Both the position numbers and the translations under genes were made by a program. A DNA stretch of 64,000 bases from Rhodospirillaceae bacterium MC! (lineage in GTDB: Bacteria > Pseudomonadota > Alphaproteobacteria > MC1). Each line of letters opens with the position of its first letter. The stretch's first letter is position 1. The stretch spans positions 62,001-126,000 of the forward strand of contig NQOV01000012.1 of NCBI GenBank assembly GCA_002632265.1. Reading direction: 5' to 3'. The notes beneath the pieces were generated by a model that had not been told where the DNA came from, ran no database searches, and saw only the letters and a list, made by a program, of their open reading frames with translations. Shown piece after piece: positions 1 through 64,000 of this stretch.

Positions 1-806
1 TCTGTGAAGATGATTTTAATATGGATCATACTAAAATAGCAGATCTTATTACAGATAAAACCGTGGCGATTTTGCCTGTTCATGTTTTTGGTCAACCGTG
101 TAATGTTCATGAACTTCAAAATATAGCGACCAAGCATAAGTTAAAATTAATATACGATTCTGCCCATGCTTTTAATGTGAAAGTTGATAATAACTCTATC
201 TTTAATTATGGCGATATTTCCATGGCGTCCTTACATGCTACCAAAGTAATGCACTCCATAGAAGGGGGTTTTTTAGCATATCAAGATGAGAAACTTCAAG
301 AAAAAATAAGATATCTTAAAAACTTCGGCATTGCCAACGCTGAAGACGTGCCAGAAGTCGGTTCAAATGCAAAAATGAATGAATTTCAAGCAAGTATGGG
401 GAGTGTGAATTTAAAATATATCGATGAAAATATCGCTAAAAGGAAAGTTATTTTCACTCATTATTTAAAACTTTTACAAGATAATGAACATATCCAAACC
501 ATTGCTTTAAAAGATAATATACAATATAACTTTTCCTATTTTCCCATTGTGATTAATACAAATAACAATAATATCACAAGAAATGGACTGGCGGAATATT
601 TAATTAAAAATGATATTGTTCCAAGAAAGTATTTTTATCCATTAATTAGTAATTTAGATAATTATAAAAACTATAACCGATCTGCAAATAATTTAGCTAT
701 CGCCAACAAGATAGCAAATAATATCTTAACCTTACCAATCTATCCAGATTTAGATTTATCTGATGTGGAAAGAATTGTCAGTATTATTAATGATTATACT
801 AGATAA
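1..806 (+). CDS. DegT/DnrJ/EryC1/StrS-family sugar aminotransferase, 5' end cut off
   Basis: The reading frame is open back to the window edge, so the true start lies outside and only the C-terminal two thirds are present. The family makes amino sugars by PLP-dependent transamination of nucleotide-linked keto sugars. The segment KLIYDSAHAF matches the family Asp-x-Ala-x-Ala region that contacts PLP, and ATKVMHSIEGG matches the region with the PLP-binding lysine followed by the Gly-Gly turn. The C-terminal part, with PRKYFYPL and LPIYPDL, also fits the fold. It presumably belongs to a surface-polysaccharide locus lying to the left. The exact sugar substrate cannot be told. Confidence 0.85.
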   Translation, partial: CEDDFNMDHTKIADLITDKTVAILPVHVFGQPCNVHELQNIATKHKLKLIYDSAHAFNVKVDNNSIFNYGDISMASLHATKVMHSIEGGFLAYQDEKLQEKIRYLKNFGIANAEDVPEVGSNAKMNEFQASMGSVNLKYIDENIAKRKVIFTHYLKLLQDNEHIQTIALKDNIQYNFSYFPIVINTNNNNITRNGLAEYLIKNDIVPRKYFYPLISNLDNYKNYNRSANNLAIANKIANNILTLPIYPDLDLSDVERIVSIINDYTR

Positions 807-940
807 TAGATACTAGATAATAGCTTAACTTAAAGTATTATAATTGCAATTTAAAATCAAATATGCTATACTAATATACGTATAAAAATATGTGTATAAA
901 AACACTAGTTAAAGTAAAACATATAAGGATCATAAAGATA

Positions 941-1840
941 ATGAATAAAAATATTTCATTAAATAACAACAAATTTTTTAAAGCTCTTTCTTCTAAAACT
1001 AAAGTGAATATTTTAGAGACTTTAATAAGTGGGGAAAAGAATATTGGGCAAATATCAAAAGCTCTTGATATTTCCAATGTTACCATATGGAAACACATAA
1101 ACGAACTGGAAGACGCAGGGATTATTCGCACCAAAAATACCTCTGCGAAAAAAGGAGTGCAAAAGGTTTGCACTTTGATTTTTAAGGATTATCACATTAA
1201 ACTCACAACCCAAGATTCTGACGTTTTAAATACTCAACAATATGAAATTCCAGTGGGATCTTATAGTAATTATGATGTGTATCCCACTTGTGGGCTGGCG
1301 AGTACTACGGAAATTTTAGATGAGTGTGATAATAGCCGTTATTTTTCTCGTTTAAATAAGAATGAAGCGGGAATCTTGTGGTTTTCTCAAGGCTGGTTGG
1401 AATATACGATTCCTAGCTATTTGGTTCACGAAAAGACTATCAATAAAATCGAGCTGATTTTAGAGTTATCGGTGGAATGTTCCGAGTTTAAAGATACCTT
1501 GAAATCTGACATATATTTCTCATGGAATGGCGTTGAAATTGCCAAGCATATCGCCACTGTTGATACAAATAAGGAAAAAGGCATATATACTCCAGGGTGG
1601 TGGATTCTGAGTCAGTATGGCGAAACTGTTGCCTTATCTATCACTAAAAGGGGGACGTTCATTAATCATATAAAGATATCTGATGTGAGTATTTTAGATA
1701 TTAATATTAATGATAATCAAGATAACATCTTAAAAATCGCCAGCCCTAAGGATACAGAAAACCCAGGTGGACTGCATTTATTTGGGCAAGGTTTCGGTAA
1801 CTTTAATAATCATATATTGTTAAAAACATATCACTATTAA
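941..1840 (+). CDS. ArsR-like winged-helix regulator with large C-terminal domain (COG4189-like)
   Basis: The first 70 residues form a winged helix-turn-helix (KALSSKTKVNILETLISG, then ISKALDISNVTIWKHINELEDAGII), typical of ArsR-like repressors. About 220 residues of beta-rich, Trp/Tyr-rich sequence follow, as in the COG4189 group of predicted regulators, and probably sense a ligand. The frame is open from 890, but the ATG at 941 has AAGGA 12 nt upstream and gives the HTH its usual N-terminal position, so I prefer it. The next genes are an alcohol dehydrogenase and a glycosidase. Their leader carries an inverted repeat that recurs upstream of the FAD oxidoreductase, and this protein is the obvious candidate to bind it. 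Confidence 0.7.
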   Translation: MNKNISLNNNKFFKALSSKTKVNILETLISGEKNIGQISKALDISNVTIWKHINELEDAGIIRTKNTSAKKGVQKVCTLIFKDYHIKLTTQDSDVLNTQQYEIPVGSYSNYDVYPTCGLASTTEILDECDNSRYFSRLNKNEAGILWFSQGWLEYTIPSYLVHEKTINKIELILELSVECSEFKDTLKSDIYFSWNGVEIAKHIATVDTNKEKGIYTPGWWILSQYGETVALSITKRGTFINHIKISDVSILDININDNQDNILKIASPKDTENPGGLHLFGQGFGNFNNHILLKTYHY

Positions 1841-1883
1841 ATTTCTTAAGAAAAAAATTCCTTATTTTACAATGCTGTATAGT

Positions 1884-1911
1884 ATTTGATTAGTAGATAG
1901 GCTAATCAAAT
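1884..1911. promoter_or_regulatory. Inverted repeat, probable operator site 1
   Basis: ATTTGATTAG and CTAATCAAAT form perfect 10-bp arms around an 8-nt spacer. The same GATTAG-N8-CTAAT layout occurs at 5818-5839 and 6069-6090. It lies about 45 bp before a TATAAT hexamer at 1952-1957 and about 85 bp before the dehydrogenase start. Binding by the regulator at 941-1840 is inference. Confidence 0.6.
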
Positions 1912-1995
1912 AATAGTAGTGTATTTACAGATTCTTGAATATCTGTTAGCATATAATTATATTAACACTTTAATTATTTTAGGAGAATTTATTAT

Positions 1996-3168
1996 ATGAA
2001 AAATTTTGAGTTTCAAAATCCAGTAAAGATCATTTTTGGTAAGGGAGAAATATCTAAGCTAAATACGGTTATTAAGCAACAGCAAAAAGTTATGATCATA
2101 AGTTATAAGGATGAGAAATTTACCACAGGTAAAATTATGCAACAGGTTAAATCTGCATTAAAATCCTATGAGATCGTTGAATTTTTTAGGGTTGAAGCTA
2201 ATCCTGAATATGAATTATTGTTGGAAGCTATCAAGCTTGCAAAGGAAGAGCATGTGGATTTCATTTTAGCAGTCGGTGGTGGATCTGTGTTGGATGCTAC
2301 AAAATTTACTTCCATATGTTCGGCTAATAACTGGGATAACAATTGGGATGAAGTATTCGTGAATGACATGAAAAATTCCGTAGGAGCTTTGCCCTTTGGT
2401 TGTGTGATGACACTACCTGCCACAGGATCAGAAATGAATAATGGTTTCGTAATCTCATGGCGTGCAAAAGGTTATAAGAATGATTACTTTGGTCCCTTTT
2501 ATACTTATCCTCAATTTTCGATTATTGATCCTGAAACTACGTATACTTTGCCAGCAAAACAAACGGCTAACGCAATTGTAGATAGCTTTATCCATGTTGT
2601 AGAACAATATGTTGCCACTTATACGGGATCAGATGTTCAAGATTATATTTCCACTGCCCTTTTGAGATCCATTTATGAAAATGCTCAAATTGTGTTAAAA
2701 GATCCTACAAACTATAAGGGACGTGCGAACTTATGTTTCTCGGCTACTATGGCCTTAAATGGCTTGTTAAGAACTCGCCATACGGCAGATCTTTCGGTGC
2801 ATTTTATGGGTCATCAATTAACGGCATTATATGGGATAGATCATGGAGCGTCTTTAGTGCCGATTCAAATAGCGAATTTTAGATTAATGAAAGATGTGAA
2901 AAAAGATATGATCTTACATATGGGACGCCATGTCTTTGATATCATTGACGGTACGGAAGATCAACGAGTGGAACAAACCTTAACAATGGTAGAAGATTTC
3001 TTCGCTCAAACAGGCGTACCTACTAAGCTTTCACATTATGAAAATATTGATAAATCTAACTATATTGATAAGGTTATGGAGCTATTACATCAACATAATC
3101 TTGTACCTGTGGGCGAATTATCAATCAGCGAAGAAAAGGCAAGAGAAATTCTCGCTTTAGCTTATTAA
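1996..3168 (+). CDS. Iron-containing alcohol dehydrogenase, YqhD/BdhA type
   Basis: This is a group III iron-dependent, NAD(P)H-linked alcohol/aldehyde oxidoreductase of normal length (390 aa). The N-terminal NPVKIIFGKGEI and the nucleotide-binding GGGSVLDATK motif are characteristic. The four metal ligands are all present at Asp196, His200, His269 and His283, shifted by two from those of E. coli YqhD. A ribosome site TAGGAG precedes the ATG. The glycosidase starts 81 bp downstream and is probably cotranscribed. It may reduce or oxidise a sugar-derived aldehyde or alcohol released in this pathway, but the substrate is unknown. Confidence 0.9.
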   Translation: MKNFEFQNPVKIIFGKGEISKLNTVIKQQQKVMIISYKDEKFTTGKIMQQVKSALKSYEIVEFFRVEANPEYELLLEAIKLAKEEHVDFILAVGGGSVLDATKFTSICSANNWDNNWDEVFVNDMKNSVGALPFGCVMTLPATGSEMNNGFVISWRAKGYKNDYFGPFYTYPQFSIIDPETTYTLPAKQTANAIVDSFIHVVEQYVATYTGSDVQDYISTALLRSIYENAQIVLKDPTNYKGRANLCFSATMALNGLLRTRHTADLSVHFMGHQLTALYGIDHGASLVPIQIANFRLMKDVKKDMILHMGRHVFDIIDGTEDQRVEQTLTMVEDFFAQTGVPTKLSHYENIDKSNYIDKVMELLHQHNLVPVGELSISEEKAREILALAY

Positions 3169-3249
3169 AATATGTAATTTATGGTTGGTTGGGTGGGAAA
3201 AGTAAAAAAATAATTTAAATTAATCTTTTTAAGAAAAAGGAAAAATCAA

Positions 3250-5613
3250 ATGTCTAGAAATATTATAGATTTAAGCGGTTGCAAATGGCAAATGGAACGT
3301 ATGCGACCAGGTCAAGGGGAAAAAGAGGGCTTGAACCTATTACCTGCAGAGTATCAAGGCACTCATTTTAGTTGGAATTTTGCAAAAGTTCCTGGGGATG
3401 TGTATACGGATTTACATCGTGCTGGAGAATTGGAAGATCCTTATTTCGGTCGCAACATGCACAAAGCCAAATGGGTAGCTGAATATGAATGGTGGTATTG
3501 CCGTCGCTTTGGTGTGGATGAAGATATGAAAGGTAAAAGGGTTTATCTTGAATTCGAAGGTGTGGATTATAGCTGTGAAGTATGGCTAAATGGTACATAT
3601 TTAGGTAGCCATGAGGGAATGTTCTCGGATTTTAAATTCGATATTACCGATTGCGTAAGCTTTGCCGATTGGCGAGGTGGAGCGAATATGTTAATGGTAA
3701 AACTTAACCCACCACCTAAAAACTATCGTAATTGTGGTGGTAAGAAAGTAAACTTCTCGGGCGATTATTTCTCTGGTTTAATTCCTTTTGGTATTTGGCA
3801 ACCTGTAAAAGTTGTAGCTTTAGCGGAAACACACATCGAAAGTATCCGCACAGATATTACTGTACCTAAACAAGATCTAGCAAACATCAACGCTACTTTT
3901 GAGATTGATAATGTTACAAATAAAACTAAGAACTTAAAACTTGTAGGATATCTATCAGGTAAAAACTGTGAAACAGAAACCATTAAATTCGAACAAGATA
4001 TCGAACTTAAATCAGGTATCAATAACATTGAATATTCTCTAGATGTAAAAAATCCTAAATTGTGGTGGTCTTGGGATCTAGGCGATCAGAACTTATATGA
4101 TTTTAGAATTACCTTAGTGGAAAACTCTAAAGAAATCGACGAGCTAAGCGAAGTAATCGGCTTGCGTGAAATCACTATGGAATACAACGAGGGTTACACT
4201 CGTGAAGAAACCGAATTCCCATGGACATTTGTTATAAACGGTAAAAAACAATTCTTACGCTCTGCTTGTTGGGGTGGACAGCCGTCATTCTTATATGGTC
4301 AAAATAGCTTGAAAAAGTATGAAGATCGTCTAAGTATGGTAAAAGAAGCGAACATTAATAACTTGAGAATTTTCGGCTGGCATCCGCCTGAAGTACCTGA
4401 ATTCTATCGTTTATGTGATGAGCTGGGTATTACAGTATGGACAAACTTTACACTAGCAACTCAAGCTTATCCTAAAGATCAAGAATTCATTGATGGCGTT
4501 TTACATGAATGTGTAGCCACAGTAAAACAACGCCGTAATCATCCGTCATTAATCTTCTGGATGGGTGGCGAAGAAGTGTTCTTCTCTGGGGCCCATGAAG
4601 AAAGCGGAAATAAAAAACTTATGGAAGTTATTGGCGAAACAGTAGCTAAACATACTAATGTTCCTTATGGTTTAGCGTCGCCATTGAGTTCGCCTTCTGC
4701 CATTAATATGGGCTTTAAAGCTCATGAATCAGAACATGCCAACGGCCATTATTATAGCGGTGGTGGGAGTTTCATGGAAGATTATTACCCTGCTTTAGAT
4801 TGTGCAATCATTCCTGAATTAACCGCAGCGTCTGCCCCGTCTATTAAGAGTTTGAAAAAGTTCATCCCTGAAGATGAGCTATGGCCTATGGGTTTAAGTT
4901 GGGCTTATCACTGGGCGGATATTGATATCTTGATCAATCTGAACTTTGAAGTATTTAACGAATACAAAATGGGTTCGCTTGAAGAGTTTGTGAATGCTAC
5001 TCAAATCGCTCAAGGTACTGTTATTCAATTCGCTTTGGAAACTTACAGACGTCGCAAACCTAAAATGAGCGGTGTAGCTTTATGTCATTTCATTACTCAT
5101 GTGCCTGATATTAAATGGGGTGTGGTGGATTTCTACGGTGAAAAGAAATTAAGTTTCGATTACTTAAAACGCACATATCAACCAGTATTACCAAGCTTGG
5201 AAGTTGTGAAACGTCGTTGGGATAATGATGAAGAATTCCAAGGTAAAATATGGGTGCTTAATGATTATTATCAAGAATATAAAAATCTTACTTTATCGTG
5301 GGAAGTTTATGATAATAAAGATATTAACATCACAGGTTCAAAAACCGTTAACCTAAGCGAAAATAGTGCCGAGAAGTTTGAAGATATCAAATTCACTATG
5401 CCAAAAACCGCAATGGATAACTTCTTTGTGAAACTTTGCTTGAAAGATAGTGATGGCAATATAGTATCTGAAAATGAATATACATTGCTAGTTGCTAATC
5501 AAGAAAGAGCTAAACAAAAAAGCCTAGAATATCGCCAAAAAGCTGACGCTAAAAAAGATAAATATGATCATGGTATCTATCGTTATTGGGATGATATGTG
5601 GGAATATGAATAA
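3250..5613 (+). CDS. Glycoside hydrolase family 2, beta-mannosidase-like
   Basis: The 787 residues show the GH2 order: an N-terminal jelly-roll sugar-binding domain (about 1-190, with EFEGVDYSCEVWLNG), an immunoglobulin-like domain (about 190-310), a TIM barrel (about 330-610) and a beta C-terminal region. The acid/base is Glu442 in FWMGGEEV and the nucleophile is probably Glu523 in IIPELT. In most GH2 enzymes the residue before the acid/base is Asn; here it is Glu441, which is unusual and might mark an altered specificity. No signal peptide is visible, so it should act in the cytoplasm on imported oligosaccharides. Beta-mannosidase is the best guess; exo-glucosaminidase-like activity is possible. 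Confidence 0.82.
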   Translation: MSRNIIDLSGCKWQMERMRPGQGEKEGLNLLPAEYQGTHFSWNFAKVPGDVYTDLHRAGELEDPYFGRNMHKAKWVAEYEWWYCRRFGVDEDMKGKRVYLEFEGVDYSCEVWLNGTYLGSHEGMFSDFKFDITDCVSFADWRGGANMLMVKLNPPPKNYRNCGGKKVNFSGDYFSGLIPFGIWQPVKVVALAETHIESIRTDITVPKQDLANINATFEIDNVTNKTKNLKLVGYLSGKNCETETIKFEQDIELKSGINNIEYSLDVKNPKLWWSWDLGDQNLYDFRITLVENSKEIDELSEVIGLREITMEYNEGYTREETEFPWTFVINGKKQFLRSACWGGQPSFLYGQNSLKKYEDRLSMVKEANINNLRIFGWHPPEVPEFYRLCDELGITVWTNFTLATQAYPKDQEFIDGVLHECVATVKQRRNHPSLIFWMGGEEVFFSGAHEESGNKKLMEVIGETVAKHTNVPYGLASPLSSPSAINMGFKAHESEHANGHYYSGGGSFMEDYYPALDCAIIPELTAASAPSIKSLKKFIPEDELWPMGLSWAYHWADIDILINLNFEVFNEYKMGSLEEFVNATQIAQGTVIQFALETYRRRKPKMSGVALCHFITHVPDIKWGVVDFYGEKKLSFDYLKRTYQPVLPSLEVVKRRWDNDEEFQGKIWVLNDYYQEYKNLTLSWEVYDNKDINITGSKTVNLSENSAEKFEDIKFTMPKTAMDNFFVKLCLKDSDGNIVSENEYTLLVANQERAKQKSLEYRQKADAKKDKYDHGIYRYWDDMWEYE

Positions 5614-5630
5614 TCAAAGGGGCATGCCTT

Positions 5631-5671
5631 ATTAAATAACTCTATTTAGTAACTTTATTGAGTTATTTAAT
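5631..5671 (+). terminator. Hairpin after GH2 gene
   Basis: ATTAAATAACTC and GAGTTATTTAAT are perfect 12-bp arms with a 17-nt loop, 18 bp past the stop codon. There is no clean T-tract, so it may be a processing or stability hairpin rather than a classical intrinsic terminator. Confidence 0.5.
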
Positions 5672-5817
5672 CCCTAATGCTTAATAATAAGAATCCCAAT
5701 AAGTGCGAATTTTTTCTGGATATTGATCCATAAAAGATTGCTCTTATTGGGCATTTTTATGCATTCTAAATATATTGGCGATATTTTTATACAGTCAATT
5801 CAAAATTTTATATGTAG

Positions 5818-5839
5818 TGATTAGCTAAAATACTAATGA
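5818..5839. promoter_or_regulatory. Probable operator site 2
   Basis: TGATTAG, an 8-nt spacer, then CTAATGA: the same half-sites and spacing as at 1884-1911. It lies 16 bp upstream of a TTGACT hexamer, an activator-like position. Confidence 0.5.
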
Positions 5840-6068
5840 AAAATGCAAAAATGATTGACTTGAAGATAAAAATTACTTATCGTTATTATAAATAAGATTT
5901 TAAAATTTTCTATATATGATACACTAGCAAAAATCAAGCTAATTTTGTAAAAATAATCAACAAACTATCAATATATATATTAATAAATTATCGTATATGT
6001 AAAATTTGTATATTCATACTATAAACATTAAATTGTTTTTTATAGTTAATTCAGTATCTTATAGATAG

Positions 6069-6090
6069 TGATTAGTTAAAGTACTAATTA
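6069..6090. promoter_or_regulatory. Probable operator site 3
   Basis: TGATTAG, an 8-nt spacer, then CTAATTA, 251 bp from site 2 and about 16 bp upstream of a TTGCTT-16-TATACT promoter at 6106-6133. Flanking sequence on both sides is also shared with site 2. Confidence 0.5.
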
Positions 6091-6286
6091 CAAACATATG
6101 AATATTTGCTTGTATCGTAAAAATTATTTATACTAAAAACAAGTAGAGGCTTAATATATTGATAGATAAAACGAATCAATAAATTATATGAGTTTCTATT
6201 TTACATAAAACATATTAAAATTAAAAAACGTATTAAAATTAAATATACATTATTCAATCACAAAATTAAAGAAAGGTTGAAAAGTT

Positions 6287-8665
6287 ATGACTAAAGTTAG
6301 TTATGAAACTAAAGAAATTGAAGCAGATGTCGTCATTATAGGAGCGGGTTTTCCTGGTATATGTTGTGCCATTCAATCGGCTCGTAAGGGCGTTAAAGTT
6401 GTTTTAATAAACAACCGTGGGGTACTAGGGGGAAATACTAGTGCCGAGATTGGGGTATCTGTAGACGGTGCTTGCGATGGCGGTAGAGTCAATATTAACT
6501 CAAGAGAAGGCGGAATATGTTCGGAAATTATCACAGAATATCAACATCGTACACCAATTAAACGTAGTCGTTATACTTTTGACGGCGTGCTAATTGATTT
6601 TATCGATAAAGAACCAAATATAAGTTTATTTCTAAATACTTGTATTGACGAAGCTAGCTTTGAAAATGGCATTATTAATTCTGTTAGTGGTAGTCAAAAC
6701 ACCACAGAAACACGCTACACATTTAAAGCTAAATGGTTCGTAGATGATACGGGCGACGGTACTATCGGCGAGCTAGTTGGTGCGGAATATATGATAGGTA
6801 GAGAGAGCAAAGATACCTTTAATGAACGCATTGCCCCCGATAAGGCTGATAAATATGTTATCCCGTCAACTCTTACATTTCATGCCTTTGACGCAGGTTT
6901 TAAAGTACCTTTTACTCCACCTAACACCGCCTTTAAAATCACAGGATCGGACGTATTAAAAAGAAGAGTAATTCCAAAAGATAGCTTTCATTTATTCAAA
7001 TGGTATTATGAAATAGCAGGTGAATATGATCATGTGAAAGATAAAGAACAAATCATCAGAGATCATAAAAGTTTAGTATGGGGCATATGGGATCATATTA
7101 AAAACAGTGGCGAGTATCCTAACGCCGAACAATACGATATTGAATATATGGCTTGTATTCCTGGTACTCGTGAGTATCGTCGTTTAGTGGGAGATTATAT
7201 CATCACTGAATCCGATATCGTTGATCAACCTGATCATCAAGATAGTGTGGGCCATGGTGGTTGGAATATCGATCTCCACGCCATAAAAGGATTTTTTGAT
7301 GAAGATCTAATTAATAAGCATATCTTTTTTGATGGAATCTATCAAATTCCCTATCGTACTGGATACTCAAAAAATGTTGATAACTTATTCATGTGTGGAC
7401 GTTGTATGTCAACATCTCATGTGGCCTTTGGTACAACTCGAGTAACTGCTACCTTAGCCACCTTAGGGCAAGCTGTGGGTATGGCGTTAGCTTTATGTAA
7501 AAAGTATGATTGTAATCCTAGAGATATCACGGAAAATCATCTTGAAGAATTACAACAAGAATTAATAAAAGAAGATCAATACATCGTTGGTAAACAAAGT
7601 AATGATCCAGATGATCTTGCTTTAAAAGCGAACATTACCGCCAGTTCTACCGCAGAATTAGGCTATAGTATTCCTAAAACCATAATTTTAACGGATGTCT
7701 TAAAGGAAAAGGGCTTGGGCCATTTAATTCCACGAGTGGAAGAGATAGCTAAAGACGTAAGCTCGGCAAGTACCGAGGGCGGTCCGTCTATGGATTTAAT
7801 GATGTACAATCTTTATAAGGATTTTACCGATGTAAGAAAACTTGATACTAACATCGCTTTAAGCATTCCCGTATTAAAAGAACTAAATAGCATTGATATT
7901 TTAGCAAAAGTAAAAGAAAATACAACACTAAAATATAACATCTACATCCCAAGAAAAGCCGAAAACTATGGCCCAGATGAACTGATAGCTACAAAAGAAA
8001 TCACTCTCAATAAATCAGCAGATTTTACATGGTTTAAGCTAGATACAGATATTAAAGTGGAAAATCGATATGTCTTGATCGAACTCTTGGAAAATAATAG
8101 CGTAGAACTTGCCATAGGTGGTAGAGAACAACCAACTACAGTCATGTTTACTTCTACTATTAATACTGAACCCAATCACTTAGATTATAAAACCTTAAGT
8201 ATGTCGGAAAAAGTATGGTCAAGATCGCCCTTATCTGTGTGTTATAAAACAACGCCTGTTCAAGATGTGTACACAGCACAAAATATAGTTAATGGCTATA
8301 ACAGACCCTACGGTAAACCTAATATGTGGCTTGCTGATCAGAATGATGAAAATTCACATATTATCCTAAATTGGGATGAAGAAGTGGAATTAAACTACCT
8401 ACAAATGACATTCTCTGCCGATCTAACCCGCAGAATTGAATATGAAAATTTTAATCATACTCTTGATTACATCGCACAGGATTATAATATATCATATCTT
8501 AAAAATGGCGAATATGTGGACCTGCTTTCGGTGGTGGATAATCATCAAAAACAAGTAAAACATTCTTTTGATAAAATCAGCACAAATAAAATAAGAGTGG
8601 ATTTCAAACGCTCAATAAATTCACAAGTTGGGGTTTTTGAAGTAAGGGCTTATAGTCGAAAGTAA
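6287..8665 (+). CDS. FAD-dependent oxidoreductase (FAD_oxidored family) with discoidin-like tail
   Basis: The N-terminus carries a Rossmann dinucleotide motif (DVVIIGAGFPGICCAIQSAR, residues about 14-33) followed by GVLGGNTSAE, the pattern of the PF12831 FAD-dependent group. MCGRCMSTSHVAFGTTR near residues 368-384 matches the family's second FAD contact region. Residues about 650-792 are predicted beta-rich and resemble a discoidin/carbohydrate-binding module. Family members sit next to glycoside hydrolases in gut bacteria, but their substrates are mostly unknown. AAAGAAAGG precedes the ATG. The MFS transporter starts 67 bp downstream, suggesting one operon for uptake and oxidation of a sugar or sugar acid. 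Confidence 0.8.
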   Translation: MTKVSYETKEIEADVVIIGAGFPGICCAIQSARKGVKVVLINNRGVLGGNTSAEIGVSVDGACDGGRVNINSREGGICSEIITEYQHRTPIKRSRYTFDGVLIDFIDKEPNISLFLNTCIDEASFENGIINSVSGSQNTTETRYTFKAKWFVDDTGDGTIGELVGAEYMIGRESKDTFNERIAPDKADKYVIPSTLTFHAFDAGFKVPFTPPNTAFKITGSDVLKRRVIPKDSFHLFKWYYEIAGEYDHVKDKEQIIRDHKSLVWGIWDHIKNSGEYPNAEQYDIEYMACIPGTREYRRLVGDYIITESDIVDQPDHQDSVGHGGWNIDLHAIKGFFDEDLINKHIFFDGIYQIPYRTGYSKNVDNLFMCGRCMSTSHVAFGTTRVTATLATLGQAVGMALALCKKYDCNPRDITENHLEELQQELIKEDQYIVGKQSNDPDDLALKANITASSTAELGYSIPKTIILTDVLKEKGLGHLIPRVEEIAKDVSSASTEGGPSMDLMMYNLYKDFTDVRKLDTNIALSIPVLKELNSIDILAKVKENTTLKYNIYIPRKAENYGPDELIATKEITLNKSADFTWFKLDTDIKVENRYVLIELLENNSVELAIGGREQPTTVMFTSTINTEPNHLDYKTLSMSEKVWSRSPLSVCYKTTPVQDVYTAQNIVNGYNRPYGKPNMWLADQNDENSHIILNWDEEVELNYLQMTFSADLTRRIEYENFNHTLDYIAQDYNISYLKNGEYVDLLSVVDNHQKQVKHSFDKISTNKIRVDFKRSINSQVGVFEVRAYSRK

Positions 8666-8732
8666 AAAGTAATCTATAAGCATAAATAAGCAAAATAAAT
8701 TTCAACAAATAATACAAAAAAAAGAGGATAAA

Positions 8733-10319
8733 ATGCAAATATATACACAAAAAGCATATCTTTATACCGCAATTGTTGTACTGGGAGGTCTAATATTTGG
8801 TTTAGACGCTGGTATCATTGTGGGGGCTTTAAAATACATTAGAGCCGAATTCGATTTAACACCTGCACAAGTGGGTACAGTAGTGGGAGCACCAGGCTTT
8901 GGGGCTATCATTGCTATGATATTCATAGGAAAAATAGTATCTACCATAGGAAGAAAAAGAGCCTTATTATTAATCGCTTTCTTATATTTCTTCTCTTCGG
9001 TAGGTTCTGCCTTCTGTTTTGGATACTATTCTTTATTAGGAGCAAGATTAATAGGTGGTTTAGCTTTCACATCTTTAGGATTAAGTTCCATGTACATTGG
9101 GGAAGTTTCGCCAAGTCATATTCGTGGTAAAGCAGTATCAGGCGTTCAACTTGCCATTGCTATTGGATTCCTATGTGCATATCTAATAAGCTACAACTTT
9201 ACTCTATATAAACAAGCTCATACCGAAGAATTAGCAACTTCATTCTTCTTTTCTGACGCTCACATATGGCGTGTGATGATCGGTTCAACAATCGTACCTT
9301 GTGCCTTATGGTTTCTTGCTCTATTGACAGTGCCAGAATCACCACGTTGGTTAATGTTACAAGACAGATTCGAAGAAGCTGAAAAAGTTGTTAAACTAGT
9401 AAATCCGCCAGAAGTTGCTACAGAGGTTATCGCCGAAATTAGAGCTAATGTGGAATATTTACCAAAAATACGAGTATGGGAACAAATCCTACGCCTATTT
9501 GATGGTAAAATGAAAAAAATCCTAATTATCGGGTTTGGTTTATCAATCGCTCAATCAATGGCAGGTATGGGGGTTATTTCCTACTATGCTCCGATGATTT
9601 TCGAACAAGCCGGCCTTGGTGGTAACTCGGCAGCCTTTCAAACAGTGTTAGTAGGGGTAGTTGGTATCTTCGCATCAATCGCAACCCTATTTATTGTGGA
9701 TAGATTCGGACGCCGTCTGTTATATATTGCAGGTGCTATAGCTATTTTAGTTGCCCATGGCTCTCTTTATTATGGTTTCCATAAAATGAGCTATGACGTT
9801 ACTCAAAATTCAATCGTGCAAGTGCAAAAAATCGATAATAGTATCGATGTTAGCCCATTACAAGCCAACTTAGGGAAATCTTTCCCAACGGATGTAAAAT
9901 TCAAAGCGTTCCTAAAAGAAAATTACCCTAAAAAAGTATTAGATCTAAAAGAAGCGACTCTAATCAAAGCCACTGCCGTATTTGGCGTGAGTCCTAAACT
10001 GATTGTTTCCGCAGTCTTCTTATTTAAAATCGCTTTCTTTGTCTCTATTGGGCCGTTATTGTGGGTTATGTTCTCGGAAGTTCTACCAAATTCCGTACGT
10101 TCCATTGGTATACCACTATTTAACATCGTGGGAGCTGTGGGAGCTTGGGCAACACAAAAGTTTTTCCCATGGCAAGTGGCTAATCTTGGAAGTGCCAACA
10201 CTTTCTTATTATACACTGTGCTAGCCGTCATTTGTTTGATATTCATTGTGATCTTCGTTCCTGAAACAAAAGGGAAAACGATCGAAAGTATTGAAGAAAT
10301 GCTAATGGATAGAAAATAA
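8733..10319 (+). CDS. Sugar-porter-family MFS transporter
   Basis: The 528-residue protein has the twelve-helix layout of the sugar porter branch of the major facilitator superfamily. It shows the loop 2-3 signature around GRKRALL, ARLIGGLAFTS, PESPRWL before the central loop, DRFGRRLL in the second half and the terminal VPETKGKTIESIEE. An insertion of about 70 residues (about 350-425) between helices 9 and 10 is longer than in XylE-like proteins and would face the periplasm. It follows the FAD oxidoreductase and precedes xylA, from which a strong terminator separates it. Xylose or the unknown sugar of the upstream operon are the likeliest substrates. Confidence 0.88.
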   Translation: MQIYTQKAYLYTAIVVLGGLIFGLDAGIIVGALKYIRAEFDLTPAQVGTVVGAPGFGAIIAMIFIGKIVSTIGRKRALLLIAFLYFFSSVGSAFCFGYYSLLGARLIGGLAFTSLGLSSMYIGEVSPSHIRGKAVSGVQLAIAIGFLCAYLISYNFTLYKQAHTEELATSFFFSDAHIWRVMIGSTIVPCALWFLALLTVPESPRWLMLQDRFEEAEKVVKLVNPPEVATEVIAEIRANVEYLPKIRVWEQILRLFDGKMKKILIIGFGLSIAQSMAGMGVISYYAPMIFEQAGLGGNSAAFQTVLVGVVGIFASIATLFIVDRFGRRLLYIAGAIAILVAHGSLYYGFHKMSYDVTQNSIVQVQKIDNSIDVSPLQANLGKSFPTDVKFKAFLKENYPKKVLDLKEATLIKATAVFGVSPKLIVSAVFLFKIAFFVSIGPLLWVMFSEVLPNSVRSIGIPLFNIVGAVGAWATQKFFPWQVANLGSANTFLLYTVLAVICLIFIVIFVPETKGKTIESIEEMLMDRK

Positions 10320-10347
10320 AGGGGATAGTTAACGATCTTTATTAATT

Positions 10348-10392
10348 TTGGAATGATAGTGATATATGAGATATCGCTATCATTCCAATTTT
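10348..10392 (+). terminator. Intrinsic terminator after MFS transporter
   Basis: Arms of 18 nt (10348-10365 and 10371-10388) pair at all positions with one G-U, around a 5-nt loop, followed by a short T-run. It isolates the transporter transcript from xylA. Confidence 0.85.
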
Positions 10393-10407
10393 GTTATGGG
10401 AATGTTT

Positions 10408-10424
10408 TGATGTGTTTTACATCA
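10408..10424. promoter_or_regulatory. Xylose-regulon palindrome, xylA copy
   Basis: TGATGTGTTTTACATCA is a 17-bp palindrome (TGATGT-N5-ACATCA) 200 bp upstream of xylA. Matching copies precede xylB and the GH3 gene. The nearby LacI-type regulator is the likely binder. Confidence 0.75.
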
Positions 10425-10623
10425 GATTTGTAAGAAATGTGCTACGATTATTCTTGATAGTTATGTGAAATAGTTGTATTATTAATATATGAATTACAAA
10501 TAAAAAAAGTAATTCAACGATAAAGGGGGTGGGAAAAATAACGCACTCAAGCATATTTTTTTCGCCCTGCAATTTATTTATCAATTAATTAACTAACTAA
10601 ATAAACAAAATAGGATATTAAAC

Positions 10624-11961
10624 ATGACATTCTCAAAACATTTTAAAGATCTTTTTAAAGACGTTCCAGAAATTAGCTATAAAGGAGTAGATTCTAAAGA
10701 TCCGCTTTCTTTCCGTTATTATAATCCAGATCAAAAAGTTGGCGATAAAACCATGGCCGAGCATATGCGTTTCGCCATTTGTTATTGGCATACTTTGAAT
10801 TGGTCAGGAAATGATATGTTTGGATCGGAAATTTTTTCTCATCCGTGGTTATCAAATGATATTTCCGATATTTTCGAAAAAGCCGAATTAAAAGCAGATC
10901 ATATTTTCCAAATGGCACAAATGATGAAAATCCCTTTCTATGCTTGGCATGATCGTGATGTAATTGCTGAAGGCGATACACCAAAGGAATCAGTGGAAAG
11001 ATTAGTGAAATTTTCCGATTATCTGTTGAAAAAGCAAGAAGAAACAGGCGTGAAATTATTATGGGGAACTGCTAACGCTTTTTCAAACAAACGCTATTCG
11101 GCAGGTGCTGGATCGAACCCTAATCCTGAAGTATTTGCTTTTGCAGCGTCGCAAGTTCGTACGGCTATGGAAGTTACTCATAAACTTGGTGGCGATAATT
11201 ACGTCCTTTGGGGTGGTCGTGAGGGCTATGATACGCTATTAAATACGAATATCGCTCAAGAACAAGATCAATTGGGTAAATTTATGAGCTTGGTTGTGGA
11301 ACATAAGCATAAAATCGGCTTTAAAGGCGATATCCTAATTGAACCAAAACCAAAAGAACCAACAAAACATCAATATGATTTCGATGTAGCTACGGTTTAT
11401 GGTTTCTTAAAGAAATACGGCTTGGAAAAAGAAATAAAAGTAAATATTGAAACCAATCACGCCATTTTAGCCGGCCATACCATGGAACATGAAATCGCCA
11501 TGGCTGACGCTCTGGACATCTTCGGCAGTATCGATATTAACGCAGGCGATTACCTTTTAGGTTGGGATACTGATCAATTTCCTACCGATGATCTAGACAT
11601 GACAAAAATGATGTATTACATCTTAAAAGCTGGTGGTCTTAAAAAAGGTGGTCTTAACTTTGACGCTAAATTAAGACGTCAGTCATGCGATGTTAAAGAT
11701 TATCTATACGCCCATGTGGCAGGTATGGACGCAGGGGCTCACGGCCTACTTTCTGCTCATGCTCTGCTTAAGGATAAAGTTCTTGATAATTTCATCAGTG
11801 AGCGTTATAAAGGCTGGCAATCTGGCTTCGGTAAAGATATCCTTGGTGGTAAATTATCCCTTGCTGATATTGCTGATAAAGTAGAGAATGAAAACATCAA
11901 TCCGCAACCTGTAAGCGGTCGTCAAGAGATGTTAGAAGGCATGCTAAATAGATATCTATAG
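10624..11961 (+). CDS. xylA: Xylose isomerase
   Basis: Converts D-xylose to D-xylulose in the cytoplasm. At 445 residues it is a class II isomerase. His109 and Asp112 in FYAWHDRDV are the ring-opening pair, and IEPKPKEPTKHQYD, NIETNHAILAGHT and GSIDINAGDYLLGWDTDQFP supply the metal ligands. It has its own leader of 304 bp with a terminator from the preceding gene, the xyl palindrome and a GGTGGGAAAAAT hairpin-like sequence near 10526. The start ATG is preceded by TAGGA. The LacI-type regulator follows on the other strand, ending 20 bp past the xylA stop. Confidence 0.97.
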   Translation: MTFSKHFKDLFKDVPEISYKGVDSKDPLSFRYYNPDQKVGDKTMAEHMRFAICYWHTLNWSGNDMFGSEIFSHPWLSNDISDIFEKAELKADHIFQMAQMMKIPFYAWHDRDVIAEGDTPKESVERLVKFSDYLLKKQEETGVKLLWGTANAFSNKRYSAGAGSNPNPEVFAFAASQVRTAMEVTHKLGGDNYVLWGGREGYDTLLNTNIAQEQDQLGKFMSLVVEHKHKIGFKGDILIEPKPKEPTKHQYDFDVATVYGFLKKYGLEKEIKVNIETNHAILAGHTMEHEIAMADALDIFGSIDINAGDYLLGWDTDQFPTDDLDMTKMMYYILKAGGLKKGGLNFDAKLRRQSCDVKDYLYAHVAGMDAGAHGLLSAHALLKDKVLDNFISERYKGWQSGFGKDILGGKLSLADIADKVENENINPQPVSGRQEMLEGMLNRYL

Positions 11962-11980
11962 GGCGTGCAAAAATCCTAGG

Positions 11981-12988
11981 TTATTTTATGGGAACATTCG
12001 CATCTAAATGTATACGAATGTTTCCTAAAATGCTAGTCGTTGCTAGAAATGGGGTTACGTCATCGAAGTATTCGAATAATGTTTGAGCGTAAAATTTAAC
12101 TGGCTGGGATAGGGTGTAATCCAATCCCTTAAGAGAAAATAATTTACGAGTTATCGGCGTTATTTCATGAGAAATAAAGCATATGTTACTGGGATCTATA
12201 TCCAAGGATTTTATAACATTATAGGACGCTCCCAATTCTGCACCTGTGTTATATATGCCGATGATATCTGGATACGTCTTTAAGATAGCAGAGATTTTTT
12301 CTTCCATGGAATTAATATCATTATCGCATTCAAGAGCAGGTAGAATTTCTAAATTTTTGTAGGGTTTAAGATAATCTACCATGCCAAGAAACCTTAATTT
12401 ATGATCCTCTTGAAGAGATGAAGAGATAAGCCCAACGATTTTACCACGCTTTAAAGCACAATGTTTCGCAAATAAATTGCCTGCACATTGGCCCGATATG
12501 GTATTATCTACGCCGATAAAATGATCACGTTGAGATTGTGGAATGTCGGAAATCAGGGTTACAACGATTTTTTCTTGTGCTTTTAGCTTGTTAACTAAAT
12601 CCGTAAAGAAATCGTTATTCGAGCAGAATAAAACAACGTTTTTATACTTATTTAGTAAGCGAGATTTGATTATAATATCATTTTGATCATTCTCCTTGTA
12701 TTTGATAATCTTTAGAGAAATATTTTTAAAGTTAATATTGCTATTTGTGGTTTTTATGGCACTAAGAAGAGTGTCTAAAAAAGGATTGTCCATTCTAGGA
12801 ATGAATAAAGCTATGACTTTTATGGGTTTTAGATTGGTACTGGCAAGATTGTTTAATATTCTTAAGGCCTCATAAACCTTTTCTTTAGTTTCTTTTTTGA
12901 CTCCTGATCGCTTATTTAAAACTCGATCAATGCTAGCGGTACTAACTCCTGATAATTCGGAAATGTCTTTTATGGTAGTACGATACAT
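11981..12988 (-). CDS. LacI-family transcriptional regulator, probable xylose repressor
   Basis: The N-terminal TIKDISELSGVSTASIDRVLNKRSGVKKET is the LacI-type DNA-binding domain with its hinge helix, and residues 60-335 form a periplasmic-binding-protein-like sensor domain. The VSxASIDRVLNKR form is typical of the subgroup with a sugar-binding PBP domain. It lies between xylA and xylB and is transcribed away from xylB. A TGATGT-N5-ACATCA palindrome in the shared 267-bp spacer would allow it to control both itself and xylB. Assignment to xylose is inferred from context. Confidence 0.85.
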   Translation of the reverse strand: MYRTTIKDISELSGVSTASIDRVLNKRSGVKKETKEKVYEALRILNNLASTNLKPIKVIALFIPRMDNPFLDTLLSAIKTTNSNINFKNISLKIIKYKENDQNDIIIKSRLLNKYKNVVLFCSNNDFFTDLVNKLKAQEKIVVTLISDIPQSQRDHFIGVDNTISGQCAGNLFAKHCALKRGKIVGLISSSLQEDHKLRFLGMVDYLKPYKNLEILPALECDNDINSMEEKISAILKTYPDIIGIYNTGAELGASYNVIKSLDIDPSNICFISHEITPITRKLFSLKGLDYTLSQPVKFYAQTLFEYFDDVTPFLATTSILGNIRIHLDANVPIK

Positions 12989-13092
12989 TTGAGTATATGC
13001 CTTTAGTTTAATTTAATTTAGTTGAATTATGAATGAAAGTTTGTATATTATATCACGCCATAGTAAAATATACAAGCAATTTCTCATGATTC

Positions 13093-13109
13093 TGATGTGA
13101 AAAACATCA
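13093..13109. promoter_or_regulatory. Xylose-regulon palindrome, divergent xylB/regulator copy
   Basis: TGATGTGAAAAACATCA has the same arms as the other two copies and differs only in the spacer. It is 104 bp upstream of the regulator start and 147 bp upstream of xylB, consistent with autoregulation. Confidence 0.75.
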
Positions 13110-13255
13110 AAAATAAATTATATCAATAACTTTGCTGTTGCATAAAATTACTTATTTGTTTATACTTAAAAGAGTAAGTTATAGGCAAAATTTAATTGCA
13201 AAGCAAAGTAAAATACAACAAAACAATCACATAAATCACATAAAAGGAGATAAAT

Positions 13256-14761
13256 ATGTATATTGGTATTGATCTAGGAACATCTAGTGTAAAAAGTATA
13301 TTAATTGATGAAAATCAAAGTATTATAGATAGCTCATCGGTTGAGTTTAGCATTTCTCGTCCTTATCCGCTGTGGTCGGAGCAAGATCCGAAAGAATGGT
13401 GGGCAGGGGTTTTGCAGACCTTAAAAAGCTTAAGTGCTAACAATCCTAAGGAAATGAAAAACCTTAAGGCCATCGGTATTTCTGGACAAATGCACGGAGC
13501 GGTATTGCTTGATAATCATGATGATGTTTTACGTCCTGCCATTTTGTGGAATGACGGACGCTGTCAAGCAGAATGTGAAGAATTGGAAAAATTAGTGCCT
13601 GATTTACGTGAGATCACATCGAATATCGCCATGGCAGGATTTACCGCCCCTAAATTATTGTGGGTGAAAAAATTCGAAAATGATATCTTTAAAAAGGTCA
13701 ATAAAGTATTGCTACCTAAGGATTATATACGTTTAAAACTCACAGGCAAATACGTGGCGGAAATGTCTGACGCCAGCGGAACTTTATGGCTAGATAATAA
13801 CAAACGTGATTGGAGCGATAAAATCTTAAATGCCCAAGGTTTATCAAGAGATCACATGCCGAAACTCATTGAGGGATCGGAAAATTCTGGAACATTATTA
13901 AAAGAATTCCAAGATCTTTTAGGATGTGAAAATAATGTTATCATCGCAGGCGGTGGCGGAGATAACGCTTCAACTGCCGTAGGAATGGGGATTGTTAATG
14001 ATGATGATACTTTAATATCCATTGGCACATCAGGAGTTATATTTAATGTTTCAAATAAAGTTAATGCTCATCCAGAATTGACCGTACATTCATTTTGTCA
14101 TGCTTTACCGAAGAAATGGCATACCATGGTTGTTAATTTGGCGGTTTCTTCGGCTATTAATTGGGGAGTGGAAGTCCTTGCCAATGATAGAGATCCGAAT
14201 AATATAATTAAAAATCTGCTTTCTTTGGGCGAGCAAGTAAAGGCACATATCCCTTTAACTCCCAAAGGATTTGAGGAAAATAACAACGGTCTACCCATTT
14301 TCTTACCCTATCTTTCAGGCGAGCGAACCCCTTGTAATGATATGAACGCAAAAGGAATGATGACAGGTCTAACCCTAGAAACTACCACCGCTAAAATGAT
14401 GTATGCAGTTCTTGAAGGTGTGGCCTTTAACTTCCGTCAGTCTCTTGAATGCTTACAACAAGCAGGAGCAAAAATCAGCCATATTTTCGCATCAGGTGGC
14501 GGAACTCAAAACCTTTATTTAATGGATTTAATCGCCACATCCATGAATGTAGAATTACACATTACCGAAGAATCAGCCGTCGGCGGAGCTTTAGGAGCTG
14601 GACGTCTAGCCATGATCTCAACAGGCAAAAACATTGCTGATGTTACCCACAAACCCAAAGTAACCAACATCATTAAACCTCTTAAGAACATTCAAACCAT
14701 TCTTGATACACGATATAATACTTATCAAAAAATCTATCCTAATGTGAAAAATTTATACTAA
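13256..14761 (+). CDS. xylB: Xylulokinase
   Basis: Phosphorylates D-xylulose to xylulose 5-phosphate for the pentose phosphate pathway. The 501 residues show the FGGY kinase pattern: IGIDLGTSSVKSILID at the N-terminus, GISGQMHGAVLLD and RPAILWNDGR for substrate, and the catalytic Asp236 in AGGGGDNAS. The C-terminal domain has FASGGGTQNLYLMDLIA and GGALGAGRLA for ATP binding. A good AAAAGGAG site precedes the ATG. No xylA is fused or overlapping; the genes are separated by the regulator. Confidence 0.96.
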   Translation: MYIGIDLGTSSVKSILIDENQSIIDSSSVEFSISRPYPLWSEQDPKEWWAGVLQTLKSLSANNPKEMKNLKAIGISGQMHGAVLLDNHDDVLRPAILWNDGRCQAECEELEKLVPDLREITSNIAMAGFTAPKLLWVKKFENDIFKKVNKVLLPKDYIRLKLTGKYVAEMSDASGTLWLDNNKRDWSDKILNAQGLSRDHMPKLIEGSENSGTLLKEFQDLLGCENNVIIAGGGGDNASTAVGMGIVNDDDTLISIGTSGVIFNVSNKVNAHPELTVHSFCHALPKKWHTMVVNLAVSSAINWGVEVLANDRDPNNIIKNLLSLGEQVKAHIPLTPKGFEENNNGLPIFLPYLSGERTPCNDMNAKGMMTGLTLETTTAKMMYAVLEGVAFNFRQSLECLQQAGAKISHIFASGGGTQNLYLMDLIATSMNVELHITEESAVGGALGAGRLAMISTGKNIADVTHKPKVTNIIKPLKNIQTILDTRYNTYQKIYPNVKNLY

Positions 14762-14841
14762 ATTGTGATGAAAAAGATCGTAATATAATCATATAACAGA
14801 ATGCGAATCTAAGAAAAAAGTATTTTTTTGCTATATTCATA

Positions 14842-14871
14842 AAAAAAGTGATGTGTTTTACATCACTTTTT
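14842..14871. promoter_or_regulatory. Xylose-regulon palindrome, GH3 copy, doubling as a terminator-like hairpin
   Basis: The core TGATGTGTTTTACATCA at 14849-14865 is identical to the xylA copy. Here the arms extend to 13 bp (AAAAAAGTGATGT / ACATCACTTTTTT) and end in a T-run, so the same bases can form an intrinsic terminator for xylB. The core overlaps TTTACA at 14857-14862, which is 18 bp from TATACT at 14881-14886. Confidence 0.75.
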
Positions 14872-14886
14872 TATTTTTAGTATACT
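14857..14886 (+). promoter_or_regulatory. Probable sigma-70 promoter of GH3 gene
   Basis: TTTACA and TATACT are separated by 18 bp, and the -35 element lies inside the palindrome, as expected for steric repression. A second TTGACA at 14894-14899 may serve an alternative start. Confidence 0.5.
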
Positions 14887-14999
14887 ATTAATATTGACAT
14901 TAGGTCAAGAGTATATTAATATAATAATATATTACTACACTAACTAGTAAAATCACAAAAATTACAAAATTTAAATTTAATAATAAAAGGATTCAACAT

Positions 15000-17144
15000 A
15001 TGAAAAAACATTTAGATAAAACCCTACCCATTGATGAACGCATAGATGATCTAGTATCGCAAATGACAGTAAGGGAAAAGCTTTCACAGATGTCTAATGT
15101 TTCCATAGGTTTGGAGCATTTGGATATTAAGCCATATAATTGGTGGAGTGAGGCTCTGCACGGTGTGGCGAGAGCTGGTAAAAGTACGGTATTTCCGCAA
15201 GTTATCGGTATGGCTGCCTCTTTTAATAGGGATTTAATCTATCAAGTATATGACGCTATTTCCGATGAAGCGAGAGCAAAATATAATCGATATATGAAAA
15301 TTAACGGCTACGCTAAGGAGTATCTAGGAATAACCTATTGGACTCCTAACATCAATATATTTAGAGATCCACGCTGGGGTAGGGGGCAAGAAACCTATGG
15401 CGAAGATCCATTCCTAACTCAAGAGCTAGCAACGCAGGTAGTTAAAGGCTTACAGGGGAATTATCATTGTAATGATTATCTAGAGCATCACAAAACAGGG
15501 AAGTTCATGAAAACTTCGGCTTGTGCCAAACATTACGCCGTACACAGTGGTCCAGAATATTCCAGACACGAATTCAACGCCAAACCAAATCAAAAAGACT
15601 TCAACGAAACATACATGCCAGCATTTGAAAGATTATGTAAAGAAGGTGTTGAATCATTCATGACATGTTACAATCGAGTATACGACGAACCAGGAGCATC
15701 AAGCAAGCTTTTACTTGAGACAAAACTAAGGGGCGAATGGAATTTCAAAGGTCATGTGGTTTCCGATTGTTCGGCAATTAATGACATCTATAAAAATCAT
15801 AAAATAGTAGATACTCCATACGAGGCCGTTGCTTTAGCTATCAATGGTGGTTGTGATCTCAACTGTGGATTCATGTATGAAACCCATGGCTATGAAGCCT
15901 ATGAAAAGGGTCTGATATCAGAAGAAACCATAGAAAAAAATCTCAAAAGATTATTAAGAACTAAATTCAAACTGGGCTTAATGGGTACGGATTTAGAAGA
16001 TGTTCCTTATAATCATATTTCTTACGATGTGGTAGGATCGCAAAAACATTTGGATTTATCGCATAAAATTGCTCTTGAATCAATCGTTATGCTTAAAAAT
16101 GACGGAATTCTCCCATTAACATACGAAAAAACTCCTGATGTAATGCTAACTGGGCCATTCATTGCCGATATCGATGTGCTACTAGGAAATTATAATGGTA
16201 TGCCAACAAGAATCATCTCACTACTCGACGGTATCGCCGATGTTGCCGATGAAAAACACATCCGTACAGATTATAGAAAAGGAGCTTTGCCATACGGTAG
16301 AACAATCAACAAACATGATTGGGCCATGATGGAAGGGGAAAAACATACCTGTTCCGTGATCGCCGTGGGTTATTCTTCGCTACTTGAGGGGGAAGAAGGC
16401 GACTCCATTGCCATGGATAGTGGCGACCGTCATCAAATCGAATTACCTGAAGAACAATCAAGCTATCTAGATAGATATTTTGAACGCATTGATCATCCTG
16501 TTGTATTGGTGGTTCTTGGCGGAAGTCCTATAGCTTTAGAGAAATATAAGGATAAAGCGGCAGCAATTATCTTCGCATGGTATCCAGGTCAAGAGGGCGG
16601 AAAAGCCATAGCCGATGTACTATTTGGTAACTATTCCCCAAGTGGTCGCTTGCCTGTTACTTTCCCGAGTGCAACCAAGGATATCCCAGAATATGAAGAT
16701 TACAATATGAAAGGTAGAACATATAAATACATCGAAAAAACTCCAGATTATCCCTTTGGTTATGGTTTATCATTTGCAGATTTTAGTTATGATAAGTTAT
16801 CAGTAAAAGAAGTAAATAAGGATACTGTTAAGATTAATATCACAGTAACAAATACGAGCAATATGCAATCCAGCGAAGTAACGCAAGTATACTTTACAGA
16901 TAATAAGGACGTGAAAGGTAAACCACATTTTAAGCTTTGCGAATTCGCTAAAAATGAATTTAAGGGAAAACAAAGCAAAGAACTATCATTTGAAATACAA
17001 CGCCAACACCTAACATATTTTGACGATAATGGCGAACTGATTACATCAAACGATATAACTATCTTTTGCGGTGGCTCTCAACCAGATAGCCATAGTGAAA
17101 AACTAACAGGGAAAAAAGTCGCAAGTATAAAAGTAACACTTTAA
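15000..17144 (+). CDS. Glycoside hydrolase family 3, beta-xylosidase type
   Basis: Probably releases xylose from xylo-oligosaccharides. The 714 residues comprise a GH3 TIM-barrel domain (about 1-330), an alpha/beta sandwich (about 350-600) and a fibronectin III-like C-terminal domain (about 630-710). The nucleophile is Asp256 in GHVVSDCSAI; the SDCxAI form is typical of the xylosidase branch. WTPNINIFRDPRWGRGQETYGEDP and AKHYAVHSGPE are the substrate-binding motifs. No signal peptide is seen, so action on imported oligosaccharides in the cytoplasm is expected. The operator upstream links it to xylA and xylB. Confidence 0.92.
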   Translation: MKKHLDKTLPIDERIDDLVSQMTVREKLSQMSNVSIGLEHLDIKPYNWWSEALHGVARAGKSTVFPQVIGMAASFNRDLIYQVYDAISDEARAKYNRYMKINGYAKEYLGITYWTPNINIFRDPRWGRGQETYGEDPFLTQELATQVVKGLQGNYHCNDYLEHHKTGKFMKTSACAKHYAVHSGPEYSRHEFNAKPNQKDFNETYMPAFERLCKEGVESFMTCYNRVYDEPGASSKLLLETKLRGEWNFKGHVVSDCSAINDIYKNHKIVDTPYEAVALAINGGCDLNCGFMYETHGYEAYEKGLISEETIEKNLKRLLRTKFKLGLMGTDLEDVPYNHISYDVVGSQKHLDLSHKIALESIVMLKNDGILPLTYEKTPDVMLTGPFIADIDVLLGNYNGMPTRIISLLDGIADVADEKHIRTDYRKGALPYGRTINKHDWAMMEGEKHTCSVIAVGYSSLLEGEEGDSIAMDSGDRHQIELPEEQSSYLDRYFERIDHPVVLVVLGGSPIALEKYKDKAAAIIFAWYPGQEGGKAIADVLFGNYSPSGRLPVTFPSATKDIPEYEDYNMKGRTYKYIEKTPDYPFGYGLSFADFSYDKLSVKEVNKDTVKINITVTNTSNMQSSEVTQVYFTDNKDVKGKPHFKLCEFAKNEFKGKQSKELSFEIQRQHLTYFDDNGELITSNDITIFCGGSQPDSHSEKLTGKKVASIKVTL

Positions 17145-17152
17145 AAAAATGC

Positions 17153-17181
17153 TTGACAAGTGGGGAATTTTATTCTATAAT
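17153..17181 (+). promoter_or_regulatory. Consensus sigma-70 promoter of ssrA
   Basis: A perfect TTGACA (17153-17158) and a perfect TATAAT (17176-17181) with 17-bp spacing start 9 bp after the GH3 stop codon. Transcription should begin near 17188. Confidence 0.9.
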
Positions 17182-17187
17182 ATAAGT

Positions 17188-17500
17188 GTCTTGTAAAAGG
17201 CTATAGTGCTAGAGAACTTAATGGAATAAGCAGACTGGACTGGGGGGCAGTACCGCACATCTCCACCAATTATATATTATACTTAATTGTATATATTTAT
17301 TTATCTTATTTGGGGATGAAACAGGATCGACAGATGTAGTAAAGATTTGTGTTTGCACTCGGCGAGTTACCACTGATATCGGTACAAACTTTAAATATAA
17401 ATGCTAACGATAATCGTTTTGCTCCAGTGGCTGTTGCTGCCTAGTCGGTAACAAAAACTAATTATATAAATTCCCTTTCCTTTGAGTTGGAAAGGGTGGG
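17188..17500 (+). ncRNA. ssrA: Two-piece (circularly permuted) tmRNA
   Basis: Rescues stalled ribosomes and tags the nascent protein. As in other alphaproteobacteria the gene is permuted. The acceptor piece comes first and ends with CATCTCCACCA at 17258-17268, after a T-arm-like GGGGGGCAGTACCGC. An AT-rich spacer follows, then the coding piece starts with GGGGATG at 17312. GGGGATG pairs with CATCTCC over 7 bp (one G-U), rebuilding the tRNA-like acceptor stem. GGATCGACAG follows, then the pseudoknot region and the tag frame 17403-17444. It encodes ANDNRFAPVAVAA, to which the charged alanine is added. Outer ends are approximate. Confidence 0.93.
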
Positions 17501-17504
17501 GTTT

Positions 17505-17542
17505 ATGAAGTACCTATCAACAGAAACTTCATACTTTTTTTT
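17505..17542 (+). terminator. Intrinsic terminator of ssrA
   Basis: ATGAAGT and ACTTCAT pair around a 14-nt loop and are followed by eight T residues. A separate stronger hairpin, CCCTTTCC/GGAAAGGG, lies just upstream at about 17473-17496. Confidence 0.75.
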
Positions 17543-17676
17543 ATATTAGATATTTTTAATATTCCAAATCAAAGCTTTAGATTAAATACTATCGTATATT
17601 TTATGAATACATATGATATTATAAAAAAAACTATTGCTTTTTTTTCTTTTGTTGTGTACAATGTACATATGGTTAA

Positions 17677-17753
17677 GCACCCATAGCTCAGCTGGATAGA
17701 GCAACTGCCTTCTAAGCAGTAGGTCACAAGTTCGAATCTTGTTGGGTGTACCA
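17677..17753 (+). tRNA. tRNA-Arg (anticodon TCT)
   Basis: GCACCCA pairs with TGGGTGT as a 7-bp acceptor stem; the D arm is GCTCAGCTGGATAGAGC. The anticodon arm is ACTGC-CTTCTAA-GCAGT with TCT at 17711-17713, and the T arm contains GTTCGAATC. CCA is encoded at 17751-17753. It reads AGA, a common arginine codon in AT-rich genes. Confidence 0.96.
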
Positions 17754-17762
17754 ATTTTTAAG

Positions 17763-17797
17763 CTTGCGTATTTATCTGATAAATACGCAAGTTTTTT
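17763..17797 (+). terminator. Terminator after tRNA-Arg
   Basis: CTTGCGTATTTAT and ATAAATACGCAAG form perfect 13-bp arms with a 3-nt loop and six T residues. Confidence 0.92.
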
Positions 17798-17881
17798 ATT
17801 CTCTAGAATTCTTTTATTAATCTTATTTAAAAATATAATTTTATAAATCTTGGTATGTTGAAAATGTTTTTATTTTTATAC

Positions 17882-17910
17882 TAGACATATTAAATTAAAT
17901 ATGGTATCCT
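17882..17910 (+). promoter_or_regulatory. Possible glmS promoter
   Basis: TAGACA and TATCCT with 17-bp spacing, 44 bp before the glmS start. No glmS ribozyme-like element was recognised in the short leader. Confidence 0.45.
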
Positions 17911-17953
17911 AATTAACAATAAAACTTAAACTATACATAAGGGGATTAATTAC

Positions 17954-19804
17954 ATGTGTGGGATTATTGGATATATTGGGGATAGATCTCTTAAAGAAGT
18001 GTTATACAACGGGCTAGTGAAGTTAGAATATAGGGGCTATGACTCGGCTGGTATTTCTGTTTTATCAAGCGAGCAGAACGATAATAAGATCGCTACCTTT
18101 AAGGCTACAGGCAAGTTACATCATTTGGGCGAAAAAATTAAAAATGAAAAAATTATTGGTCATTTAGGGATCGGTCATACAAGATGGGCAACCCATGGCG
18201 TGCCGAGTACTGTGAATTCTCATCCGCATAATTCGTCTGATAATAGTATATCGATTGTTCATAATGGTATCATTGAAAATCATGCGGAATTAAGAGCGAG
18301 CTTAACTCAAAAAGGCTATAAATTCCTATCTGCTACAGATACGGAAGTGATTGTTCACTTATTAGACGATAACTATACTGGCGATCTAGCGGAAACCTTA
18401 AGAAAGATTCTGCCTTTACTGGAGGGTACATATGCTTTAGCTTGTATTTCTGTTAAAGAACCTGATGTGTTGGTATGTGCAAGAAAAGGCTCGCCTTTAG
18501 TTGTGGGCTTAGGCAAGGGCGAAAATGAAAATAAGGAAAATTTCATAGCGTCAGACGTTTCGGCTATTTTAGAATATACAGATCAAGTTATATTCTTAGA
18601 CGATAACGAAGTGGTGGCAATTAAAAAGGATCAAGTAAAAGTATGGGATGAAAATCACAATCTTAAAACTATCGCACCTACTACCATTGAATGGACTTTG
18701 GAAACTGCAGAAAAAGGCGGTTATGCTCATTTCACATTAAAGGAAATCCACGAACAGCCTAAAGTAATTTCCGATACTTTAAAGGGAAAAATTAAAGGTA
18801 ATAGTGCGGTTATCGATGAAATTAATTTAAGCCAAGAAGAATTAGAAAATATTTCTAAAATTCACATTGTGGCTTGTGGTACGTCGTATCATGCGGGTTT
18901 AACTGGTAAGTATATTATTGAAAGCGAGCTACGAATTCCTGTTGAAGTGGATGTGGCCTCGGAATTTAGATACAATAATCCTATAATTTCTAGTACTGAT
19001 CTAGTGATTCTAATTTCACAATCAGGCGAAACAGCCGACACTCTCGCAGGCTTAAGAGAGGCGAAAAAGGCAGGAGCTAAAACTATCGGTATTATTAATG
19101 TTATGGGCAGTAATATTTCACGAGAGGCCGACGGCACAATATACACCAATGCAGGCTTGGAAGTGGGCGTAGCGTCTACTAAAGCCTTTACGGCCCAGTT
19201 GATCGCCTTGTATATCTTGACCTTATTTTTAGGGGAAAAGAAAGCCAGCATATCAGAAGAGCGAAGAGCTTATATGATTGAGAATTTGCAAAAATTACCA
19301 AAAATGGCAGAAGAGATCTTGAAAATGGAATCAACCATAGCAGAAAAAGTCTCAATTTTTGACGGTGCAATCTCAAGTATATTCATCGGTAGAAATATTA
19401 ATACAGCCATCGCCTGCGAGGGATCGCTTAAATTGAAAGAGATCTCATACATCCATGCGGAAGCTTATCCGTCAGGCGAGTTAAAACATGGCTCGTTGGC
19501 TTTAATTAGTGATGTCTGCCCACTCGTGGCCATTGCTACTAAAAGTAGTACTTATGATAAGGTTAAATCTAATATCGAAGAAGTAAAAGCTCGTGGCGGT
19601 AAAATTATAACACTCGCTACAGTCGGCGATAAGGAAATAGCTAACATATCAGGCGAAGTTATTTATGTTCCTGAAATAGACGAGCTATTTTCGCCAATAG
19701 TCAATGTTATTCCCATGCAGATCCTAGCATATTATACCGCCACATCTAGAGATCTCGATGTAGATAAACCAAGAAACCTAGCAAAATCTGTAACCGTTGA
19801 ATAG
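17954..19804 (+). CDS. glmS: Glutamine--fructose-6-phosphate aminotransferase (isomerizing)
   Basis: Makes glucosamine 6-phosphate, the entry point to peptidoglycan and LPS amino sugars. Cys2 in MCGIIGYIG is the glutaminase nucleophile after Met removal. The N-terminal Ntn domain (1-245) has GHTRWATHG and the two C-terminal SIS domains (about 290-616) have CGTSYHA, SQSGETADT and the final KPRNLAKSVTVE. Full length at 616 residues. AAGGGG precedes the ATG. Not part of a glmU operon here. Confidence 0.98.
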   Translation: MCGIIGYIGDRSLKEVLYNGLVKLEYRGYDSAGISVLSSEQNDNKIATFKATGKLHHLGEKIKNEKIIGHLGIGHTRWATHGVPSTVNSHPHNSSDNSISIVHNGIIENHAELRASLTQKGYKFLSATDTEVIVHLLDDNYTGDLAETLRKILPLLEGTYALACISVKEPDVLVCARKGSPLVVGLGKGENENKENFIASDVSAILEYTDQVIFLDDNEVVAIKKDQVKVWDENHNLKTIAPTTIEWTLETAEKGGYAHFTLKEIHEQPKVISDTLKGKIKGNSAVIDEINLSQEELENISKIHIVACGTSYHAGLTGKYIIESELRIPVEVDVASEFRYNNPIISSTDLVILISQSGETADTLAGLREAKKAGAKTIGIINVMGSNISREADGTIYTNAGLEVGVASTKAFTAQLIALYILTLFLGEKKASISEERRAYMIENLQKLPKMAEEILKMESTIAEKVSIFDGAISSIFIGRNINTAIACEGSLKLKEISYIHAEAYPSGELKHGSLALISDVCPLVAIATKSSTYDKVKSNIEEVKARGGKIITLATVGDKEIANISGEVIYVPEIDELFSPIVNVIPMQILAYYTATSRDLDVDKPRNLAKSVTVE

Positions 19805-19845
19805 TAACATATATGCTTGTTGCATATTCACACAGAATAAAAAAG

Positions 19846-19887
19846 ATTGTGAGACTTAGAAATATATTCTAGGTCTCACAATTTTTT
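19846..19887. terminator. Terminator between glmS and the zinc-ribbon gene
   Basis: Arms 19846-19860 and 19868-19882 pair over 15 bp with one G-U around a 7-nt loop, followed by five T residues on the plus strand. It terminates glmS. Confidence 0.88.
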
Positions 19888-19942
19888 ATCTATAATCTAT
19901 AATCTATAATCTATAATCTATAATCTATAATCTATAATCTAT
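19888..19942. repeat. Heptanucleotide tandem repeat (ATCTATA)
   Basis: Seven complete perfect ATCTATA units plus six bases of an eighth lie directly after the glmS terminator, between the 3' ends of two convergent genes. Length variation by slippage is expected; no coding role is apparent. Confidence 0.95.
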
Positions 19943-19996
19943 CTTCTATCTTTTATCTTCAAGATGTATGCTACGTACGTGGGGTACTAAGGTGGG

Positions 19997-21319
19997 TTAT
20001 TTGGTACGTGGGATGAATGATACTCGGGTATTGTCGGCGTTTTTAGGTGGTTGGAGGATTGAGAATGAGACTTGGATTGTGCGTCCTGGGTTAATGGTTG
20101 AGTAGTTCTCGATCGGTTTGACTACGGATTTAACAATGGTATTACCTGAATCGATTAGATCGATTTTTACATCAGGGGATACTATGGCAGTGTCGCCACT
20201 GTTTTTTATGATCATGGTAATCTTAAGGGCGTAGTTATTTCCCCAACCTACGGATTCAACTTTTGGTTGTCCAATAATAGAAAGATCGGCTAATACATCG
20301 CCATGGATGTAAGTGTGGATTGTCTCTTCGGCACGTTTGATACCAACGCCCATTGAGTCTAAAGCCTTACGGTGGACGTATCCTAAGAGTGCCATCGCTC
20401 TCGCTTTGTCATTATTGCGGACTTGTTGTTTTTGTTCGTGGGTAAGAATTGGGATGATGTTATATTTATCGATAACAAATAAAGCTCCAAACGCCACAGA
20501 TCCAATAAACGAAAGGATAAATGCCAGTTTTGCCAAAGCCCATATGAAACGAATCCATCTGCCAATACGGTAGAATAAGCCTTTCTTTTTCTTCTTTTTC
20601 GTGCTTTTCTTGTGTTTTTTAGCGTCTTTTAGGCGTTGTTTTTTGTCTGCTTTGCTCTCATTGTTGGGAGATAAAGCACTCGGAAAGACTAATTCGCCAG
20701 AATCCAACGACCAATCGGCACTTTTACTCGGATCATCCGTTGAGTTTAAGGATTTGGCTTCGAGTTTTGCCTTTTCTTCGGCTTCTTTCTTTGCCTTTTT
20801 CTCGGCTTCTTTTTTCGCTTTTTCTTCTGCTTCGGCTTTGGCTTTAGCCTCTGCCTCGGCTTTAGCTTTAGCCTCTGCGTCGGCTTTTGCTTTAGCCTCT
20901 GCCTCGGCTTTAGCTTTAGCCTCTTCTTCGGCTTTGATTTTTGCTTCTTCTTCGGCTTTAGCTTTTGCCTCTTCTTCGGCTTTAGCTTTAGCCTCTGCGT
21001 CGGCTTTTGCTTGTTCTAAGGCTTGTTGTTCGGCTTCTAGTTTTGCTTTTGCGATTTCGAACTCACGAGCTTTTTGCTCTGCGTCGGCTTTTGCCTTAGC
21101 TAGTTCTGCGATACGTCTTTTTTCTGTTTCAATGGCTTTGCGTTTATCTTCGGCGATAGTATCAAGAATTCGTTGTGGCGTGCCAAATGGGTATGTGTCT
21201 TCATCCAATGCAGACCAAGAATTACCACAGTTAGCACAGTGATATTCAGCATGCGGATCAGGTAGATGATCATCAGAAAAATTATACATCGTCTTACAAG
21301 ACGGGCAACGTACTAACAT
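19997..21319 (-). CDS. Zinc-ribbon membrane protein with Ala/Glu/Lys coiled coil and DUF3426-like domain
   Basis: The N-terminus has a MJ0042-type zinc ribbon with Cys5, Cys8, Cys28 and Cys31. Residues about 55-190 are an almost pure Ala/Lys/Glu repeat, a long charged helix or coiled coil. A Lys-rich stretch (about 225-245) precedes one membrane helix (about 255-278). The C-terminal 130 residues (VESVGWGNNYALKITMIIKNSGDTAIV and VSFILQPPKN) resemble DUF3426. Such proteins are common in alphaproteobacteria and of unknown function. The long antisense open frame over the repeat is a compositional artefact. Gene order gives no hint of role. Confidence 0.8.
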   Translation of the reverse strand: MLVRCPSCKTMYNFSDDHLPDPHAEYHCANCGNSWSALDEDTYPFGTPQRILDTIAEDKRKAIETEKRRIAELAKAKADAEQKAREFEIAKAKLEAEQQALEQAKADAEAKAKAEEEAKAKAEEEAKIKAEEEAKAKAEAEAKAKADAEAKAKAEAEAKAKAEAEEKAKKEAEKKAKKEAEEKAKLEAKSLNSTDDPSKSADWSLDSGELVFPSALSPNNESKADKKQRLKDAKKHKKSTKKKKKKGLFYRIGRWIRFIWALAKLAFILSFIGSVAFGALFVIDKYNIIPILTHEQKQQVRNNDKARAMALLGYVHRKALDSMGVGIKRAEETIHTYIHGDVLADLSIIGQPKVESVGWGNNYALKITMIIKNSGDTAIVSPDVKIDLIDSGNTIVKSVVKPIENYSTINPGRTIQVSFSILQPPKNADNTRVSFIPRTK

Positions 21320-21660
21320 AAAATATCCTAATATGTGCTTACTATATCAGAGTGTGTTAAAGATTTTCGGTATGCACCTTCTTTTTCACAGCCCTGTACT
21401 AACAATATAAAGTTGAATCTAAAGCGAATCTTTCCCCATACAATATATAATATACTAATCGAGCAAAAATTTCAAGATTCTATTAACTTAATAATACTGT
21501 ACATATTACCAATAAATGGTAAAGAAATTATGAATAAAAATTAAAACTTTTGAAATATTTTTTCCCCTTTTAATCTTATTATAATTATCGTATTGACTTT
21601 TAACAATATATATGTAATATTAAAGATCATAAAATTATATTATGGAAGTGAATTGCCAGC
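21320..21660. other. Divergent intergenic region before tsaE
   Basis: These 341 bp hold no convincing gene. A copy of the dispersed CTTTTTCACAGCCC motif lies at about 21379-21396, and a TTGACT-16-TAATAT promoter at 21593-21620 probably drives tsaE. Confidence 0.5.
21593..21620 (+). promoter_or_regulatory. Probable tsaE promoter
   Basis: TTGACT and TAATAT separated by 16 bp, 41 bp before the tsaE ATG. Confidence 0.5.
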
Positions 21661-22089
21661 ATGATTTATACTGTAAAAAATGAGAATGAAACAAAAAATA
21701 TAGCAAAAGATTTATCTAAGAAATGCAAAACAGGAGATGTTATTTGCTTATTTGGAACTTTAGGCATGGGCAAAAGTGTATTTGCTCGTGAATTTATCAG
21801 ATCTGCCAGTGATAATCCTAATTTAGATGTCCCTAGTCCTACTTTTACCATGCTCCAAACCTACGATTGTAAGGAATATGTTGTTTATCATTTTGATTTA
21901 TACCGCATAAAAGATCCTAGCGAGGCTTGGGAATTGGGCTTGGAAGAGGCATTATATGACGGTGTCTCTCTCATCGAATGGAGCGAAAATTTAGCAAGCA
22001 TGTTGCCAAGAAAACGTATTGATGTTATAATCTCTCAAGAGAGCAATCAAGATCCTTGTGAGCGTACAATTACCATAAAAGGGATGTGA
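21661..22089 (+). CDS. tsaE: tRNA threonylcarbamoyladenosine biosynthesis ATPase
   Basis: Partner of TsaB and TsaD in making t6A37 on ANN-decoding tRNAs. It is a small P-loop protein of normal length (142 aa) with Walker A GTLGMGKS at about residue 32, SPTFTMLQTY, HFDLYRI and the final LIEWSENLASMLP. In many alphaproteobacteria tsaE is followed by or fused to a phosphotransferase gene; here a lipoprotein gene follows instead. The TGA stop is inside a copy of the dispersed GTGAAAAAGCACTCAT repeat. Confidence 0.94.
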   Translation: MIYTVKNENETKNIAKDLSKKCKTGDVICLFGTLGMGKSVFAREFIRSASDNPNLDVPSPTFTMLQTYDCKEYVVYHFDLYRIKDPSEAWELGLEEALYDGVSLIEWSENLASMLPRKRIDVIISQESNQDPCERTITIKGM

Positions 22090-22101
22090 AAAAGCACTCA
22101 T
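22086..22101 (+). repeat. Dispersed 16-bp repeat, copy 1
   Basis: GTGAAAAAGCACTCAT, containing the tsaE stop codon. Identical copies lie at 26356-26371 and 63516-63531. Confidence 0.85.
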
Positions 22102-22154
22102 GTTAATATCCTTAAGCATTTCTATCATCCTGTCTAAATTATAAGAATTATCCC

Positions 22155-22838
22155 ATGTTGTTAAAAAAAATACTTTTTCCTATCTTAATCTTACTGATGT
22201 TAACGCTTTCGAGTTGTTATCTGCCTACTAATTATTGGCTCGAAACTACCATTGATAAAAATGGTGAGTATAAAATGCGATTTCGTGGATATCTTGTATC
22301 TTTGCCGTACTATAAAAAATTACGCAATAAGGAATTTAAAAGCAATGAAGAACATTTGACCTTTCATAAACGTGAAATGAAAGAACTATATAACAATGAT
22401 CCTTACATGAAACGCATGATTTATGCTAAAAATGGCTATTTTTGGATCGATTGGTCGGTCAAAGATAACATTTTAAAACATCATTATGTAGCAGTTATCA
22501 ACCGTAATAATCGCTTTGCTACTTTAGGATACTATCTAAATAAAAACATCACGAAATTTACCATGAATTCTTTATCCTATAAACAATTGCTTAAGCTTAA
22601 GCAAGCAGGAATTGTAATGCAAGGGAAAGTTATTATTAAAACTAACGCTAAAGTCTTAGAACAAAACGCCATGAAGATCACAAAAGGCAAGGATAATTGG
22701 GTAACATACGAATGGGTTCAACATCAACTTGAAGATTCACCACCTAAAGATCCTAAATCTGATCCGCCAAAGAAAATAGAACCAAAGAAAATAAAAGAAA
22801 CACCGACGCCGTTTATAATTTTCGACATCAAGAAATAA
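22155..22838 (+). CDS. Predicted lipoprotein of unknown function
   Basis: A type II signal sequence ends in the lipobox LSSC with the lipidated cysteine at residue 21. The mature part is basic, rich in Lys and Tyr, and predicted mixed alpha/beta. It ends in a Pro/Lys-rich tail of about 35 residues (SPPKDPKSDPPKKIEPKKI) that could reach into the periplasm or bind cell wall. I do not recognise the family. It lies between tsaE and rsmH, 93 bp before the latter. Confidence 0.65.
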   Translation: MLLKKILFPILILLMLTLSSCYLPTNYWLETTIDKNGEYKMRFRGYLVSLPYYKKLRNKEFKSNEEHLTFHKREMKELYNNDPYMKRMIYAKNGYFWIDWSVKDNILKHHYVAVINRNNRFATLGYYLNKNITKFTMNSLSYKQLLKLKQAGIVMQGKVIIKTNAKVLEQNAMKITKGKDNWVTYEWVQHQLEDSPPKDPKSDPPKKIEPKKIKETPTPFIIFDIKK

Positions 22839-22931
22839 TTAATAAAAATTTACTAAATGTTATTGTTTTTATGATAAATTAGCCATTATAATGAGTATAA
22901 CTATGAGTATAAGAATGAGTTTTAATTTCAC

Positions 22932-23909
22932 ATGTCCATAAACAATAAAAGTCATATATCAGTAATGCTTAAGGAAGTATTATCAAGTCTAGATTTGGAG
23001 AATGATCCTGCTAGCAAGATCATTATTGACGGTACGTTCGGCGGTGGTGGATATAGTGAGGCCATACTTAAAACAGGAGCAAAAGTCATTGCTTTTGATC
23101 GTGATCCGAGTGTTATATCTACGGTTGAAAATTTTAAGGAAAAGTATCAAGATCAATTTCATTTTATTCACTCTACATTTGGGCAAATGGAAAGTGAAAT
23201 CTTAAAGGCAGGTTATGAATTACATAGTATTAATGGGATCGTTTTAGATATTGGGGTCTCTTCCATGCAATTGGATGAGTGCGAGCGTGGTTTTTCCTTT
23301 CGCTTTAATGGTCCTCTTGATATGCGTATGAGTAAAGAGGGAATGACGGCCGCTGATATCGTTAACAACTATGAAAAGGATGAGCTAGCAGATATCATAT
23401 GGAAATACGGCGAAGAGCGAAAAAGCCGTCATATTGCGAGTGCGATAGTTCAAGATAGAGAAGAAAAACCCTTTCAAACCACCGAAGATCTTGCAAATTT
23501 AGTCCGTTCGGTAGTTAAGAGAAAGCGTAGCGATAAGATAGATCCTGCAACACGCACATTCCAAGCCTTACGCATGGAAGTAAATGGAGAATTGGAAGAG
23601 CTGGAAAATGTTTTAGCGTCCTCTAAAAATCTACTAGCAGTTAAGGGACGTATGGTGGTTGTGGCTTTTCATTCATTGGAAGATCGTATCGTGAAAAGAT
23701 TTTTTAAAAATCATAGTGCGAAAAAAGTTAAACATAATAAATACAAGCAAGATGAAAATATTACAGATGATCAACAAACTAATCCCACTCATGAATTTAG
23801 CATGGAACATACTAAACATTTAAGTGCTAGTGAAGAAGAAATAAATTTAAACGCTCGTTCGAGATCGGCAAAATTAAGATATGGTATTCGTACTAATTAT
23901 GGTATATAA
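22932..23909 (+). CDS. rsmH: 16S rRNA (cytosine1402-N4)-methyltransferase
   Basis: Methylates N4 of C1402 in the ribosomal P site. The SAM-binding region is IDGTFGGGGYSEAIL, then DRDPSVIS, and the family motif GIVLDIGVSSMQLDECERGFSF is intact. The catalytic-domain helix region has VVAFHSLEDRIVKRFF near the end. It opens the division/cell-wall cluster, but no mraZ precedes it as it does in most bacteria. The ATG at 22932 places the start nine residues before HISVMLKEVL. Confidence 0.96.
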   Translation: MSINNKSHISVMLKEVLSSLDLENDPASKIIIDGTFGGGGYSEAILKTGAKVIAFDRDPSVISTVENFKEKYQDQFHFIHSTFGQMESEILKAGYELHSINGIVLDIGVSSMQLDECERGFSFRFNGPLDMRMSKEGMTAADIVNNYEKDELADIIWKYGEERKSRHIASAIVQDREEKPFQTTEDLANLVRSVVKRKRSDKIDPATRTFQALRMEVNGELEELENVLASSKNLLAVKGRMVVVAFHSLEDRIVKRFFKNHSAKKVKHNKYKQDENITDDQQTNPTHEFSMEHTKHLSASEEEINLNARSRSAKLRYGIRTNYGI

Positions 23910-23946
23910 TTAAGGGTAATTTACAAGAAAGGGTTAGGGTTAGAGA

Positions 23947-24429
23947 ATGTCAACATTAAAAAAATATGTTTTAATTATGGCGATATATTTAATATTGATT
24001 GTAGCAGTTTTTTCTGTTAGTCAGTATTCGGGCGAACTTACCATTAAAACCAAAAAGTTACAACATGATATCCAACAAGAAAAAGACACAATTAGCGTAC
24101 TAAATGCAGAATGGGCTTATTTAAATACTCCAGAACACATCGAGGGTTTAGCCACTCATTATCTTAAATTGCACCCCACATCGGCAAGGCAGGTCGTATC
24201 CATTAAGGATTTAATGGCTAAAATTAAAGTCTTGGAAGTTAAGGCGAAGAAAAAAGCTTTGTATCTTGCAAAATTACGCAAGAAACGACATGTGAAATCC
24301 CATAAATATACACACAAGAAGACACGTAAATCTACACATATAAAATCGACACATATAAAATCTAAGCATACAAAAACCAAGCATAAAAAAGTAGTTACTA
24401 AACATAATCACACGAGAGCGAAACACTAA
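23947..24429 (+). CDS. ftsL: FtsL-like cell division protein with His/Lys-rich tail
   Basis: The position between rsmH and ftsI, one membrane helix near the N-terminus (about 7-26) and the following heptad-type helix (about 30-60) with AEWAYLNTPEHIEGLA fit FtsL, which links FtsB/FtsQ to FtsI in the divisome. Usual FtsL proteins end near residue 110. Here about 50 extra residues of Lys, His, Thr and Ser follow, built partly from 15-nt in-frame repeats at 24331-24390. That tail would be periplasmic and strongly basic, perhaps binding peptidoglycan or metal. The tail is the odd part; the core call is firm. Confidence 0.85.
   Translation: MSTLKKYVLIMAIYLILIVAVFSVSQYSGELTIKTKKLQHDIQQEKDTISVLNAEWAYLNTPEHIEGLATHYLKLHPTSARQVVSIKDLMAKIKVLEVKAKKKALYLAKLRKKRHVKSHKYTHKKTRKSTHIKSTHIKSKHTKTKHKKVVTKHNHTRAKH
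24331..24390 (+). repeat. Four imperfect 15-nt in-frame repeats in ftsL
   Basis: Units begin at 24331, 24346, 24361 and 24376 and encode STHIK, STHIK, SKHTK and TKHKK. The first two differ at one base. Confidence 0.85.
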
Positions 24430-24523
24430 TACAAACTAATACAATAAGAGAAAAAGCACAAGACCAACAAAAAAATACTCATAATACCCATAAGGAAAGA
24501 TTAATAAGGATACTTAAATTAAG

Positions 24524-26347
24524 ATGAACTTCATTTTCAATAAAGATAAACACAAACACAATAAAGACGATAGAGAACAAAGATATACCCAACGAGCTAC
24601 CGCAAAGATAATTGATAAATTTGCAATCCAAGGGAATATTAAGGGAGCTATAGAAAGCGGTAGAAGAAGGATCAAATTCCTAATCGCCATGGTTTTATGT
24701 GGCTTTACTATACTCATATGGCGTGCGGTTGATCTTATGGTTTTAAGCCATAGGGTTGCTCCTGCGTCGTCTTTTAGTTGGGGATTTAAAGCACCTAAAA
24801 AGATCGGTAGCATTTTAGATAGGAATGATGTTGTGGTAGCGGTAAATTTACCAGAGCAATCTTTGTATGTGAATAGTATCGAGTTTTTATCGCAAAATGA
24901 ATCTCCAGAAGAGGCGGCCGATAAGATATTAAGTATATTACCCAATCTTAATAAATCTAAGTTAATGAAAAAGCTAACTAATCATAAGAGCTTTACTTTC
25001 ATTAAAAAGCTAATTACTCCCATGGAAGCCAAGAAAGTACTAGAATACGGAATTGTTGGCTTGCATTTTAAACCTGATAGCAAACGCATATACCCACAAA
25101 ATAATCTCCTATCTCACGTGATCGGCATTCGTGGAGTTGACGGTGGTGGATTGCAAGGAGTGGAAAAATCTTTCAATGATCTAATGGTAAATCAAGGCAA
25201 AGATCTTCAACTATCCATTGATGTACGAGTGCAACACATATTACGATCGGAAATTGAAAAAACCGTGGAAAAATTCAATGCCAAAGGTGGGGCAGGCGTG
25301 ATTATGGATGTGAAAACAGGGGAAGTTTTAGGAATGTCTTCCTATCCTGATTATGATCCTAACCATTATCAGAATGCCACATCCGATCAGCTATTTAATC
25401 GAGCTACTAAGGGTTTATACGAAGTGGGGTCAGTATTTAAAGCCTTTACCATGGCCTCGGCTTTAAATAGTCATACGGTACAACTTGATGACATATTCGA
25501 TACATCAACACCCCTAAAAGTAGGACGTTTTAAAATTCATGATTATGAATATTTTAAGTATCCCTTAAGAGTGCCAGAAATATTTGCCCATTCATCGAAC
25601 ATCGGCACATCGAAGATAGCCTTACAAATGGGAACAGAGATCCAGAAAAAATATCTTAAGGAGTTGGGTTTGTTAGATAAGGTAGATATTAACTTACCAG
25701 AAATCACAAAGCCCATGTATCCCCAAGGACGACGCTGGACGCCCTTAAGTACAATGACAATTTCCTTTGGTCATGGTATCGCCGTCTCGCCTTTGCATGT
25801 GGCACAGGCCTTATCATCCTTGGTAAATGGGGGCTATGGTATAAAAGCCACCCTATTAAAGCAGACTAAACCACAACTTGATAAACGTATTTTCAATCAA
25901 CACACCGCCGATACCATGCGACATCTATTAAGAACCGTTGTAACCAGTGGAACAGGGCGTAAATCGGAAGTGCGTGGATATCGTATTGGAGCGAAAACAG
26001 GAACGGCCGATGTGGCCGCTAAAGGTGGCTATAACCGTAATGCACGCCGTACTACGCTTTCGTCTGTGTTCCCCATGGATAATCCGAAATATGCCATAGT
26101 TGTTATGATTGATAAACCATTAGGGATAAAAGAAACCCACGGATACGCTACCGCTGGTTGGGTGGTTGCCCCGTTAGTGCGTAATATTATTTCTCGTCTC
26201 GGGCCGATGATGAACATTATACCCAAATACGATGTGGAACTTAAACCACAAAAAACTTCCAAATATTACATTCGCCCTTTCAATTGGAACAAAAAAATGG
26301 GACAAGTTACCCCAAGGCACAACATCCACAAAAAATGGTACGAGTAA
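24524..26347 (+). CDS. ftsI: Peptidoglycan D,D-transpeptidase FtsI (PBP3)
   Basis: Septal cross-linking enzyme, anchored by one N-terminal helix (about residues 50-70). The pedestal domain is followed by the transpeptidase domain with Ser303 in SVFK, the SSN motif in AHSSNIGTS and the KTGTAD box. At 607 residues the length is normal for a class B PBP. The 93 bp between ftsL and ftsI hold no gene. The ribosome site is weak, with AAGGA 15 nt upstream. A copy of the dispersed GTGAAAAAGCACTCAT repeat follows the stop by 9 bp. Confidence 0.96.
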   Translation: MNFIFNKDKHKHNKDDREQRYTQRATAKIIDKFAIQGNIKGAIESGRRRIKFLIAMVLCGFTILIWRAVDLMVLSHRVAPASSFSWGFKAPKKIGSILDRNDVVVAVNLPEQSLYVNSIEFLSQNESPEEAADKILSILPNLNKSKLMKKLTNHKSFTFIKKLITPMEAKKVLEYGIVGLHFKPDSKRIYPQNNLLSHVIGIRGVDGGGLQGVEKSFNDLMVNQGKDLQLSIDVRVQHILRSEIEKTVEKFNAKGGAGVIMDVKTGEVLGMSSYPDYDPNHYQNATSDQLFNRATKGLYEVGSVFKAFTMASALNSHTVQLDDIFDTSTPLKVGRFKIHDYEYFKYPLRVPEIFAHSSNIGTSKIALQMGTEIQKKYLKELGLLDKVDINLPEITKPMYPQGRRWTPLSTMTISFGHGIAVSPLHVAQALSSLVNGGYGIKATLLKQTKPQLDKRIFNQHTADTMRHLLRTVVTSGTGRKSEVRGYRIGAKTGTADVAAKGGYNRNARRTTLSSVFPMDNPKYAIVVMIDKPLGIKETHGYATAGWVVAPLVRNIISRLGPMMNIIPKYDVELKPQKTSKYYIRPFNWNKKMGQVTPRHNIHKKWYE

Positions 26348-26355
26348 GTGGGGGC

Positions 26356-26371
26356 GTGAAAAAGCACTCAT
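26356..26371 (+). repeat. Dispersed 16-bp repeat, copy 2
   Basis: GTGAAAAAGCACTCAT, 9 bp after the ftsI stop, flanked by GGGGGC and ACCCCC, which can pair. Confidence 0.85.
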
Positions 26372-26440
26372 TCAGCGTCCTTACCCCCTACAATATAATA
26401 CAACACAAACTTACAAAAACAAACAAAAAGGAATAACTTC

Positions 26441-29400
26441 ATGAAAACATTATCGCTAACAGAACTGCATAAAGAATTTTTAGGGTCGCTTGCTTATGTG
26501 GATAGTTCATATAATATCCAAGCCATAAACAGCTCGCTTGAAAACATCCACATCAGCGAAGTTACAGAAGATAGCCGAAAGACAAAAAAGAATAGTTTAT
26601 TCTGTGCATTCAAGGGCGATAAGTCCAACGGTATGAAGTATATTAAAAGTGTAATAGCAAATGCTACGCAAGTAATTCTTACATCTGTAGATGAGCAAGA
26701 GCATATGAAAGAGTATCTAGAAGATATCTCATTTAAAGATTACGAGCATACAATTTTTTGGTTTCATGAAAATCCTCGCTTGATTTGTGCTAAAATTTCG
26801 GCTTTGGTTTATGGGCCCATGCCTGATAATATCTTTTTAATTACAGGTACGAACGGGAAAACATCAACCGCTAATTTTATCTATCAGATACTCGAAAAAA
26901 TGCAGATAAAAACCGCCACCATAGGCACATTAGGAGTTCAAACATCTCACAGTAGTAACTATTTTGGCTTAACCACGCCGTCATCGCCCATGTTACACAC
27001 ATATTTACACGATCTAAAAGCCGAAAACATTAATAATGTGATCATTGAGGCCAGTAGCCACGGATTGGCTCAATATCGTCTTGACGGTTTACATCCCGTT
27101 AGTTGCGGATTTACTAATCTTACACAAGATCATCTTGATTTTCATAAAACATTCGAAGAATATTTCTTGGCGAAATCTCAATTATTCACAAGATTATCGG
27201 CAAAAAACACTCCTGCAATCATTAACATAGATGATGAATTCGGCTTGCGTTTAGTTAAGTTAGCACAAGAGAAAGATCTAAAAGTTATAACTTATGGTAA
27301 AAATGAAAATGCCGATTATCACATTAATTCCCTAACAACAGATCATACAGGCTTAAGACTAGCTTTAAGATATAAAAATGAAAGCTATGATTTACATTTC
27401 CATATGGTGGGCGAGTTTCAAGTGTATAATATCATTTGTGCCATTGCTCAAATCCACGAAACACAAGCCTATAAGGATTATGAGTTTCAAGATATCTTGG
27501 AATATGCCAAAAGTCTTACATCTGTTGAAGGACGTATGGAACTTGTGGCACAAACGCCCAAAGGTGCAAGCGTATATGTGGATTTTGCCCATACGCCTGA
27601 CGCCTTGGAAAAAGCTTTACAATCGGCGAAAAAGCACACAACCAAGCGAGTAATTTCCGTATTCGGTTGTGGGGGCGATCGTGATAATACTAAACGTCCT
27701 ATTATGGCTAAGATATCATCAGAAAATGCTCATATAACCTTTGTTACTGACGATAATCCACGCACGGAAGAGCCAAAAAGCATTCTAAAGCAAGTGGCGA
27801 GCGGTTGCGTTAAGGGATCTAATTATAGCGTGGTGGAAAATCGTAGTTATGCCATTTATCAAGCCATGGAACAAGCCGAGCATGGAGATATCATCATCAT
27901 CGCAGGTAAGGGCCACGAAAAGGGACAGATTATCGGCACGTCTTCCATTCCCTATGATGATCATACGGCCATTAGAAATGCCAACGAAGTATTAAAGCAT
28001 GGTATCTTATACGATAGCCAAACCCTAGAGCAGATCACAGGGGGAAAAATGCAAGGTAAAAATGCTAATCTATGGTTAGCCAGTGGCGTTTCATATAGCA
28101 CTTTAGATATCAAACACGGCGATATTTTTGTCGCTTTAAAGGGCGAAAATTCCAACGGTCATAAGTATATTAATCAAGCCTTTGAAAAGGGGGCGGTGTG
28201 CGTTATTGCTGATCATCGTCCTGAAGATGTGCATGAGGCTTTACCGCTTTTAGTTGTGAAAGATACCACTAAAAGCTTACATGATATGGCAAATTACTTC
28301 CGTAATCATCTGCAAGGTAAGATATGTGCAATCACAGGATCAGCAGGTAAAACCACCGTAAAAGAAATGATAGGACACATCTTAAAATCTGATAATGATC
28401 AAGAGCATGCAGGAGAAAAACATACAAAAGAAAAGCGTACAAAAGAAAACCATACAAAAGAAAACCATAGAGTGGCGGTTTCTCAACGATCTTATAATAA
28501 TCATGTGGGCATTCCCTTATCCCTTGCTCGTATGTATAGGGATACTCAATTCGCCATTCAAGAAATTGGCATGAATCATCATGGAGAAATTCGCACACTT
28601 AATAGGATCATTAAGCCCCATGTGGTAGTTATTACCAATGTTTTAACCGCACATCTTAAGTTTTTTAAAGATCTACAAGATATCGCTCAAGCTAAAAGCG
28701 AAATTCTAGAAAATCTTGATCCTGAAAATGGTATCGCTTTGTTACCCTATGATAATCAATGTTTTAACATTCTACAAGATAAGGCTAAGAGCCTAAATCT
28801 GCAAAATGTTTACACCTTTGGCGAAGATGATAACTGCGATTTCCAATTAATATCCTATGATGAGCAATCTCAACAGATATCAGCACGCATATTAGAGCAA
28901 GAAATTAATTATAAAACTACGAGTCTTGGTAAGCATAACGCCTTAAATACTCTCATATCTTTAGCTGTGGCAAAGCTTATGGCGTACGATATGAGCAAGC
29001 TTGATATATTATCCATAGCCAAAAACTTCGCAAGCTTTCCCCTATTAAAGGGTAGGGGAGAGATTCATGATATACGAATTAATGATCATAACCTAACCCT
29101 AATTGATGAAAGCTATAACGCTAATCCCGATTCTATGAAAGCTAGTATATCCACTTTAGACAATATGAAAAGTGAGAAAATACTTCTTTTAACTCAAATG
29201 CTAGAACTTGGCGAGCAAGAAAAGGAACTGCATACAAGTATCTTAGAGAGCATTTTATTATCGCAGGCAAAAACTGTAGGCTTGCTATATATGAATAAAG
29301 ATGTTATGATAGATCTGTATCACAAACTAAAATCCCACAATATAAAAGTGGAAATGTTTCAAGATATTAATGAGATTGTCCAATACGCTCTTTCTCACGT

Positions 29401-29488
29401 AACTCAAGATACTACAATCCTTGTAAAAGGTTCAAATGGCTCAAAGGCTCTAAAGATCGTGCAAGAATTATTAACTCTAACTAACTAA
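26441..29488 (+). CDS. murE-murF: Fused MurE-MurF peptidoglycan precursor ligase
   Basis: One open frame of 1015 residues contains two complete Mur ligases. The MurE half (about 1-505) adds the third peptide residue; its Walker A is ITGTNGKTSTANF and DDNPR near residue 445 marks meso-diaminopimelate as substrate. The MurF half (about 525-1015) adds D-Ala-D-Ala; its Walker A is ITGSAGKTTVKEM, and IDESYNANPDSMKAS is the family signature. In most bacteria these are separate adjacent genes. A three-unit 15-nt repeat (28421-28465) inserts His-Thr-Lys-Glu pentapeptides just after the MurF Walker helix. The rest of the usual cluster (mraY, murD, ftsW, murG) does not follow. Confidence 0.95.
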   Translation: MKTLSLTELHKEFLGSLAYVDSSYNIQAINSSLENIHISEVTEDSRKTKKNSLFCAFKGDKSNGMKYIKSVIANATQVILTSVDEQEHMKEYLEDISFKDYEHTIFWFHENPRLICAKISALVYGPMPDNIFLITGTNGKTSTANFIYQILEKMQIKTATIGTLGVQTSHSSNYFGLTTPSSPMLHTYLHDLKAENINNVIIEASSHGLAQYRLDGLHPVSCGFTNLTQDHLDFHKTFEEYFLAKSQLFTRLSAKNTPAIINIDDEFGLRLVKLAQEKDLKVITYGKNENADYHINSLTTDHTGLRLALRYKNESYDLHFHMVGEFQVYNIICAIAQIHETQAYKDYEFQDILEYAKSLTSVEGRMELVAQTPKGASVYVDFAHTPDALEKALQSAKKHTTKRVISVFGCGGDRDNTKRPIMAKISSENAHITFVTDDNPRTEEPKSILKQVASGCVKGSNYSVVENRSYAIYQAMEQAEHGDIIIIAGKGHEKGQIIGTSSIPYDDHTAIRNANEVLKHGILYDSQTLEQITGGKMQGKNANLWLASGVSYSTLDIKHGDIFVALKGENSNGHKYINQAFEKGAVCVIADHRPEDVHEALPLLVVKDTTKSLHDMANYFRNHLQGKICAITGSAGKTTVKEMIGHILKSDNDQEHAGEKHTKEKRTKENHTKENHRVAVSQRSYNNHVGIPLSLARMYRDTQFAIQEIGMNHHGEIRTLNRIIKPHVVVITNVLTAHLKFFKDLQDIAQAKSEILENLDPENGIALLPYDNQCFNILQDKAKSLNLQNVYTFGEDDNCDFQLISYDEQSQQISARILEQEINYKTTSLGKHNALNTLISLAVAKLMAYDMSKLDILSIAKNFASFPLLKGRGEIHDIRINDHNLTLIDESYNANPDSMKASISTLDNMKSEKILLLTQMLELGEQEKELHTSILESILLSQAKTVGLLYMNKDVMIDLYHKLKSHNIKVEMFQDINEIVQYALSHVTQDTTILVKGSNGSKALKIVQELLTLTN
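28421..28465 (+). repeat. Three 15-nt in-frame repeats in the MurF half
   Basis: Units at 28421, 28436 and 28451 encode HTKEK, RTKEN and HTKEN, in a loop after MurF residue about 660 where homologues have a short turn. Confidence 0.9.
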
Positions 29489-29540
29489 TTAACTAACTAA
29501 TTAAACTAATTCAACTCACTAAACTTACTAAATATCCCCC

Positions 29541-30281
29541 ATGCTAGATTTCGATGATGATACCCTACAAATAGATTTACAAGACTTAGTAAATGCTTAC
29601 GCCTATGGAGTTTTTCCCATGGCCAATAGTCATGAAGAAGAAGAAGTGTCATGGATACAGCCAACCATAAGGGGAATCATGCCCCTTGATAATAATTTCC
29701 GTGTTCGTAGATCCTTAAGAAAGCAAGTTAAACGTTCAAAACTCAAGATAAGAGTTGATACCAACTTTAAAAGCGTCATGCAACATTGTGCAATTATCTA
29801 CGAGAGTAAACCATTTGCTAAACAATCTTTACATGATACGCAAAAGGATGAAAACATCCGTGATGAAACATGGATCAATCCGCCAATTCTCAAAACCTAT
29901 TGCGGATTACATGATATCGGTCTCGCTCATAGTGTTGAATGCTACAATGAAGAGAACAAGCTTGTAGGCGGATTATACGGGTTAATGTTAGGCAGAGCCT
30001 TTTTTGGCGAAAGTATGTTTAGTTTAGAACCATATGCAAGCCAAATAGCTTTAATAAATTTAGTTTCTCGCTTACGAGTCGCCGAATTTCGTTTGTTGGA
30101 TTGTCAGTTTGTCAATGATCATTTGTCCCAATTCGGTATTCAAACCATGGAGCAAAAGGAATATACAAAAACCATTCTCACAGAATCCATATACGAAGAA
30201 GCCCAAGTAAGCCCCTTTGATTTATCCGAAGAAGATATCCTAAAAGAACAAGAAAAAGTAATCTATAACTTGAATAGATAA
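29541..30281 (+). CDS. aat: Leucyl/phenylalanyl-tRNA--protein transferase
   Basis: Adds Leu or Phe to proteins with N-terminal Lys or Arg, marking them for ClpS/ClpAP. Conserved pieces are YAYGVFPMAN, SWIQPTIRGIMPLDNNF, ETWINPPILKTYCGLHDIGLAHSVE, GGLYGLMLGRAFFGESMFS and LLDCQFVNDHLSQFG. At 246 residues it is slightly longer than the norm because of a small insertion near residues 90-110. It follows murE-murF by 52 bp, so cotranscription is likely. Confidence 0.95.
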   Translation: MLDFDDDTLQIDLQDLVNAYAYGVFPMANSHEEEEVSWIQPTIRGIMPLDNNFRVRRSLRKQVKRSKLKIRVDTNFKSVMQHCAIIYESKPFAKQSLHDTQKDENIRDETWINPPILKTYCGLHDIGLAHSVECYNEENKLVGGLYGLMLGRAFFGESMFSLEPYASQIALINLVSRLRVAEFRLLDCQFVNDHLSQFGIQTMEQKEYTKTILTESIYEEAQVSPFDLSEEDILKEQEKVIYNLNR

Positions 30282-30361
30282 CCCCAAATTATAACATTAA
30301 AAACACCACATAAAATATAACAAAAAATAAATATAAAACCTAAAATAAGGAAATAAATATT

Positions 30362-31720
30362 ATGTCTGTAATTACTGATGATCAATTTAATAAATATATG
30401 AGCGGATTTCTTCCCCTTGAAGATAATCCTAGAATCGCCGTAGCCGTTTCTGGTGGGGTAGATAGTTTGAGTTTGGTTTATCTGCTAGATCGTTGGATAA
30501 AACCTTTAAATGGCGAAGTAATTGGCATAACTATCGATCATCGCTTGCGTAAAGAGTCCTATTACGAAGCCATTGAAGTGGGGGAGATATTAGCAAAGTG
30601 GGGGATAAAACATATCATCATCCCATGGCAACACGAAGGGGTTGAGAAGTTAAAAAATGTATCGGAAAACTCACGAATAAATCGCTATAGATTAATGGAA
30701 AATTATTGCAAGACTCATTCTATCTTACACCTTGCTATCGCCCATCATTTGGATGATCAAGAAGAAACCATATACATGAGAAAACTTCGCAACCCAACAT
30801 CCGTAAAGCCCATGGATGCTATCCAATATATGACTCATGTTCGAATCATCCGTCCATTTTTAAAGCAGATCTACAAGCAAGATCTTATGGACACTTTAAA
30901 TTCCCATGATATCAAATGGATAGAAGATCCCAGCAACAAAAAACTTACATACGAACGTAACAAAATTAGATCTGCTTTACAAAATAATAGCGATCAAATC
31001 TCGCATGATCCACTCTCGCAACCCTATCCGCAATCCTATCCGCAATCCTATGGAGAGCTTAGCATTGGCGATGAAGTGAAATATTTAGAAGATATCATGC
31101 TAAGTCATCACGCATATGGCGAACTTCATATAAAATCCTTGGAGTATGTTCATAAGATTAAAAACATCCTATCATCTTTTATCATGACTATCGGAGCGAA
31201 TTTTTATAAGCTCTCACAAAGGAAAATATTTCAAGCATGCAAGGAGTTATCGCAAGGGAAAAATATCTCGTTGGGGCGTTGTCTTGTTGTTATCCATAAA
31301 ACCAAAGCCCATTATAAACTTATCATATCAAGAGAAATCAGAGCCATAAAGAAAAGAAAAATCCCGCTTATTGATTGTCATACTGATTGTTCTAACTCCA
31401 ATCAAAGAGAGAGTAATCATCTAAGCAATAGCATTTTATGGAACAATACAATGCTCATTACCATTGAAAATCTAGATCACTATAAGAATGATTCTGATTA
31501 TCATATTTCCTTATTATCTAAAGATAATATGAAAAAAGTCAAATCCATGTATGAAAAAACAATATTTCAAGATATTCCTTTCCATGCTCGCAATGTCTTG
31601 CCTTGTTTGTTTAGATCTGATGAATTAATATCCATATTAACCATGGAAAACAATACGATATATATACCACCAAGACCCGTATCAGGTAAAAAAATCAACG
31701 TCCAATACCCCTATAAATAG
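30362..31720 (+). CDS. tilS: tRNA(Ile)-lysidine synthetase
   Basis: Converts C34 of the CAT-anticodon tRNA-Ile to lysidine so it reads AUA. The N-type ATP pyrophosphatase loop AVSGGVDSLSLVYLL lies at about residues 27-41, with ITIDHRLRKES and AIAHHLDDQEETIYMR following. The C-terminal region is less conserved, as usual. Near residues 217-229 a short Pro-Tyr-Pro-Gln-Ser repeat is encoded by tandem 12-nt units at about 31020-31050. ftsH follows, the usual neighbour of tilS in many genomes. Confidence 0.92.
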   Translation: MSVITDDQFNKYMSGFLPLEDNPRIAVAVSGGVDSLSLVYLLDRWIKPLNGEVIGITIDHRLRKESYYEAIEVGEILAKWGIKHIIIPWQHEGVEKLKNVSENSRINRYRLMENYCKTHSILHLAIAHHLDDQEETIYMRKLRNPTSVKPMDAIQYMTHVRIIRPFLKQIYKQDLMDTLNSHDIKWIEDPSNKKLTYERNKIRSALQNNSDQISHDPLSQPYPQSYPQSYGELSIGDEVKYLEDIMLSHHAYGELHIKSLEYVHKIKNILSSFIMTIGANFYKLSQRKIFQACKELSQGKNISLGRCLVVIHKTKAHYKLIISREIRAIKKRKIPLIDCHTDCSNSNQRESNHLSNSILWNNTMLITIENLDHYKNDSDYHISLLSKDNMKKVKSMYEKTIFQDIPFHARNVLPCLFRSDELISILTMENNTIYIPPRPVSGKKINVQYPYK

Positions 31721-31783
31721 TAAATTTTACCCCTGATTTTATCGCAGATAACTCCATTAAAAGAAAAAAAATATATAAAATAC

Positions 31784-31812
31784 TTGGATTAAATATAAAA
31801 CAATGCTATATT
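31784..31812 (+). promoter_or_regulatory. Probable ftsH promoter
   Basis: TTGGAT and TATATT separated by 17 bp, in the 239-bp gap before ftsH. Confidence 0.5.
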
Positions 31813-31959
31813 ATTTATAAGTATGATTATAAAATACATCAAACATATGGAGTCTGTAAAAATACTATGTACAATTTTATGTACAATTTCATATATTGAT
31901 GTATTTGAATAATCTTAAAAATCATTTTTAGAAAAGACAATGAATAGGATCTGCCGTTT

Positions 31960-34017
31960 ATGAAGGGTAAGTTTTCAAAAAATAATATGATTTTATGGGC
32001 GTTAATCGTTATCGCTGGTATTGGTTTGTTTACGGTATTAAAGGGTAATACCGCAACTACTAACACAAATGAGATTTCATATTCTGAATTTACATCACAG
32101 TTACAGCAAGATAAAGTGCAAGATGTAAATATTAAAGGTTTAAATGTTACAGGTCATTATACTGACGGTACTACATTTAAAACTTACAACCCTAATGATT
32201 ATGAACTAATCAAAGAACTAAAAGGAAAAAAAGTAGCCATTGTTGGTGAACCAATCGACAACGGTTCTTCAATATGGGGATCTCTTTTAACTTCATTCTT
32301 ACCGATTATTTTACTCTTGGGCGTGTGGATCTTCTTTATGAATAAAATGGGCGGTGGTAAAGGCGGAACTATGGGCTTTGGTAAATCTAAAGCTCGCATG
32401 CTAGATCCGAAAAAGGACAAAAAGACTTTCGCCGATGTTGCAGGGGTTGACGAGGCTAAAGAAGAAGTAGAAGAAATTATCGATTTCCTAAAAGATCCCG
32501 CTAAATTCCAACGCTTAGGCGGTAAAATCCCACGTGGTGCTTTATTAGTAGGTCCTCCAGGTACAGGTAAAACACTCCTAGCTCGTGCCATTGCAGGCGA
32601 AGCAAGTGTGCCGTTTTTCTCGATCTCGGGTTCTGACTTTGTGGAAATGTTCGTCGGTGTTGGTGCGTCTCGTGTGCGTGATATGTTCGAACAAGCGAAA
32701 AAACATTCCCCATGTATCATCTTCATCGATGAGATCGACGCTGTAGGGCGTCATCGTGGTTCTGGTACTGGTGGCGGTAATGATGAACGTGAGCAAACAC
32801 TAAATCAAATGCTAGTGGAAATGGATGGCTTTAGCGAAAACGAAGGCGTTATCGTCATCGCCGCTACCAACCGCCCTGATGTGCTAGATAAAGCCCTTTT
32901 ACGCCCTGGGCGTTTCGATCGTCGTATTACTGTGGGTAATCCTCCAATTAAAGGACGTGAAGAGATCCTAAAAGTTCACTCTGCTAAAGTTCCCATGTCT
33001 AAAAACGTGATTTTAAAAGATATTGCCCGTGGTACACCTGGTTTTTCTGGTGCGGATCTTGCAAATCTAATCAATGAGGCCGCTTTACTGGCCGCAAGAA
33101 AAGATCAACGTGTGGTTACTATGGTAGATCTTGAAAATGCCAAAGATAAAGTACTAATGGGGGCCGAACATCGCTCATTGGCAATGTCCGAAGAAGAGAA
33201 AAAACTTACCGCATATCATGAGGCGGGTCATGCTCTTACCGCCGTTTTATCTCCTGCGTCCGATCCCATTCATAAGGCAACAATTATCCCTCGTGGGCGT
33301 GCCTTAGGTATGGTTCAAAGATTACCAGAAGATGATAGAGTATCAAGAACTCTAGAGGGTTGTTTAGCTGATATCGTGGTATCCATGGGCGGTCGTGTTG
33401 CCGAAGAAATTTTCTTTGGTAAATCGAAAGTAACAAGCGGAGCATCAGGAGATATCCAAAATGCCACCAGTGTCGCACGTTCTATGGTAACCCAATGGGG
33501 TTTAAGTGAAAAATTAGGGCCTGTACTTTATCAGCAAGGCAGTAATGACTACGGTTCTTACAATCGTGGTTCTGATATTTCAGAAAAAACCGTAGAAATC
33601 ATTGATGCCGAAATCAAACGCATTGTTGAAGAAGGTTACCAAGAGGCCTTTAAAATGGTCGAAGATAATAAGGATAAACTAATTGCCATCGCCGAAGGTC
33701 TTCTAACTCATGAAACCTTAAGCGGTCAAGAAATTAAAGATCTTGTTGACGGTAAAGAAATCCAAAGGGAAAAGGAAGAAGATAAGCAAGCAAACACAAC
33801 TTCAATTCTACCAACCGAAGAAGATGAAAAGCCCACCACAGCCGAAGAAACATCCAAAGTAGAAAATAATAATGAAGATGTGAATGATTCGCCAACAACA
33901 TCCCATTATAAATCGAAAGAATCGCAAGAACAACCAACAACAGATAAAGAGAAAACCGATGAGAAATCGGATCAAGATGAAAAGAATAATGAATCAAAGA
34001 ATCCCTTTGATGAGTAA
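31960..34017 (+). CDS. ftsH: ATP-dependent zinc metalloprotease FtsH
   Basis: Membrane-anchored AAA+ protease for quality control of membrane and regulatory proteins. Two N-terminal membrane helices (about 10-27 and 103-123) flank a periplasmic domain. The AAA domain has Walker A GPPGTGKT and Walker B IIFIDEID, then the second-region-of-homology arginines in [20 protein letters not shown]. The zinc site is HEAGH. The last 70 residues are a low-complexity acidic/Lys tail, longer than in E. coli. AGGA is 14 nt before the ATG. Confidence 0.98.
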
Positions 34018-34046
34018 ACTTTAACCTTAATCTACTTTTATCACAT

Positions 34047-34082
34047 AAAAAAGATCATTTTATTCTAACTTGATCTTTTTTT
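34047..34082 (+). terminator. Terminator after ftsH
   Basis: AAAAAGATCA and TGATCTTTTT pair around a 13-nt loop and run into further T residues. Confidence 0.85.
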
Positions 34083-34168
34083 ATTTGCTAAAATAAATGC
34101 TAGATATTACATAAATTATATTGTATAATATACAGCATGTAATATAGCAACTAAAGAAAGCAACTATC

Positions 34169-34540
34169 ATGAAAAAACTATTCTCAATGCCTACAATAGT
34201 AGGAACATCTTTGTTAATTATAACCCTAACCCAAACAAATCCCGCCCTAGCAGTGAGAAACATAATCCAAAACCCCCTGATTCTATGCCAAGAAAAAACC
34301 TCTCTCATCCAATTAAATAACGACCTAAAAAGCGACAACACAAAAGATCTAAATAGTATTTACGACAAAAAGAAATGCCTAATCTTCCCACCAAAACAAG
34401 GCTTAGAATACAATGTTGCCGATATGCCCGATAAAAACGGTATAGTAACCCTAGACATATTCATCCTAGGCAAACAAGACCGAGCATATACCTATGAAAG
34501 CTGGCTAAAAGACAGTAGCCTAAAGGATCGTGATAAGTAA
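34169..34540 (+). CDS. Small secreted protein of unknown function
   Basis: A signal peptide of about 28 residues (Lys-Lys start, hydrophobic core, cleavage after ALA) precedes a mature protein of 95 residues that is Lys/Asp-rich. No family is recognised. Two cysteines in the mature part (in PLILCQEK and KKCLIFPP) could form a disulfide in the periplasm. It stands alone between the ftsH terminator and the ABC ATPase. The third-position C and A content differs a little from neighbours, but the sample is small. Confidence 0.6.
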   Translation: MKKLFSMPTIVGTSLLIITLTQTNPALAVRNIIQNPLILCQEKTSLIQLNNDLKSDNTKDLNSIYDKKKCLIFPPKQGLEYNVADMPDKNGIVTLDIFILGKQDRAYTYESWLKDSSLKDRDK

Positions 34541-34713
34541 TCTAACCTGCACCTTACCTTAGGGCGATCTTTCTCTCAATATTTGGGCTTATGGATTATA
34601 AAATGAGTGGGGTTTTATTTTATGCTTAATTTTATGGTCTTTATGCAGTGGGAATTGGTGGTAATCTGTTATAATGGGGATATATTATAAATTTATATTC
34701 AAGGGCAAGAATT

Positions 34714-35409
34714 ATGATACAGATAGAGAATCTTGTAAAAGTATATGGATCAAACACCGTTTTAAATAATATTAATTTTACCATTAAAAAAGGCGAAATT
34801 ATTGGCATGATCGGAGCATCTGGCGGTGGTAAAACCACGCTTTTACGCTGTTTACATGGTTTGGAAGAAACAACATCAGGCAAGATCCATATGAATGGGC
34901 AAACTGGTTTGGTCTTCCAACATTTTAATCTTTTTCCCCATATGACAGTACTTGAAAACATCATTTATACCCCCATTAAGGTTTATGGCGTTGATAAGGA
35001 AAAAGCCAAAAAGAGAGCATTGGAATTGCTGGAAATTGTCGATTTATCGGCAAAGGTGGATTTTTATCCTAGTGCCTTATCTGGCGGACAAAAACAAAGA
35101 GTAGCCATCGCAAGAGCCTTAGCCCCCAACCCTAAAATCCTAATGCTCGATGAACCCACATCCGCCCTTGATCCTGCTCTTATCAAGAAAATGGTAAAAG
35201 TTATGCAACGTCTAGCGGATGACGGCGTAACATTATTAATTGTCAGCCACGATATGAGCTTTTTAGAACAGGCAACACAAAAGATATTATTCCTATCTAA
35301 AGGAGAAATCGTCGAAGAAGCAAAAACCAACGATTTTTTTGCGAATCCACAAAGTAACGAGGCTATATTTTTCCTAAATCATTTGGAAGAAATCGTAGAA
35401 GATTTATAA
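34714..35409 (+). CDS. Polar amino-acid-type ABC transporter ATP-binding protein
   Basis: A complete GlnQ-type ATPase of 231 residues. Walker A is GASGGGKTT, the Q-loop is VFQHFNLFPHMTV, the signature is LSGGQKQRVAIARAL, Walker B is ILMLDEPTSALDP and the H-loop is VSHDMSF. Permease and solute-binding genes are absent on both sides, so it must serve subunits encoded elsewhere or another role. It ends 132 bp before chpT, which has its own strong promoter. Confidence 0.93.
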   Translation: MIQIENLVKVYGSNTVLNNINFTIKKGEIIGMIGASGGGKTTLLRCLHGLEETTSGKIHMNGQTGLVFQHFNLFPHMTVLENIIYTPIKVYGVDKEKAKKRALELLEIVDLSAKVDFYPSALSGGQKQRVAIARALAPNPKILMLDEPTSALDPALIKKMVKVMQRLADDGVTLLIVSHDMSFLEQATQKILFLSKGEIVEEAKTNDFFANPQSNEAIFFLNHLEEIVEDL

Positions 35410-35434
35410 TTTACAACCTTAAGAATATGATTGC

Positions 35435-35463
35435 TTGACAAATTGCATAACTTCGTATATTAT
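35435..35463 (+). promoter_or_regulatory. Strong promoter upstream of chpT
   Basis: TTGACA (35435-35440) and TATTAT (35458-35463) with 17-bp spacing. Confidence 0.7.
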
Positions 35464-35540
35464 AGTTTAATATACCCTATCTTTATATTATAACATAAAG
35501 ATATAAACTTAACACTAGTAAAAATTAATGTGAGGTTGCA

Positions 35541-36206
35541 TTGTCTGTAAATATAGATTTAACAATAGCCGAGCTTATTAGCTCACGTATTTGCCATGAT
35601 TTAGTTTCGCCTGTTAATTCAATTAATATGGGCTTGGAACTTCTATCAGAAACCCAAGATAGTTTTGGCACTATGCCCGAAGTTATGTATAAAAGCGTAA
35701 GACAAGCGGCGGCATATCTTTCTATGTATCGTATAGCTTTAGGCTTGTATGGTGGCGGTGGCGGTAACGTTACTTTTAAAGAAATTCAAGGCTTTGTCGC
35801 AAATTACTACGAAGATAAAAACAATATTACCATTCAATGGCAAATTGGCAATCTCCAAACAGGCGGAGAATTGGAAATCCCCAAAGACGCCGCAAAAATG
35901 CTTTTAAATATCATCATGTTAGCTTCCGATTGTCTACCACGTGGTGGCGTGATTACCATAGTCCTTGCCAACATCAACGAAGGCTTGGGAATCGCCGTTG
36001 CTGCCGAGGGCGATAATGTCCGCATTAATGATGATATCGCCTTGGCCATTAGACCAGATGTGAAATTAAATGACATTACCGCTCGCAATGTCCAAGCTTA
36101 TTTTGTCTACAGATTGGCAGAGGCCATGAATACATCAATCGAAACCAAAATACTCGAAGGTCAAAGATTAGAAGTAGCCACATGCGTAGCTTATAATAAT
36201 GTGTAA
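35541..36206 (+). CDS. chpT: Histidine phosphotransferase ChpT
   Basis: Relays phosphate from the CckA kinase to CtrA and CpdR in the alphaproteobacterial cell-cycle pathway. The helical bundle contains His19 in SRICHDLVSPVNSINMGLELL, the phosphorylated histidine, and the C-terminal half is a degenerate ATPase-like fold. The start is a TTG at 35541 with GAGG 6-9 nt upstream; there is no in-frame ATG before the His motif. It directly precedes cheA, an arrangement that ties it to the chemotaxis operon in this genome. Confidence 0.85.
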   Translation: MSVNIDLTIAELISSRICHDLVSPVNSINMGLELLSETQDSFGTMPEVMYKSVRQAAAYLSMYRIALGLYGGGGGNVTFKEIQGFVANYYEDKNNITIQWQIGNLQTGGELEIPKDAAKMLLNIIMLASDCLPRGGVITIVLANINEGLGIAVAAEGDNVRINDDIALAIRPDVKLNDITARNVQAYFVYRLAEAMNTSIETKILEGQRLEVATCVAYNNV

Positions 36207-36260
36207 ATACCTTAAAATATACTATTATAATAGTGAGTTGTAAAAAAATATAAATTTTCC

Positions 36261-36290
36261 TTGTAAAACCATATGCCTTTAGTGTACAAT
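36261..36290 (+). promoter_or_regulatory. Probable cheA promoter
   Basis: TTGTAA and TACAAT with 18-bp spacing, 53 bp before the cheA ATG. Confidence 0.5.
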
Positions 36291-36343
36291 TAGATCTATA
36301 TTATAATTGTTATATACATTCAACAAAATTGGAGCTCACTTAA

Positions 36344-39241
36344 ATGGATGATTTATTAGTAGAATTCTTAGCAGAGACAGAAGAATCAATCACTGAACTC
36401 GATAGTCAAATGATCGAGTTTGAACAGAATCCAAATAATGATGAAATACTTGGCGGTATTTTTAGAATTATGCACACAATTAAAGGTACAAGTGGATTCT
36501 TGGCTCTTTCTAGATTGGAAAAAGTAGCTCACGCCTCGGAAAATATCATGAGTAAATTCCGTGAGGGGCGTGAAGTTGTTCCTTTAGCGGTTACTTTGAT
36601 TTTAAAATCCCTAGATCGCATTAGAGATCTGTTGTCGGATATCAGTGAAACAGGTAGCGAGCCAGAGGGCGACGATAGCGAATTAATCGATGAATTAAAC
36701 GAAATGGCAGAACATCCTGAAAAATTCGATGGTAGTGGTGGCAGTACTGGAGCAGTGGAAGAAGCACCAGCTCCCGCAGGAGGCGAGGCTATCACTTCCG
36801 ATGAGGGTTTCCCTATTGCTGCCGAATTTATGGCAGAGTTTGAAGAAGTTACAGGTGGCGGATCAGCTCCAGCCACTGATACAGGAGCAGTTACTTCTGA
36901 AGACGGTTTCCCTATTGCTGCCGAATTTATGGCAGAGTTTGAACAGGCTACCGCTAGCGGAGCAGTTGCCGCAACCGAAGAACAGTTACAAGCCGAATTA
37001 GAGGCTGATCTTGCCAAAAGCAAACCAGCAGAAAAACCTGCTCCTGCTCCAGAGGCGTCTGCCCCTGCTCCAAAACCGCCTGCAGTAGTGAAAAAAGCTC
37101 CACCTAAAAAGGTAGCGAAAAAAGAAGCAAGCCATGCAGTATCTAAACCCAATCAATCCATTCGTGTGGATGTGGGTGTGCTGGAAAACCTAATGACATT
37201 AGTATCAGAGCTAGTTCTTACACGTAACCAACTTATGCAGGTTGTGCGTGATTTTGAAGATAGTAGCATAAAAGTTCCGTTGCAACGTTTATCACATATC
37301 ACATCAGAATTACAAGATGGCGTAATGAAAACACGTATGCAACCAATCGGTAATGCTTGGAATAAAATGCCTCGTATCGTGCGTGATTTATCTATGGATT
37401 TAGGTAAGAAAATCGATCTGCAAATGGTCGGTGAAGAAACCGAACTTGATAGACAAGTCTTGGAACTGATTCGTGATCCCCTAACTCACATGGTGCGTAA
37501 TGCGGTGGATCATGGTGTGGAGACTCCAGATATTCGTGCGGACCTTGGTAAGCCTGAAACTGGTATTCTACGCTTGGAAGCGTTCCACCAAGGTGGTCAT
37601 ATTGTTATTCAAATTTATAACGATGGTGCTCCACTGCCAACGGATCGTATTCGTGAAAAAGCGGTAAAAAATGGTCTTTGTACCCAAGAAGAGATCGATG
37701 AAATGCCAGACTCTCAAGTACATCTATTTATTTTCGCCGCTGGTTTCTCAACCGCTGCCAAAGTAACTAATGTATCTGGTCGTGGTGTGGGTATGGATGT
37801 GGTTCGTACTAACATTGAAAAAATTGGTGGTGTGATCGAGCTTGAATCAATCGAAACAGGTGTAACTTTCACCATTAAGATCCCTTTAACTCTAGCGATT
37901 GTTTCGGCATTGATCTTAGAATCATCGGGCCAACGTTTTGCTATTCCGCAAATTTCTGTACTAGAATTGGTATTAGCCTCTAACCGTAGTGAACACACAA
38001 TCGAAATGATCAATGACGCTCCAGTCTTAAGATTGCGTAATCAGTTATTGCCACTTGTTTCCCTAGGTAATCTGCTACAATTATCAGATACAAAAGAAAT
38101 ATCTTCCGATGAAGACCTTTTCGTCGTAGTTGCTCAAGTGGGTAGTTCTACCTTTGGTATTATTGTGGATAGAGTATTCGATACGGAAGAAATTGTGGTT
38201 AAACCAGTTTCATTATTATTAAAAGAAATCTCGATCTTCTCGGGTAATACCATTCTTGGTGATGGTTCGGTTGTGATGATCTTAGATCCTAACGGTATCG
38301 CCAATGCCACAGGTAATACTGGCGATAATACAAGCTCTACGGATGCTAGTATAGCTCAACAACAACAAAATAGAAATTTATCATCACGTCAATCTCAATC
38401 TTTATTATTATTCCGTGGGAATGCTGATGAAACTAACGCTGATTCGTTAAAATGTGTACCGTTGTCGTTGGTATCTCGTCTTGATGAAGTGGATATGAAA
38501 TCAATTGAATATACTAACGGTAAGCCAGTTGTTCAATATCGTGGTATTTTATTACCGCTTATTCCTTTATCTCCAGATTTCACATGGCCAGAATCAGGTA
38601 GCGTACCTATGCTTGTGTTTACACGTGGTAAACACTCACTTGCTTTAATTGTTAACGAAATCATTGATATTGTTGAAGATAATCTGGATATCGAATTGGG
38701 TAGTGAAATCACAGGCGTTCTTGGTACTGCCGTTATTGATGATCATTCTACCGATATTATTGATGTTACTCATTATCTAATCGAAAACTTCCCTGATTGG
38801 TTCGATGATGATACAAGACAAACCAGTAAGGCAACATCTAACAGTAAACCATTAGTTCTAGTAGCTGAAGAAGATGATTTCTTTAGAAACTTACTAATTC
38901 CACAACTTTCTGCAGGCGGTAACGAAGTGGTAGCGGTAACATCCATTACAGAAATCGAAAATGTAATTAATGAATTCTCGGTAAGCACTATTGTTACATC
39001 CATTGATCTAGGCTCGGATGAAGAGAGCGAACAAGATATATTTGACTTTGTTTCTAGTTTAAGGCATACTTTACTTGAAACGATTCCTGTTATCGGTTTA
39101 GCCTCTTCTATTAATAAACAAGAGCAAATTAAAAAAGCGGAAATTTCTGGATTTGATGCGGTAACATTAAAATCAGATACTCAAAGCTTATTAAAAGCAT
39201 TAGTAGAAGTTCACATACAGGACGATGAAGAAGACGCTTAA
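36344..39241 (+). CDS. cheA: Chemotaxis histidine kinase CheA with C-terminal receiver-like domain
   Basis: The order is: HPt domain (1-110, phosphorylated His44 in MHTIKGTSG); a Pro/Ala-rich linker (about 130-275) with an internal duplication of GFPIAAEFMAEFE; a dimerisation helix pair (about 280-340); a HATPase domain (about 345-520, N-box DPLTHMVRNAVDHG, G-box SGRGVGMDVV); a CheW-like domain (about 525-655); a second CheW-like region (about 700-810); and a receiver-like domain (about 835-960). In the receiver the acidic EEDD, an Asp after the third strand and the Lys in TLKSD remain, but the usual MP and KP motifs are lost. Length 965 is above the 650-750 norm. A CheY-type target follows in the operon. 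Confidence 0.94.
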   Translation: MDDLLVEFLAETEESITELDSQMIEFEQNPNNDEILGGIFRIMHTIKGTSGFLALSRLEKVAHASENIMSKFREGREVVPLAVTLILKSLDRIRDLLSDISETGSEPEGDDSELIDELNEMAEHPEKFDGSGGSTGAVEEAPAPAGGEAITSDEGFPIAAEFMAEFEEVTGGGSAPATDTGAVTSEDGFPIAAEFMAEFEQATASGAVAATEEQLQAELEADLAKSKPAEKPAPAPEASAPAPKPPAVVKKAPPKKVAKKEASHAVSKPNQSIRVDVGVLENLMTLVSELVLTRNQLMQVVRDFEDSSIKVPLQRLSHITSELQDGVMKTRMQPIGNAWNKMPRIVRDLSMDLGKKIDLQMVGEETELDRQVLELIRDPLTHMVRNAVDHGVETPDIRADLGKPETGILRLEAFHQGGHIVIQIYNDGAPLPTDRIREKAVKNGLCTQEEIDEMPDSQVHLFIFAAGFSTAAKVTNVSGRGVGMDVVRTNIEKIGGVIELESIETGVTFTIKIPLTLAIVSALILESSGQRFAIPQISVLELVLASNRSEHTIEMINDAPVLRLRNQLLPLVSLGNLLQLSDTKEISSDEDLFVVVAQVGSSTFGIIVDRVFDTEEIVVKPVSLLLKEISIFSGNTILGDGSVVMILDPNGIANATGNTGDNTSSTDASIAQQQQNRNLSSRQSQSLLLFRGNADETNADSLKCVPLSLVSRLDEVDMKSIEYTNGKPVVQYRGILLPLIPLSPDFTWPESGSVPMLVFTRGKHSLALIVNEIIDIVEDNLDIELGSEITGVLGTAVIDDHSTDIIDVTHYLIENFPDWFDDDTRQTSKATSNSKPLVLVAEEDDFFRNLLIPQLSAGGNEVVAVTSITEIENVINEFSVSTIVTSIDLGSDEESEQDIFDFVSSLRHTLLETIPVIGLASSINKQEQIKKAEISGFDAVTLKSDTQSLLKALVEVHIQDDEEDA

Positions 39242-39385
39242 TTAATAATAATGAGCAAGGTAATAATATTTGACTTGATTTAAATTAATGCTTTAATTTA
39301 AAAGTTAAATATTATTATCATAATTAACATTAACACACTTAAAACAAAATATGAAAATGTTTCATTATGCAAAAGGAATTGAAAA

Positions 39386-39751
39386 ATGAAAAAATGTTTA
39401 GTAGTAGATGATTCAAAAGTGATCAGAATGGTTGCATCTAAGATTGTTACTGAATTGGGCTTTGACGCCATTGAGGCAGTTGACGGCGTAGAAGCCTATA
39501 ACTCGTGTCAAGATAGCATGCCAGATGTAATTTTACTTGATTGGAATATGCCCAATAAAAATGGTCTGGAATTTCTTAGAGATCTAAGAAATATGCCAAA
39601 TGGTGGTAATCCTATTGTAATTTTTGTTACAACAGAAAACGGCGTAGATCATATTCAAAAAGCTTTAGAAGCTGGTGCGAATGAATATATTATGAAACCG
39701 TTTGATGCTGATTTAATTCGTATGAAGTTTGAGCAAACTGGTATTTTATAA
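39386..39751 (+). CDS. cheY: Single-domain response regulator CheY
   Basis: A stand-alone receiver of 121 residues that should carry the phosphate from CheA to the flagellar motor. Asp8 and Asp9 bind Mg, Asp52 in LLDWNMP is the phospho-acceptor, Thr-Thr in FVTTENG is the switch and Lys is in IMKPFD. The gap to cheA is 144 bp. The ATG follows a ribosome site AAAGGAAT. Confidence 0.94.
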   Translation: MKKCLVVDDSKVIRMVASKIVTELGFDAIEAVDGVEAYNSCQDSMPDVILLDWNMPNKNGLEFLRDLRNMPNGGNPIVIFVTTENGVDHIQKALEAGANEYIMKPFDADLIRMKFEQTGIL

Positions 39752-39826
39752 CATTAGAGTATTAATTTATATAACTAAATGCAGTTATGTATAAACGAAT
39801 TAATTATAAATACATAGGATAATTTT

Positions 39827-41242
39827 ATGTTCCAACCTATAAAAGTTTTGATTGTTGATGATAATCTAGTTGTAAGGAAGATGATTTCTGACCACTTAGA
39901 AACAGTAATCGGAATAGAAGTGATATCTACTGCCAATAATGGTATTTCTGGTATTGAAAAATGGCATCGCTATAACCCTGAAGTTATTTTGTCTGATCTT
40001 GAAATGCCAGGTAAAGATGGTTATGATATGTCTATGGACATATTAAAAGAAGGTAAAGATGTTGCTATTATTGTTGTCTCTGCTTTGAGCAATCAATATG
40101 CGGAACGTGTATTAGATATGGTTTCAAATGGTGTATCAGATTACATATTGAAACCGTCAGATATTGCTGGTGGAACAAGTAAAGAAGAATTTTGGCGATC
40201 GCTTTCCGAATTGGTTTTGACTCATGGTCAGATCATTCAAAATAAACGTGGCACTAATTCCGAAGCTCCGCCAACTACACATAGTAAGCTGTCAGTTAGC
40301 AACAAAAGTCATTCGAAGAGTGCAAAGGATTCAACGCCTGACCATCATTCATCAGATTTTAGTACTGTAACGCCTGCGAAAGCATCAACTTCTCCGCCTT
40401 CTGTTAAGAAGACCATACCAACGGCGAAGAAAGAAGCTAATTCACAGATGGAACGTCCTAGCAAAATAGCTACTCCAAGTGGTAAACCGACCATAAGTAA
40501 GGGAACTTCAACTACAGGGAGTACGAATAAATACTCGAATTCGCCATTTAATAAGAAAGATGAAATTATTAGCTCTCATCATGCAGATGAAAGTCTTTTT
40601 GCGGGTAAGCCTTACAATCTTGTGAAACCGCAAGCAGTTTTACCGCCTAAATTATTAGCCATAGGTTCATCTACAGGCGGGCCTGCAGCTTTAACGACTT
40701 TTTTAAAGGAATTAAAAAGGTGCGGTTTGCGAACAGATGTTCCAGTGTTTATCACTCAACATATGCCACCGATTTTTACTGCTAGATTGGCAGATCAATT
40801 GACCATGAATACAGGTTTCCAAGTTATTGAAGCTCAAGAAAACATGGTGGTTGAAAATGGTAAATTCTATTTAGCTCCTGGTGATTTTCACATGCACTTA
40901 GGAACAAGTGCCGATGGGCAAAATAACGTTATACGTTTAAAGCAAACTCCTAAAGTAAACTTTTGTCGCCCTGCGGTTGATGAAATGCTTGATAGTTTGG
41001 TTAAAAAGTATAAAGCCTCTCAAATGTTAACAGTAATTTTAACAGGTATGGGATCGGACGGTAAAAAGAGTTGTATTAAGTTACGAGAAAGTGGCGGTAC
41101 TATCTTTGCACAGAATGAGGAAACTTCTGCGGTGTGGGGTATGCCTGGTGCGGTTGCTACTGCTAATATTTGTTCTGTGGTTTCTCCACTGGATGAGTTG
41201 GCAAGAAAAACCGTTAAATATATGAAAGAAGCGAGAATATAA
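39827..41242 (+). CDS. cheB: Chemotaxis protein-glutamate methylesterase CheB
   Basis: Removes methyl groups from chemoreceptors when phosphorylated. The receiver domain (1-125) has Asp57 in VILSDLEMPGKDG. The esterase domain (about 275-470) has Ser in IGSSTGGPAALTTF, His in ITQHMPP and Asp in GMGSDGKK, the full catalytic triad. The linker between them (about 140-265) is unusually long, Ser/Thr/Lys/Pro-rich and probably disordered. The stop is separated from cheR by one base. Confidence 0.95.
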   Translation: MFQPIKVLIVDDNLVVRKMISDHLETVIGIEVISTANNGISGIEKWHRYNPEVILSDLEMPGKDGYDMSMDILKEGKDVAIIVVSALSNQYAERVLDMVSNGVSDYILKPSDIAGGTSKEEFWRSLSELVLTHGQIIQNKRGTNSEAPPTTHSKLSVSNKSHSKSAKDSTPDHHSSDFSTVTPAKASTSPPSVKKTIPTAKKEANSQMERPSKIATPSGKPTISKGTSTTGSTNKYSNSPFNKKDEIISSHHADESLFAGKPYNLVKPQAVLPPKLLAIGSSTGGPAALTTFLKELKRCGLRTDVPVFITQHMPPIFTARLADQLTMNTGFQVIEAQENMVVENGKFYLAPGDFHMHLGTSADGQNNVIRLKQTPKVNFCRPAVDEMLDSLVKKYKASQMLTVILTGMGSDGKKSCIKLRESGGTIFAQNEETSAVWGMPGAVATANICSVVSPLDELARKTVKYMKEARI

Positions 41243-41243
41243 T

Positions 41244-42053
41244 ATGAAAACAGAAACCTTTAAAATATTATCAGAATTTATCAAAAAGAGATCAGGTATT
41301 GTAATTGTAGAAGAAAAAATCTACTTATTGGAAAGCCGTTTAGATAAAGTATGTGGAGATCATAATCTAGCAAACCTTGATGAGTTAGCTCTTAAAATAA
41401 AAACTTCGCCCTTATCTGCCATTGCTAGCGATGTTATTGAGGCGATGACAACAAATGAAACATATTTCTATCGTGATAGTACGCCATTTGTTGATTTTGA
41501 AAAGAAAATTTTACCTGAACTTATTGAACTAAAGGGTACGAGAAAGGCAATTAATGTCTTAAGTGCAGCTTGTTCGAGTGGGCAAGAACCTTATACATTA
41601 TCTATGATTTTCGAAGAAAATAAAACCTTATTGCAAGGTTGGAGAACGGACATTACGGCCTTTGATTTATCTAACGATATTTTAGACATTGCTAAAGAGG
41701 GGGTGTATACCCAATTTGAAGTTCAACGTGGTTTACCTGTTAATCTTTTAGTTAAATATTTTGATCAAAATAATAAAGGTTGGAGAGTAAAAGATGAAGT
41801 TAAAAAGCATGTTACTTTTAAACAACAAAATTTACTAGAACCCTTAAACTTCATTCAAAAGTTCGACGTGGTATTCTTGCGTAACGTATTGATTTACTTT
41901 GATGTTGAAACTAAAACAAAGATTCTTTCGGAAATTCGTAAAAAGTTAGTTCCTGAAGGCTATTTATTTTTAGGTAGTTCGGAAACAATTATCGGTATTA
42001 CCGATGAATTCAAGGCGGTTGAGGGCATGCGTGGTATTTATAAAGCTAAATAA
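41244..42053 (+). CDS. cheR: Chemotaxis protein methyltransferase CheR
   Basis: Transfers methyl from SAM to receptor glutamates. The N-terminal helical domain (about 1-75) is followed by MTTNETYFYRDSTPF, the SAM site ACSSGQEPYTLSM, AFDLSNDILDIAKEG and VVFLRNVLIYFD. Full length at 269 residues. It starts one base after cheB, so the two are surely cotranscribed. No cheW, cheD or receptor gene is in the window. Confidence 0.96.
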   Translation: MKTETFKILSEFIKKRSGIVIVEEKIYLLESRLDKVCGDHNLANLDELALKIKTSPLSAIASDVIEAMTTNETYFYRDSTPFVDFEKKILPELIELKGTRKAINVLSAACSSGQEPYTLSMIFEENKTLLQGWRTDITAFDLSNDILDIAKEGVYTQFEVQRGLPVNLLVKYFDQNNKGWRVKDEVKKHVTFKQQNLLEPLNFIQKFDVVFLRNVLIYFDVETKTKILSEIRKKLVPEGYLFLGSSETIIGITDEFKAVEGMRGIYKAK

Positions 42054-42072
42054 ATTTAAATTTATTTTTGTA

Positions 42073-42101
42073 TTGACTTTAGCTCATAAATAAGATATCA
42101 T
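42073..42101 (+). promoter_or_regulatory. Promoter of SRP RNA
   Basis: TTGACT and TATCAT with 17-bp spacing; the first RNA base is expected near 42109. Confidence 0.8.
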
Positions 42102-42108
42102 AAAAAAT

Positions 42109-42192
42109 GAAAATGATGGACGCAAGGCTCATGGATTTGGTCAGGTTCGGAAGAAAGCAGCCACAATGTTCACCGAGTGGGTCATCGTTTTC
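42109..42192 (+). ncRNA. ffs: Signal recognition particle RNA (4.5S type)
   Basis: RNA scaffold for Ffh in targeting of membrane proteins. The conserved apical region GGTCAGGTTCGGAAGAAAGC is present, with the two asymmetric loops that bind the Ffh M domain. The ends GAAAATGATG and CATCGTTTTC pair to close the single long hairpin. The length of about 84 nt is at the short, bacterial 4.5S end. Confidence 0.93.
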
Positions 42193-42210
42193 ACTAGTAT
42201 ATTATAAAAA

Positions 42211-42242
42211 ACCTTAGTAATTATTTATTACTAAGGTTTTTT
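42211..42242 (+). terminator. Terminator of SRP RNA
   Basis: ACCTTAGTAA and TTACTAAGGT pair perfectly around a 7-nt loop, followed by six T residues. Confidence 0.95.
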
Positions 42243-42292
42243 GCTTTATTGCTTGCTGATTGATAAATCTATCTGTTGATATTCGCTTATAC

Positions 42293-43075
42293 TTATCGGC
42301 TAAGGTATCCGCCATCTAGGAAGAATTTTTGACCTGTGATCCAGCGGGATTTTTCCGAGATTAGATATTCTATCATGTGAGCCACATCTTGGGCTTTGCC
42401 GAGGCCGAGAATGTAGTCTTTTTGGAATTTTTCGTGGGTTTCGTTGGAGATGTTTTTGATAAAATTACTGCCCATGCCGTCATCCATCATACCGGGAACA
42501 ATGGAATTGACACGGATGTCGCCGTTAAATTCTGCGGATAAAGACATGATCATCCCGTCCAACGCTCCTTTAGTGCTGGCATATATGGAAAGTCCTTTCG
42601 AGCCGTTGTAACTTGCTAGGCTAGATATGAATATAATACTTGCGTTTGCATTATGATTACTTTTCTTGGAAAAATACTTGGTTAAGAGAATGGGGCTAAA
42701 GGTATTAATGTGGAAAATATCCATAATATCTTGTTCTTTAACGATATTTATAGGTTTTTCATTGATTGCTCCTGCACAATTTACAAGAGCGTCGAGCTTG
42801 CCGATTTTTTCTTTAATGGTTTTGAATAATCCTTTAATGGCCTCTTCGCTTACTAAGGGGTTTTGTATGATTGTGCATTGGCTAGCGGTAAAATTTTTAT
42901 ACATATCTTGTAATTTTTCCATATTTCTGCCAACAACGATAATATTATATCCTTGCTCATAGAGATAAGAAGCCGAAGAAAAACCTAAAGCACCAGTAGC
43001 ACCTGTTATTAAGATCTGCTTGTTGTTATTTTCGTTACCATTAGTATTACCATTATCATTATCATTAGAAGTCAT
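42293..43075 (-). CDS. Short-chain dehydrogenase/reductase, FabG-like
   Basis: A Rossmann-fold reductase of 260 residues with the NAD(P) motif TGATGALGFSSA, the NCAG strand motif, Ser in ISSLASYNG and the catalytic YASTK. The ending SRWITGQKFFLDGGY is typical of the family. An Asn/Gly-rich stretch precedes the Rossmann start. It overlaps the KAS III gene by 11 bp and is the last gene of an ACP-KAS III-SDR operon. The natural reading is that it reduces the 3-ketoacyl-ACP made by that synthase to a 3-hydroxyacyl-ACP. Substrate is inferred. Confidence 0.88.
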   Translation of the reverse strand: MTSNDNDNGNTNGNENNNKQILITGATGALGFSSASYLYEQGYNIIVVGRNMEKLQDMYKNFTASQCTIIQNPLVSEEAIKGLFKTIKEKIGKLDALVNCAGAINEKPINIVKEQDIMDIFHINTFSPILLTKYFSKKSNHNANASIIFISSLASYNGSKGLSIYASTKGALDGMIMSLSAEFNGDIRVNSIVPGMMDDGMGSNFIKNISNETHEKFQKDYILGLGKAQDVAHMIEYLISEKSRWITGQKFFLDGGYLSR

Positions 43076-44117
43076 ATTCTATCACTCCCAAACAGCGACA
43101 GTTTTGCGTATTTATATAAGCATTTCCCACAGATAGACCCGCCCCAAAGCCTGACATTAGAATATTTTTGTTTTCAAATTCGCCCTTAAAAGTATCGCAT
43201 ATATTAAGGGGGATACTTGCCGAGCTTGTGTTTCCGTATTTATGAATCACAATAGGGGTTTTTTCTAAATCAATTTTCAAGGATTTTGATATCTGCTTAA
43301 TGGAAAACTTATTGGCTTGATGTAAAAGAAGATTATCCACATCATCCACGCTAATATCGTTACTATTTAGTAGCTCTTTGATACTTTCTGGTACGGTAGC
43401 AGAAACAAAAGCCAATACTCCCATGCCGTCCATTTGGATATGAGTAGGAGCAAGTAAAGATCCCTCAACAACTTCTCTTTTAATGAGAGAATTTTCATCA
43501 AGCCAGTTTTTACTACCGCCATCTTTTATGACGATCGCCTCATGTTTACTACCGTCAGTTCTGAAGTTAAAAATCCATTTTTGTGTATTATTACTAGGGG
43601 ATACAATGGTGGCCGTACCAGCGTCCGAAAATATTAGGCTGGTAGATCGGTCTGTATCCGATGTGATATGGCTTTGTTTTTCGCCGTCAAGAAGTAGTAC
43701 TTTTTTGCCTGTTGTTTTTGCGATCATCGACGCATTCCACAGACCAAAAGGATAACCAGAACATGCTAAATTGATATCATAAGCAGGAATATTTTTACTT
43801 AAAGATAGTTTTTCTTGAACCAAAGTCGCATTATTGGGCATAAGATATTCGGGCGACATGGTAACAAAGATAATCGCTCCGATATCGTTCTTATCTATAG
43901 TGTTATCTTTAAACAATTCTTCGGCAGCCACCATGCAGAGATCCAGCGAGGAAGTATTTTTATTTTTACAAACTCGTCTTTCTGGAATTCCTAAGGATTT
44001 AACAATCTTACTAGCTTTTTCCCCAAATAATCTTTCGGCAATCGGTAGATTTTGTATGGTATTTTTTGGCACGCATGCAGATATGGCCTCTAAGCACACA
44101 CCGTCAATAGTAAACAT
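43065..44117 (-). CDS. 3-oxoacyl-ACP synthase III (FabH)-like protein
   Basis: A thiolase-fold condensing enzyme of 350 residues. The triad is complete: Cys119 in INLACSGYPFG, His in LLLHQANKFSIK and Asn in YGNTSSASIPL. It is likely not the housekeeping FabH, since it sits in a special-purpose operon behind its own ACP gene with zero spacing (TAA directly followed by ATG). In O-antigen and flagellin-glycan loci, similar enzymes make short 3-hydroxyacyl groups for amino sugars. That role is inference. Confidence 0.88.
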   Translation of the reverse strand: MFTIDGVCLEAISACVPKNTIQNLPIAERLFGEKASKIVKSLGIPERRVCKNKNTSSLDLCMVAAEELFKDNTIDKNDIGAIIFVTMSPEYLMPNNATLVQEKLSLSKNIPAYDINLACSGYPFGLWNASMIAKTTGKKVLLLDGEKQSHITSDTDRSTSLIFSDAGTATIVSPSNNTQKWIFNFRTDGSKHEAIVIKDGGSKNWLDENSLIKREVVEGSLLAPTHIQMDGMGVLAFVSATVPESIKELLNSNDISVDDVDNLLLHQANKFSIKQISKSLKIDLEKTPIVIHKYGNTSSASIPLNICDTFKGEFENKNILMSGFGAGLSVGNAYINTQNCRCLGVIEYDF

Positions 44118-44345
44118 TTATAAGCTTCCTTTAATGAAATCATACATATCTTGGAAAGTGGTTAACTCTTCAAATTTCCCAAAGGAGATTGTTACAGAGA
44201 ATTCATTTTCAATGTATGTTGATAAATAAAATAAAGAAATTGATGACCAATCTTCCAATTCTTTAAAATCGGTATTTGCGGTGCATTCTTCTTCAATTTC
44301 TAGCTCGTCGACAATGTTGGCTATGAATTCTTCTATTTTGATCAC
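44118..44345 (-). CDS. Acyl carrier protein 1
   Basis: A small acidic protein of 75 residues with the four-helix ACP pattern. The phosphopantetheine serine is probably Ser35 in LEDWSSISLFY, a variant of the D-S-L motif with Ser in place of Asp. The WxSI type is common in carrier proteins of polysaccharide and special lipid loci rather than in AcpP. First gene of the operon with KAS III and SDR. Confidence 0.8.
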   Translation of the reverse strand: MIKIEEFIANIVDELEIEEECTANTDFKELEDWSSISLFYLSTYIENEFSVTISFGKFEELTTFQDMYDFIKGSL

Positions 44346-44376
44346 GATGTAAGCTCCATAATTTCTACAATTTTAT

Positions 44377-44421
44377 AAGGACTGTGAAAAAGCACAGTTT
44401 AGCTGATTTTTCACAGTCCTT
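44377..44421. terminator. Perfect 15-bp hairpin between divergent genes
   Basis: AAGGACTGTGAAAAA and its complement surround a 15-nt loop in the spacer between ACP1 and the N-acyltransferase gene. The arms carry the dispersed (G/A)CTGTGAAAAAGCAC motif. As it is upstream of both flanking genes it is not an ordinary terminator; it may be a regulatory leader or a repeat unit. Confidence 0.6.
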
Positions 44422-44480
44422 TATATGTAATATACTACTTATGGGAAAAAAAGTCAATATTTAAAATTTTTAAAAAATAT

Positions 44481-44509
44481 TTGAAAATAGTTGTGATATC
44501 TGTTATGAT
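44481..44509 (+). promoter_or_regulatory. Promoter of the N-acyltransferase gene
   Basis: TTGAAA and TATGAT separated by 17 bp. It lies inside the longest open frame, which argues that translation begins downstream at 44559. Confidence 0.6.
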
Positions 44510-44558
44510 GTTAAAACAATATATTATACCCTTTAGGAAATGCTTAGGAAGTGAATTA

Positions 44559-45506
44559 ATGTCCCATTATGCTATAATGTCTCACTATGATGTAAATTCT
44601 TATTATAAAGAGATCGCTAAAAATACTTATGATGAAAAGGATGTGAGAAATCTATTAGCAAAAATCAAAGCTAGCATACCTAAGAATCAACCAATTATCA
44701 TCCAACCGACTCTTTTAGGCTTGGGAAAATTCGCAGGAGTAGGGAAAAAAGCTAGCAAAATAGCCAATACTTGGTATGAGATACTATCTGATGAATTGCG
44801 AGATTATCCTTGGGCTTTGCCTGCTTTTTCCTATAATTTCCTAAGAACAAGATCCTTTAATCCTGCAACTTCGCCGTGTGATTTATGTATGCTATCGCAA
44901 CAGGCCTTAGCTCAAAATCTTGAGAATCGCACCTATGATCCTGTATTTTCCTATACACTTTTAGGTAATATGGATTTTTGGCATGATCATGGTTATTTCG
45001 ATCTTAACATTCAAGATAATATCATAAATCCCTTTGGAAAGGATAGCTTTTTTGATAAGTTCACTAAAGCAAATGGCAATATTATGATTGTGAGTTATAT
45101 GGAATTATGTACGGATTTCTTTACCTATGTTCATTATTTGGAAAATAAGGCAGGAGTGGAATATAGATATTATAAGAATTTCAACGGTATCCTTGAAACT
45201 CACAATGAGAGTCATACCAATGAGAATAAGCGAGAAATTATCTATAAATATTTCGTTAAGCCTATGGATCTGGCTACGAAGTATAAGGAAAGTTTCATTA
45301 CTGATTATGCTCATGAGACATTTATTTTAGGATCTGAAGAACACAAATTTAATAAGGTTATTCTAAGTAATACGCAAGAGCTTATGAAAAATCTTCCCTA
45401 TCTAGAAAATCGTGATTTAAGTATACTGTCTCAAGATACGCAAGATGATATTAGAGCCTTAAAGGAAAAAGTAGGCTATCCATTCACTTTAGAGAATTGC
45501 GGATAG
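44559..45506 (+). CDS. AAC(3)-family-like N-acyltransferase
   Basis: I place the start at the ATG at 44559, with AGGAAG 7 nt upstream and a promoter just before; a longer frame from a TTG at 44481 is unlikely. The 315 residues follow the outline of the antibiotic N3-acetyltransferase (AAC(3)/YokD/FrbF) family: PALFSYNF-like PAFSYNF near 88, ENRTYDPVFSYTLLG at 122-136 for the family RSxHPxxSxxxxG, and a later DFFTYVHYLE for the TxxHxxE block. The family His in the first motif is Asp127 here, so chemistry could differ. Flanked by ACP genes, it may take acyl groups from ACP and load an amino sugar. Moderate certainty. Confidence 0.6.
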   Translation: MSHYAIMSHYDVNSYYKEIAKNTYDEKDVRNLLAKIKASIPKNQPIIIQPTLLGLGKFAGVGKKASKIANTWYEILSDELRDYPWALPAFSYNFLRTRSFNPATSPCDLCMLSQQALAQNLENRTYDPVFSYTLLGNMDFWHDHGYFDLNIQDNIINPFGKDSFFDKFTKANGNIMIVSYMELCTDFFTYVHYLENKAGVEYRYYKNFNGILETHNESHTNENKREIIYKYFVKPMDLATKYKESFITDYAHETFILGSEEHKFNKVILSNTQELMKNLPYLENRDLSILSQDTQDDIRALKEKVGYPFTLENCG

Positions 45507-45515
45507 CTTAAGGGT

Positions 45516-45800
45516 TTAGATTAGTTTTGCAATATGATCGATGAGTGTATTCAAACTTAAAAATGGACTGTCGGTAAAAGAGAAAGCGGTCTCATTTACT
45601 AGGGAAAATTCGTGCTTATATGCGGTTTCGAAGGTGGATTCAAGTTCGGTAATAAAGCTTATTAGCTCGATAGAATCAAATACAGAGTTGTCGCCAATAA
45701 ATGACATATCTTGCGAGATCTCAAAATCTAGAGCAAATTCTTGTTTTTGATCTTCTACAACTGCGATGATCAGTTTTTTTATTTGGGCATTATCATTCAT
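45516..45800 (-). CDS. Acyl carrier protein 2
   Basis: A 94-residue acidic helical protein with VFDSIELISFITELE, the DSxEL phosphopantetheine site at Ser43. Sequence outside this site is unlike ACP1, so it is not a recent duplicate. It is convergent with the N-acyltransferase, with only 9 bp between the stops. A weak ribosome site (AAAGAGAAT) precedes its ATG. Confidence 0.75.
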   Translation of the reverse strand: MNDNAQIKKLIIAVVEDQKQEFALDFEISQDMSFIGDNSVFDSIELISFITELESTFETAYKHEFSLVNETAFSFTDSPFLSLNTLIDHIAKLI

Positions 45801-46011
45801 TGGTTATTCTCTTTAAATTTATCTTGAATTGGATTGCTATTATTTGGATTGCTCTTATAAAGAGATATTATCATAGTTATTCCCATTTTACAAGAATTAA
45901 TATTTTAATATAGACAAAAAGATATACAAGAAAACATCTTAAAATATATGAGAAATGGGCTAAGATGTGCAGGTTATGCCCACATTAGCCCATTTTTCAC
46001 ATATCTTTAGC

Positions 46012-46530
46012 TTATATTACTTTGCGTTTCCATACTCGCCATTCGGTGGCGTTGAGTTCGAGTTTGGCTAGAGTTTTTACGTCGGTTAAGAGTTTGTTTT
46101 TATTGCCAAAGTTTCCAGTAACGCAACCTGAACTAAATTGATGACAGTTATTTAATAGCACGTTATAATCTGTAGTAGTGGTTAGTTTTTGCATGGCACG
46201 ATCGGCGATTTCTTTAGATCCTACAGGATATCCTGCATTATCGCAAGATACATAAATGGACCAACCTAATCCGCCCGAAGTAAAGCCATGGCCATTTTCG
46301 GAGCTAATAGCTCCCGTACGATTTAATCCTACGATACGCCCATCGCCAATATATATGCCTGAATGTTGGCACTCTTCGAACATTCCACCTACAAGATCAC
46401 AGTATACTAAGCTCCCAATCGCTGGCTCTGATACTTTGCTTTTTAAATGGGTAATTGCTGATGTGGCAAGATTATCTGCCCAATTGATCATTAATATAGA
46501 TAACATTATAAATCCTTTCTTATTGCTCAT
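46012..46530 (-). CDS. LRAT-domain (NlpC/P60-superfamily) protein
   Basis: A 172-residue protein with the circularly permuted papain-like LRAT fold: His56 in CQHSGIYIGDGRIVGL and Cys129 in LLNNCHQFSSGC form the expected His/Cys pair. Members act as acyltransferases, lipases or cysteine peptidases. No clear signal peptide, though the first 20 residues are hydrophobic. It lies beside two ACP genes and an N-acyltransferase, which favours acyl-group chemistry here. The stop of the cluster is about 365 bp from the next gene. Confidence 0.72.
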   Translation of the reverse strand: MSNKKGFIMLSILMINWADNLATSAITHLKSKVSEPAIGSLVYCDLVGGMFEECQHSGIYIGDGRIVGLNRTGAISSENGHGFTSGGLGWSIYVSCDNAGYPVGSKEIADRAMQKLTTTTDYNVLLNNCHQFSSGCVTGNFGNKNKLLTDVKTLAKLELNATEWRVWKRKVI

Positions 46531-46895
46531 TTAAAATATTTATATATCATATTATACATCATATGTGTACTCATAGAGAGGATATCAAGTACTTTTTCTC
46601 ATCTTGTGAGTTTAATTTTTAAATCTAATGTTTGCCTTTAATTTTATATCTTGCTATATATTTTGAAAATCTGTAAAGTAATTAGAAAGATAGTAGAGAT
46701 AAAATAACACTGATTCATATATTTACATGACTTTATTAGGATTATCTAAAAAATTACCTGATTCCATTGTAAATCTTGTTGACTTATTCTATAGGATTGT
46801 TATATGATTGTAAATCATAGGTAATTTTTCACACCACTTATTAATTTAATTTAACTTAACTTAACTGAATTTAACTTAACTGCAGGATAAAATAC
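46531..46895. other. Intergenic region between LRAT gene and permease
   Basis: No gene is seen. AAAAATTACCT (46749-46759) and AGGTAATTTTT (46819-46829) form an 11-bp inverted repeat whose 59-nt loop contains TTGACT-16-TATATG (46779-46806), a likely promoter, and two copies of ATTGTAAATC. A run of TTAACT-like units follows to about 46880. Confidence 0.5.
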
Positions 46896-48299
46896 ATGGT
46901 TGAAGATTTAAAAGCTAAATATGGTTTATTTACCGCTATAACCTTGGTTGTGGGAGTGGTAATTGGGGTTGGTATATATTTCAAAGCACAACCCATATTG
47001 TTGGCAACTGGTGGATCTGGTACATATGCAATTTATACTTGGATATTGGGAGCGATATTAACATTATCGGCAGGTTTGGTCATTAGTGAGCTTGTGAGCA
47101 GTGCGAATAAAACAGGGGGAATTCAAGTACTAATGTCTTACGCTTATGGCGAACGCTTAGGCTTTAGTGTGGGATTTTCTCAAACCTTGTTATATTTTCC
47201 CATGATCATATGCTTGGAGGCATATTATTCCATGTCCTATACTTACCAATTCATAGGGTTTCATGCGAATATTTTAGAACAGTTTTTGTTAGTGATATTT
47301 TTTATTAGCTTTGTTTTTATTTTGAATATACTCTCATCTTTTTTAGGGGGATTGTTTCAACGAGTAGGCTCGGTTTTAAAGCTTTTACCTTTGTTGATCA
47401 TCGCCATTGCGGGGATCTTCTATCATTCGCCAACTAGTGAAGTAACAGGCGATAATTTGCATATAATAGGTGCGGCCATGGTGCATAAAAGTATCTTCGA
47501 GGCTGTCGGTACGGCTTTGATATCGGTCTTATTTGCCTTTGAGAGTTGGCTATTTGTTTCAACGATTACTCCTGAATTTAAAAATCCTAAAAGGAATATT
47601 CCTTTGGCTATCATTCTTGGTATTTTGATTATTGCTGTGATATATATTGGCTTTAATGTGGGAATCCTGCATGTGGTAAGTGGAGCGGAAATTGCTTATA
47701 ATTCTAAGAATGTTAACATCTTTAGTATTGCCGAATTGATTCTCTCGAAAAGTGGCGGTAAATTTATAGAGTTTTTCATTGTGATATCGGCTTTTATTGC
47801 CTTAAATGGATATACTCTACTGGCTCAACGTTCCATATACGGATTGTTTTTCAATAGTAAAAAGGCTAAATTACAACTTTTACTTAAGGTTTCAAAAAAT
47901 AATACTCCTTATGTTTCGGCAATGGTTATGTATAAGATTGTTTGTATATATATATCGGTTGGGTTTTTTATTGCTTATTATTATCATAATGCGGAACAGG
48001 TATTTAATACCTATTCGGATATTCCAACTATATTATTTTGGTGCTTTTATGTTTTGCTTTTTGTTGCTACAGTGCGAATCCGCAAGAATAAGTTGGGAAT
48101 TTATAAGAAACCCAATTTTAAAGTGCCATTTTTAAAGGTCTTTGTTACCATTGCCACCATGGGCGGTATTTACGGTATTGTAGGGCAGATCATATCTCTT
48201 GATACTTTTGAACTTAATTATTATCATCTATTATATTTTTTATTTGCTTTGTCTGTTGCAATTCTTGGTTTTTTAGTATATAAATATACAGAAATATAA
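46896..48299 (+). CDS. APC-family amino acid permease
   Basis: Twelve predicted membrane helices over 467 residues. The start [25 protein letters not shown] is the family's first unwound helix with Gly-rich substrate site, and [27 protein letters not shown] is the conserved helix 6-loop region. This resembles the LAT/SteT-like branch, which exchanges or imports amino acids. The substrate cannot be told. GCAGGAT is the ribosome site. panB starts 35 bp downstream. Confidence 0.88.
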
Positions 48300-48334
48300 T
48301 TTTTAGATATGGTCATATATATAAGGTGGAATTT

Positions 48335-49126
48335 ATGAAAAAGGTTACTATTAGTACATTAAATAAACTAAAGTCAGATGGCAAGAAATTCGCTTCAATA
48401 ACATCTTATGATGCGAGTTTTTCTAAATTGTTTGAAGAGGCAGAAGTGCCTGTGCTGTTGGTGGGCGATTCCTTGGGAATGGTTTTACAAGGTCATGATT
48501 CAACCATTCCTGTAACAGTGGAAGATATCGCTTATCATACAAAAAATGTTAGAGCAGGGAATAAGAATTCATTGCTTATGGCTGATATGCCCTTTATGAG
48601 TTACGCCAACGTGCATGACGCTTGCATAAATGCAGGAACTCTCATGCGTGCAGGGGCGAATATGGTTAAGATAGAAGGGGGCGGTTGGTTGTGTGAAACC
48701 GTAAGAGAACTTACTCGCCGATCTGTTCCCGTGTGCGTTCATTTGGGTTTGACTCCGCAATCTGTTAACGTTATGGGCGGATACAAAGTGCAAGGACGAG
48801 ATCAAAGCTTACATGATTCTATTATCGCAGACGCTTTGGCGTTGGAAGAGGCGGGAGCTAAAATCATTCTTCTGGAATGCGTAACAAAAGAACTAGCCGA
48901 AAAGATAACTCAAGCTTTAAACGTTCCTGTAATAGGTATTGGAGCGGGAAATGTTACCGATGGGCAAATTATGGTTATGCACGATGTTTTAGGAATATCT
49001 GCCAACTACATCCCCATGTTTTCCAAGAATTTCCTCGAACCTACAGGGAATATTTTGGACGCAATTAAGCTATATGTTAAAGAAGTTAATGATCTAATAT
49101 TCCCTGCAGAAGAGCATACATTTTAA
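48335..49126 (+). CDS. panB: 3-methyl-2-oxobutanoate hydroxymethyltransferase
   Basis: First step of pantothenate synthesis, making ketopantoate. Conserved parts: [40 protein letters not shown] split over the metal and substrate sites, [31 protein letters not shown], and [21 protein letters not shown] use the ATG at 48335, which has AAGGTGG 5 nt upstream; a GTG at 48326 lies within that ribosome site. panC follows after 96 bp. Making pantothenate suggests the host does not supply enough. Confidence 0.96.
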
Positions 49127-49222
49127 GGGTAAAAATCACTCATTCACTTGTTTTAAATCACTAAACGAATTCCCACTTATAAGCAAAGTTAGAAATAAGC
49201 AAAACTAGAAAGGATTAATAAT

Positions 49223-50077
49223 ATGGATATTTTATCAAAGATAGAAGATGTTAAAGCACAAATAAAATCCTATAAATCCCAAGGGAAAATCATAGGATTT
49301 GTACCAACAATGGGCAATCTACATAAGGGGCATTTGCAACTTGTATCCCAAGCCATTAACACTTGTGATGTGGTTGTCTCGAGTATTTTTGTTAATCCTT
49401 TGCAGTTTGATAAACAGGCGGATCTTAAGGCTTATCCGAGAACTTTGGAAGATGATTCCAATTCCTTACGAGATCTTGGTGTTAAGCTGATTTTTACTCC
49501 TACTCCTGAAATTATGTATCCTAAAGGGTTAGATAATCAAGCAGTAGTTGAAGTTTTACCCCTTAGTAATATGTTAGAAGGTAAACTTCGCCCTGGGCAT
49601 TTTCGTGGTGTGGCTACTGTGGTTAATAAGTTATTTAATATAATTCAACCAGATTACGCCTTTTTTGGCGAAAAAGATTTCCAACAATTGGCTATTATAA
49701 AGCAAATGGTTAAGGATTTATCGCTCGATGTTATTATAAAAAATGTCCCTATCGTTCGAGAATCTGACGGCTTGGCCATGAGTTCTAGAAATAACTATCT
49801 CACAGAAAATGAACGAAAAATCGCTCCTAGCCTTTATCAAACAATGTTATGGATCAAACAACAACTCCTAGAAAATAACCGTACCGACTATGCTAAGATC
49901 CTAGAACAAGCCAATGTAAAACTAGAAGAAAAATCTTTCAAACGTGATGAACTTTTCCTACGTGATGCTAAAAATCTTGAAGAAATATCACAAGATACAA
50001 CCCACATTGTAATCCTAATGTCCGCCCACTTAGGTAAGGCAAGATTAATTGATAATATGGTTATATCTTTAAGCTAA
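49223..50077 (+). CDS. panC: Pantothenate synthetase
   Basis: Joins pantoate and beta-alanine with ATP. FVPTMGNLHKGHLQLVSQA carries the HxGH adenylate motif, followed by VSSIFVNPLQF, GHFRGVATVVNKLFNI, FFGEKDFQQL and the KMSKS-like GLAMSSRNNYL. Full length at 284 residues. No panD is in the window. Confidence 0.96.
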   Translation: MDILSKIEDVKAQIKSYKSQGKIIGFVPTMGNLHKGHLQLVSQAINTCDVVVSSIFVNPLQFDKQADLKAYPRTLEDDSNSLRDLGVKLIFTPTPEIMYPKGLDNQAVVEVLPLSNMLEGKLRPGHFRGVATVVNKLFNIIQPDYAFFGEKDFQQLAIIKQMVKDLSLDVIIKNVPIVRESDGLAMSSRNNYLTENERKIAPSLYQTMLWIKQQLLENNRTDYAKILEQANVKLEEKSFKRDELFLRDAKNLEEISQDTTHIVILMSAHLGKARLIDNMVISLS

Positions 50078-50161
50078 AATTCTGGATTTTATGGGATTTT
50101 ATCTTCATTGCTTTTCTTTTTTTGTCTTATTAGCTTAGCTCATCTTAGCTCTTTTCATCTC

Positions 50162-50225
50162 GTTTTGTTTTGTTTTGTTTCGTTTCGTTTTATCTCATCT
50201 CATCTCATCTCATCTCATCTCATCT
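50162..50225. repeat. Pentanucleotide tandem repeats (GTTTY and CATCT)
   Basis: Six GTTTT/GTTTC units (50162-50191) run into one degenerate and six perfect CATCT units (to 50225). All-pyrimidine bias on one strand except the G of each unit. Confidence 0.9.
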
Positions 50226-50250
50226 AACTTGGTTTATTGGTTTGTTTTTT

Positions 50251-50285
50251 ATCATTGCTGGCCTATTATTTAAGCCAGCAATGAT
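50251..50285. repeat. Palindrome with TGGCC core, copy A
   Basis: ATCATTGCTGGC and GCCAGCAATGAT are perfect 12-bp arms with an 11-nt loop. The core matches the palindrome at 60532-60598 at 22 of 24 positions. Confidence 0.85.
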
Positions 50286-50616
50286 AAATTCTAGCTGATC
50301 ACAAATAAAATATGCTTTAATTGGATATGCTTTAATAAAATAGCTATTTTGATATGGGTTACTAATCTGTTATAATATATGTAAAATATCTATAACAGTA
50401 TTCGTATTATATCTAGTTTAGGCCGTAAATATAAAGAATATAAACAAGAAAAGATGTAATATGGAATGTCTATACAGATAAATATACGATTATATACGAA
50501 TTTACTTTACGCCGTACTCTTATAGTTGGCCTGAAATAAAAAATGGTTTGAAGTGGAAAATTGGTGGTGTTATATTGCTGGTGTTATAAAGTGTGAGTCT
50601 TGTGTAGGTGTGGGGG

Positions 50617-51414
50617 TTATAATTCTTGGAAGATTTTAATGGCTTGTTCTAGGTCTGATTGGGTGTCGACGCCGATGGGCATGTCGGTTACTATGCTACA
50701 GCAGATGTTCATATTATTTTCTAAAGCTCGAAGTTGTTCGAGTTTTTCGCTTTGTTCTAGGATACCTTCGTGTAAATTAACGAACTTTTTTAGTGATTTA
50801 GTGCGATAGGCGTAGATTCCCACATGATGATAAATATGAGATGTGCCGTTGTTATTTCTCACATATGGCACGGGTTGGCGAGAGAAGTATAGAGCTTTAG
50901 CGGTTGAGCCGTAAGGGGCGTTTGCTGGTAAGGGGGTAACAACTTTAACTACATTCGGATCATTTATTTCTTTAATATCATTACTAGAACATGCTAATGT
51001 TGCAATATCATATGTGCAAGTGTGGTCTTGTATTAAAGCTTGTTGGACATCAATAATAGATTCGGGAGCAATGAGTGGGAGATCGCCTTGGAGGTTGACT
51101 ATGATATCAACACTATTTTCCAACTTTAAACGTTCGATAGCTTGCCAAACTCGATCGCTTCCCGATGGTAAACTTGCGTCTGTCATTACCGCAGTAGCTC
51201 CAAAATCTGATACGCAATCAAATACCTCTTGCTCGGAACAGGCTACTATAACATCGCCAATTTTGGATTTTCTCGCTTGTTCTACCACTCGTAAGATCAT
51301 CGGCAAACCGCAAATATCTTTCATGGGTTTGTTGGGTAATCTGCTTGATTGCATTCTTGCAGGAATTACTATAATGCTTGTTAAGTCTTTGTTATTATTA
51401 TCTAAGGCGTTCAT
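50617..51414 (-). CDS. kdsB: 3-deoxy-manno-octulosonate cytidylyltransferase
   Basis: Activates Kdo as CMP-Kdo for LPS core, implying a Gram-negative envelope. IPARMQSSRLPNKPMKDICGLPMI is the CTP-binding start, then ASLPSGSDRVWQAIE, VNLQGDLPLI and the C-terminal HVGIYAYRTKSLKKFV and GVDTQSDLEQA. Length 265 is normal. Convergent with panC across the repeat-rich spacer. Confidence 0.95.
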   Translation of the reverse strand: MNALDNNNKDLTSIIVIPARMQSSRLPNKPMKDICGLPMILRVVEQARKSKIGDVIVACSEQEVFDCVSDFGATAVMTDASLPSGSDRVWQAIERLKLENSVDIIVNLQGDLPLIAPESIIDVQQALIQDHTCTYDIATLACSSNDIKEINDPNVVKVVTPLPANAPYGSTAKALYFSRQPVPYVRNNNGTSHIYHHVGIYAYRTKSLKKFVNLHEGILEQSEKLEQLRALENNMNICCSIVTDMPIGVDTQSDLEQAIKIFQEL

Positions 51415-51588
51415 TATTTTCTCTCTTATTATTTCTTGTTATCTCTTTTTGTCTTGTTTTATCTTGATAAATATATTGCATAAATAGATTGTTAAGTATG
51501 GATATACTTATTATATATACAGTATATCATATATTTATCCTAGATTACAACATTTCAATCTAAATTTAATAAAATAAAGAATTTCCGC

Positions 51589-53409
51589 ATGTTATATATT
51601 CACAATCAGCTCTTAGAGATCACAAGATCAATCCCACATTTACACAGAATATCGGTGTTGATTGTCATTTTGATAACTTTACTGATGTTAGTTACTGAAG
51701 TGATATCTTTAGAAGCTACCGCTATCGCCAGTGTATCGGCTATGGCCTTGATTTTTGCCATATTTCCCTTAAATGACGGAACTTTATTTCAAGGTGTTTT
51801 TTTAGGATTTTCTAATTCATCATTGATCTCAATTGTTTGTTTATCCATAGTCGGACAAGGATTATTTCACACTGGAGTTCTTGATAGTGTTTCCAATTTA
51901 TTCATTCGAATCTCAAAGATCAACAAAAGGTCAGCCTTAATTAGTATGTTTATCGGCGTGTATTTGATATCTGGATACTTTAATAATATCCCTACTGTAA
52001 TGTTATTCATTCCCATAGTAATGGAAGTGAGTAAGGCCTTAAAAATTAGTCATTCAAAAATCCTACTGCCTTTGGCGTACATATCTACCCTAGGGGGAAT
52101 GACAACCCTAATCGGATCAGGGACTAACATCCTAGTACACACAAGTTTACGCAATTTAGGACTATCTGGATTCTCTTTTTATCAAACATTTATTCCTGCG
52201 GTGATATTGGGAGCGGTTGGCATAGTCTATTTGGCGATATTTTCCGCTAAAATACTTCCCAATAATTCGGCTCAAGAAGAAAAAAGCCAAGATTCGCTAT
52301 TTATTATAGAATTTAATGTGGAAAATAACAAGTTGCTAATGGATTTACAATTGGAAGATTCTTGCTTTTCATCCTTTAGCTCGGTCGAAATTTTAAATAA
52401 TAACTCTAGAACGATTCGCCAAAATGATACTCTGCAGATAGTGGGAAAACAACAGGATATTATAAAGTTTCTCACATCTTACAACGTTCATCATTATCTA
52501 TTGGATAATAATCTTAACAACGACACAGGGCCGGAAATAGTAGAGACTTTAGTATCTAGCCAATCATCATATAGGGGTAAAAAGATAAGTTCGGTGTTAC
52601 ATCATATGTCCACAGGCCTTAATTTATTAGGAATTAAAGATTCGCATTTAGTTAATCAAAATGAGATGAATAAAGGCCAAGTAAGTAAAAGTATAGTCGA
52701 TAAAACCATGCAAGTGGGCGATCATATTCTTCTTGTGGGATACGAAAAGCAAATCAAAGACATTCGAGAAAATAGCGACTTAGTTCTCCTTGAGTATACT
52801 CGCAAGATATTCACATCAAATAGACATTATCCCATTGCTATCATTATATTTTTAATTATGATATCTAGTATTATCACTCAAGTATTATCCACAGAAGTGG
52901 CAAGTTTTGTCGGAGCGTCTATGATGATTGTATTCAAGTGTTTACCTTTAAAGTTCGCTAAAAAAGCCATAGATTTCAAAATCGTATCCTTGGTGGTGTG
53001 TGCCTTAGCCATGGCCAATGGTTTGGATATTACTGGTACTGATGATTGGATCGCTAATATCATTGTAAATTACTTGCCGAAAAATAATCCACTGCTTGCG
53101 GTATCCTTATTGTTTTTGATCGTTGCCTTTTTTACTAACATCCTAACGAATCACGCTTGTGCGGTTCTATTTACTCCTATCGCCGTGAGTATTGCCAAAG
53201 ATTTACATGTTGATCCTATGATTTTTGCCATGAGTGTTGTTCTTGGAGCAAATGCTTCTTTTGTAACTCCTTTTTCTCATCCTACCAATCTGTTAGTAAT
53301 GACCCCAGGTGGATATAAGTTTAAAGATTACTTTAAATTGGGCTTTCCTTTGATAATTATTTTGGCAATATCATTTGTATTTCTGCTTAAATTTTGTTAT
53401 AAATTATAA
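51589..53409 (+). CDS. SLC13/CitT-family-like permease with RCK-C (TrkA-C) insert
   Basis: About eleven membrane helices in two halves surround a cytoplasmic insert (about 225-400). Each half has a hairpin motif: YFNNIPTVMLFIPI with TLIGSGTNILVH, and FFTNILTNHACAVLFTPIAV with NASFVTPFSHPTN. These are the family's Asn-Thr sodium/substrate motifs. The insert has TrkA-C-like strands (RQNDTLQIVGKQQDI, and VGDHILLVGYEKQI). Such proteins move dicarboxylates, sulfate or similar anions. The substrate is not resolved. Confidence 0.88.
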   Translation: MLYIHNQLLEITRSIPHLHRISVLIVILITLLMLVTEVISLEATAIASVSAMALIFAIFPLNDGTLFQGVFLGFSNSSLISIVCLSIVGQGLFHTGVLDSVSNLFIRISKINKRSALISMFIGVYLISGYFNNIPTVMLFIPIVMEVSKALKISHSKILLPLAYISTLGGMTTLIGSGTNILVHTSLRNLGLSGFSFYQTFIPAVILGAVGIVYLAIFSAKILPNNSAQEEKSQDSLFIIEFNVENNKLLMDLQLEDSCFSSFSSVEILNNNSRTIRQNDTLQIVGKQQDIIKFLTSYNVHHYLLDNNLNNDTGPEIVETLVSSQSSYRGKKISSVLHHMSTGLNLLGIKDSHLVNQNEMNKGQVSKSIVDKTMQVGDHILLVGYEKQIKDIRENSDLVLLEYTRKIFTSNRHYPIAIIIFLIMISSIITQVLSTEVASFVGASMMIVFKCLPLKFAKKAIDFKIVSLVVCALAMANGLDITGTDDWIANIIVNYLPKNNPLLAVSLLFLIVAFFTNILTNHACAVLFTPIAVSIAKDLHVDPMIFAMSVVLGANASFVTPFSHPTNLLVMTPGGYKFKDYFKLGFPLIIILAISFVFLLKFCYKL

Positions 53410-53683
53410 GAGTAAAAAAAATACTTATTTATTTCCTTGACTTGTTAAGAAAAAAATAGTAAAATAAAGTCATGGTATTTATTAAAGTATAAATACAGTT
53501 ATTGGACTTTTGAAAATTTAGTTACAATACAGTTTAAATAACAGTGTTAATATACTTACGGTGCATATATCGCATTGCATTAAAGTATATATTTAACTAA
53601 TTTTCATCTTCTTATGCGGCCTTGAAGTAAGTACTTTATTTTTCACAGCCCTAAGTTTAAAGCGATTGTAATGGAGAACCACT

Positions 53684-54376
53684 ATGTCATTTATCAGAGC
53701 TAGAACAGAAAAACAAATAGAAGAGCGTGTAAATAATATTTTAAAAGCAACTTTAAAAATGTTTAAAATCATGCCGTATGAAAAAATCAGCCTTGGCAAA
53801 ATAGCAAACGAGATTGGGATATCAAAACCAGCTTTGTATAAATATTTTCCCTCTAAAGAGGCAATATTTTTTTCCATATATAAAACATCACTCATATATA
53901 TAACCGATTCTTTAATTGACAAACTAGAAAAAGAAAAGGATAATATCCATAATCCTGAAGATGTGGTAAATATTATTATTGAAGTTTCACGTCAAGATAA
54001 AGAACAAGCAATGTTATTTTACAAAATTAATTCATTGATAGCAAGAACCATCGAAAATAACGCAGATTACGAAACTATTTATAATTATCGTAAATTTGTA
54101 GTTGAGGATATTCCTTTGCAAGTGAAAAAAATGTCGGACATATCTGACTATCTAACCTTGGACGGTTGGGCATATACATTATTTTATTATTTTGTTATTG
54201 CTTCGGGTTTATATCCTGTCTGTATCAAAACTGGGGAATTCGCCAAGGAAATACAGGCAATGACCGAATTTAAACTCATTCATTTCGATTTGGAAGAAAG
54301 ATTGAAAGGTAGTATGATTCCAATAGTTCAAAGCTTAAAAGAAAAAGAAGATATCAACAAAAGCTTTGAAATATAA
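53684..54376 (+). CDS. TetR-family transcriptional regulator
   Basis: The N-terminal 60 residues are a TetR DNA-binding domain (RVNNILKATLKMFKIMPYEKISLGKIANEIGISKPALYKYFPSKEAIF). The rest is a helical ligand domain of about 170 residues of unknown ligand. The upstream 274 bp contain a reverse copy of the GGGCTGTGAAAAA motif at about 53639-53652. The target may be the adjacent permease, but the sequence gives no direct proof. GGAG precedes the ATG. Confidence 0.88.
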   Translation: MSFIRARTEKQIEERVNNILKATLKMFKIMPYEKISLGKIANEIGISKPALYKYFPSKEAIFFSIYKTSLIYITDSLIDKLEKEKDNIHNPEDVVNIIIEVSRQDKEQAMLFYKINSLIARTIENNADYETIYNYRKFVVEDIPLQVKKMSDISDYLTLDGWAYTLFYYFVIASGLYPVCIKTGEFAKEIQAMTEFKLIHFDLEERLKGSMIPIVQSLKEKEDINKSFEI

Positions 54377-54393
54377 AAAATATAAAAAATGGT

Positions 54394-54422
54394 TTGACCT
54401 TAAGAAAAAATTAATGTATAAT
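54394..54422 (+). promoter_or_regulatory. Promoter of trcR
   Basis: TTGACC and a perfect TATAAT with 17-bp spacing. The mRNA should begin near 54429, just before a long hairpin. Confidence 0.75.
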
Positions 54423-54441
54423 TTCATAAATTTTAAAAGAT

Positions 54442-54479
54442 ATAGAATGCCTATAGTTTTAAAACTATAGGTTTTCTAT
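54442..54479 (+). promoter_or_regulatory. Hairpin at the 5' end of the trcR mRNA
   Basis: CCTATAGTTTT and AAAACTATAGG (54450-54471) form a palindrome, extended by ATAGAA/TTCTAT outside a 2-nt mismatch. Followed by TTTTC, it could be a transcript stabiliser or an attenuator for trcR and gyrA. Confidence 0.55.
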
Positions 54480-54508
54480 GTAATAAGAGCAACTTAAGGG
54501 GGAATACA

Positions 54509-55057
54509 ATGGCTTTACCTATTATGCCTAAAGCAACAGCGGTATGGTTAATTGATAATACATCATTAACATTCGATCAGATAGCAGATTTTAGCGGTTT
54601 ACATACTATTGAGATCCAAGCAATTGCCGATGGCGATATCGCTACTAATGTTCATGGGGAAAATCCTATCGAATCAGGGCAGTTAACACAAAAGCAAATT
54701 GACGAATGTCAGAATGATCCGAAGAAAAGATTAAAACTTCGAGAAAATCCTTTACTTAAAAAGCGTATTGGGGCAAAATACACGCCCATTAACAAACGCC
54801 AATCTAAACCCGACGGCGTGTTATGGCTAATTCAGAATCGTCCAGAGTTGTCGGATAAGCAAATCATGAAACTAGTAGGCACAACCAAAACTACCATCGA
54901 AAGCATTCGAGATAGATCTCATAAAAATTATGCGATTCTCGAGGCTAAAGATCCTGTGATTCTTGGCTTATGTAATATTAATGAAATGGATATCGCCATG
55001 AATGAGGCCATAGCCCAAAACGCTAAAAAAGAAGAAACATCAATTTTAGAAGAGTAA
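54509..55057 (+). CDS. trcR: Cell-cycle transcriptional regulator TrcR (DUF1013)
   Basis: The 182-residue protein begins LPIMPKATAVWLIDNTSLTFDQIADFSGLHTIEIQAIADG, the diagnostic N-terminus of DUF1013, and contains a second helix-turn-helix-like part (KPDGVLWLIQNRPELSDKQIMKLVGTTKTTIESIRDR). It is an almost exclusively alphaproteobacterial family that binds RNA polymerase and promoters of housekeeping genes. AAGGGGG precedes the ATG. gyrA follows after 82 bp. Confidence 0.93.
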   Translation: MALPIMPKATAVWLIDNTSLTFDQIADFSGLHTIEIQAIADGDIATNVHGENPIESGQLTQKQIDECQNDPKKRLKLRENPLLKKRIGAKYTPINKRQSKPDGVLWLIQNRPELSDKQIMKLVGTTKTTIESIRDRSHKNYAILEAKDPVILGLCNINEMDIAMNEAIAQNAKKEETSILEE

Positions 55058-55139
55058 AATAATGTTTATGGATGTTTAATCCTATAAACCTATTAAACCT
55101 AAGAACATTTACACACAATACCAAAGGTACTTACATATT

Positions 55140-58004
55140 ATGAGTGATGAGATTCCAGAAAATAATTCCTATGAAGAAGTAATCCAACCGATTACAATTG
55201 AAAAGGAAATGCAACAAAGCTACTTAGATTATGCCATGAGTGTAATTGTATCTCGTGCATTGCCCGATGTTCGAGACGGCTTAAAGCCTGTACATCGTCG
55301 CATACTCTTCGCCATGAAAGAAGGGGGCTATGATTATAACCGTCCATTCCGTAAATCTGCCCGTATTGTAGGGGATGTAATGGGTAAATATCACCCACAT
55401 GGTGATATGGCCATTTATCATGCCATGGTACGTCTTGCTCAAAACTTCATGATGCGTTTACCAATGATCGACGGTCAAGGGAACTTCGGTTCTATTGATG
55501 GTGATTCGGCGGCGGCTATGCGTTATACGGAAGCACGTATGGCACGTTCGGCTCATGATCTCATCGCTGATATCGATAAAGATACGGTTGATTTTACTCC
55601 CAACTACGATGAAACCATATGGGAGCCTGTGGTATTACCTGCCACCTATCCGAATCTTCTAGTGAACGGAGCAGGGGGAATCGCCGTTGGTATGGCCACT
55701 AATATCCCACCGCATAACTTGGGCGAAGTAATCGATGCCTGTTGTGCTTTGGTGGATAATCCTGATCTAACCGTAGAAGAAATTAACGAACAATACGTGT
55801 TCGGTCCAGATTTCCCCACAGGTGGGATCATTCTAGGTAGAGGCGGAATTAAAAGAGCCTTTTATACTGGTCGTGGCTCAATTGTTACTCGTGGTAAGGC
55901 GGAAATCGAAGAGATAAGAAAAGATCGCCAAGCTATTATCATCACAGAAATTCCCTACCAAGTGCTAAAATCACGTATGATCCAACAAATTGTAGAACAG
56001 GTTCGTGATAAACGTATCGAAGGTATCAGCGATATTCGAGATGAATCCGATAGAAATGGTATGCGTGTAGTTGTGGAAATTAAACGTGATCATCATCCTG
56101 AAGTAGTCTTAAACCAGCTATATAAATTCTCGGCTCTGCAAAGTAGTTTTGCGGTTAACTCGCTAGCCCTAAATAAGGGGCGTCCGCAACAAATGAACTT
56201 ACGTGATATTCTAGTGGCATTTGTTGAATTCCGTGAAGAAGTTATCACAAGGAGAACCATTTTTGAGCTTAAAAAAGCTCGTGAAAAAGCCCATGTCTTA
56301 GCAGGTTTAGCCATTGCGGTCGTGAATGTGGATGACGTTATTAAGATAGTAAGAGAAGCACCTAATCCCGTAGAGGCAAAGGATCTACTATTGGAAAAAT
56401 CATGGGACGCTCGTGAGATCGAACCAATGATAGCTCTATTGGATGAGCCTGATCGTCAAGTGGAAAATGGTCAATATAAACTATCGGATATTCAAGCGAA
56501 AGCCATATTAGATCTAAGATTACACAGATTAACAGGGATGGAACGTGATAAAATTGGCGATGATCTGAAAGTTATTGCCGATGAGATCGCCGAATATTTA
56601 TCTATTCTTTCATCTCGTGATAAATTATTGGGAATCTTAAAGGATGAGCTTGCCATTGCAAAAGAACGCTTTGCCACTCCACGCCGTACCCAAATTTCTG
56701 ATTTAGAATTCTCTCAAGATATTGAAGATCTTATCCAAAAAGAAGAAATGGTAGTAACAACCACAAATACAGGCTATATTAAACGTGTGCCACTTTCAAC
56801 CTATCAAGCTCAACGCCGTGGCGGTAAAGGTCGCCGTGGGATGACAACTAAAGAAGAAGATCTAGTTACTGATGTGTTTATCGCTAATACTCATCAACCG
56901 ATTTTATTCTTTACGGATCGTGGTATCGTTTATAAAATGAAAACCTATAAGCTACCGCTTTCCACCCCAACCGCTAAGGGTAAGGCTTTAGTTAATCTGT
57001 TACCATTACAAGAGAATGAAAAAGTTACATCCGTGCTAATTTTATCGGAAAATGAAGAGGATTGGGAAGGTAAATTCTTAATGTTCGTTACCGCATCTGG
57101 TACGGTTAGACGAAATAAAATTTCCGATTTCAAAGATGTAAGAACAAATGGTAAAATAGCCATGAAGCTAAACGATGGCGAATCTCTAATTAGTGTAAGA
57201 ATTTGTACCGAAGAAAACGACATCTTACTTTCTGCACAAAAAGGGATGTGTATCAGATTCCCAGTTTCTTCTATTCGTGTATTCCAAAGCCGTAATAGTT
57301 TGGGCGTGCGTGGGATTCGCTTAAATGACGGCGATCAAGTGGTAAGTATGAGCATACTAAATCACGTGAAAGTTGAAACCGAACAACGCCAAGCCTTTGT
57401 TAAATATTCTAAAGCCTTACGTCGTGGCGAACCGATAGAAAAACCAAGCAATATTTCCGATGAGAAATTAGCCGAATTATTGGAAAAAGAACAATTCCTA
57501 TTAACTGTTTGCGAAAATGGTTATGGTAAACGTACATCGATCTATGAATATCGCACGGCCGCTCGTGGTGGTAAAGGTGTTGGCAGTATCGAAGTGAGCG
57601 AGCGTAATGGGAATGTTGTTCAAAGTTTGATCATTGAAGAAGATAACGATATCGTGATCGTTTCCAACGGTGGGCAAATTATTCGTTGTCGTATTGGCGA
57701 TGTTCGTATCGCAGGGCGTAAAACTCAAGGTGTTACGATCTTCAAGATGAACAAAAACGAAAAAGTCATCTCATTAACCTTAGTGGCTAAGGAAGACGAA
57801 GAAGACATGGAAAACATTGACGAAACCATAGACGGCGGTGGCGATAGTGATAGCGGTGGCAACATTCCTAATACTAGCATGGCGGAAACTGTCGGCGAAA
57901 GCGGTGGGGAAGATGTGGGCGAAAGCGAATCAGAGAACTCACAGGGGCAAACTGATTTATTATCTGACGATAACATAAACAATAACAATAATAACGAGAA
58001 CTAG
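55140..58004 (+). CDS. gyrA: DNA gyrase subunit A
   Basis: Breaks and rejoins DNA to introduce negative supercoils. The catalytic Tyr is in [10 protein letters not shown] (about residue 129), and [11 protein letters not shown] (near 555) is the GyrA box that separates gyrase from topoisomerase IV. Six C-terminal beta-pinwheel repeats follow. The tail after residue 890 is Gly/Ser/Asp/Asn-rich and disordered. In the quinolone region [13 protein letters not shown], Met90 and His94 stand at the positions of E. coli Ser83 and Asp87. Both are changes expected to weaken fluoroquinolone binding. Confidence 0.97.
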
Positions 58005-58013
58005 AATCATACA

Positions 58014-58048
58014 ACAAAAAGGATTATAAAATTTATAATCCTTTTTGT
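58014..58048 (+). terminator. Terminator after gyrA
   Basis: ACAAAAAGGATTATAAA and TTTATAATCCTTTTTGT are 17-bp arms separated by one base; the tip will open to form the loop. Confidence 0.88.
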
Positions 58049-58097
58049 GATAGTATGGTAAAAAAATTCCACAAGAAGAGAGATAAAAAGGTTTAAC

Positions 58098-58637
58098 ATG
58101 GAACATTCAATAGGCATATATGCAGGAACATTTGACCCCATAACTAAAGGACACTTAAATATTGTTCAACGCTCTCTTAAAATTTGCGATGAAGTTATTA
58201 TCGCCGTAGCGAAAAATAATGCCAAAGGCCCGCTTTTAACCATTGATGAGCGTATTAATATAACTAATGACGCTGTCCAAGAAGTATTTTCCACAAAAGA
58301 ACAAGCAAGAATTAAAATTGTCTCATTCGGCGGATTGTTGGTGGATCTTTGCCATGAATATAAAACCAAGATTGTAATTAGGGGATTGCGTGCGGTTTCT
58401 GATTTTGAATATGAGTTTCAAATATCAGGCGTAAATAAACATTTAGATGAAGAAATAGAAATGCTATATCTTATGGCCTCAACCGAATATCAATTCATAA
58501 GTTCTTCATTAATTAAGGAAATCGTTAGAATGAATGGCGATGTTAGTAAATTTATTACTAATAATGTAAAAGAGGCCTTACATAAACTTTATAAATCTTC
58601 AGCCAGTCCAACCAAGGGAAATAAAAAACATGAATAA
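58098..58637 (+). CDS. coaD: Phosphopantetheine adenylyltransferase
   Basis: Fourth enzyme of coenzyme A synthesis. IYAGTFDPITKGHLNIVQRS has the TxxH nucleotidyl-transfer motif, and VIRGLRAVSDFEYEFQ and EYQFISSSLIKEIVRMNGDVSKF are the family signatures. Together with panB and panC, most of the CoA route is in this window. It overlaps the next gene by 8 bp. Confidence 0.96.
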   Translation: MEHSIGIYAGTFDPITKGHLNIVQRSLKICDEVIIAVAKNNAKGPLLTIDERINITNDAVQEVFSTKEQARIKIVSFGGLLVDLCHEYKTKIVIRGLRAVSDFEYEFQISGVNKHLDEEIEMLYLMASTEYQFISSSLIKEIVRMNGDVSKFITNNVKEALHKLYKSSASPTKGNKKHE

Positions 58638-59529
58638 GCCTAATAATCACGAAAAGCACATAAATTTAGTTTTACTTCTATGGGTGTTTGGTGCGTTTAT
58701 AACCAGTGCCGTATTTAGTGCGATTATCCACGAAGTAACAAAGGGATTACCACCGCTTGAAGTTTCATTTTTTAGAAATCTTTTTGCCTTAATTGTGATG
58801 TTACCATTATTATTAAGATACGGTTTGAAATCCATTAAAACAAAAAAAATGCCCCTGCATATTATCCGCTCTTTAGTGGGTGGATTGGCCATGGGTTTAT
58901 GGTTTATTTGCTTGAAATATATAGATTTATCAACTGCCACCATGATCATGTTTACCGCTCCCATTCTAGCGGTGTTTTTAGCTTCAATCTTTTTAAAGGA
59001 AAAAATTACCAAATATACAATAATCGCTCTTGTTTTGGGCTTTGGTGGCGTAGCTATCATTAAGAATCCCATGAATATGCAACTTACTAAATTTGATATA
59101 GTTCTTTTTATTACAGTTGTGTTATTTGCCATAACTCCGTTGATTATCCGTAAGTTAAGCCTTACCGAGTCATCATTTTCCATTATGTTTTACTTTGGTT
59201 TATATATGAGTATCTTTTCATTTTTTACTCTCTTTTATAAATGGCAAAACCCAAACCAAATCCAATGGATTGAGCTGATAGCCTTAGGATTTATCGGTAC
59301 AATATACCAATTCGTCAGAAACGAGGCCATTGCTAAAACTTCGGTTACCATTGTTTCATCCTTTCAATTTACCGAACCATTATTCGGTACGCTGATCGGC
59401 TCGGTAGTTTTTAATGAACGCATAGCGATTAATTTCATTATTGGTGGTGCTTTAGTTATTATTGCTGGTATGATTTCCGCCTACGGTCTACGACGAAAAC
59501 GAAAAACCCCAGCAACAGCTTCCAAATAA
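58630..59529 (+). CDS. DMT-superfamily transporter (EamA domains)
   Basis: Ten predicted helices as two EamA repeats, 299 residues. LPPLEVSFFRNLFALIVMLPLL and the second-half SSFQFTEPLFGTLIGSVVFNE are typical. Relatives export metabolites or import nucleotides and SAM; none can be chosen here. It overlaps coaD and lies 43 bp before rlmH, so it probably shares their transcript. Confidence 0.88.
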   Translation: MNKPNNHEKHINLVLLLWVFGAFITSAVFSAIIHEVTKGLPPLEVSFFRNLFALIVMLPLLLRYGLKSIKTKKMPLHIIRSLVGGLAMGLWFICLKYIDLSTATMIMFTAPILAVFLASIFLKEKITKYTIIALVLGFGGVAIIKNPMNMQLTKFDIVLFITVVLFAITPLIIRKLSLTESSFSIMFYFGLYMSIFSFFTLFYKWQNPNQIQWIELIALGFIGTIYQFVRNEAIAKTSVTIVSSFQFTEPLFGTLIGSVVFNERIAINFIIGGALVIIAGMISAYGLRRKRKTPATASK

Positions 59530-59572
59530 AATATAATACACTGCAATATAATATAATCTTAAGAATACTCAC

Positions 59573-60028
59573 ATGAAAATAACTCTAATAGCCATGGGAA
59601 CTATAAAAAAAAGCGTTGATTTAGATTTGTTTAATCTATACGCAAAACGCTTGCCTTGGAAGATCAATGTTATCGAAAAAGAAGTAAAAAAGCCCCAAGA
59701 ATCCATTTTAAAACAACAAGAAGCCGAAATTATCCTAGGAAATATCCCAAACGGCAGTTACGTTATTGCCCTTGATGAACGTGGCAAACAATTCACAAGC
59801 CTAGAATTTTCTACCAAAATCCAAGACTGGCAAAATAAAGGCTATAGCCATATGTGCTTTATCATCGGCGGAGCTTTCGGCTTAGATCAACAAGTGCGAG
59901 ACAAAGCCAACCTTTTACTAAGCCTAAGTGCCATGACATTCCCCCACATGCTAGTACGTGGCTTGATCTGTGAACAACTCTACCGCTCATACTCTATCTT
60001 AAATAATCATCCTTATCATAAGGAATAA
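59573..60028 (+). CDS. rlmH: 23S rRNA (pseudouridine1915-N3)-methyltransferase
   Basis: SPOUT-class enzyme acting on helix 69. YVIALDERGKQFTSLEFS, FIIGGAFGLDQQV, LSLSAMTFPHMLVRGLICEQLYRSYSILNNHPYHKE match the family to the last residue; these segments are given in pieces around the trefoil knot. The 3' 26 bases of the gene belong to a 28-bp sequence repeated at 62743-62770, next to a diverged remnant of another rlmH end. Confidence 0.96.
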   Translation: MKITLIAMGTIKKSVDLDLFNLYAKRLPWKINVIEKEVKKPQESILKQQEAEIILGNIPNGSYVIALDERGKQFTSLEFSTKIQDWQNKGYSHMCFIIGGAFGLDQQVRDKANLLLSLSAMTFPHMLVRGLICEQLYRSYSILNNHPYHKE

Positions 60029-60030
60029 TT
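60003..60030 (+). repeat. Direct repeat at 3' end of rlmH (attL-like)
   Basis: A 28-bp sequence covering the last eight codons, the stop and two following bases of rlmH. It matches 62743-62770 at 27 of 28 positions and contains TATCATAAGGAATAA. It resembles the rlmH-terminal attachment site of SCC elements in position. Confidence 0.75.
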
Positions 60031-60080
60031 ATTTTAAGACAGAATATGGATATGAGTAATATTGTCATTCCATATTTAAA

Positions 60081-60151
60081 CATAACATATTATAACATCA
60101 CATCATAAAGATAATATACTTGTTTATGATGTGATGTTATATTATGTTATG
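60081..60151. repeat. Large palindrome just after rlmH
   Basis: Arms of 29 nt (60081-60109 and 60123-60151) match at 28 positions, around a 13-nt loop. TGATGTGATGTTAT is the inner part of one arm. No T-run follows. Confidence 0.92.
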
Positions 60152-60406
60152 TGTGCTGGCCGAAGTTAAATCTAATATAAATACACCTATTATTATTTAA
60201 AGTATGATTTAACAAAATGACTGTTTGTAGATACATCATTAAATTATTATAATATATTTAAAGTGGTAGTATATATATTTACATTAGAATTATGTTAGGC
60301 CTGTAAATATAAACAATAGAAATGATATATAATTACTTTTTTTATTTGTAGGAGAAGATATAATCTGGAATAACAATAATATATGAGTCATAATGAATGA
60401 GTAAGA

Positions 60407-60448
60407 AGTAATAAGTAATAAGTAATAAGTAATAAGTAATAAGTAATA
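60407..60448. repeat. Heptanucleotide tandem repeat (AGTAATA)
   Basis: Six perfect consecutive AGTAATA units. Confidence 0.93.
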
Positions 60449-60531
60449 ACATATGAGTAATAATTGTGGCTATAAAGCTTCATAGGGTTTGTTTTGTTTT
60501 TCTTGTCTTTTCTTTTCTGTTCTGTTCTGTT

Positions 60532-60598
60532 CTATTTCTCTATTCTTTCTTTTACTGGCCTAATATTTAGGCCAGCAAAAGAAAGAATAGAGAAATAG
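60532..60598. repeat. Very large palindrome with TGGCC core, copy B
   Basis: Arms of 32 nt (60532-60563 and 60567-60598) match at 31 positions around a 3-nt loop. The outer arms are pyrimidine- and purine-rich strands; the core resembles that at 50251-50285. Confidence 0.93.
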
Positions 60599-60642
60599 AA
60601 AAAACAAAAATAATAATAATAAGCTGGTAAACAGAAAGATAA

Positions 60643-60764
60643 ATGAAATGTACTACTGTTATGTAGAATCCTGCTGTGTGTATTAGTGTTGCGTAGAATT
60701 CTGATGAAATGTACTACTGTTATGTAGAATCTTGCTGTGTGTAATACTGTTGAGTGTAGTACTT
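60643..60764. repeat. Tandem duplication of a 61-bp unit
   Basis: ATGAAATGTACTACTGTTAT recurs at 60643 and 60704, and most of the following 40 bases are also shared with substitutions in the second half. Not in a supported reading frame. Confidence 0.85.
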
Positions 60765-60973
60765 ATGTATGTAATATGGATGTATTTAATCCTGATGTGT
60801 GCAATAGCTAGGTGTTTGGGGGAGAAAAGGGGGTAAGGAGGTGGGGAGTTTTTATTTAGGATGTGGGATATAAGTATACAAGATAATATAAAAGTGTATA
60901 TCTTTTTTCTTTGGGAAAACTGGGGGTTGTAGCTAAATAAATCAAGCAATGATCCAAGTAAAATAAAAAATAC

Positions 60974-61002
60974 TTGACATGTAAGAAATTAAAATATATA
61001 CT
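60974..61002 (+). promoter_or_regulatory. Promoter of the GH29 gene
   Basis: TTGACA (60974-60979) and TATACT (60997-61002) with 17-bp spacing; start expected near 61009, leaving a 130-nt leader. Confidence 0.75.
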
Positions 61003-61006
61003 TAAT

Positions 61007-61037
61007 TATACGGTCATAGGAATAAAGTGATCGTATA
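61007..61037. promoter_or_regulatory. Operator-like inverted repeat of the GH29 gene
   Basis: TATACGGTCA and TGATCGTATA match at 9 of 10 positions around an 11-nt spacer. It spans the expected transcription start, a classic repressor position. It differs from the two other operator types in the window. Confidence 0.5.
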
Positions 61038-61139
61038 ACTAGAAAAATCTTTTATAATAAAGGTTCATAAAGTATACATGTGAGCAAAATATACCACATA
61101 TTAAATCGCATATAATTATTTAAGTGAAAGAAAAATCAA

Positions 61140-62654
61140 ATGACTAGAGAAGAAACACAAAAAAAAGTAAGTGAATATTTAACAAAAATTGATGAAGTAA
61201 TAGCAAAAGGTAAATTTAAAGATAATTGGGAATCTTTAAGTGCTTATGAAGAGCCGAAATGGTATAAAAATGCTAAATTCGGAATTTTCATTCATTGGGG
61301 GGTTTATTCTGTGCCAGCGGCTATTCATAGTGATTGGTATGCGAGAAATATGTATGTTCAAGGATCAGAAGAGTACGAACATCACGTAAAAACCTACGGA
61401 GATCCTAAGGATTTTCCCTATGAGAATTTTATTCCCATGTTCAAGGCGGAAAAGTTTGACCCTAAAGAATGGATACAACTTTTTAAAGACGCAGGGGCAA
61501 AATATTTCATGCCTGTAGCCGAACATCATGACGGCTTTCAAATGTATGAGAGCGAACTTTCAAAATGGAATGCCGTAGAAATGGGTCCTAAGAAAAATAT
61601 TTTACAAATGCTAAAAGAAGAGGGCGAAAAAGAGGGGTTAGTATTCTGTGCTTCAAGTCATAGAGCGGAAAATTATTGGTTTTTTGCTCCAGGTAGAACC
61701 TTTGATTCAGGCATTCAAGATATAGAATATCAAGAACCATACGGTGCAGGAGATCCCGCATTTACTGGAGATCAGACCAAACAAACCAAAAGCATATATG
61801 GGCCTCAAGCAACTAAAGAGCATTTAGATAATTGGCTAGCAAGAACTTGTGAGATTATTGATAAATATCAACCTAAAGTTTTATGGTTCGATTGGTGGAT
61901 TCATAATCTAGGATTTAAACCATATTTAAAGAAATTAGCTGCATATTACTATAATAGAGCCATAGAATGGGGCGAAGAAGTGGCAATCAACTATAAAGTA
62001 GACGCTTTTGCTCGTGGAACTGCCATATTTGATGTGGAACGTGGACAACTTTCCGAAATTAGACCACAATTATGGCAAACTGATACCGCAGTAGCTAAAA
62101 ATTCATGGGGATATATTGAAGGCAATGATTATAAAACACCAGAATCATTAGTCTCGGATATGCTTGATATTGTTAGTAAAAACGGATGTTTACTTCTAAA
62201 TATCGGCCCTAAAGCAGATGGTACTATCCCAGATGAAGACCAAAAAATTCTTCGCTCTATTGGTGCGTGGTTAAAAGTCAATGGCGAGGGCGTTTATGAT
62301 ACTACCTATTGGTCAACCTACGGCGAAGGACCTACCGAAATTGTTGAGGGGACTTTCTGCGATGTGGCACGAGATGAATATACCGCAGAAGACATAAGAT
62401 TCACCTTTAAAGCTCCTTACATTTACGCTTTTGCCTTAAAATGGCCCAAAACTAATAAGGTTAAGATCAAAAAATTAGCCTCATATTTGGGAAAAAATGG
62501 TAATAAATATTTCAAAGGACACATTGAAAATATCGAAATATTAGGCTTTAATAATAAATTCACTTATTCGCAAGATGATGACGCTTTAAATATCCAAGTT
62601 GAGGGCGATTTAAATACTACATATCCAGTATGTTTTAAAATTAAAATCGATTAA
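61140..62654 (+). CDS. Glycoside hydrolase family 29, alpha-L-fucosidase
   Basis: Removes alpha-L-fucose from host or plant glycans. The 504 residues begin, after a short helix, with the GH29 signature WYKNAKFGIFIHWGVYSVPA, then MPVAEHHDGFQMYES and the likely nucleophile Asp251 in VLWFDWWIHN. The barrel ends with LLLNIGPKADGTIPDED, and a beta-sandwich follows (about 410-504). No signal peptide is seen, so it acts on imported fucosides. No fucose catabolic genes are in the window. It lies alone between the two rlmH tails. Confidence 0.93.
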   Translation: MTREETQKKVSEYLTKIDEVIAKGKFKDNWESLSAYEEPKWYKNAKFGIFIHWGVYSVPAAIHSDWYARNMYVQGSEEYEHHVKTYGDPKDFPYENFIPMFKAEKFDPKEWIQLFKDAGAKYFMPVAEHHDGFQMYESELSKWNAVEMGPKKNILQMLKEEGEKEGLVFCASSHRAENYWFFAPGRTFDSGIQDIEYQEPYGAGDPAFTGDQTKQTKSIYGPQATKEHLDNWLARTCEIIDKYQPKVLWFDWWIHNLGFKPYLKKLAAYYYNRAIEWGEEVAINYKVDAFARGTAIFDVERGQLSEIRPQLWQTDTAVAKNSWGYIEGNDYKTPESLVSDMLDIVSKNGCLLLNIGPKADGTIPDEDQKILRSIGAWLKVNGEGVYDTTYWSTYGEGPTEIVEGTFCDVARDEYTAEDIRFTFKAPYIYAFALKWPKTNKVKIKKLASYLGKNGNKYFKGHIENIEILGFNNKFTYSQDDDALNIQVEGDLNTTYPVCFKIKID

Positions 62655-62681
62655 AGGAAATCAACTAACAGATCACGACAA

Positions 62682-62768
62682 AAAGACCATTTTATACACG
62701 GTCTAATCTATGAACAACTGTATAGAACGTATTCCATTTTACATAATCATCCCTATCATAAGGAATAA
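62682..62768 (+). pseudogene. Remnant of a second rlmH 3' end
   Basis: Read in one frame, 62700-62768 encodes GLIYEQLYRTYSILHNHPYH then KE and a stop, matching the true RlmH C-terminus at 19 of 22 residues; the six codons before (KDHFIH) fit more loosely. Most base differences are synonymous, so this came from a functional but different rlmH, not a recent copy. There is no start or upstream body. It begins 28 bp after the fucosidase stop. Confidence 0.85.
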
Positions 62769-62770
62769 TT
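62743..62770 (+). repeat. Direct repeat at end of rlmH remnant (attR-like)
   Basis: Matches 60003-60030 at 27 of 28 bases. The identity here is higher than in the preceding 45 bp of the remnant, as expected if this segment was the crossover site. Confidence 0.75.
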
Positions 62771-62924
62771 GTTAACTTTATATATTACTTGACTTTATTA
62801 TTAATGAATGTTACTATATAAATCAGTTTATAATTTTCTACTTAGTTAAAATCTTACGATATAGAGTAGATAAATTATGTATTGAATCTATAACAACAAT
62901 ATATAAAAAAAATGGAGATATATT

Positions 62925-63500
62925 ATGATAGAACAACTAAGACCAGTAAGAATAGGTTTATTCTTTGCGGTATTAACAATATTACTAGGTTACAGTTTAG
63001 GAATGATCTTTGGCGGATTCGAAGATAGTTATAAATCATATGCTAAAAATACCCTAGCAGAAAATCAAGTTGCATTCACTGCTAAAGCCACTGATACAAT
63101 GGACGCAGATACCGCCACTAAAGCCAAAATGGCTGGAGCGATGACAGCGTTTAAAAAATATTCTAAAAGAGCCCATTTACATGCTGGTGCTATTGGAACA
63201 GGTACATTGGCTATGATTATTGTCTTGTCTTTTTTTGGTAAGAACATTTTATTCTTTTCTGAAAAAATTACCTGCCTTATTAAGCTTGTTTTTTCTTTAG
63301 GATTTGGTGTTGGTGGTTTCTTCTATGGATCATATTGGACTCTTGTGGCCATTGGATGTTTAAGCAATCCTGATAAATACGCCGTGAAAGATGGCGGATT
63401 AGCAGTTCTTGCTTTCATAGGTGCAGGCCCTGTCTATCTTTGTACTTTAGGTTTAGCGGCGATTTTATTCGTTTCTATATTCTACAAACCAAAAAGCTAA
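62925..63500 (+). CDS. Membrane protein of unknown function
   Basis: A 191-residue protein with about four helices (about 10-30, 84-105, 112-135, 160-187) and a polar Ala/Thr/Asp-rich periplasmic loop (35-75). RAHLHAGAIGTGTLAMIIV has two histidines at a membrane edge, which could bind heme or metal, but I do not recognise the family. AATGGAG lies before the ATG. It is followed by a GTGAAAAAGCACTCAT repeat and a bidirectional terminator. Confidence 0.7.
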   Translation: MIEQLRPVRIGLFFAVLTILLGYSLGMIFGGFEDSYKSYAKNTLAENQVAFTAKATDTMDADTATKAKMAGAMTAFKKYSKRAHLHAGAIGTGTLAMIIVLSFFGKNILFFSEKITCLIKLVFSLGFGVGGFFYGSYWTLVAIGCLSNPDKYAVKDGGLAVLAFIGAGPVYLCTLGLAAILFVSIFYKPKS

Positions 63501-63515
63501 CTCAAGTGAATGGCT

Positions 63516-63531
63516 GTGAAAAAGCACTCAT
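63516..63531 (+). repeat. Dispersed 16-bp repeat, copy 3
   Basis: GTGAAAAAGCACTCAT, 15 bp after the membrane protein stop. The next bases (AAGTACTTTTTCCCAC) can fold back on it with a small bulge. Confidence 0.85.
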
Positions 63532-63570
63532 CCAAGTACTTTTTCCCACCCCTTTCCTTGAAAATGGCGT

Positions 63571-63610
63571 AAAAAACACTTCTAAAATTTATATTTTAGA
63601 AGTGTTTTTT
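63571..63610. terminator. Bidirectional terminator
   Basis: Perfect 18-bp arms (63571-63588 and 63593-63610) with a 4-nt loop and runs of A and T at either end, between two convergent genes; the HxlR stop codon touches its edge. Confidence 0.95.
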
Positions 63611-63951
63611 TATTCGGATAATGCTTTTAATGAGTGCATTATGGTTAGTAGTCTTTTGCCTTTGTCGGTTATTTCGTATTCGACGGCACATGGTTTATAG
63701 CTTATTACATTTCTATTGATAAGATCGTCGTCAACCATTTCTTTTAGTTTATTGGTTACGGCGGTTGTTGTTGCTTCTTTTACTAGGCGGTTGATAGTAT
63801 TAAAGCGAATGTTTTCATTACCTAAATGGATTAAAATAGAAAGTTTCCATTTACCACTTATCATTTTTAATGAGCGTTCCATTAATAATAATTCTTGGCA
63901 TATGGGCTTTAGCGAATCATATTCAGATTCTGTGATGTCTGATTCTGGCAT
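63610..63951 (-). CDS. HxlR-family transcriptional regulator
   Basis: A 113-residue winged helix protein: MISGKWKLSILIHLGNENIRFNTINRLVKEATTTAVTNKLKEMVDDDLI is the HxlR DNA-binding core, followed by the wing VEYEITDKGKRLL. The Cys in PICQELLL sits where redox- or aldehyde-sensing members keep theirs. AAGGAG precedes the ATG on the reverse strand. Its target, perhaps a gene to the right, is outside the window. Confidence 0.9.
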   Translation of the reverse strand: MPESDITESEYDSLKPICQELLLMERSLKMISGKWKLSILIHLGNENIRFNTINRLVKEATTTAVTNKLKEMVDDDLINRNVISYKPCAVEYEITDKGKRLLTIMHSLKALSE

Positions 63952-64000
63952 AGCGAATCTCCTTAAAGTTAAAAATATGAATAATTTTGATAATTTTATT

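Follow-up and report, generated by a model that had tools for sequence, protein, structure and literature searches.

Phage e14 in icd is an island that restores the gene in which it sits. The tRNA and tmRNA islands of the Islander database likewise restore their target gene, and in such islands the ends are marked by an intact gene on one side and a displaced 3′ fragment on the other, an arrangement shared by the locus described here. A second case is that of the staphylococcal (SCC) and enterococcal (ECC) cassette chromosomes, in which a second rlmH-like end lies downstream of rlmH and both ends contain TATCATAA, the conserved att core of these elements (PMC6222049). The ECC described in that report show that elements of this type are not confined to staphylococci, and that a remnant can carry both att sites; their att repeats are about 50 bp long and their sizes range from 21 to 78 kb. 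In staphylococci, mobile cassettes of this kind carry antibiotic resistance. Displaced 3′ ends are also reported without a known integrase, in the T6SS immunity arrays of Vibrio cholerae and in rhs C-terminal displacement (PMC5361080). In the model proposed there, a new segment replaces the 5′ part of a gene and the old 3′ end is left downstream, much as may have happened at the present locus. Unlike those cases, the gene found here is a housekeeping methyltransferase and not a toxin locus.

rlmH and its detached second end

The window, by which we mean the whole 64,000-nucleotide stretch that was analysed, lies on contig C2 of the MC1 assembly (2.05 Mb in 19 contigs, 95.5% complete, contamination 0.04). 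It contains a complete rlmH at 59573..60028 on the forward strand, encoding a 23S rRNA pseudouridine methyltransferase of 151 aa (Pfam SPOUT_MTase, E 2.8e-49). This was the only full-length copy found in the assembly, and a complete second rlmH elsewhere in it was thus rejected. The MC1 RlmH grouped among alphaproteobacterial sequences, with a genome of the same class as its nearest neighbour (SH-aLRT 85). The top-scoring RlmH in the contigs of other genomes was 46% identical, these comparison genomes being all from outside the order.

The 3′ end of rlmH forms copy 1 of a 79-nt direct repeat (59955..60033, forward strand), and ungapped comparison with 62695-62773 gave 61 identities out of 79 (77%). 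The repeat includes a 28-mer at 60003..60030, containing TATCATAA from the codons Tyr-His-Lys, which is matched at 27 of 28 positions by a second at 62743..62770, both on the forward strand. An earlier note on this DNA had pointed out this recurrence 2.7 kb downstream, and it was correct. Allowing up to three mismatches, the 2.05-Mb assembly held these two 28-mer sites and no third, and a backward control pattern had none. At the protein level, 19 of the last 22 residues of RlmH are matched, which agrees with the diverged, truncated rlmH tail of the same note. The tail is real but longer than the 22 codons given there, comprising about 25 codons including the stop (62695..62768, forward strand) within the 79 bp of 77% identity. 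In tblastn searches the tail was 76% identical over 25 residues, with E 3.7e-7 when the genome was searched and 5e-10 in a local scan; given the latter value, its homology with RlmH is beyond chance.

The 17 coding-part mismatches between the two ends are distributed 4, 2 and 11 over codon positions 1, 2 and 3. Homology does not continue beyond the repeat block on either side and ends at the stop codon. Counted per 20 bases, identities were 3, 4, 10 and 8 downstream of the block and 4, 2 and 7 upstream of it. From residue 130 onwards the tail keeps all eight positions with at least 80% conservation among 109 RlmH sequences (E134, Q135, Y137, R138, L143, P147, Y148 and H149), which suggests that selection acted on its protein until recently. 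At the break, R129, which is conserved in 105 of the 109 sequences, is absent from the tail, and residues 122-129 are unmatched. The second rlmH is therefore truncated at its 5′ side, at about codons 127-130. Its 5′ part was not found in the assembly by a tblastn genome search.

The tail lies in a frame of 37 codons, the same frame as that of the preceding glycoside hydrolase (GH29) gene and open back to its stop; by our own estimate, being in frame across this stop is a coincidence of about one in eight. As the 37-codon frame has no ATG, GTG or TTG, the tail was rejected as part of a hidden gene, and with no start codon it probably has no function. The match of GH29 itself to its homologue reaches residue 503 of 504.

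What lies between the two copies is, as the earlier note had it, only repeats and a GH29 gene. The intergenic stretch (60029..61139) is 1.1 kb long, AT-rich (26% GC) and repeat-rich. It holds a hairpin with 30-bp arms (60080-60152), a copy of a genome-wide palindromic repeat (about 60147-60375), a 7-bp tandem array (60396-60449) and a second hairpin (60507-60623). The genome has many such repeats between its genes, and a 4-kb query taken around the locus had 68 matches genome-wide, itself included. The palindromic repeat made a weak candidate for a structured RNA, with a two-sided change in 1 of 26 pairs and a z of -2.2 for the single-copy fold, and was not retained as one. No Rfam match was found at gathering thresholds across 59500-63500.

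Dispersed repeats near a junction, in an assembly of 19 contigs and 95.5% completeness, could point to an artefact in which two organisms or loci were joined. However, nearby repeat copies of at least 200 bp do not exceed 79% identity, and the longest exact run common to the two tails is 17 bases, in our judgement too little to mislead an assembler. The GH29 codon usage is host-like and the contamination value is low (0.04). We consider a misjoin to be highly improbable.

The GH29 gene (61140..62654, forward strand, 504 aa) is intact and resembles alpha-L-fucosidases and alpha-L-galactosidases. Both the catalytic and the C-terminal domains are there (PF01120 at 18-383, E 4.2e-101; PF16757 at 414-488), and residues 12-503 align to 7ljj, an exo-alpha-L-galactosidase in the PDB, with an alpha-L-fucosidase entry close behind. 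Codon usage is typical of the host (rank 69 of 72). At E 1e-20, matches were obtained in 8 of 384 other genomes of the class, the top-scoring one 41% identical. Plasmid relatives were present in 303 records, all below 60% identity and the best-ranked at 46%. With the region as a DNA query, six plasmid records matched part of it, the five listed doing so at fucosidase genes where annotated, and phage records gave no match. A fucosidase is not out of place here, given the many sugar genes around it (xylose isomerase, xylulokinase, a sugar porter, GH2-like and GH3-like genes and, in our reading, mannitol genes). GH29 is probably an ordinary host-adapted sugar hydrolase that lies beside the junction by chance.

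Codon sharing and the age of the second end

Where the two rlmH ends encode the same residue, the codons are identical in 11 of 20 cases, compared with 9.67 expected from independent draws (P 0.34), the expectation being computed from the codon usage of 72 ORFs on the contig. The 12 proximal codons include 4 shared ones against 4.94 expected, and the 8 distal codons include 7 against 4.73 (P 0.09). The synonymous sites of the two ends are saturated, and a recent tandem duplication of rlmH was rejected for this reason. It also follows from the saturation that conserved protein sequence and codon bias account for most of the 27/28 match, any excess of identity being weak. In simulations with the run placed anywhere, P was 0.014 for a 28-base run with no more than one mismatch and 0.088 for 17 bases matched exactly. 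The 28-mer has 1 mismatch in 28 positions and the rest of the block 17 in 51 (Fisher P 0.002, uncorrected, in a region picked after seeing the data).

The tail matches the RlmH of MC1 at 19 of 25 residues and each of the 109 other RlmH sequences at no more than 14 of 25; the C-terminal end of the MC1 RlmH itself reaches up to 17 of 25 against other RlmH. Because the tail is closer to the MC1 RlmH than to any of the 109 others, its source would be a related lineage or an old paralogue, and not a recent duplicate. Under the second of these options, two functional rlmH genes were once kept within the lineage and one decayed to a tail, which fits both the closeness to the MC1 protein and the conserved residues kept. 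However, two RlmH matches were found in just 2 of the 290 class genomes with RlmH, MC1 being one of them, in a survey that scored no more than 10 candidates for each genome and can therefore miss short tails. Import is also simpler than a history in which two copies were long retained and one was then lost, and an old paralogue is distinctly unlikely.

Comparison with cassette chromosomes

The earlier note proposed an SCC-like hotspot. A second rlmH end does lie downstream of the rlmH 3′ end, the position seen in SCC and ECC, and TATCATAA is present in both ends, at 60014 and 62754. In a decayed element of this type, a recombinase would have joined the 28-mers, brought in GH29 and then been lost. 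The location at the rlmH 3′ end, the SCC/ECC att core in both copies and the weak identity excess in the 28-mer are consistent with this, and site-specific insertion works without homology between hosts. Precedent is provided by ECC, both for occurrence outside staphylococci and for a remnant with both att sites (PMC6222049).

The recombinases of MC1 argue against such an element. The serine recombinase domain PF00239 had no match in the 95.5% complete assembly, with controls positive in 10 of 14 genomes. For the tyrosine recombinase domain PF00589 a single protein was found in the assembly, on another contig (C11) and beside DUF484, a pairing which we take to mark XerC, so that this lone recombinase is probably XerC. 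No integrase gene is present between the two rlmH ends. In this the locus also differs from target-restoring islands, as it does in having no clean crossover core and an identity that peaks distally within the block.

TATCATAA is simply the codons for Tyr-His-Lys, and the two strands of the window together contain it 17 times, the two copies at the rlmH ends included. Unlike SCC and ECC, the locus has no ccr recombinase and no ATGATA partner near its ends, this attR inverted repeat being absent within 60 bp of either copy. The nearest TTATGATA listed downstream is at 62923. Homology reaches upstream from TATCATAA for about 60 bp, goes no further downstream than the stop codon and is of the gene-tail type, while the att repeats of ECC measure about 50 bp; the distance between the ends is 2.7 kb, as against ECC of 21-78 kb (PMC6222049).

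Other genomes and mobile DNA were also surveyed. In the flanks of 80 rlmH loci of other genomes (634 kb of downstream DNA) there was no second rlmH tail, a further point against a decayed element. Viral contigs had no 28-mer, no confirmed RlmH relative and no confirmed GH29 relative. RlmH was present in phage records (27) and in plasmid records (55), either as host DNA or as cargo, always at less than 60% identity. No report of rlmH as an integration site in Proteobacteria was found among the titles and abstract openings listed from open-licence literature.

The SCC-like reading finds no support: a serine recombinase was not found in the assembly, the homology is that of a gene end, and codon usage largely explains the 28-mer match. 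A decayed SCC/ECC-like integrative element at the rlmH 3′ end is rather unlikely. That the locus is the remnant of a cassette-chromosome-like element, one using the Tyr-His-Lys end of rlmH (TATCATAA) and carrying a sugar hydrolase in an alphaproteobacterium, is unlikely, with a slim chance of being right.

The position of rlmH and the origin of the tail

The gene rsfS was located directly 5′ of rlmH in 26 of the 29 best-matching loci of the class and, among 80 named loci of which 78 have enough upstream DNA, in 50. In MC1, rlmH is preceded not by rsfS but by an adenylyltransferase-like gene, which we read as coaD, and an EamA transporter gene. Here rsfS lies on contig C19, behind GTPase and nucleotidyltransferase genes (obgE and nadD in our reading); an ABC transporter comes next, and rlmH is absent there. 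The direct neighbours of rlmH (55140 to 63951) had no match beside rlmH in 129 other loci, some genomes being represented twice, with 1,306 neighbouring ORFs compared (blastp E 1e-12). The location of rlmH in MC1 is derived. As rsfS lies elsewhere and the direct neighbours are unmatched in the 129 loci, rlmH was moved or re-acquired here, and the break in the other rlmH allele is part of the same history.

Some genes at a greater distance were matched near rlmH in other genomes. Gene 64213 was matched in one locus (L089), 66062 in another (L095), 68324 in a third (L040; 53%, 5.5 kb upstream) and 71762 in two more (L048 and L050; 41%, 80 bp downstream). Gene 24524 had matches near rlmH in 28 places, at 22-24% identity among the matches listed, and we read these as a distant paralogue.

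We suggest, with a probability of roughly 0.55, that the tail is what recombination between alleles has left of a second rlmH, one belonging to a related lineage. This reading is favoured because the tail is a diverged homologue of its intact neighbour, truncated on one side and in frame, as in the model for displaced effector ends of Vibrio cholerae (PMC5361080). Exchange between rlmH alleles had been the alternative in the earlier note, and it fits best, a second, diverged rlmH 3′ end being present. The lack of an element recombinase in the assembly and the end of homology at the stop codon also speak for it, as do the synonymous saturation and the derived position of rlmH. We infer that two long-separated alleles met through DNA import, and the direction of that import and any role of GH29 in it are likewise matters of reconstruction. 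A segment with an intact rlmH, with or without GH29, may have joined end-to-end into the C-terminal region of the other allele, by recombination anchored at one side and illegitimate at the other. Alternatively, a second complete rlmH may have been imported and later have lost all but its tail. ComEC and DprA are present in MC1 and allow DNA uptake without showing it; as both were also matched in Escherichia coli among the controls, they say little on competence.

Several observations count against the relic of a second allele. Exchange between alleles this diverged is rare, and the mechanism of displaced 3′ ends is itself called rare (PMC5361080). The 28-bp run is longer than saturation predicts, which slightly favours a shared core, and neither a donor nor an empty site was found among the genomes compared, all from outside the order. 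A 504-kb sample of MC1, made up of the window, 20 kb on either side of it and 20 other stretches and amounting to a quarter of the genome, was searched for similar cases. Among its 389 ORFs of at least 100 aa, rlmH alone had a detached tail between genes near its gene. One other intergenic tail match lay in a tandem-repeat tract whose called ORF was itself repeat DNA, and the other, of 17 residues, was on a different stretch and not near its gene. The remaining tail matches listed fell inside intact ORFs, nearly all in runs of related genes. As no second gene with a detached tail was present in the 504 kb, events of this kind are uncommon in MC1, which also counts against the relic.

If a cassette-like remnant were nevertheless the true explanation, it would extend the rlmH hotspot beyond Gram-positive bacteria, and an empty site in relatives, if true, would place such a hotspot in Gram-negative bacteria. 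The locus marks an rlmH that has departed from the usual rsfS-rlmH order. It shows cleanly how the conserved end of a gene can mimic an attachment site, the 27/28 match at the rlmH ends being about what codon bias and protein conservation give between long-separated functional alleles.

Palindromic DNA between rlmH and the GH29 gene

A palindromic repeat of about 170 bp, dispersed in intergenic DNA, was found at 60147-60375, between rlmH (59573-60028) and the GH29 fucosidase-like gene (61140-62654), with further copies in the stretches labelled L002-L008 and L138-L155. Its ends read CTGGCCTAA...TTAGGCCTG. In total, 39 copies or pieces were spread over 25 of 27 loci, these loci having been preselected by BLAST matches. 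Convergent ORFs often flank the copies. When the repeat was folded as RNA, covariation was weak (1 of 26 pairs). Two long hairpins were also detected in the rlmH-GH29 interval: one at 60080-60152, with 30-nt arms that are 97% complementary, and a second at 60507-60623, with 57-nt arms (79% complementary) around CTGGCCTAA/TTAGGCCAG.

Other genes and RNAs of the genome

A sugar-use cluster at 3250-17144 included a GH2-like gene, an FAD oxidoreductase-like gene, a sugar porter, xylose isomerase, a regulator that we read as LacI-like, xylulokinase and a GH3-like gene. A tmRNA at 17149-17535 matched the Rfam model alpha_tmRNA, and the permuted tmRNA model matched part of the same span. Despite the Rfam match, this tmRNA was absent from the ARAGORN output. 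On contig C11 of the same assembly, an array of ten related genes, each of about 375-430 aa, occupied 16.5 kb (L164, 3416-19929).

RlmH homologues and gene order

RlmH homologues were found among phage sequences (27 records) and plasmid sequences (55 records), labelled H21-H60; every homologue is less than 60% identical to the present RlmH. The rsfS-rlmH order, usual elsewhere, is broken in the present genome: on contig C19, rsfS (L158) has no rlmH behind it.
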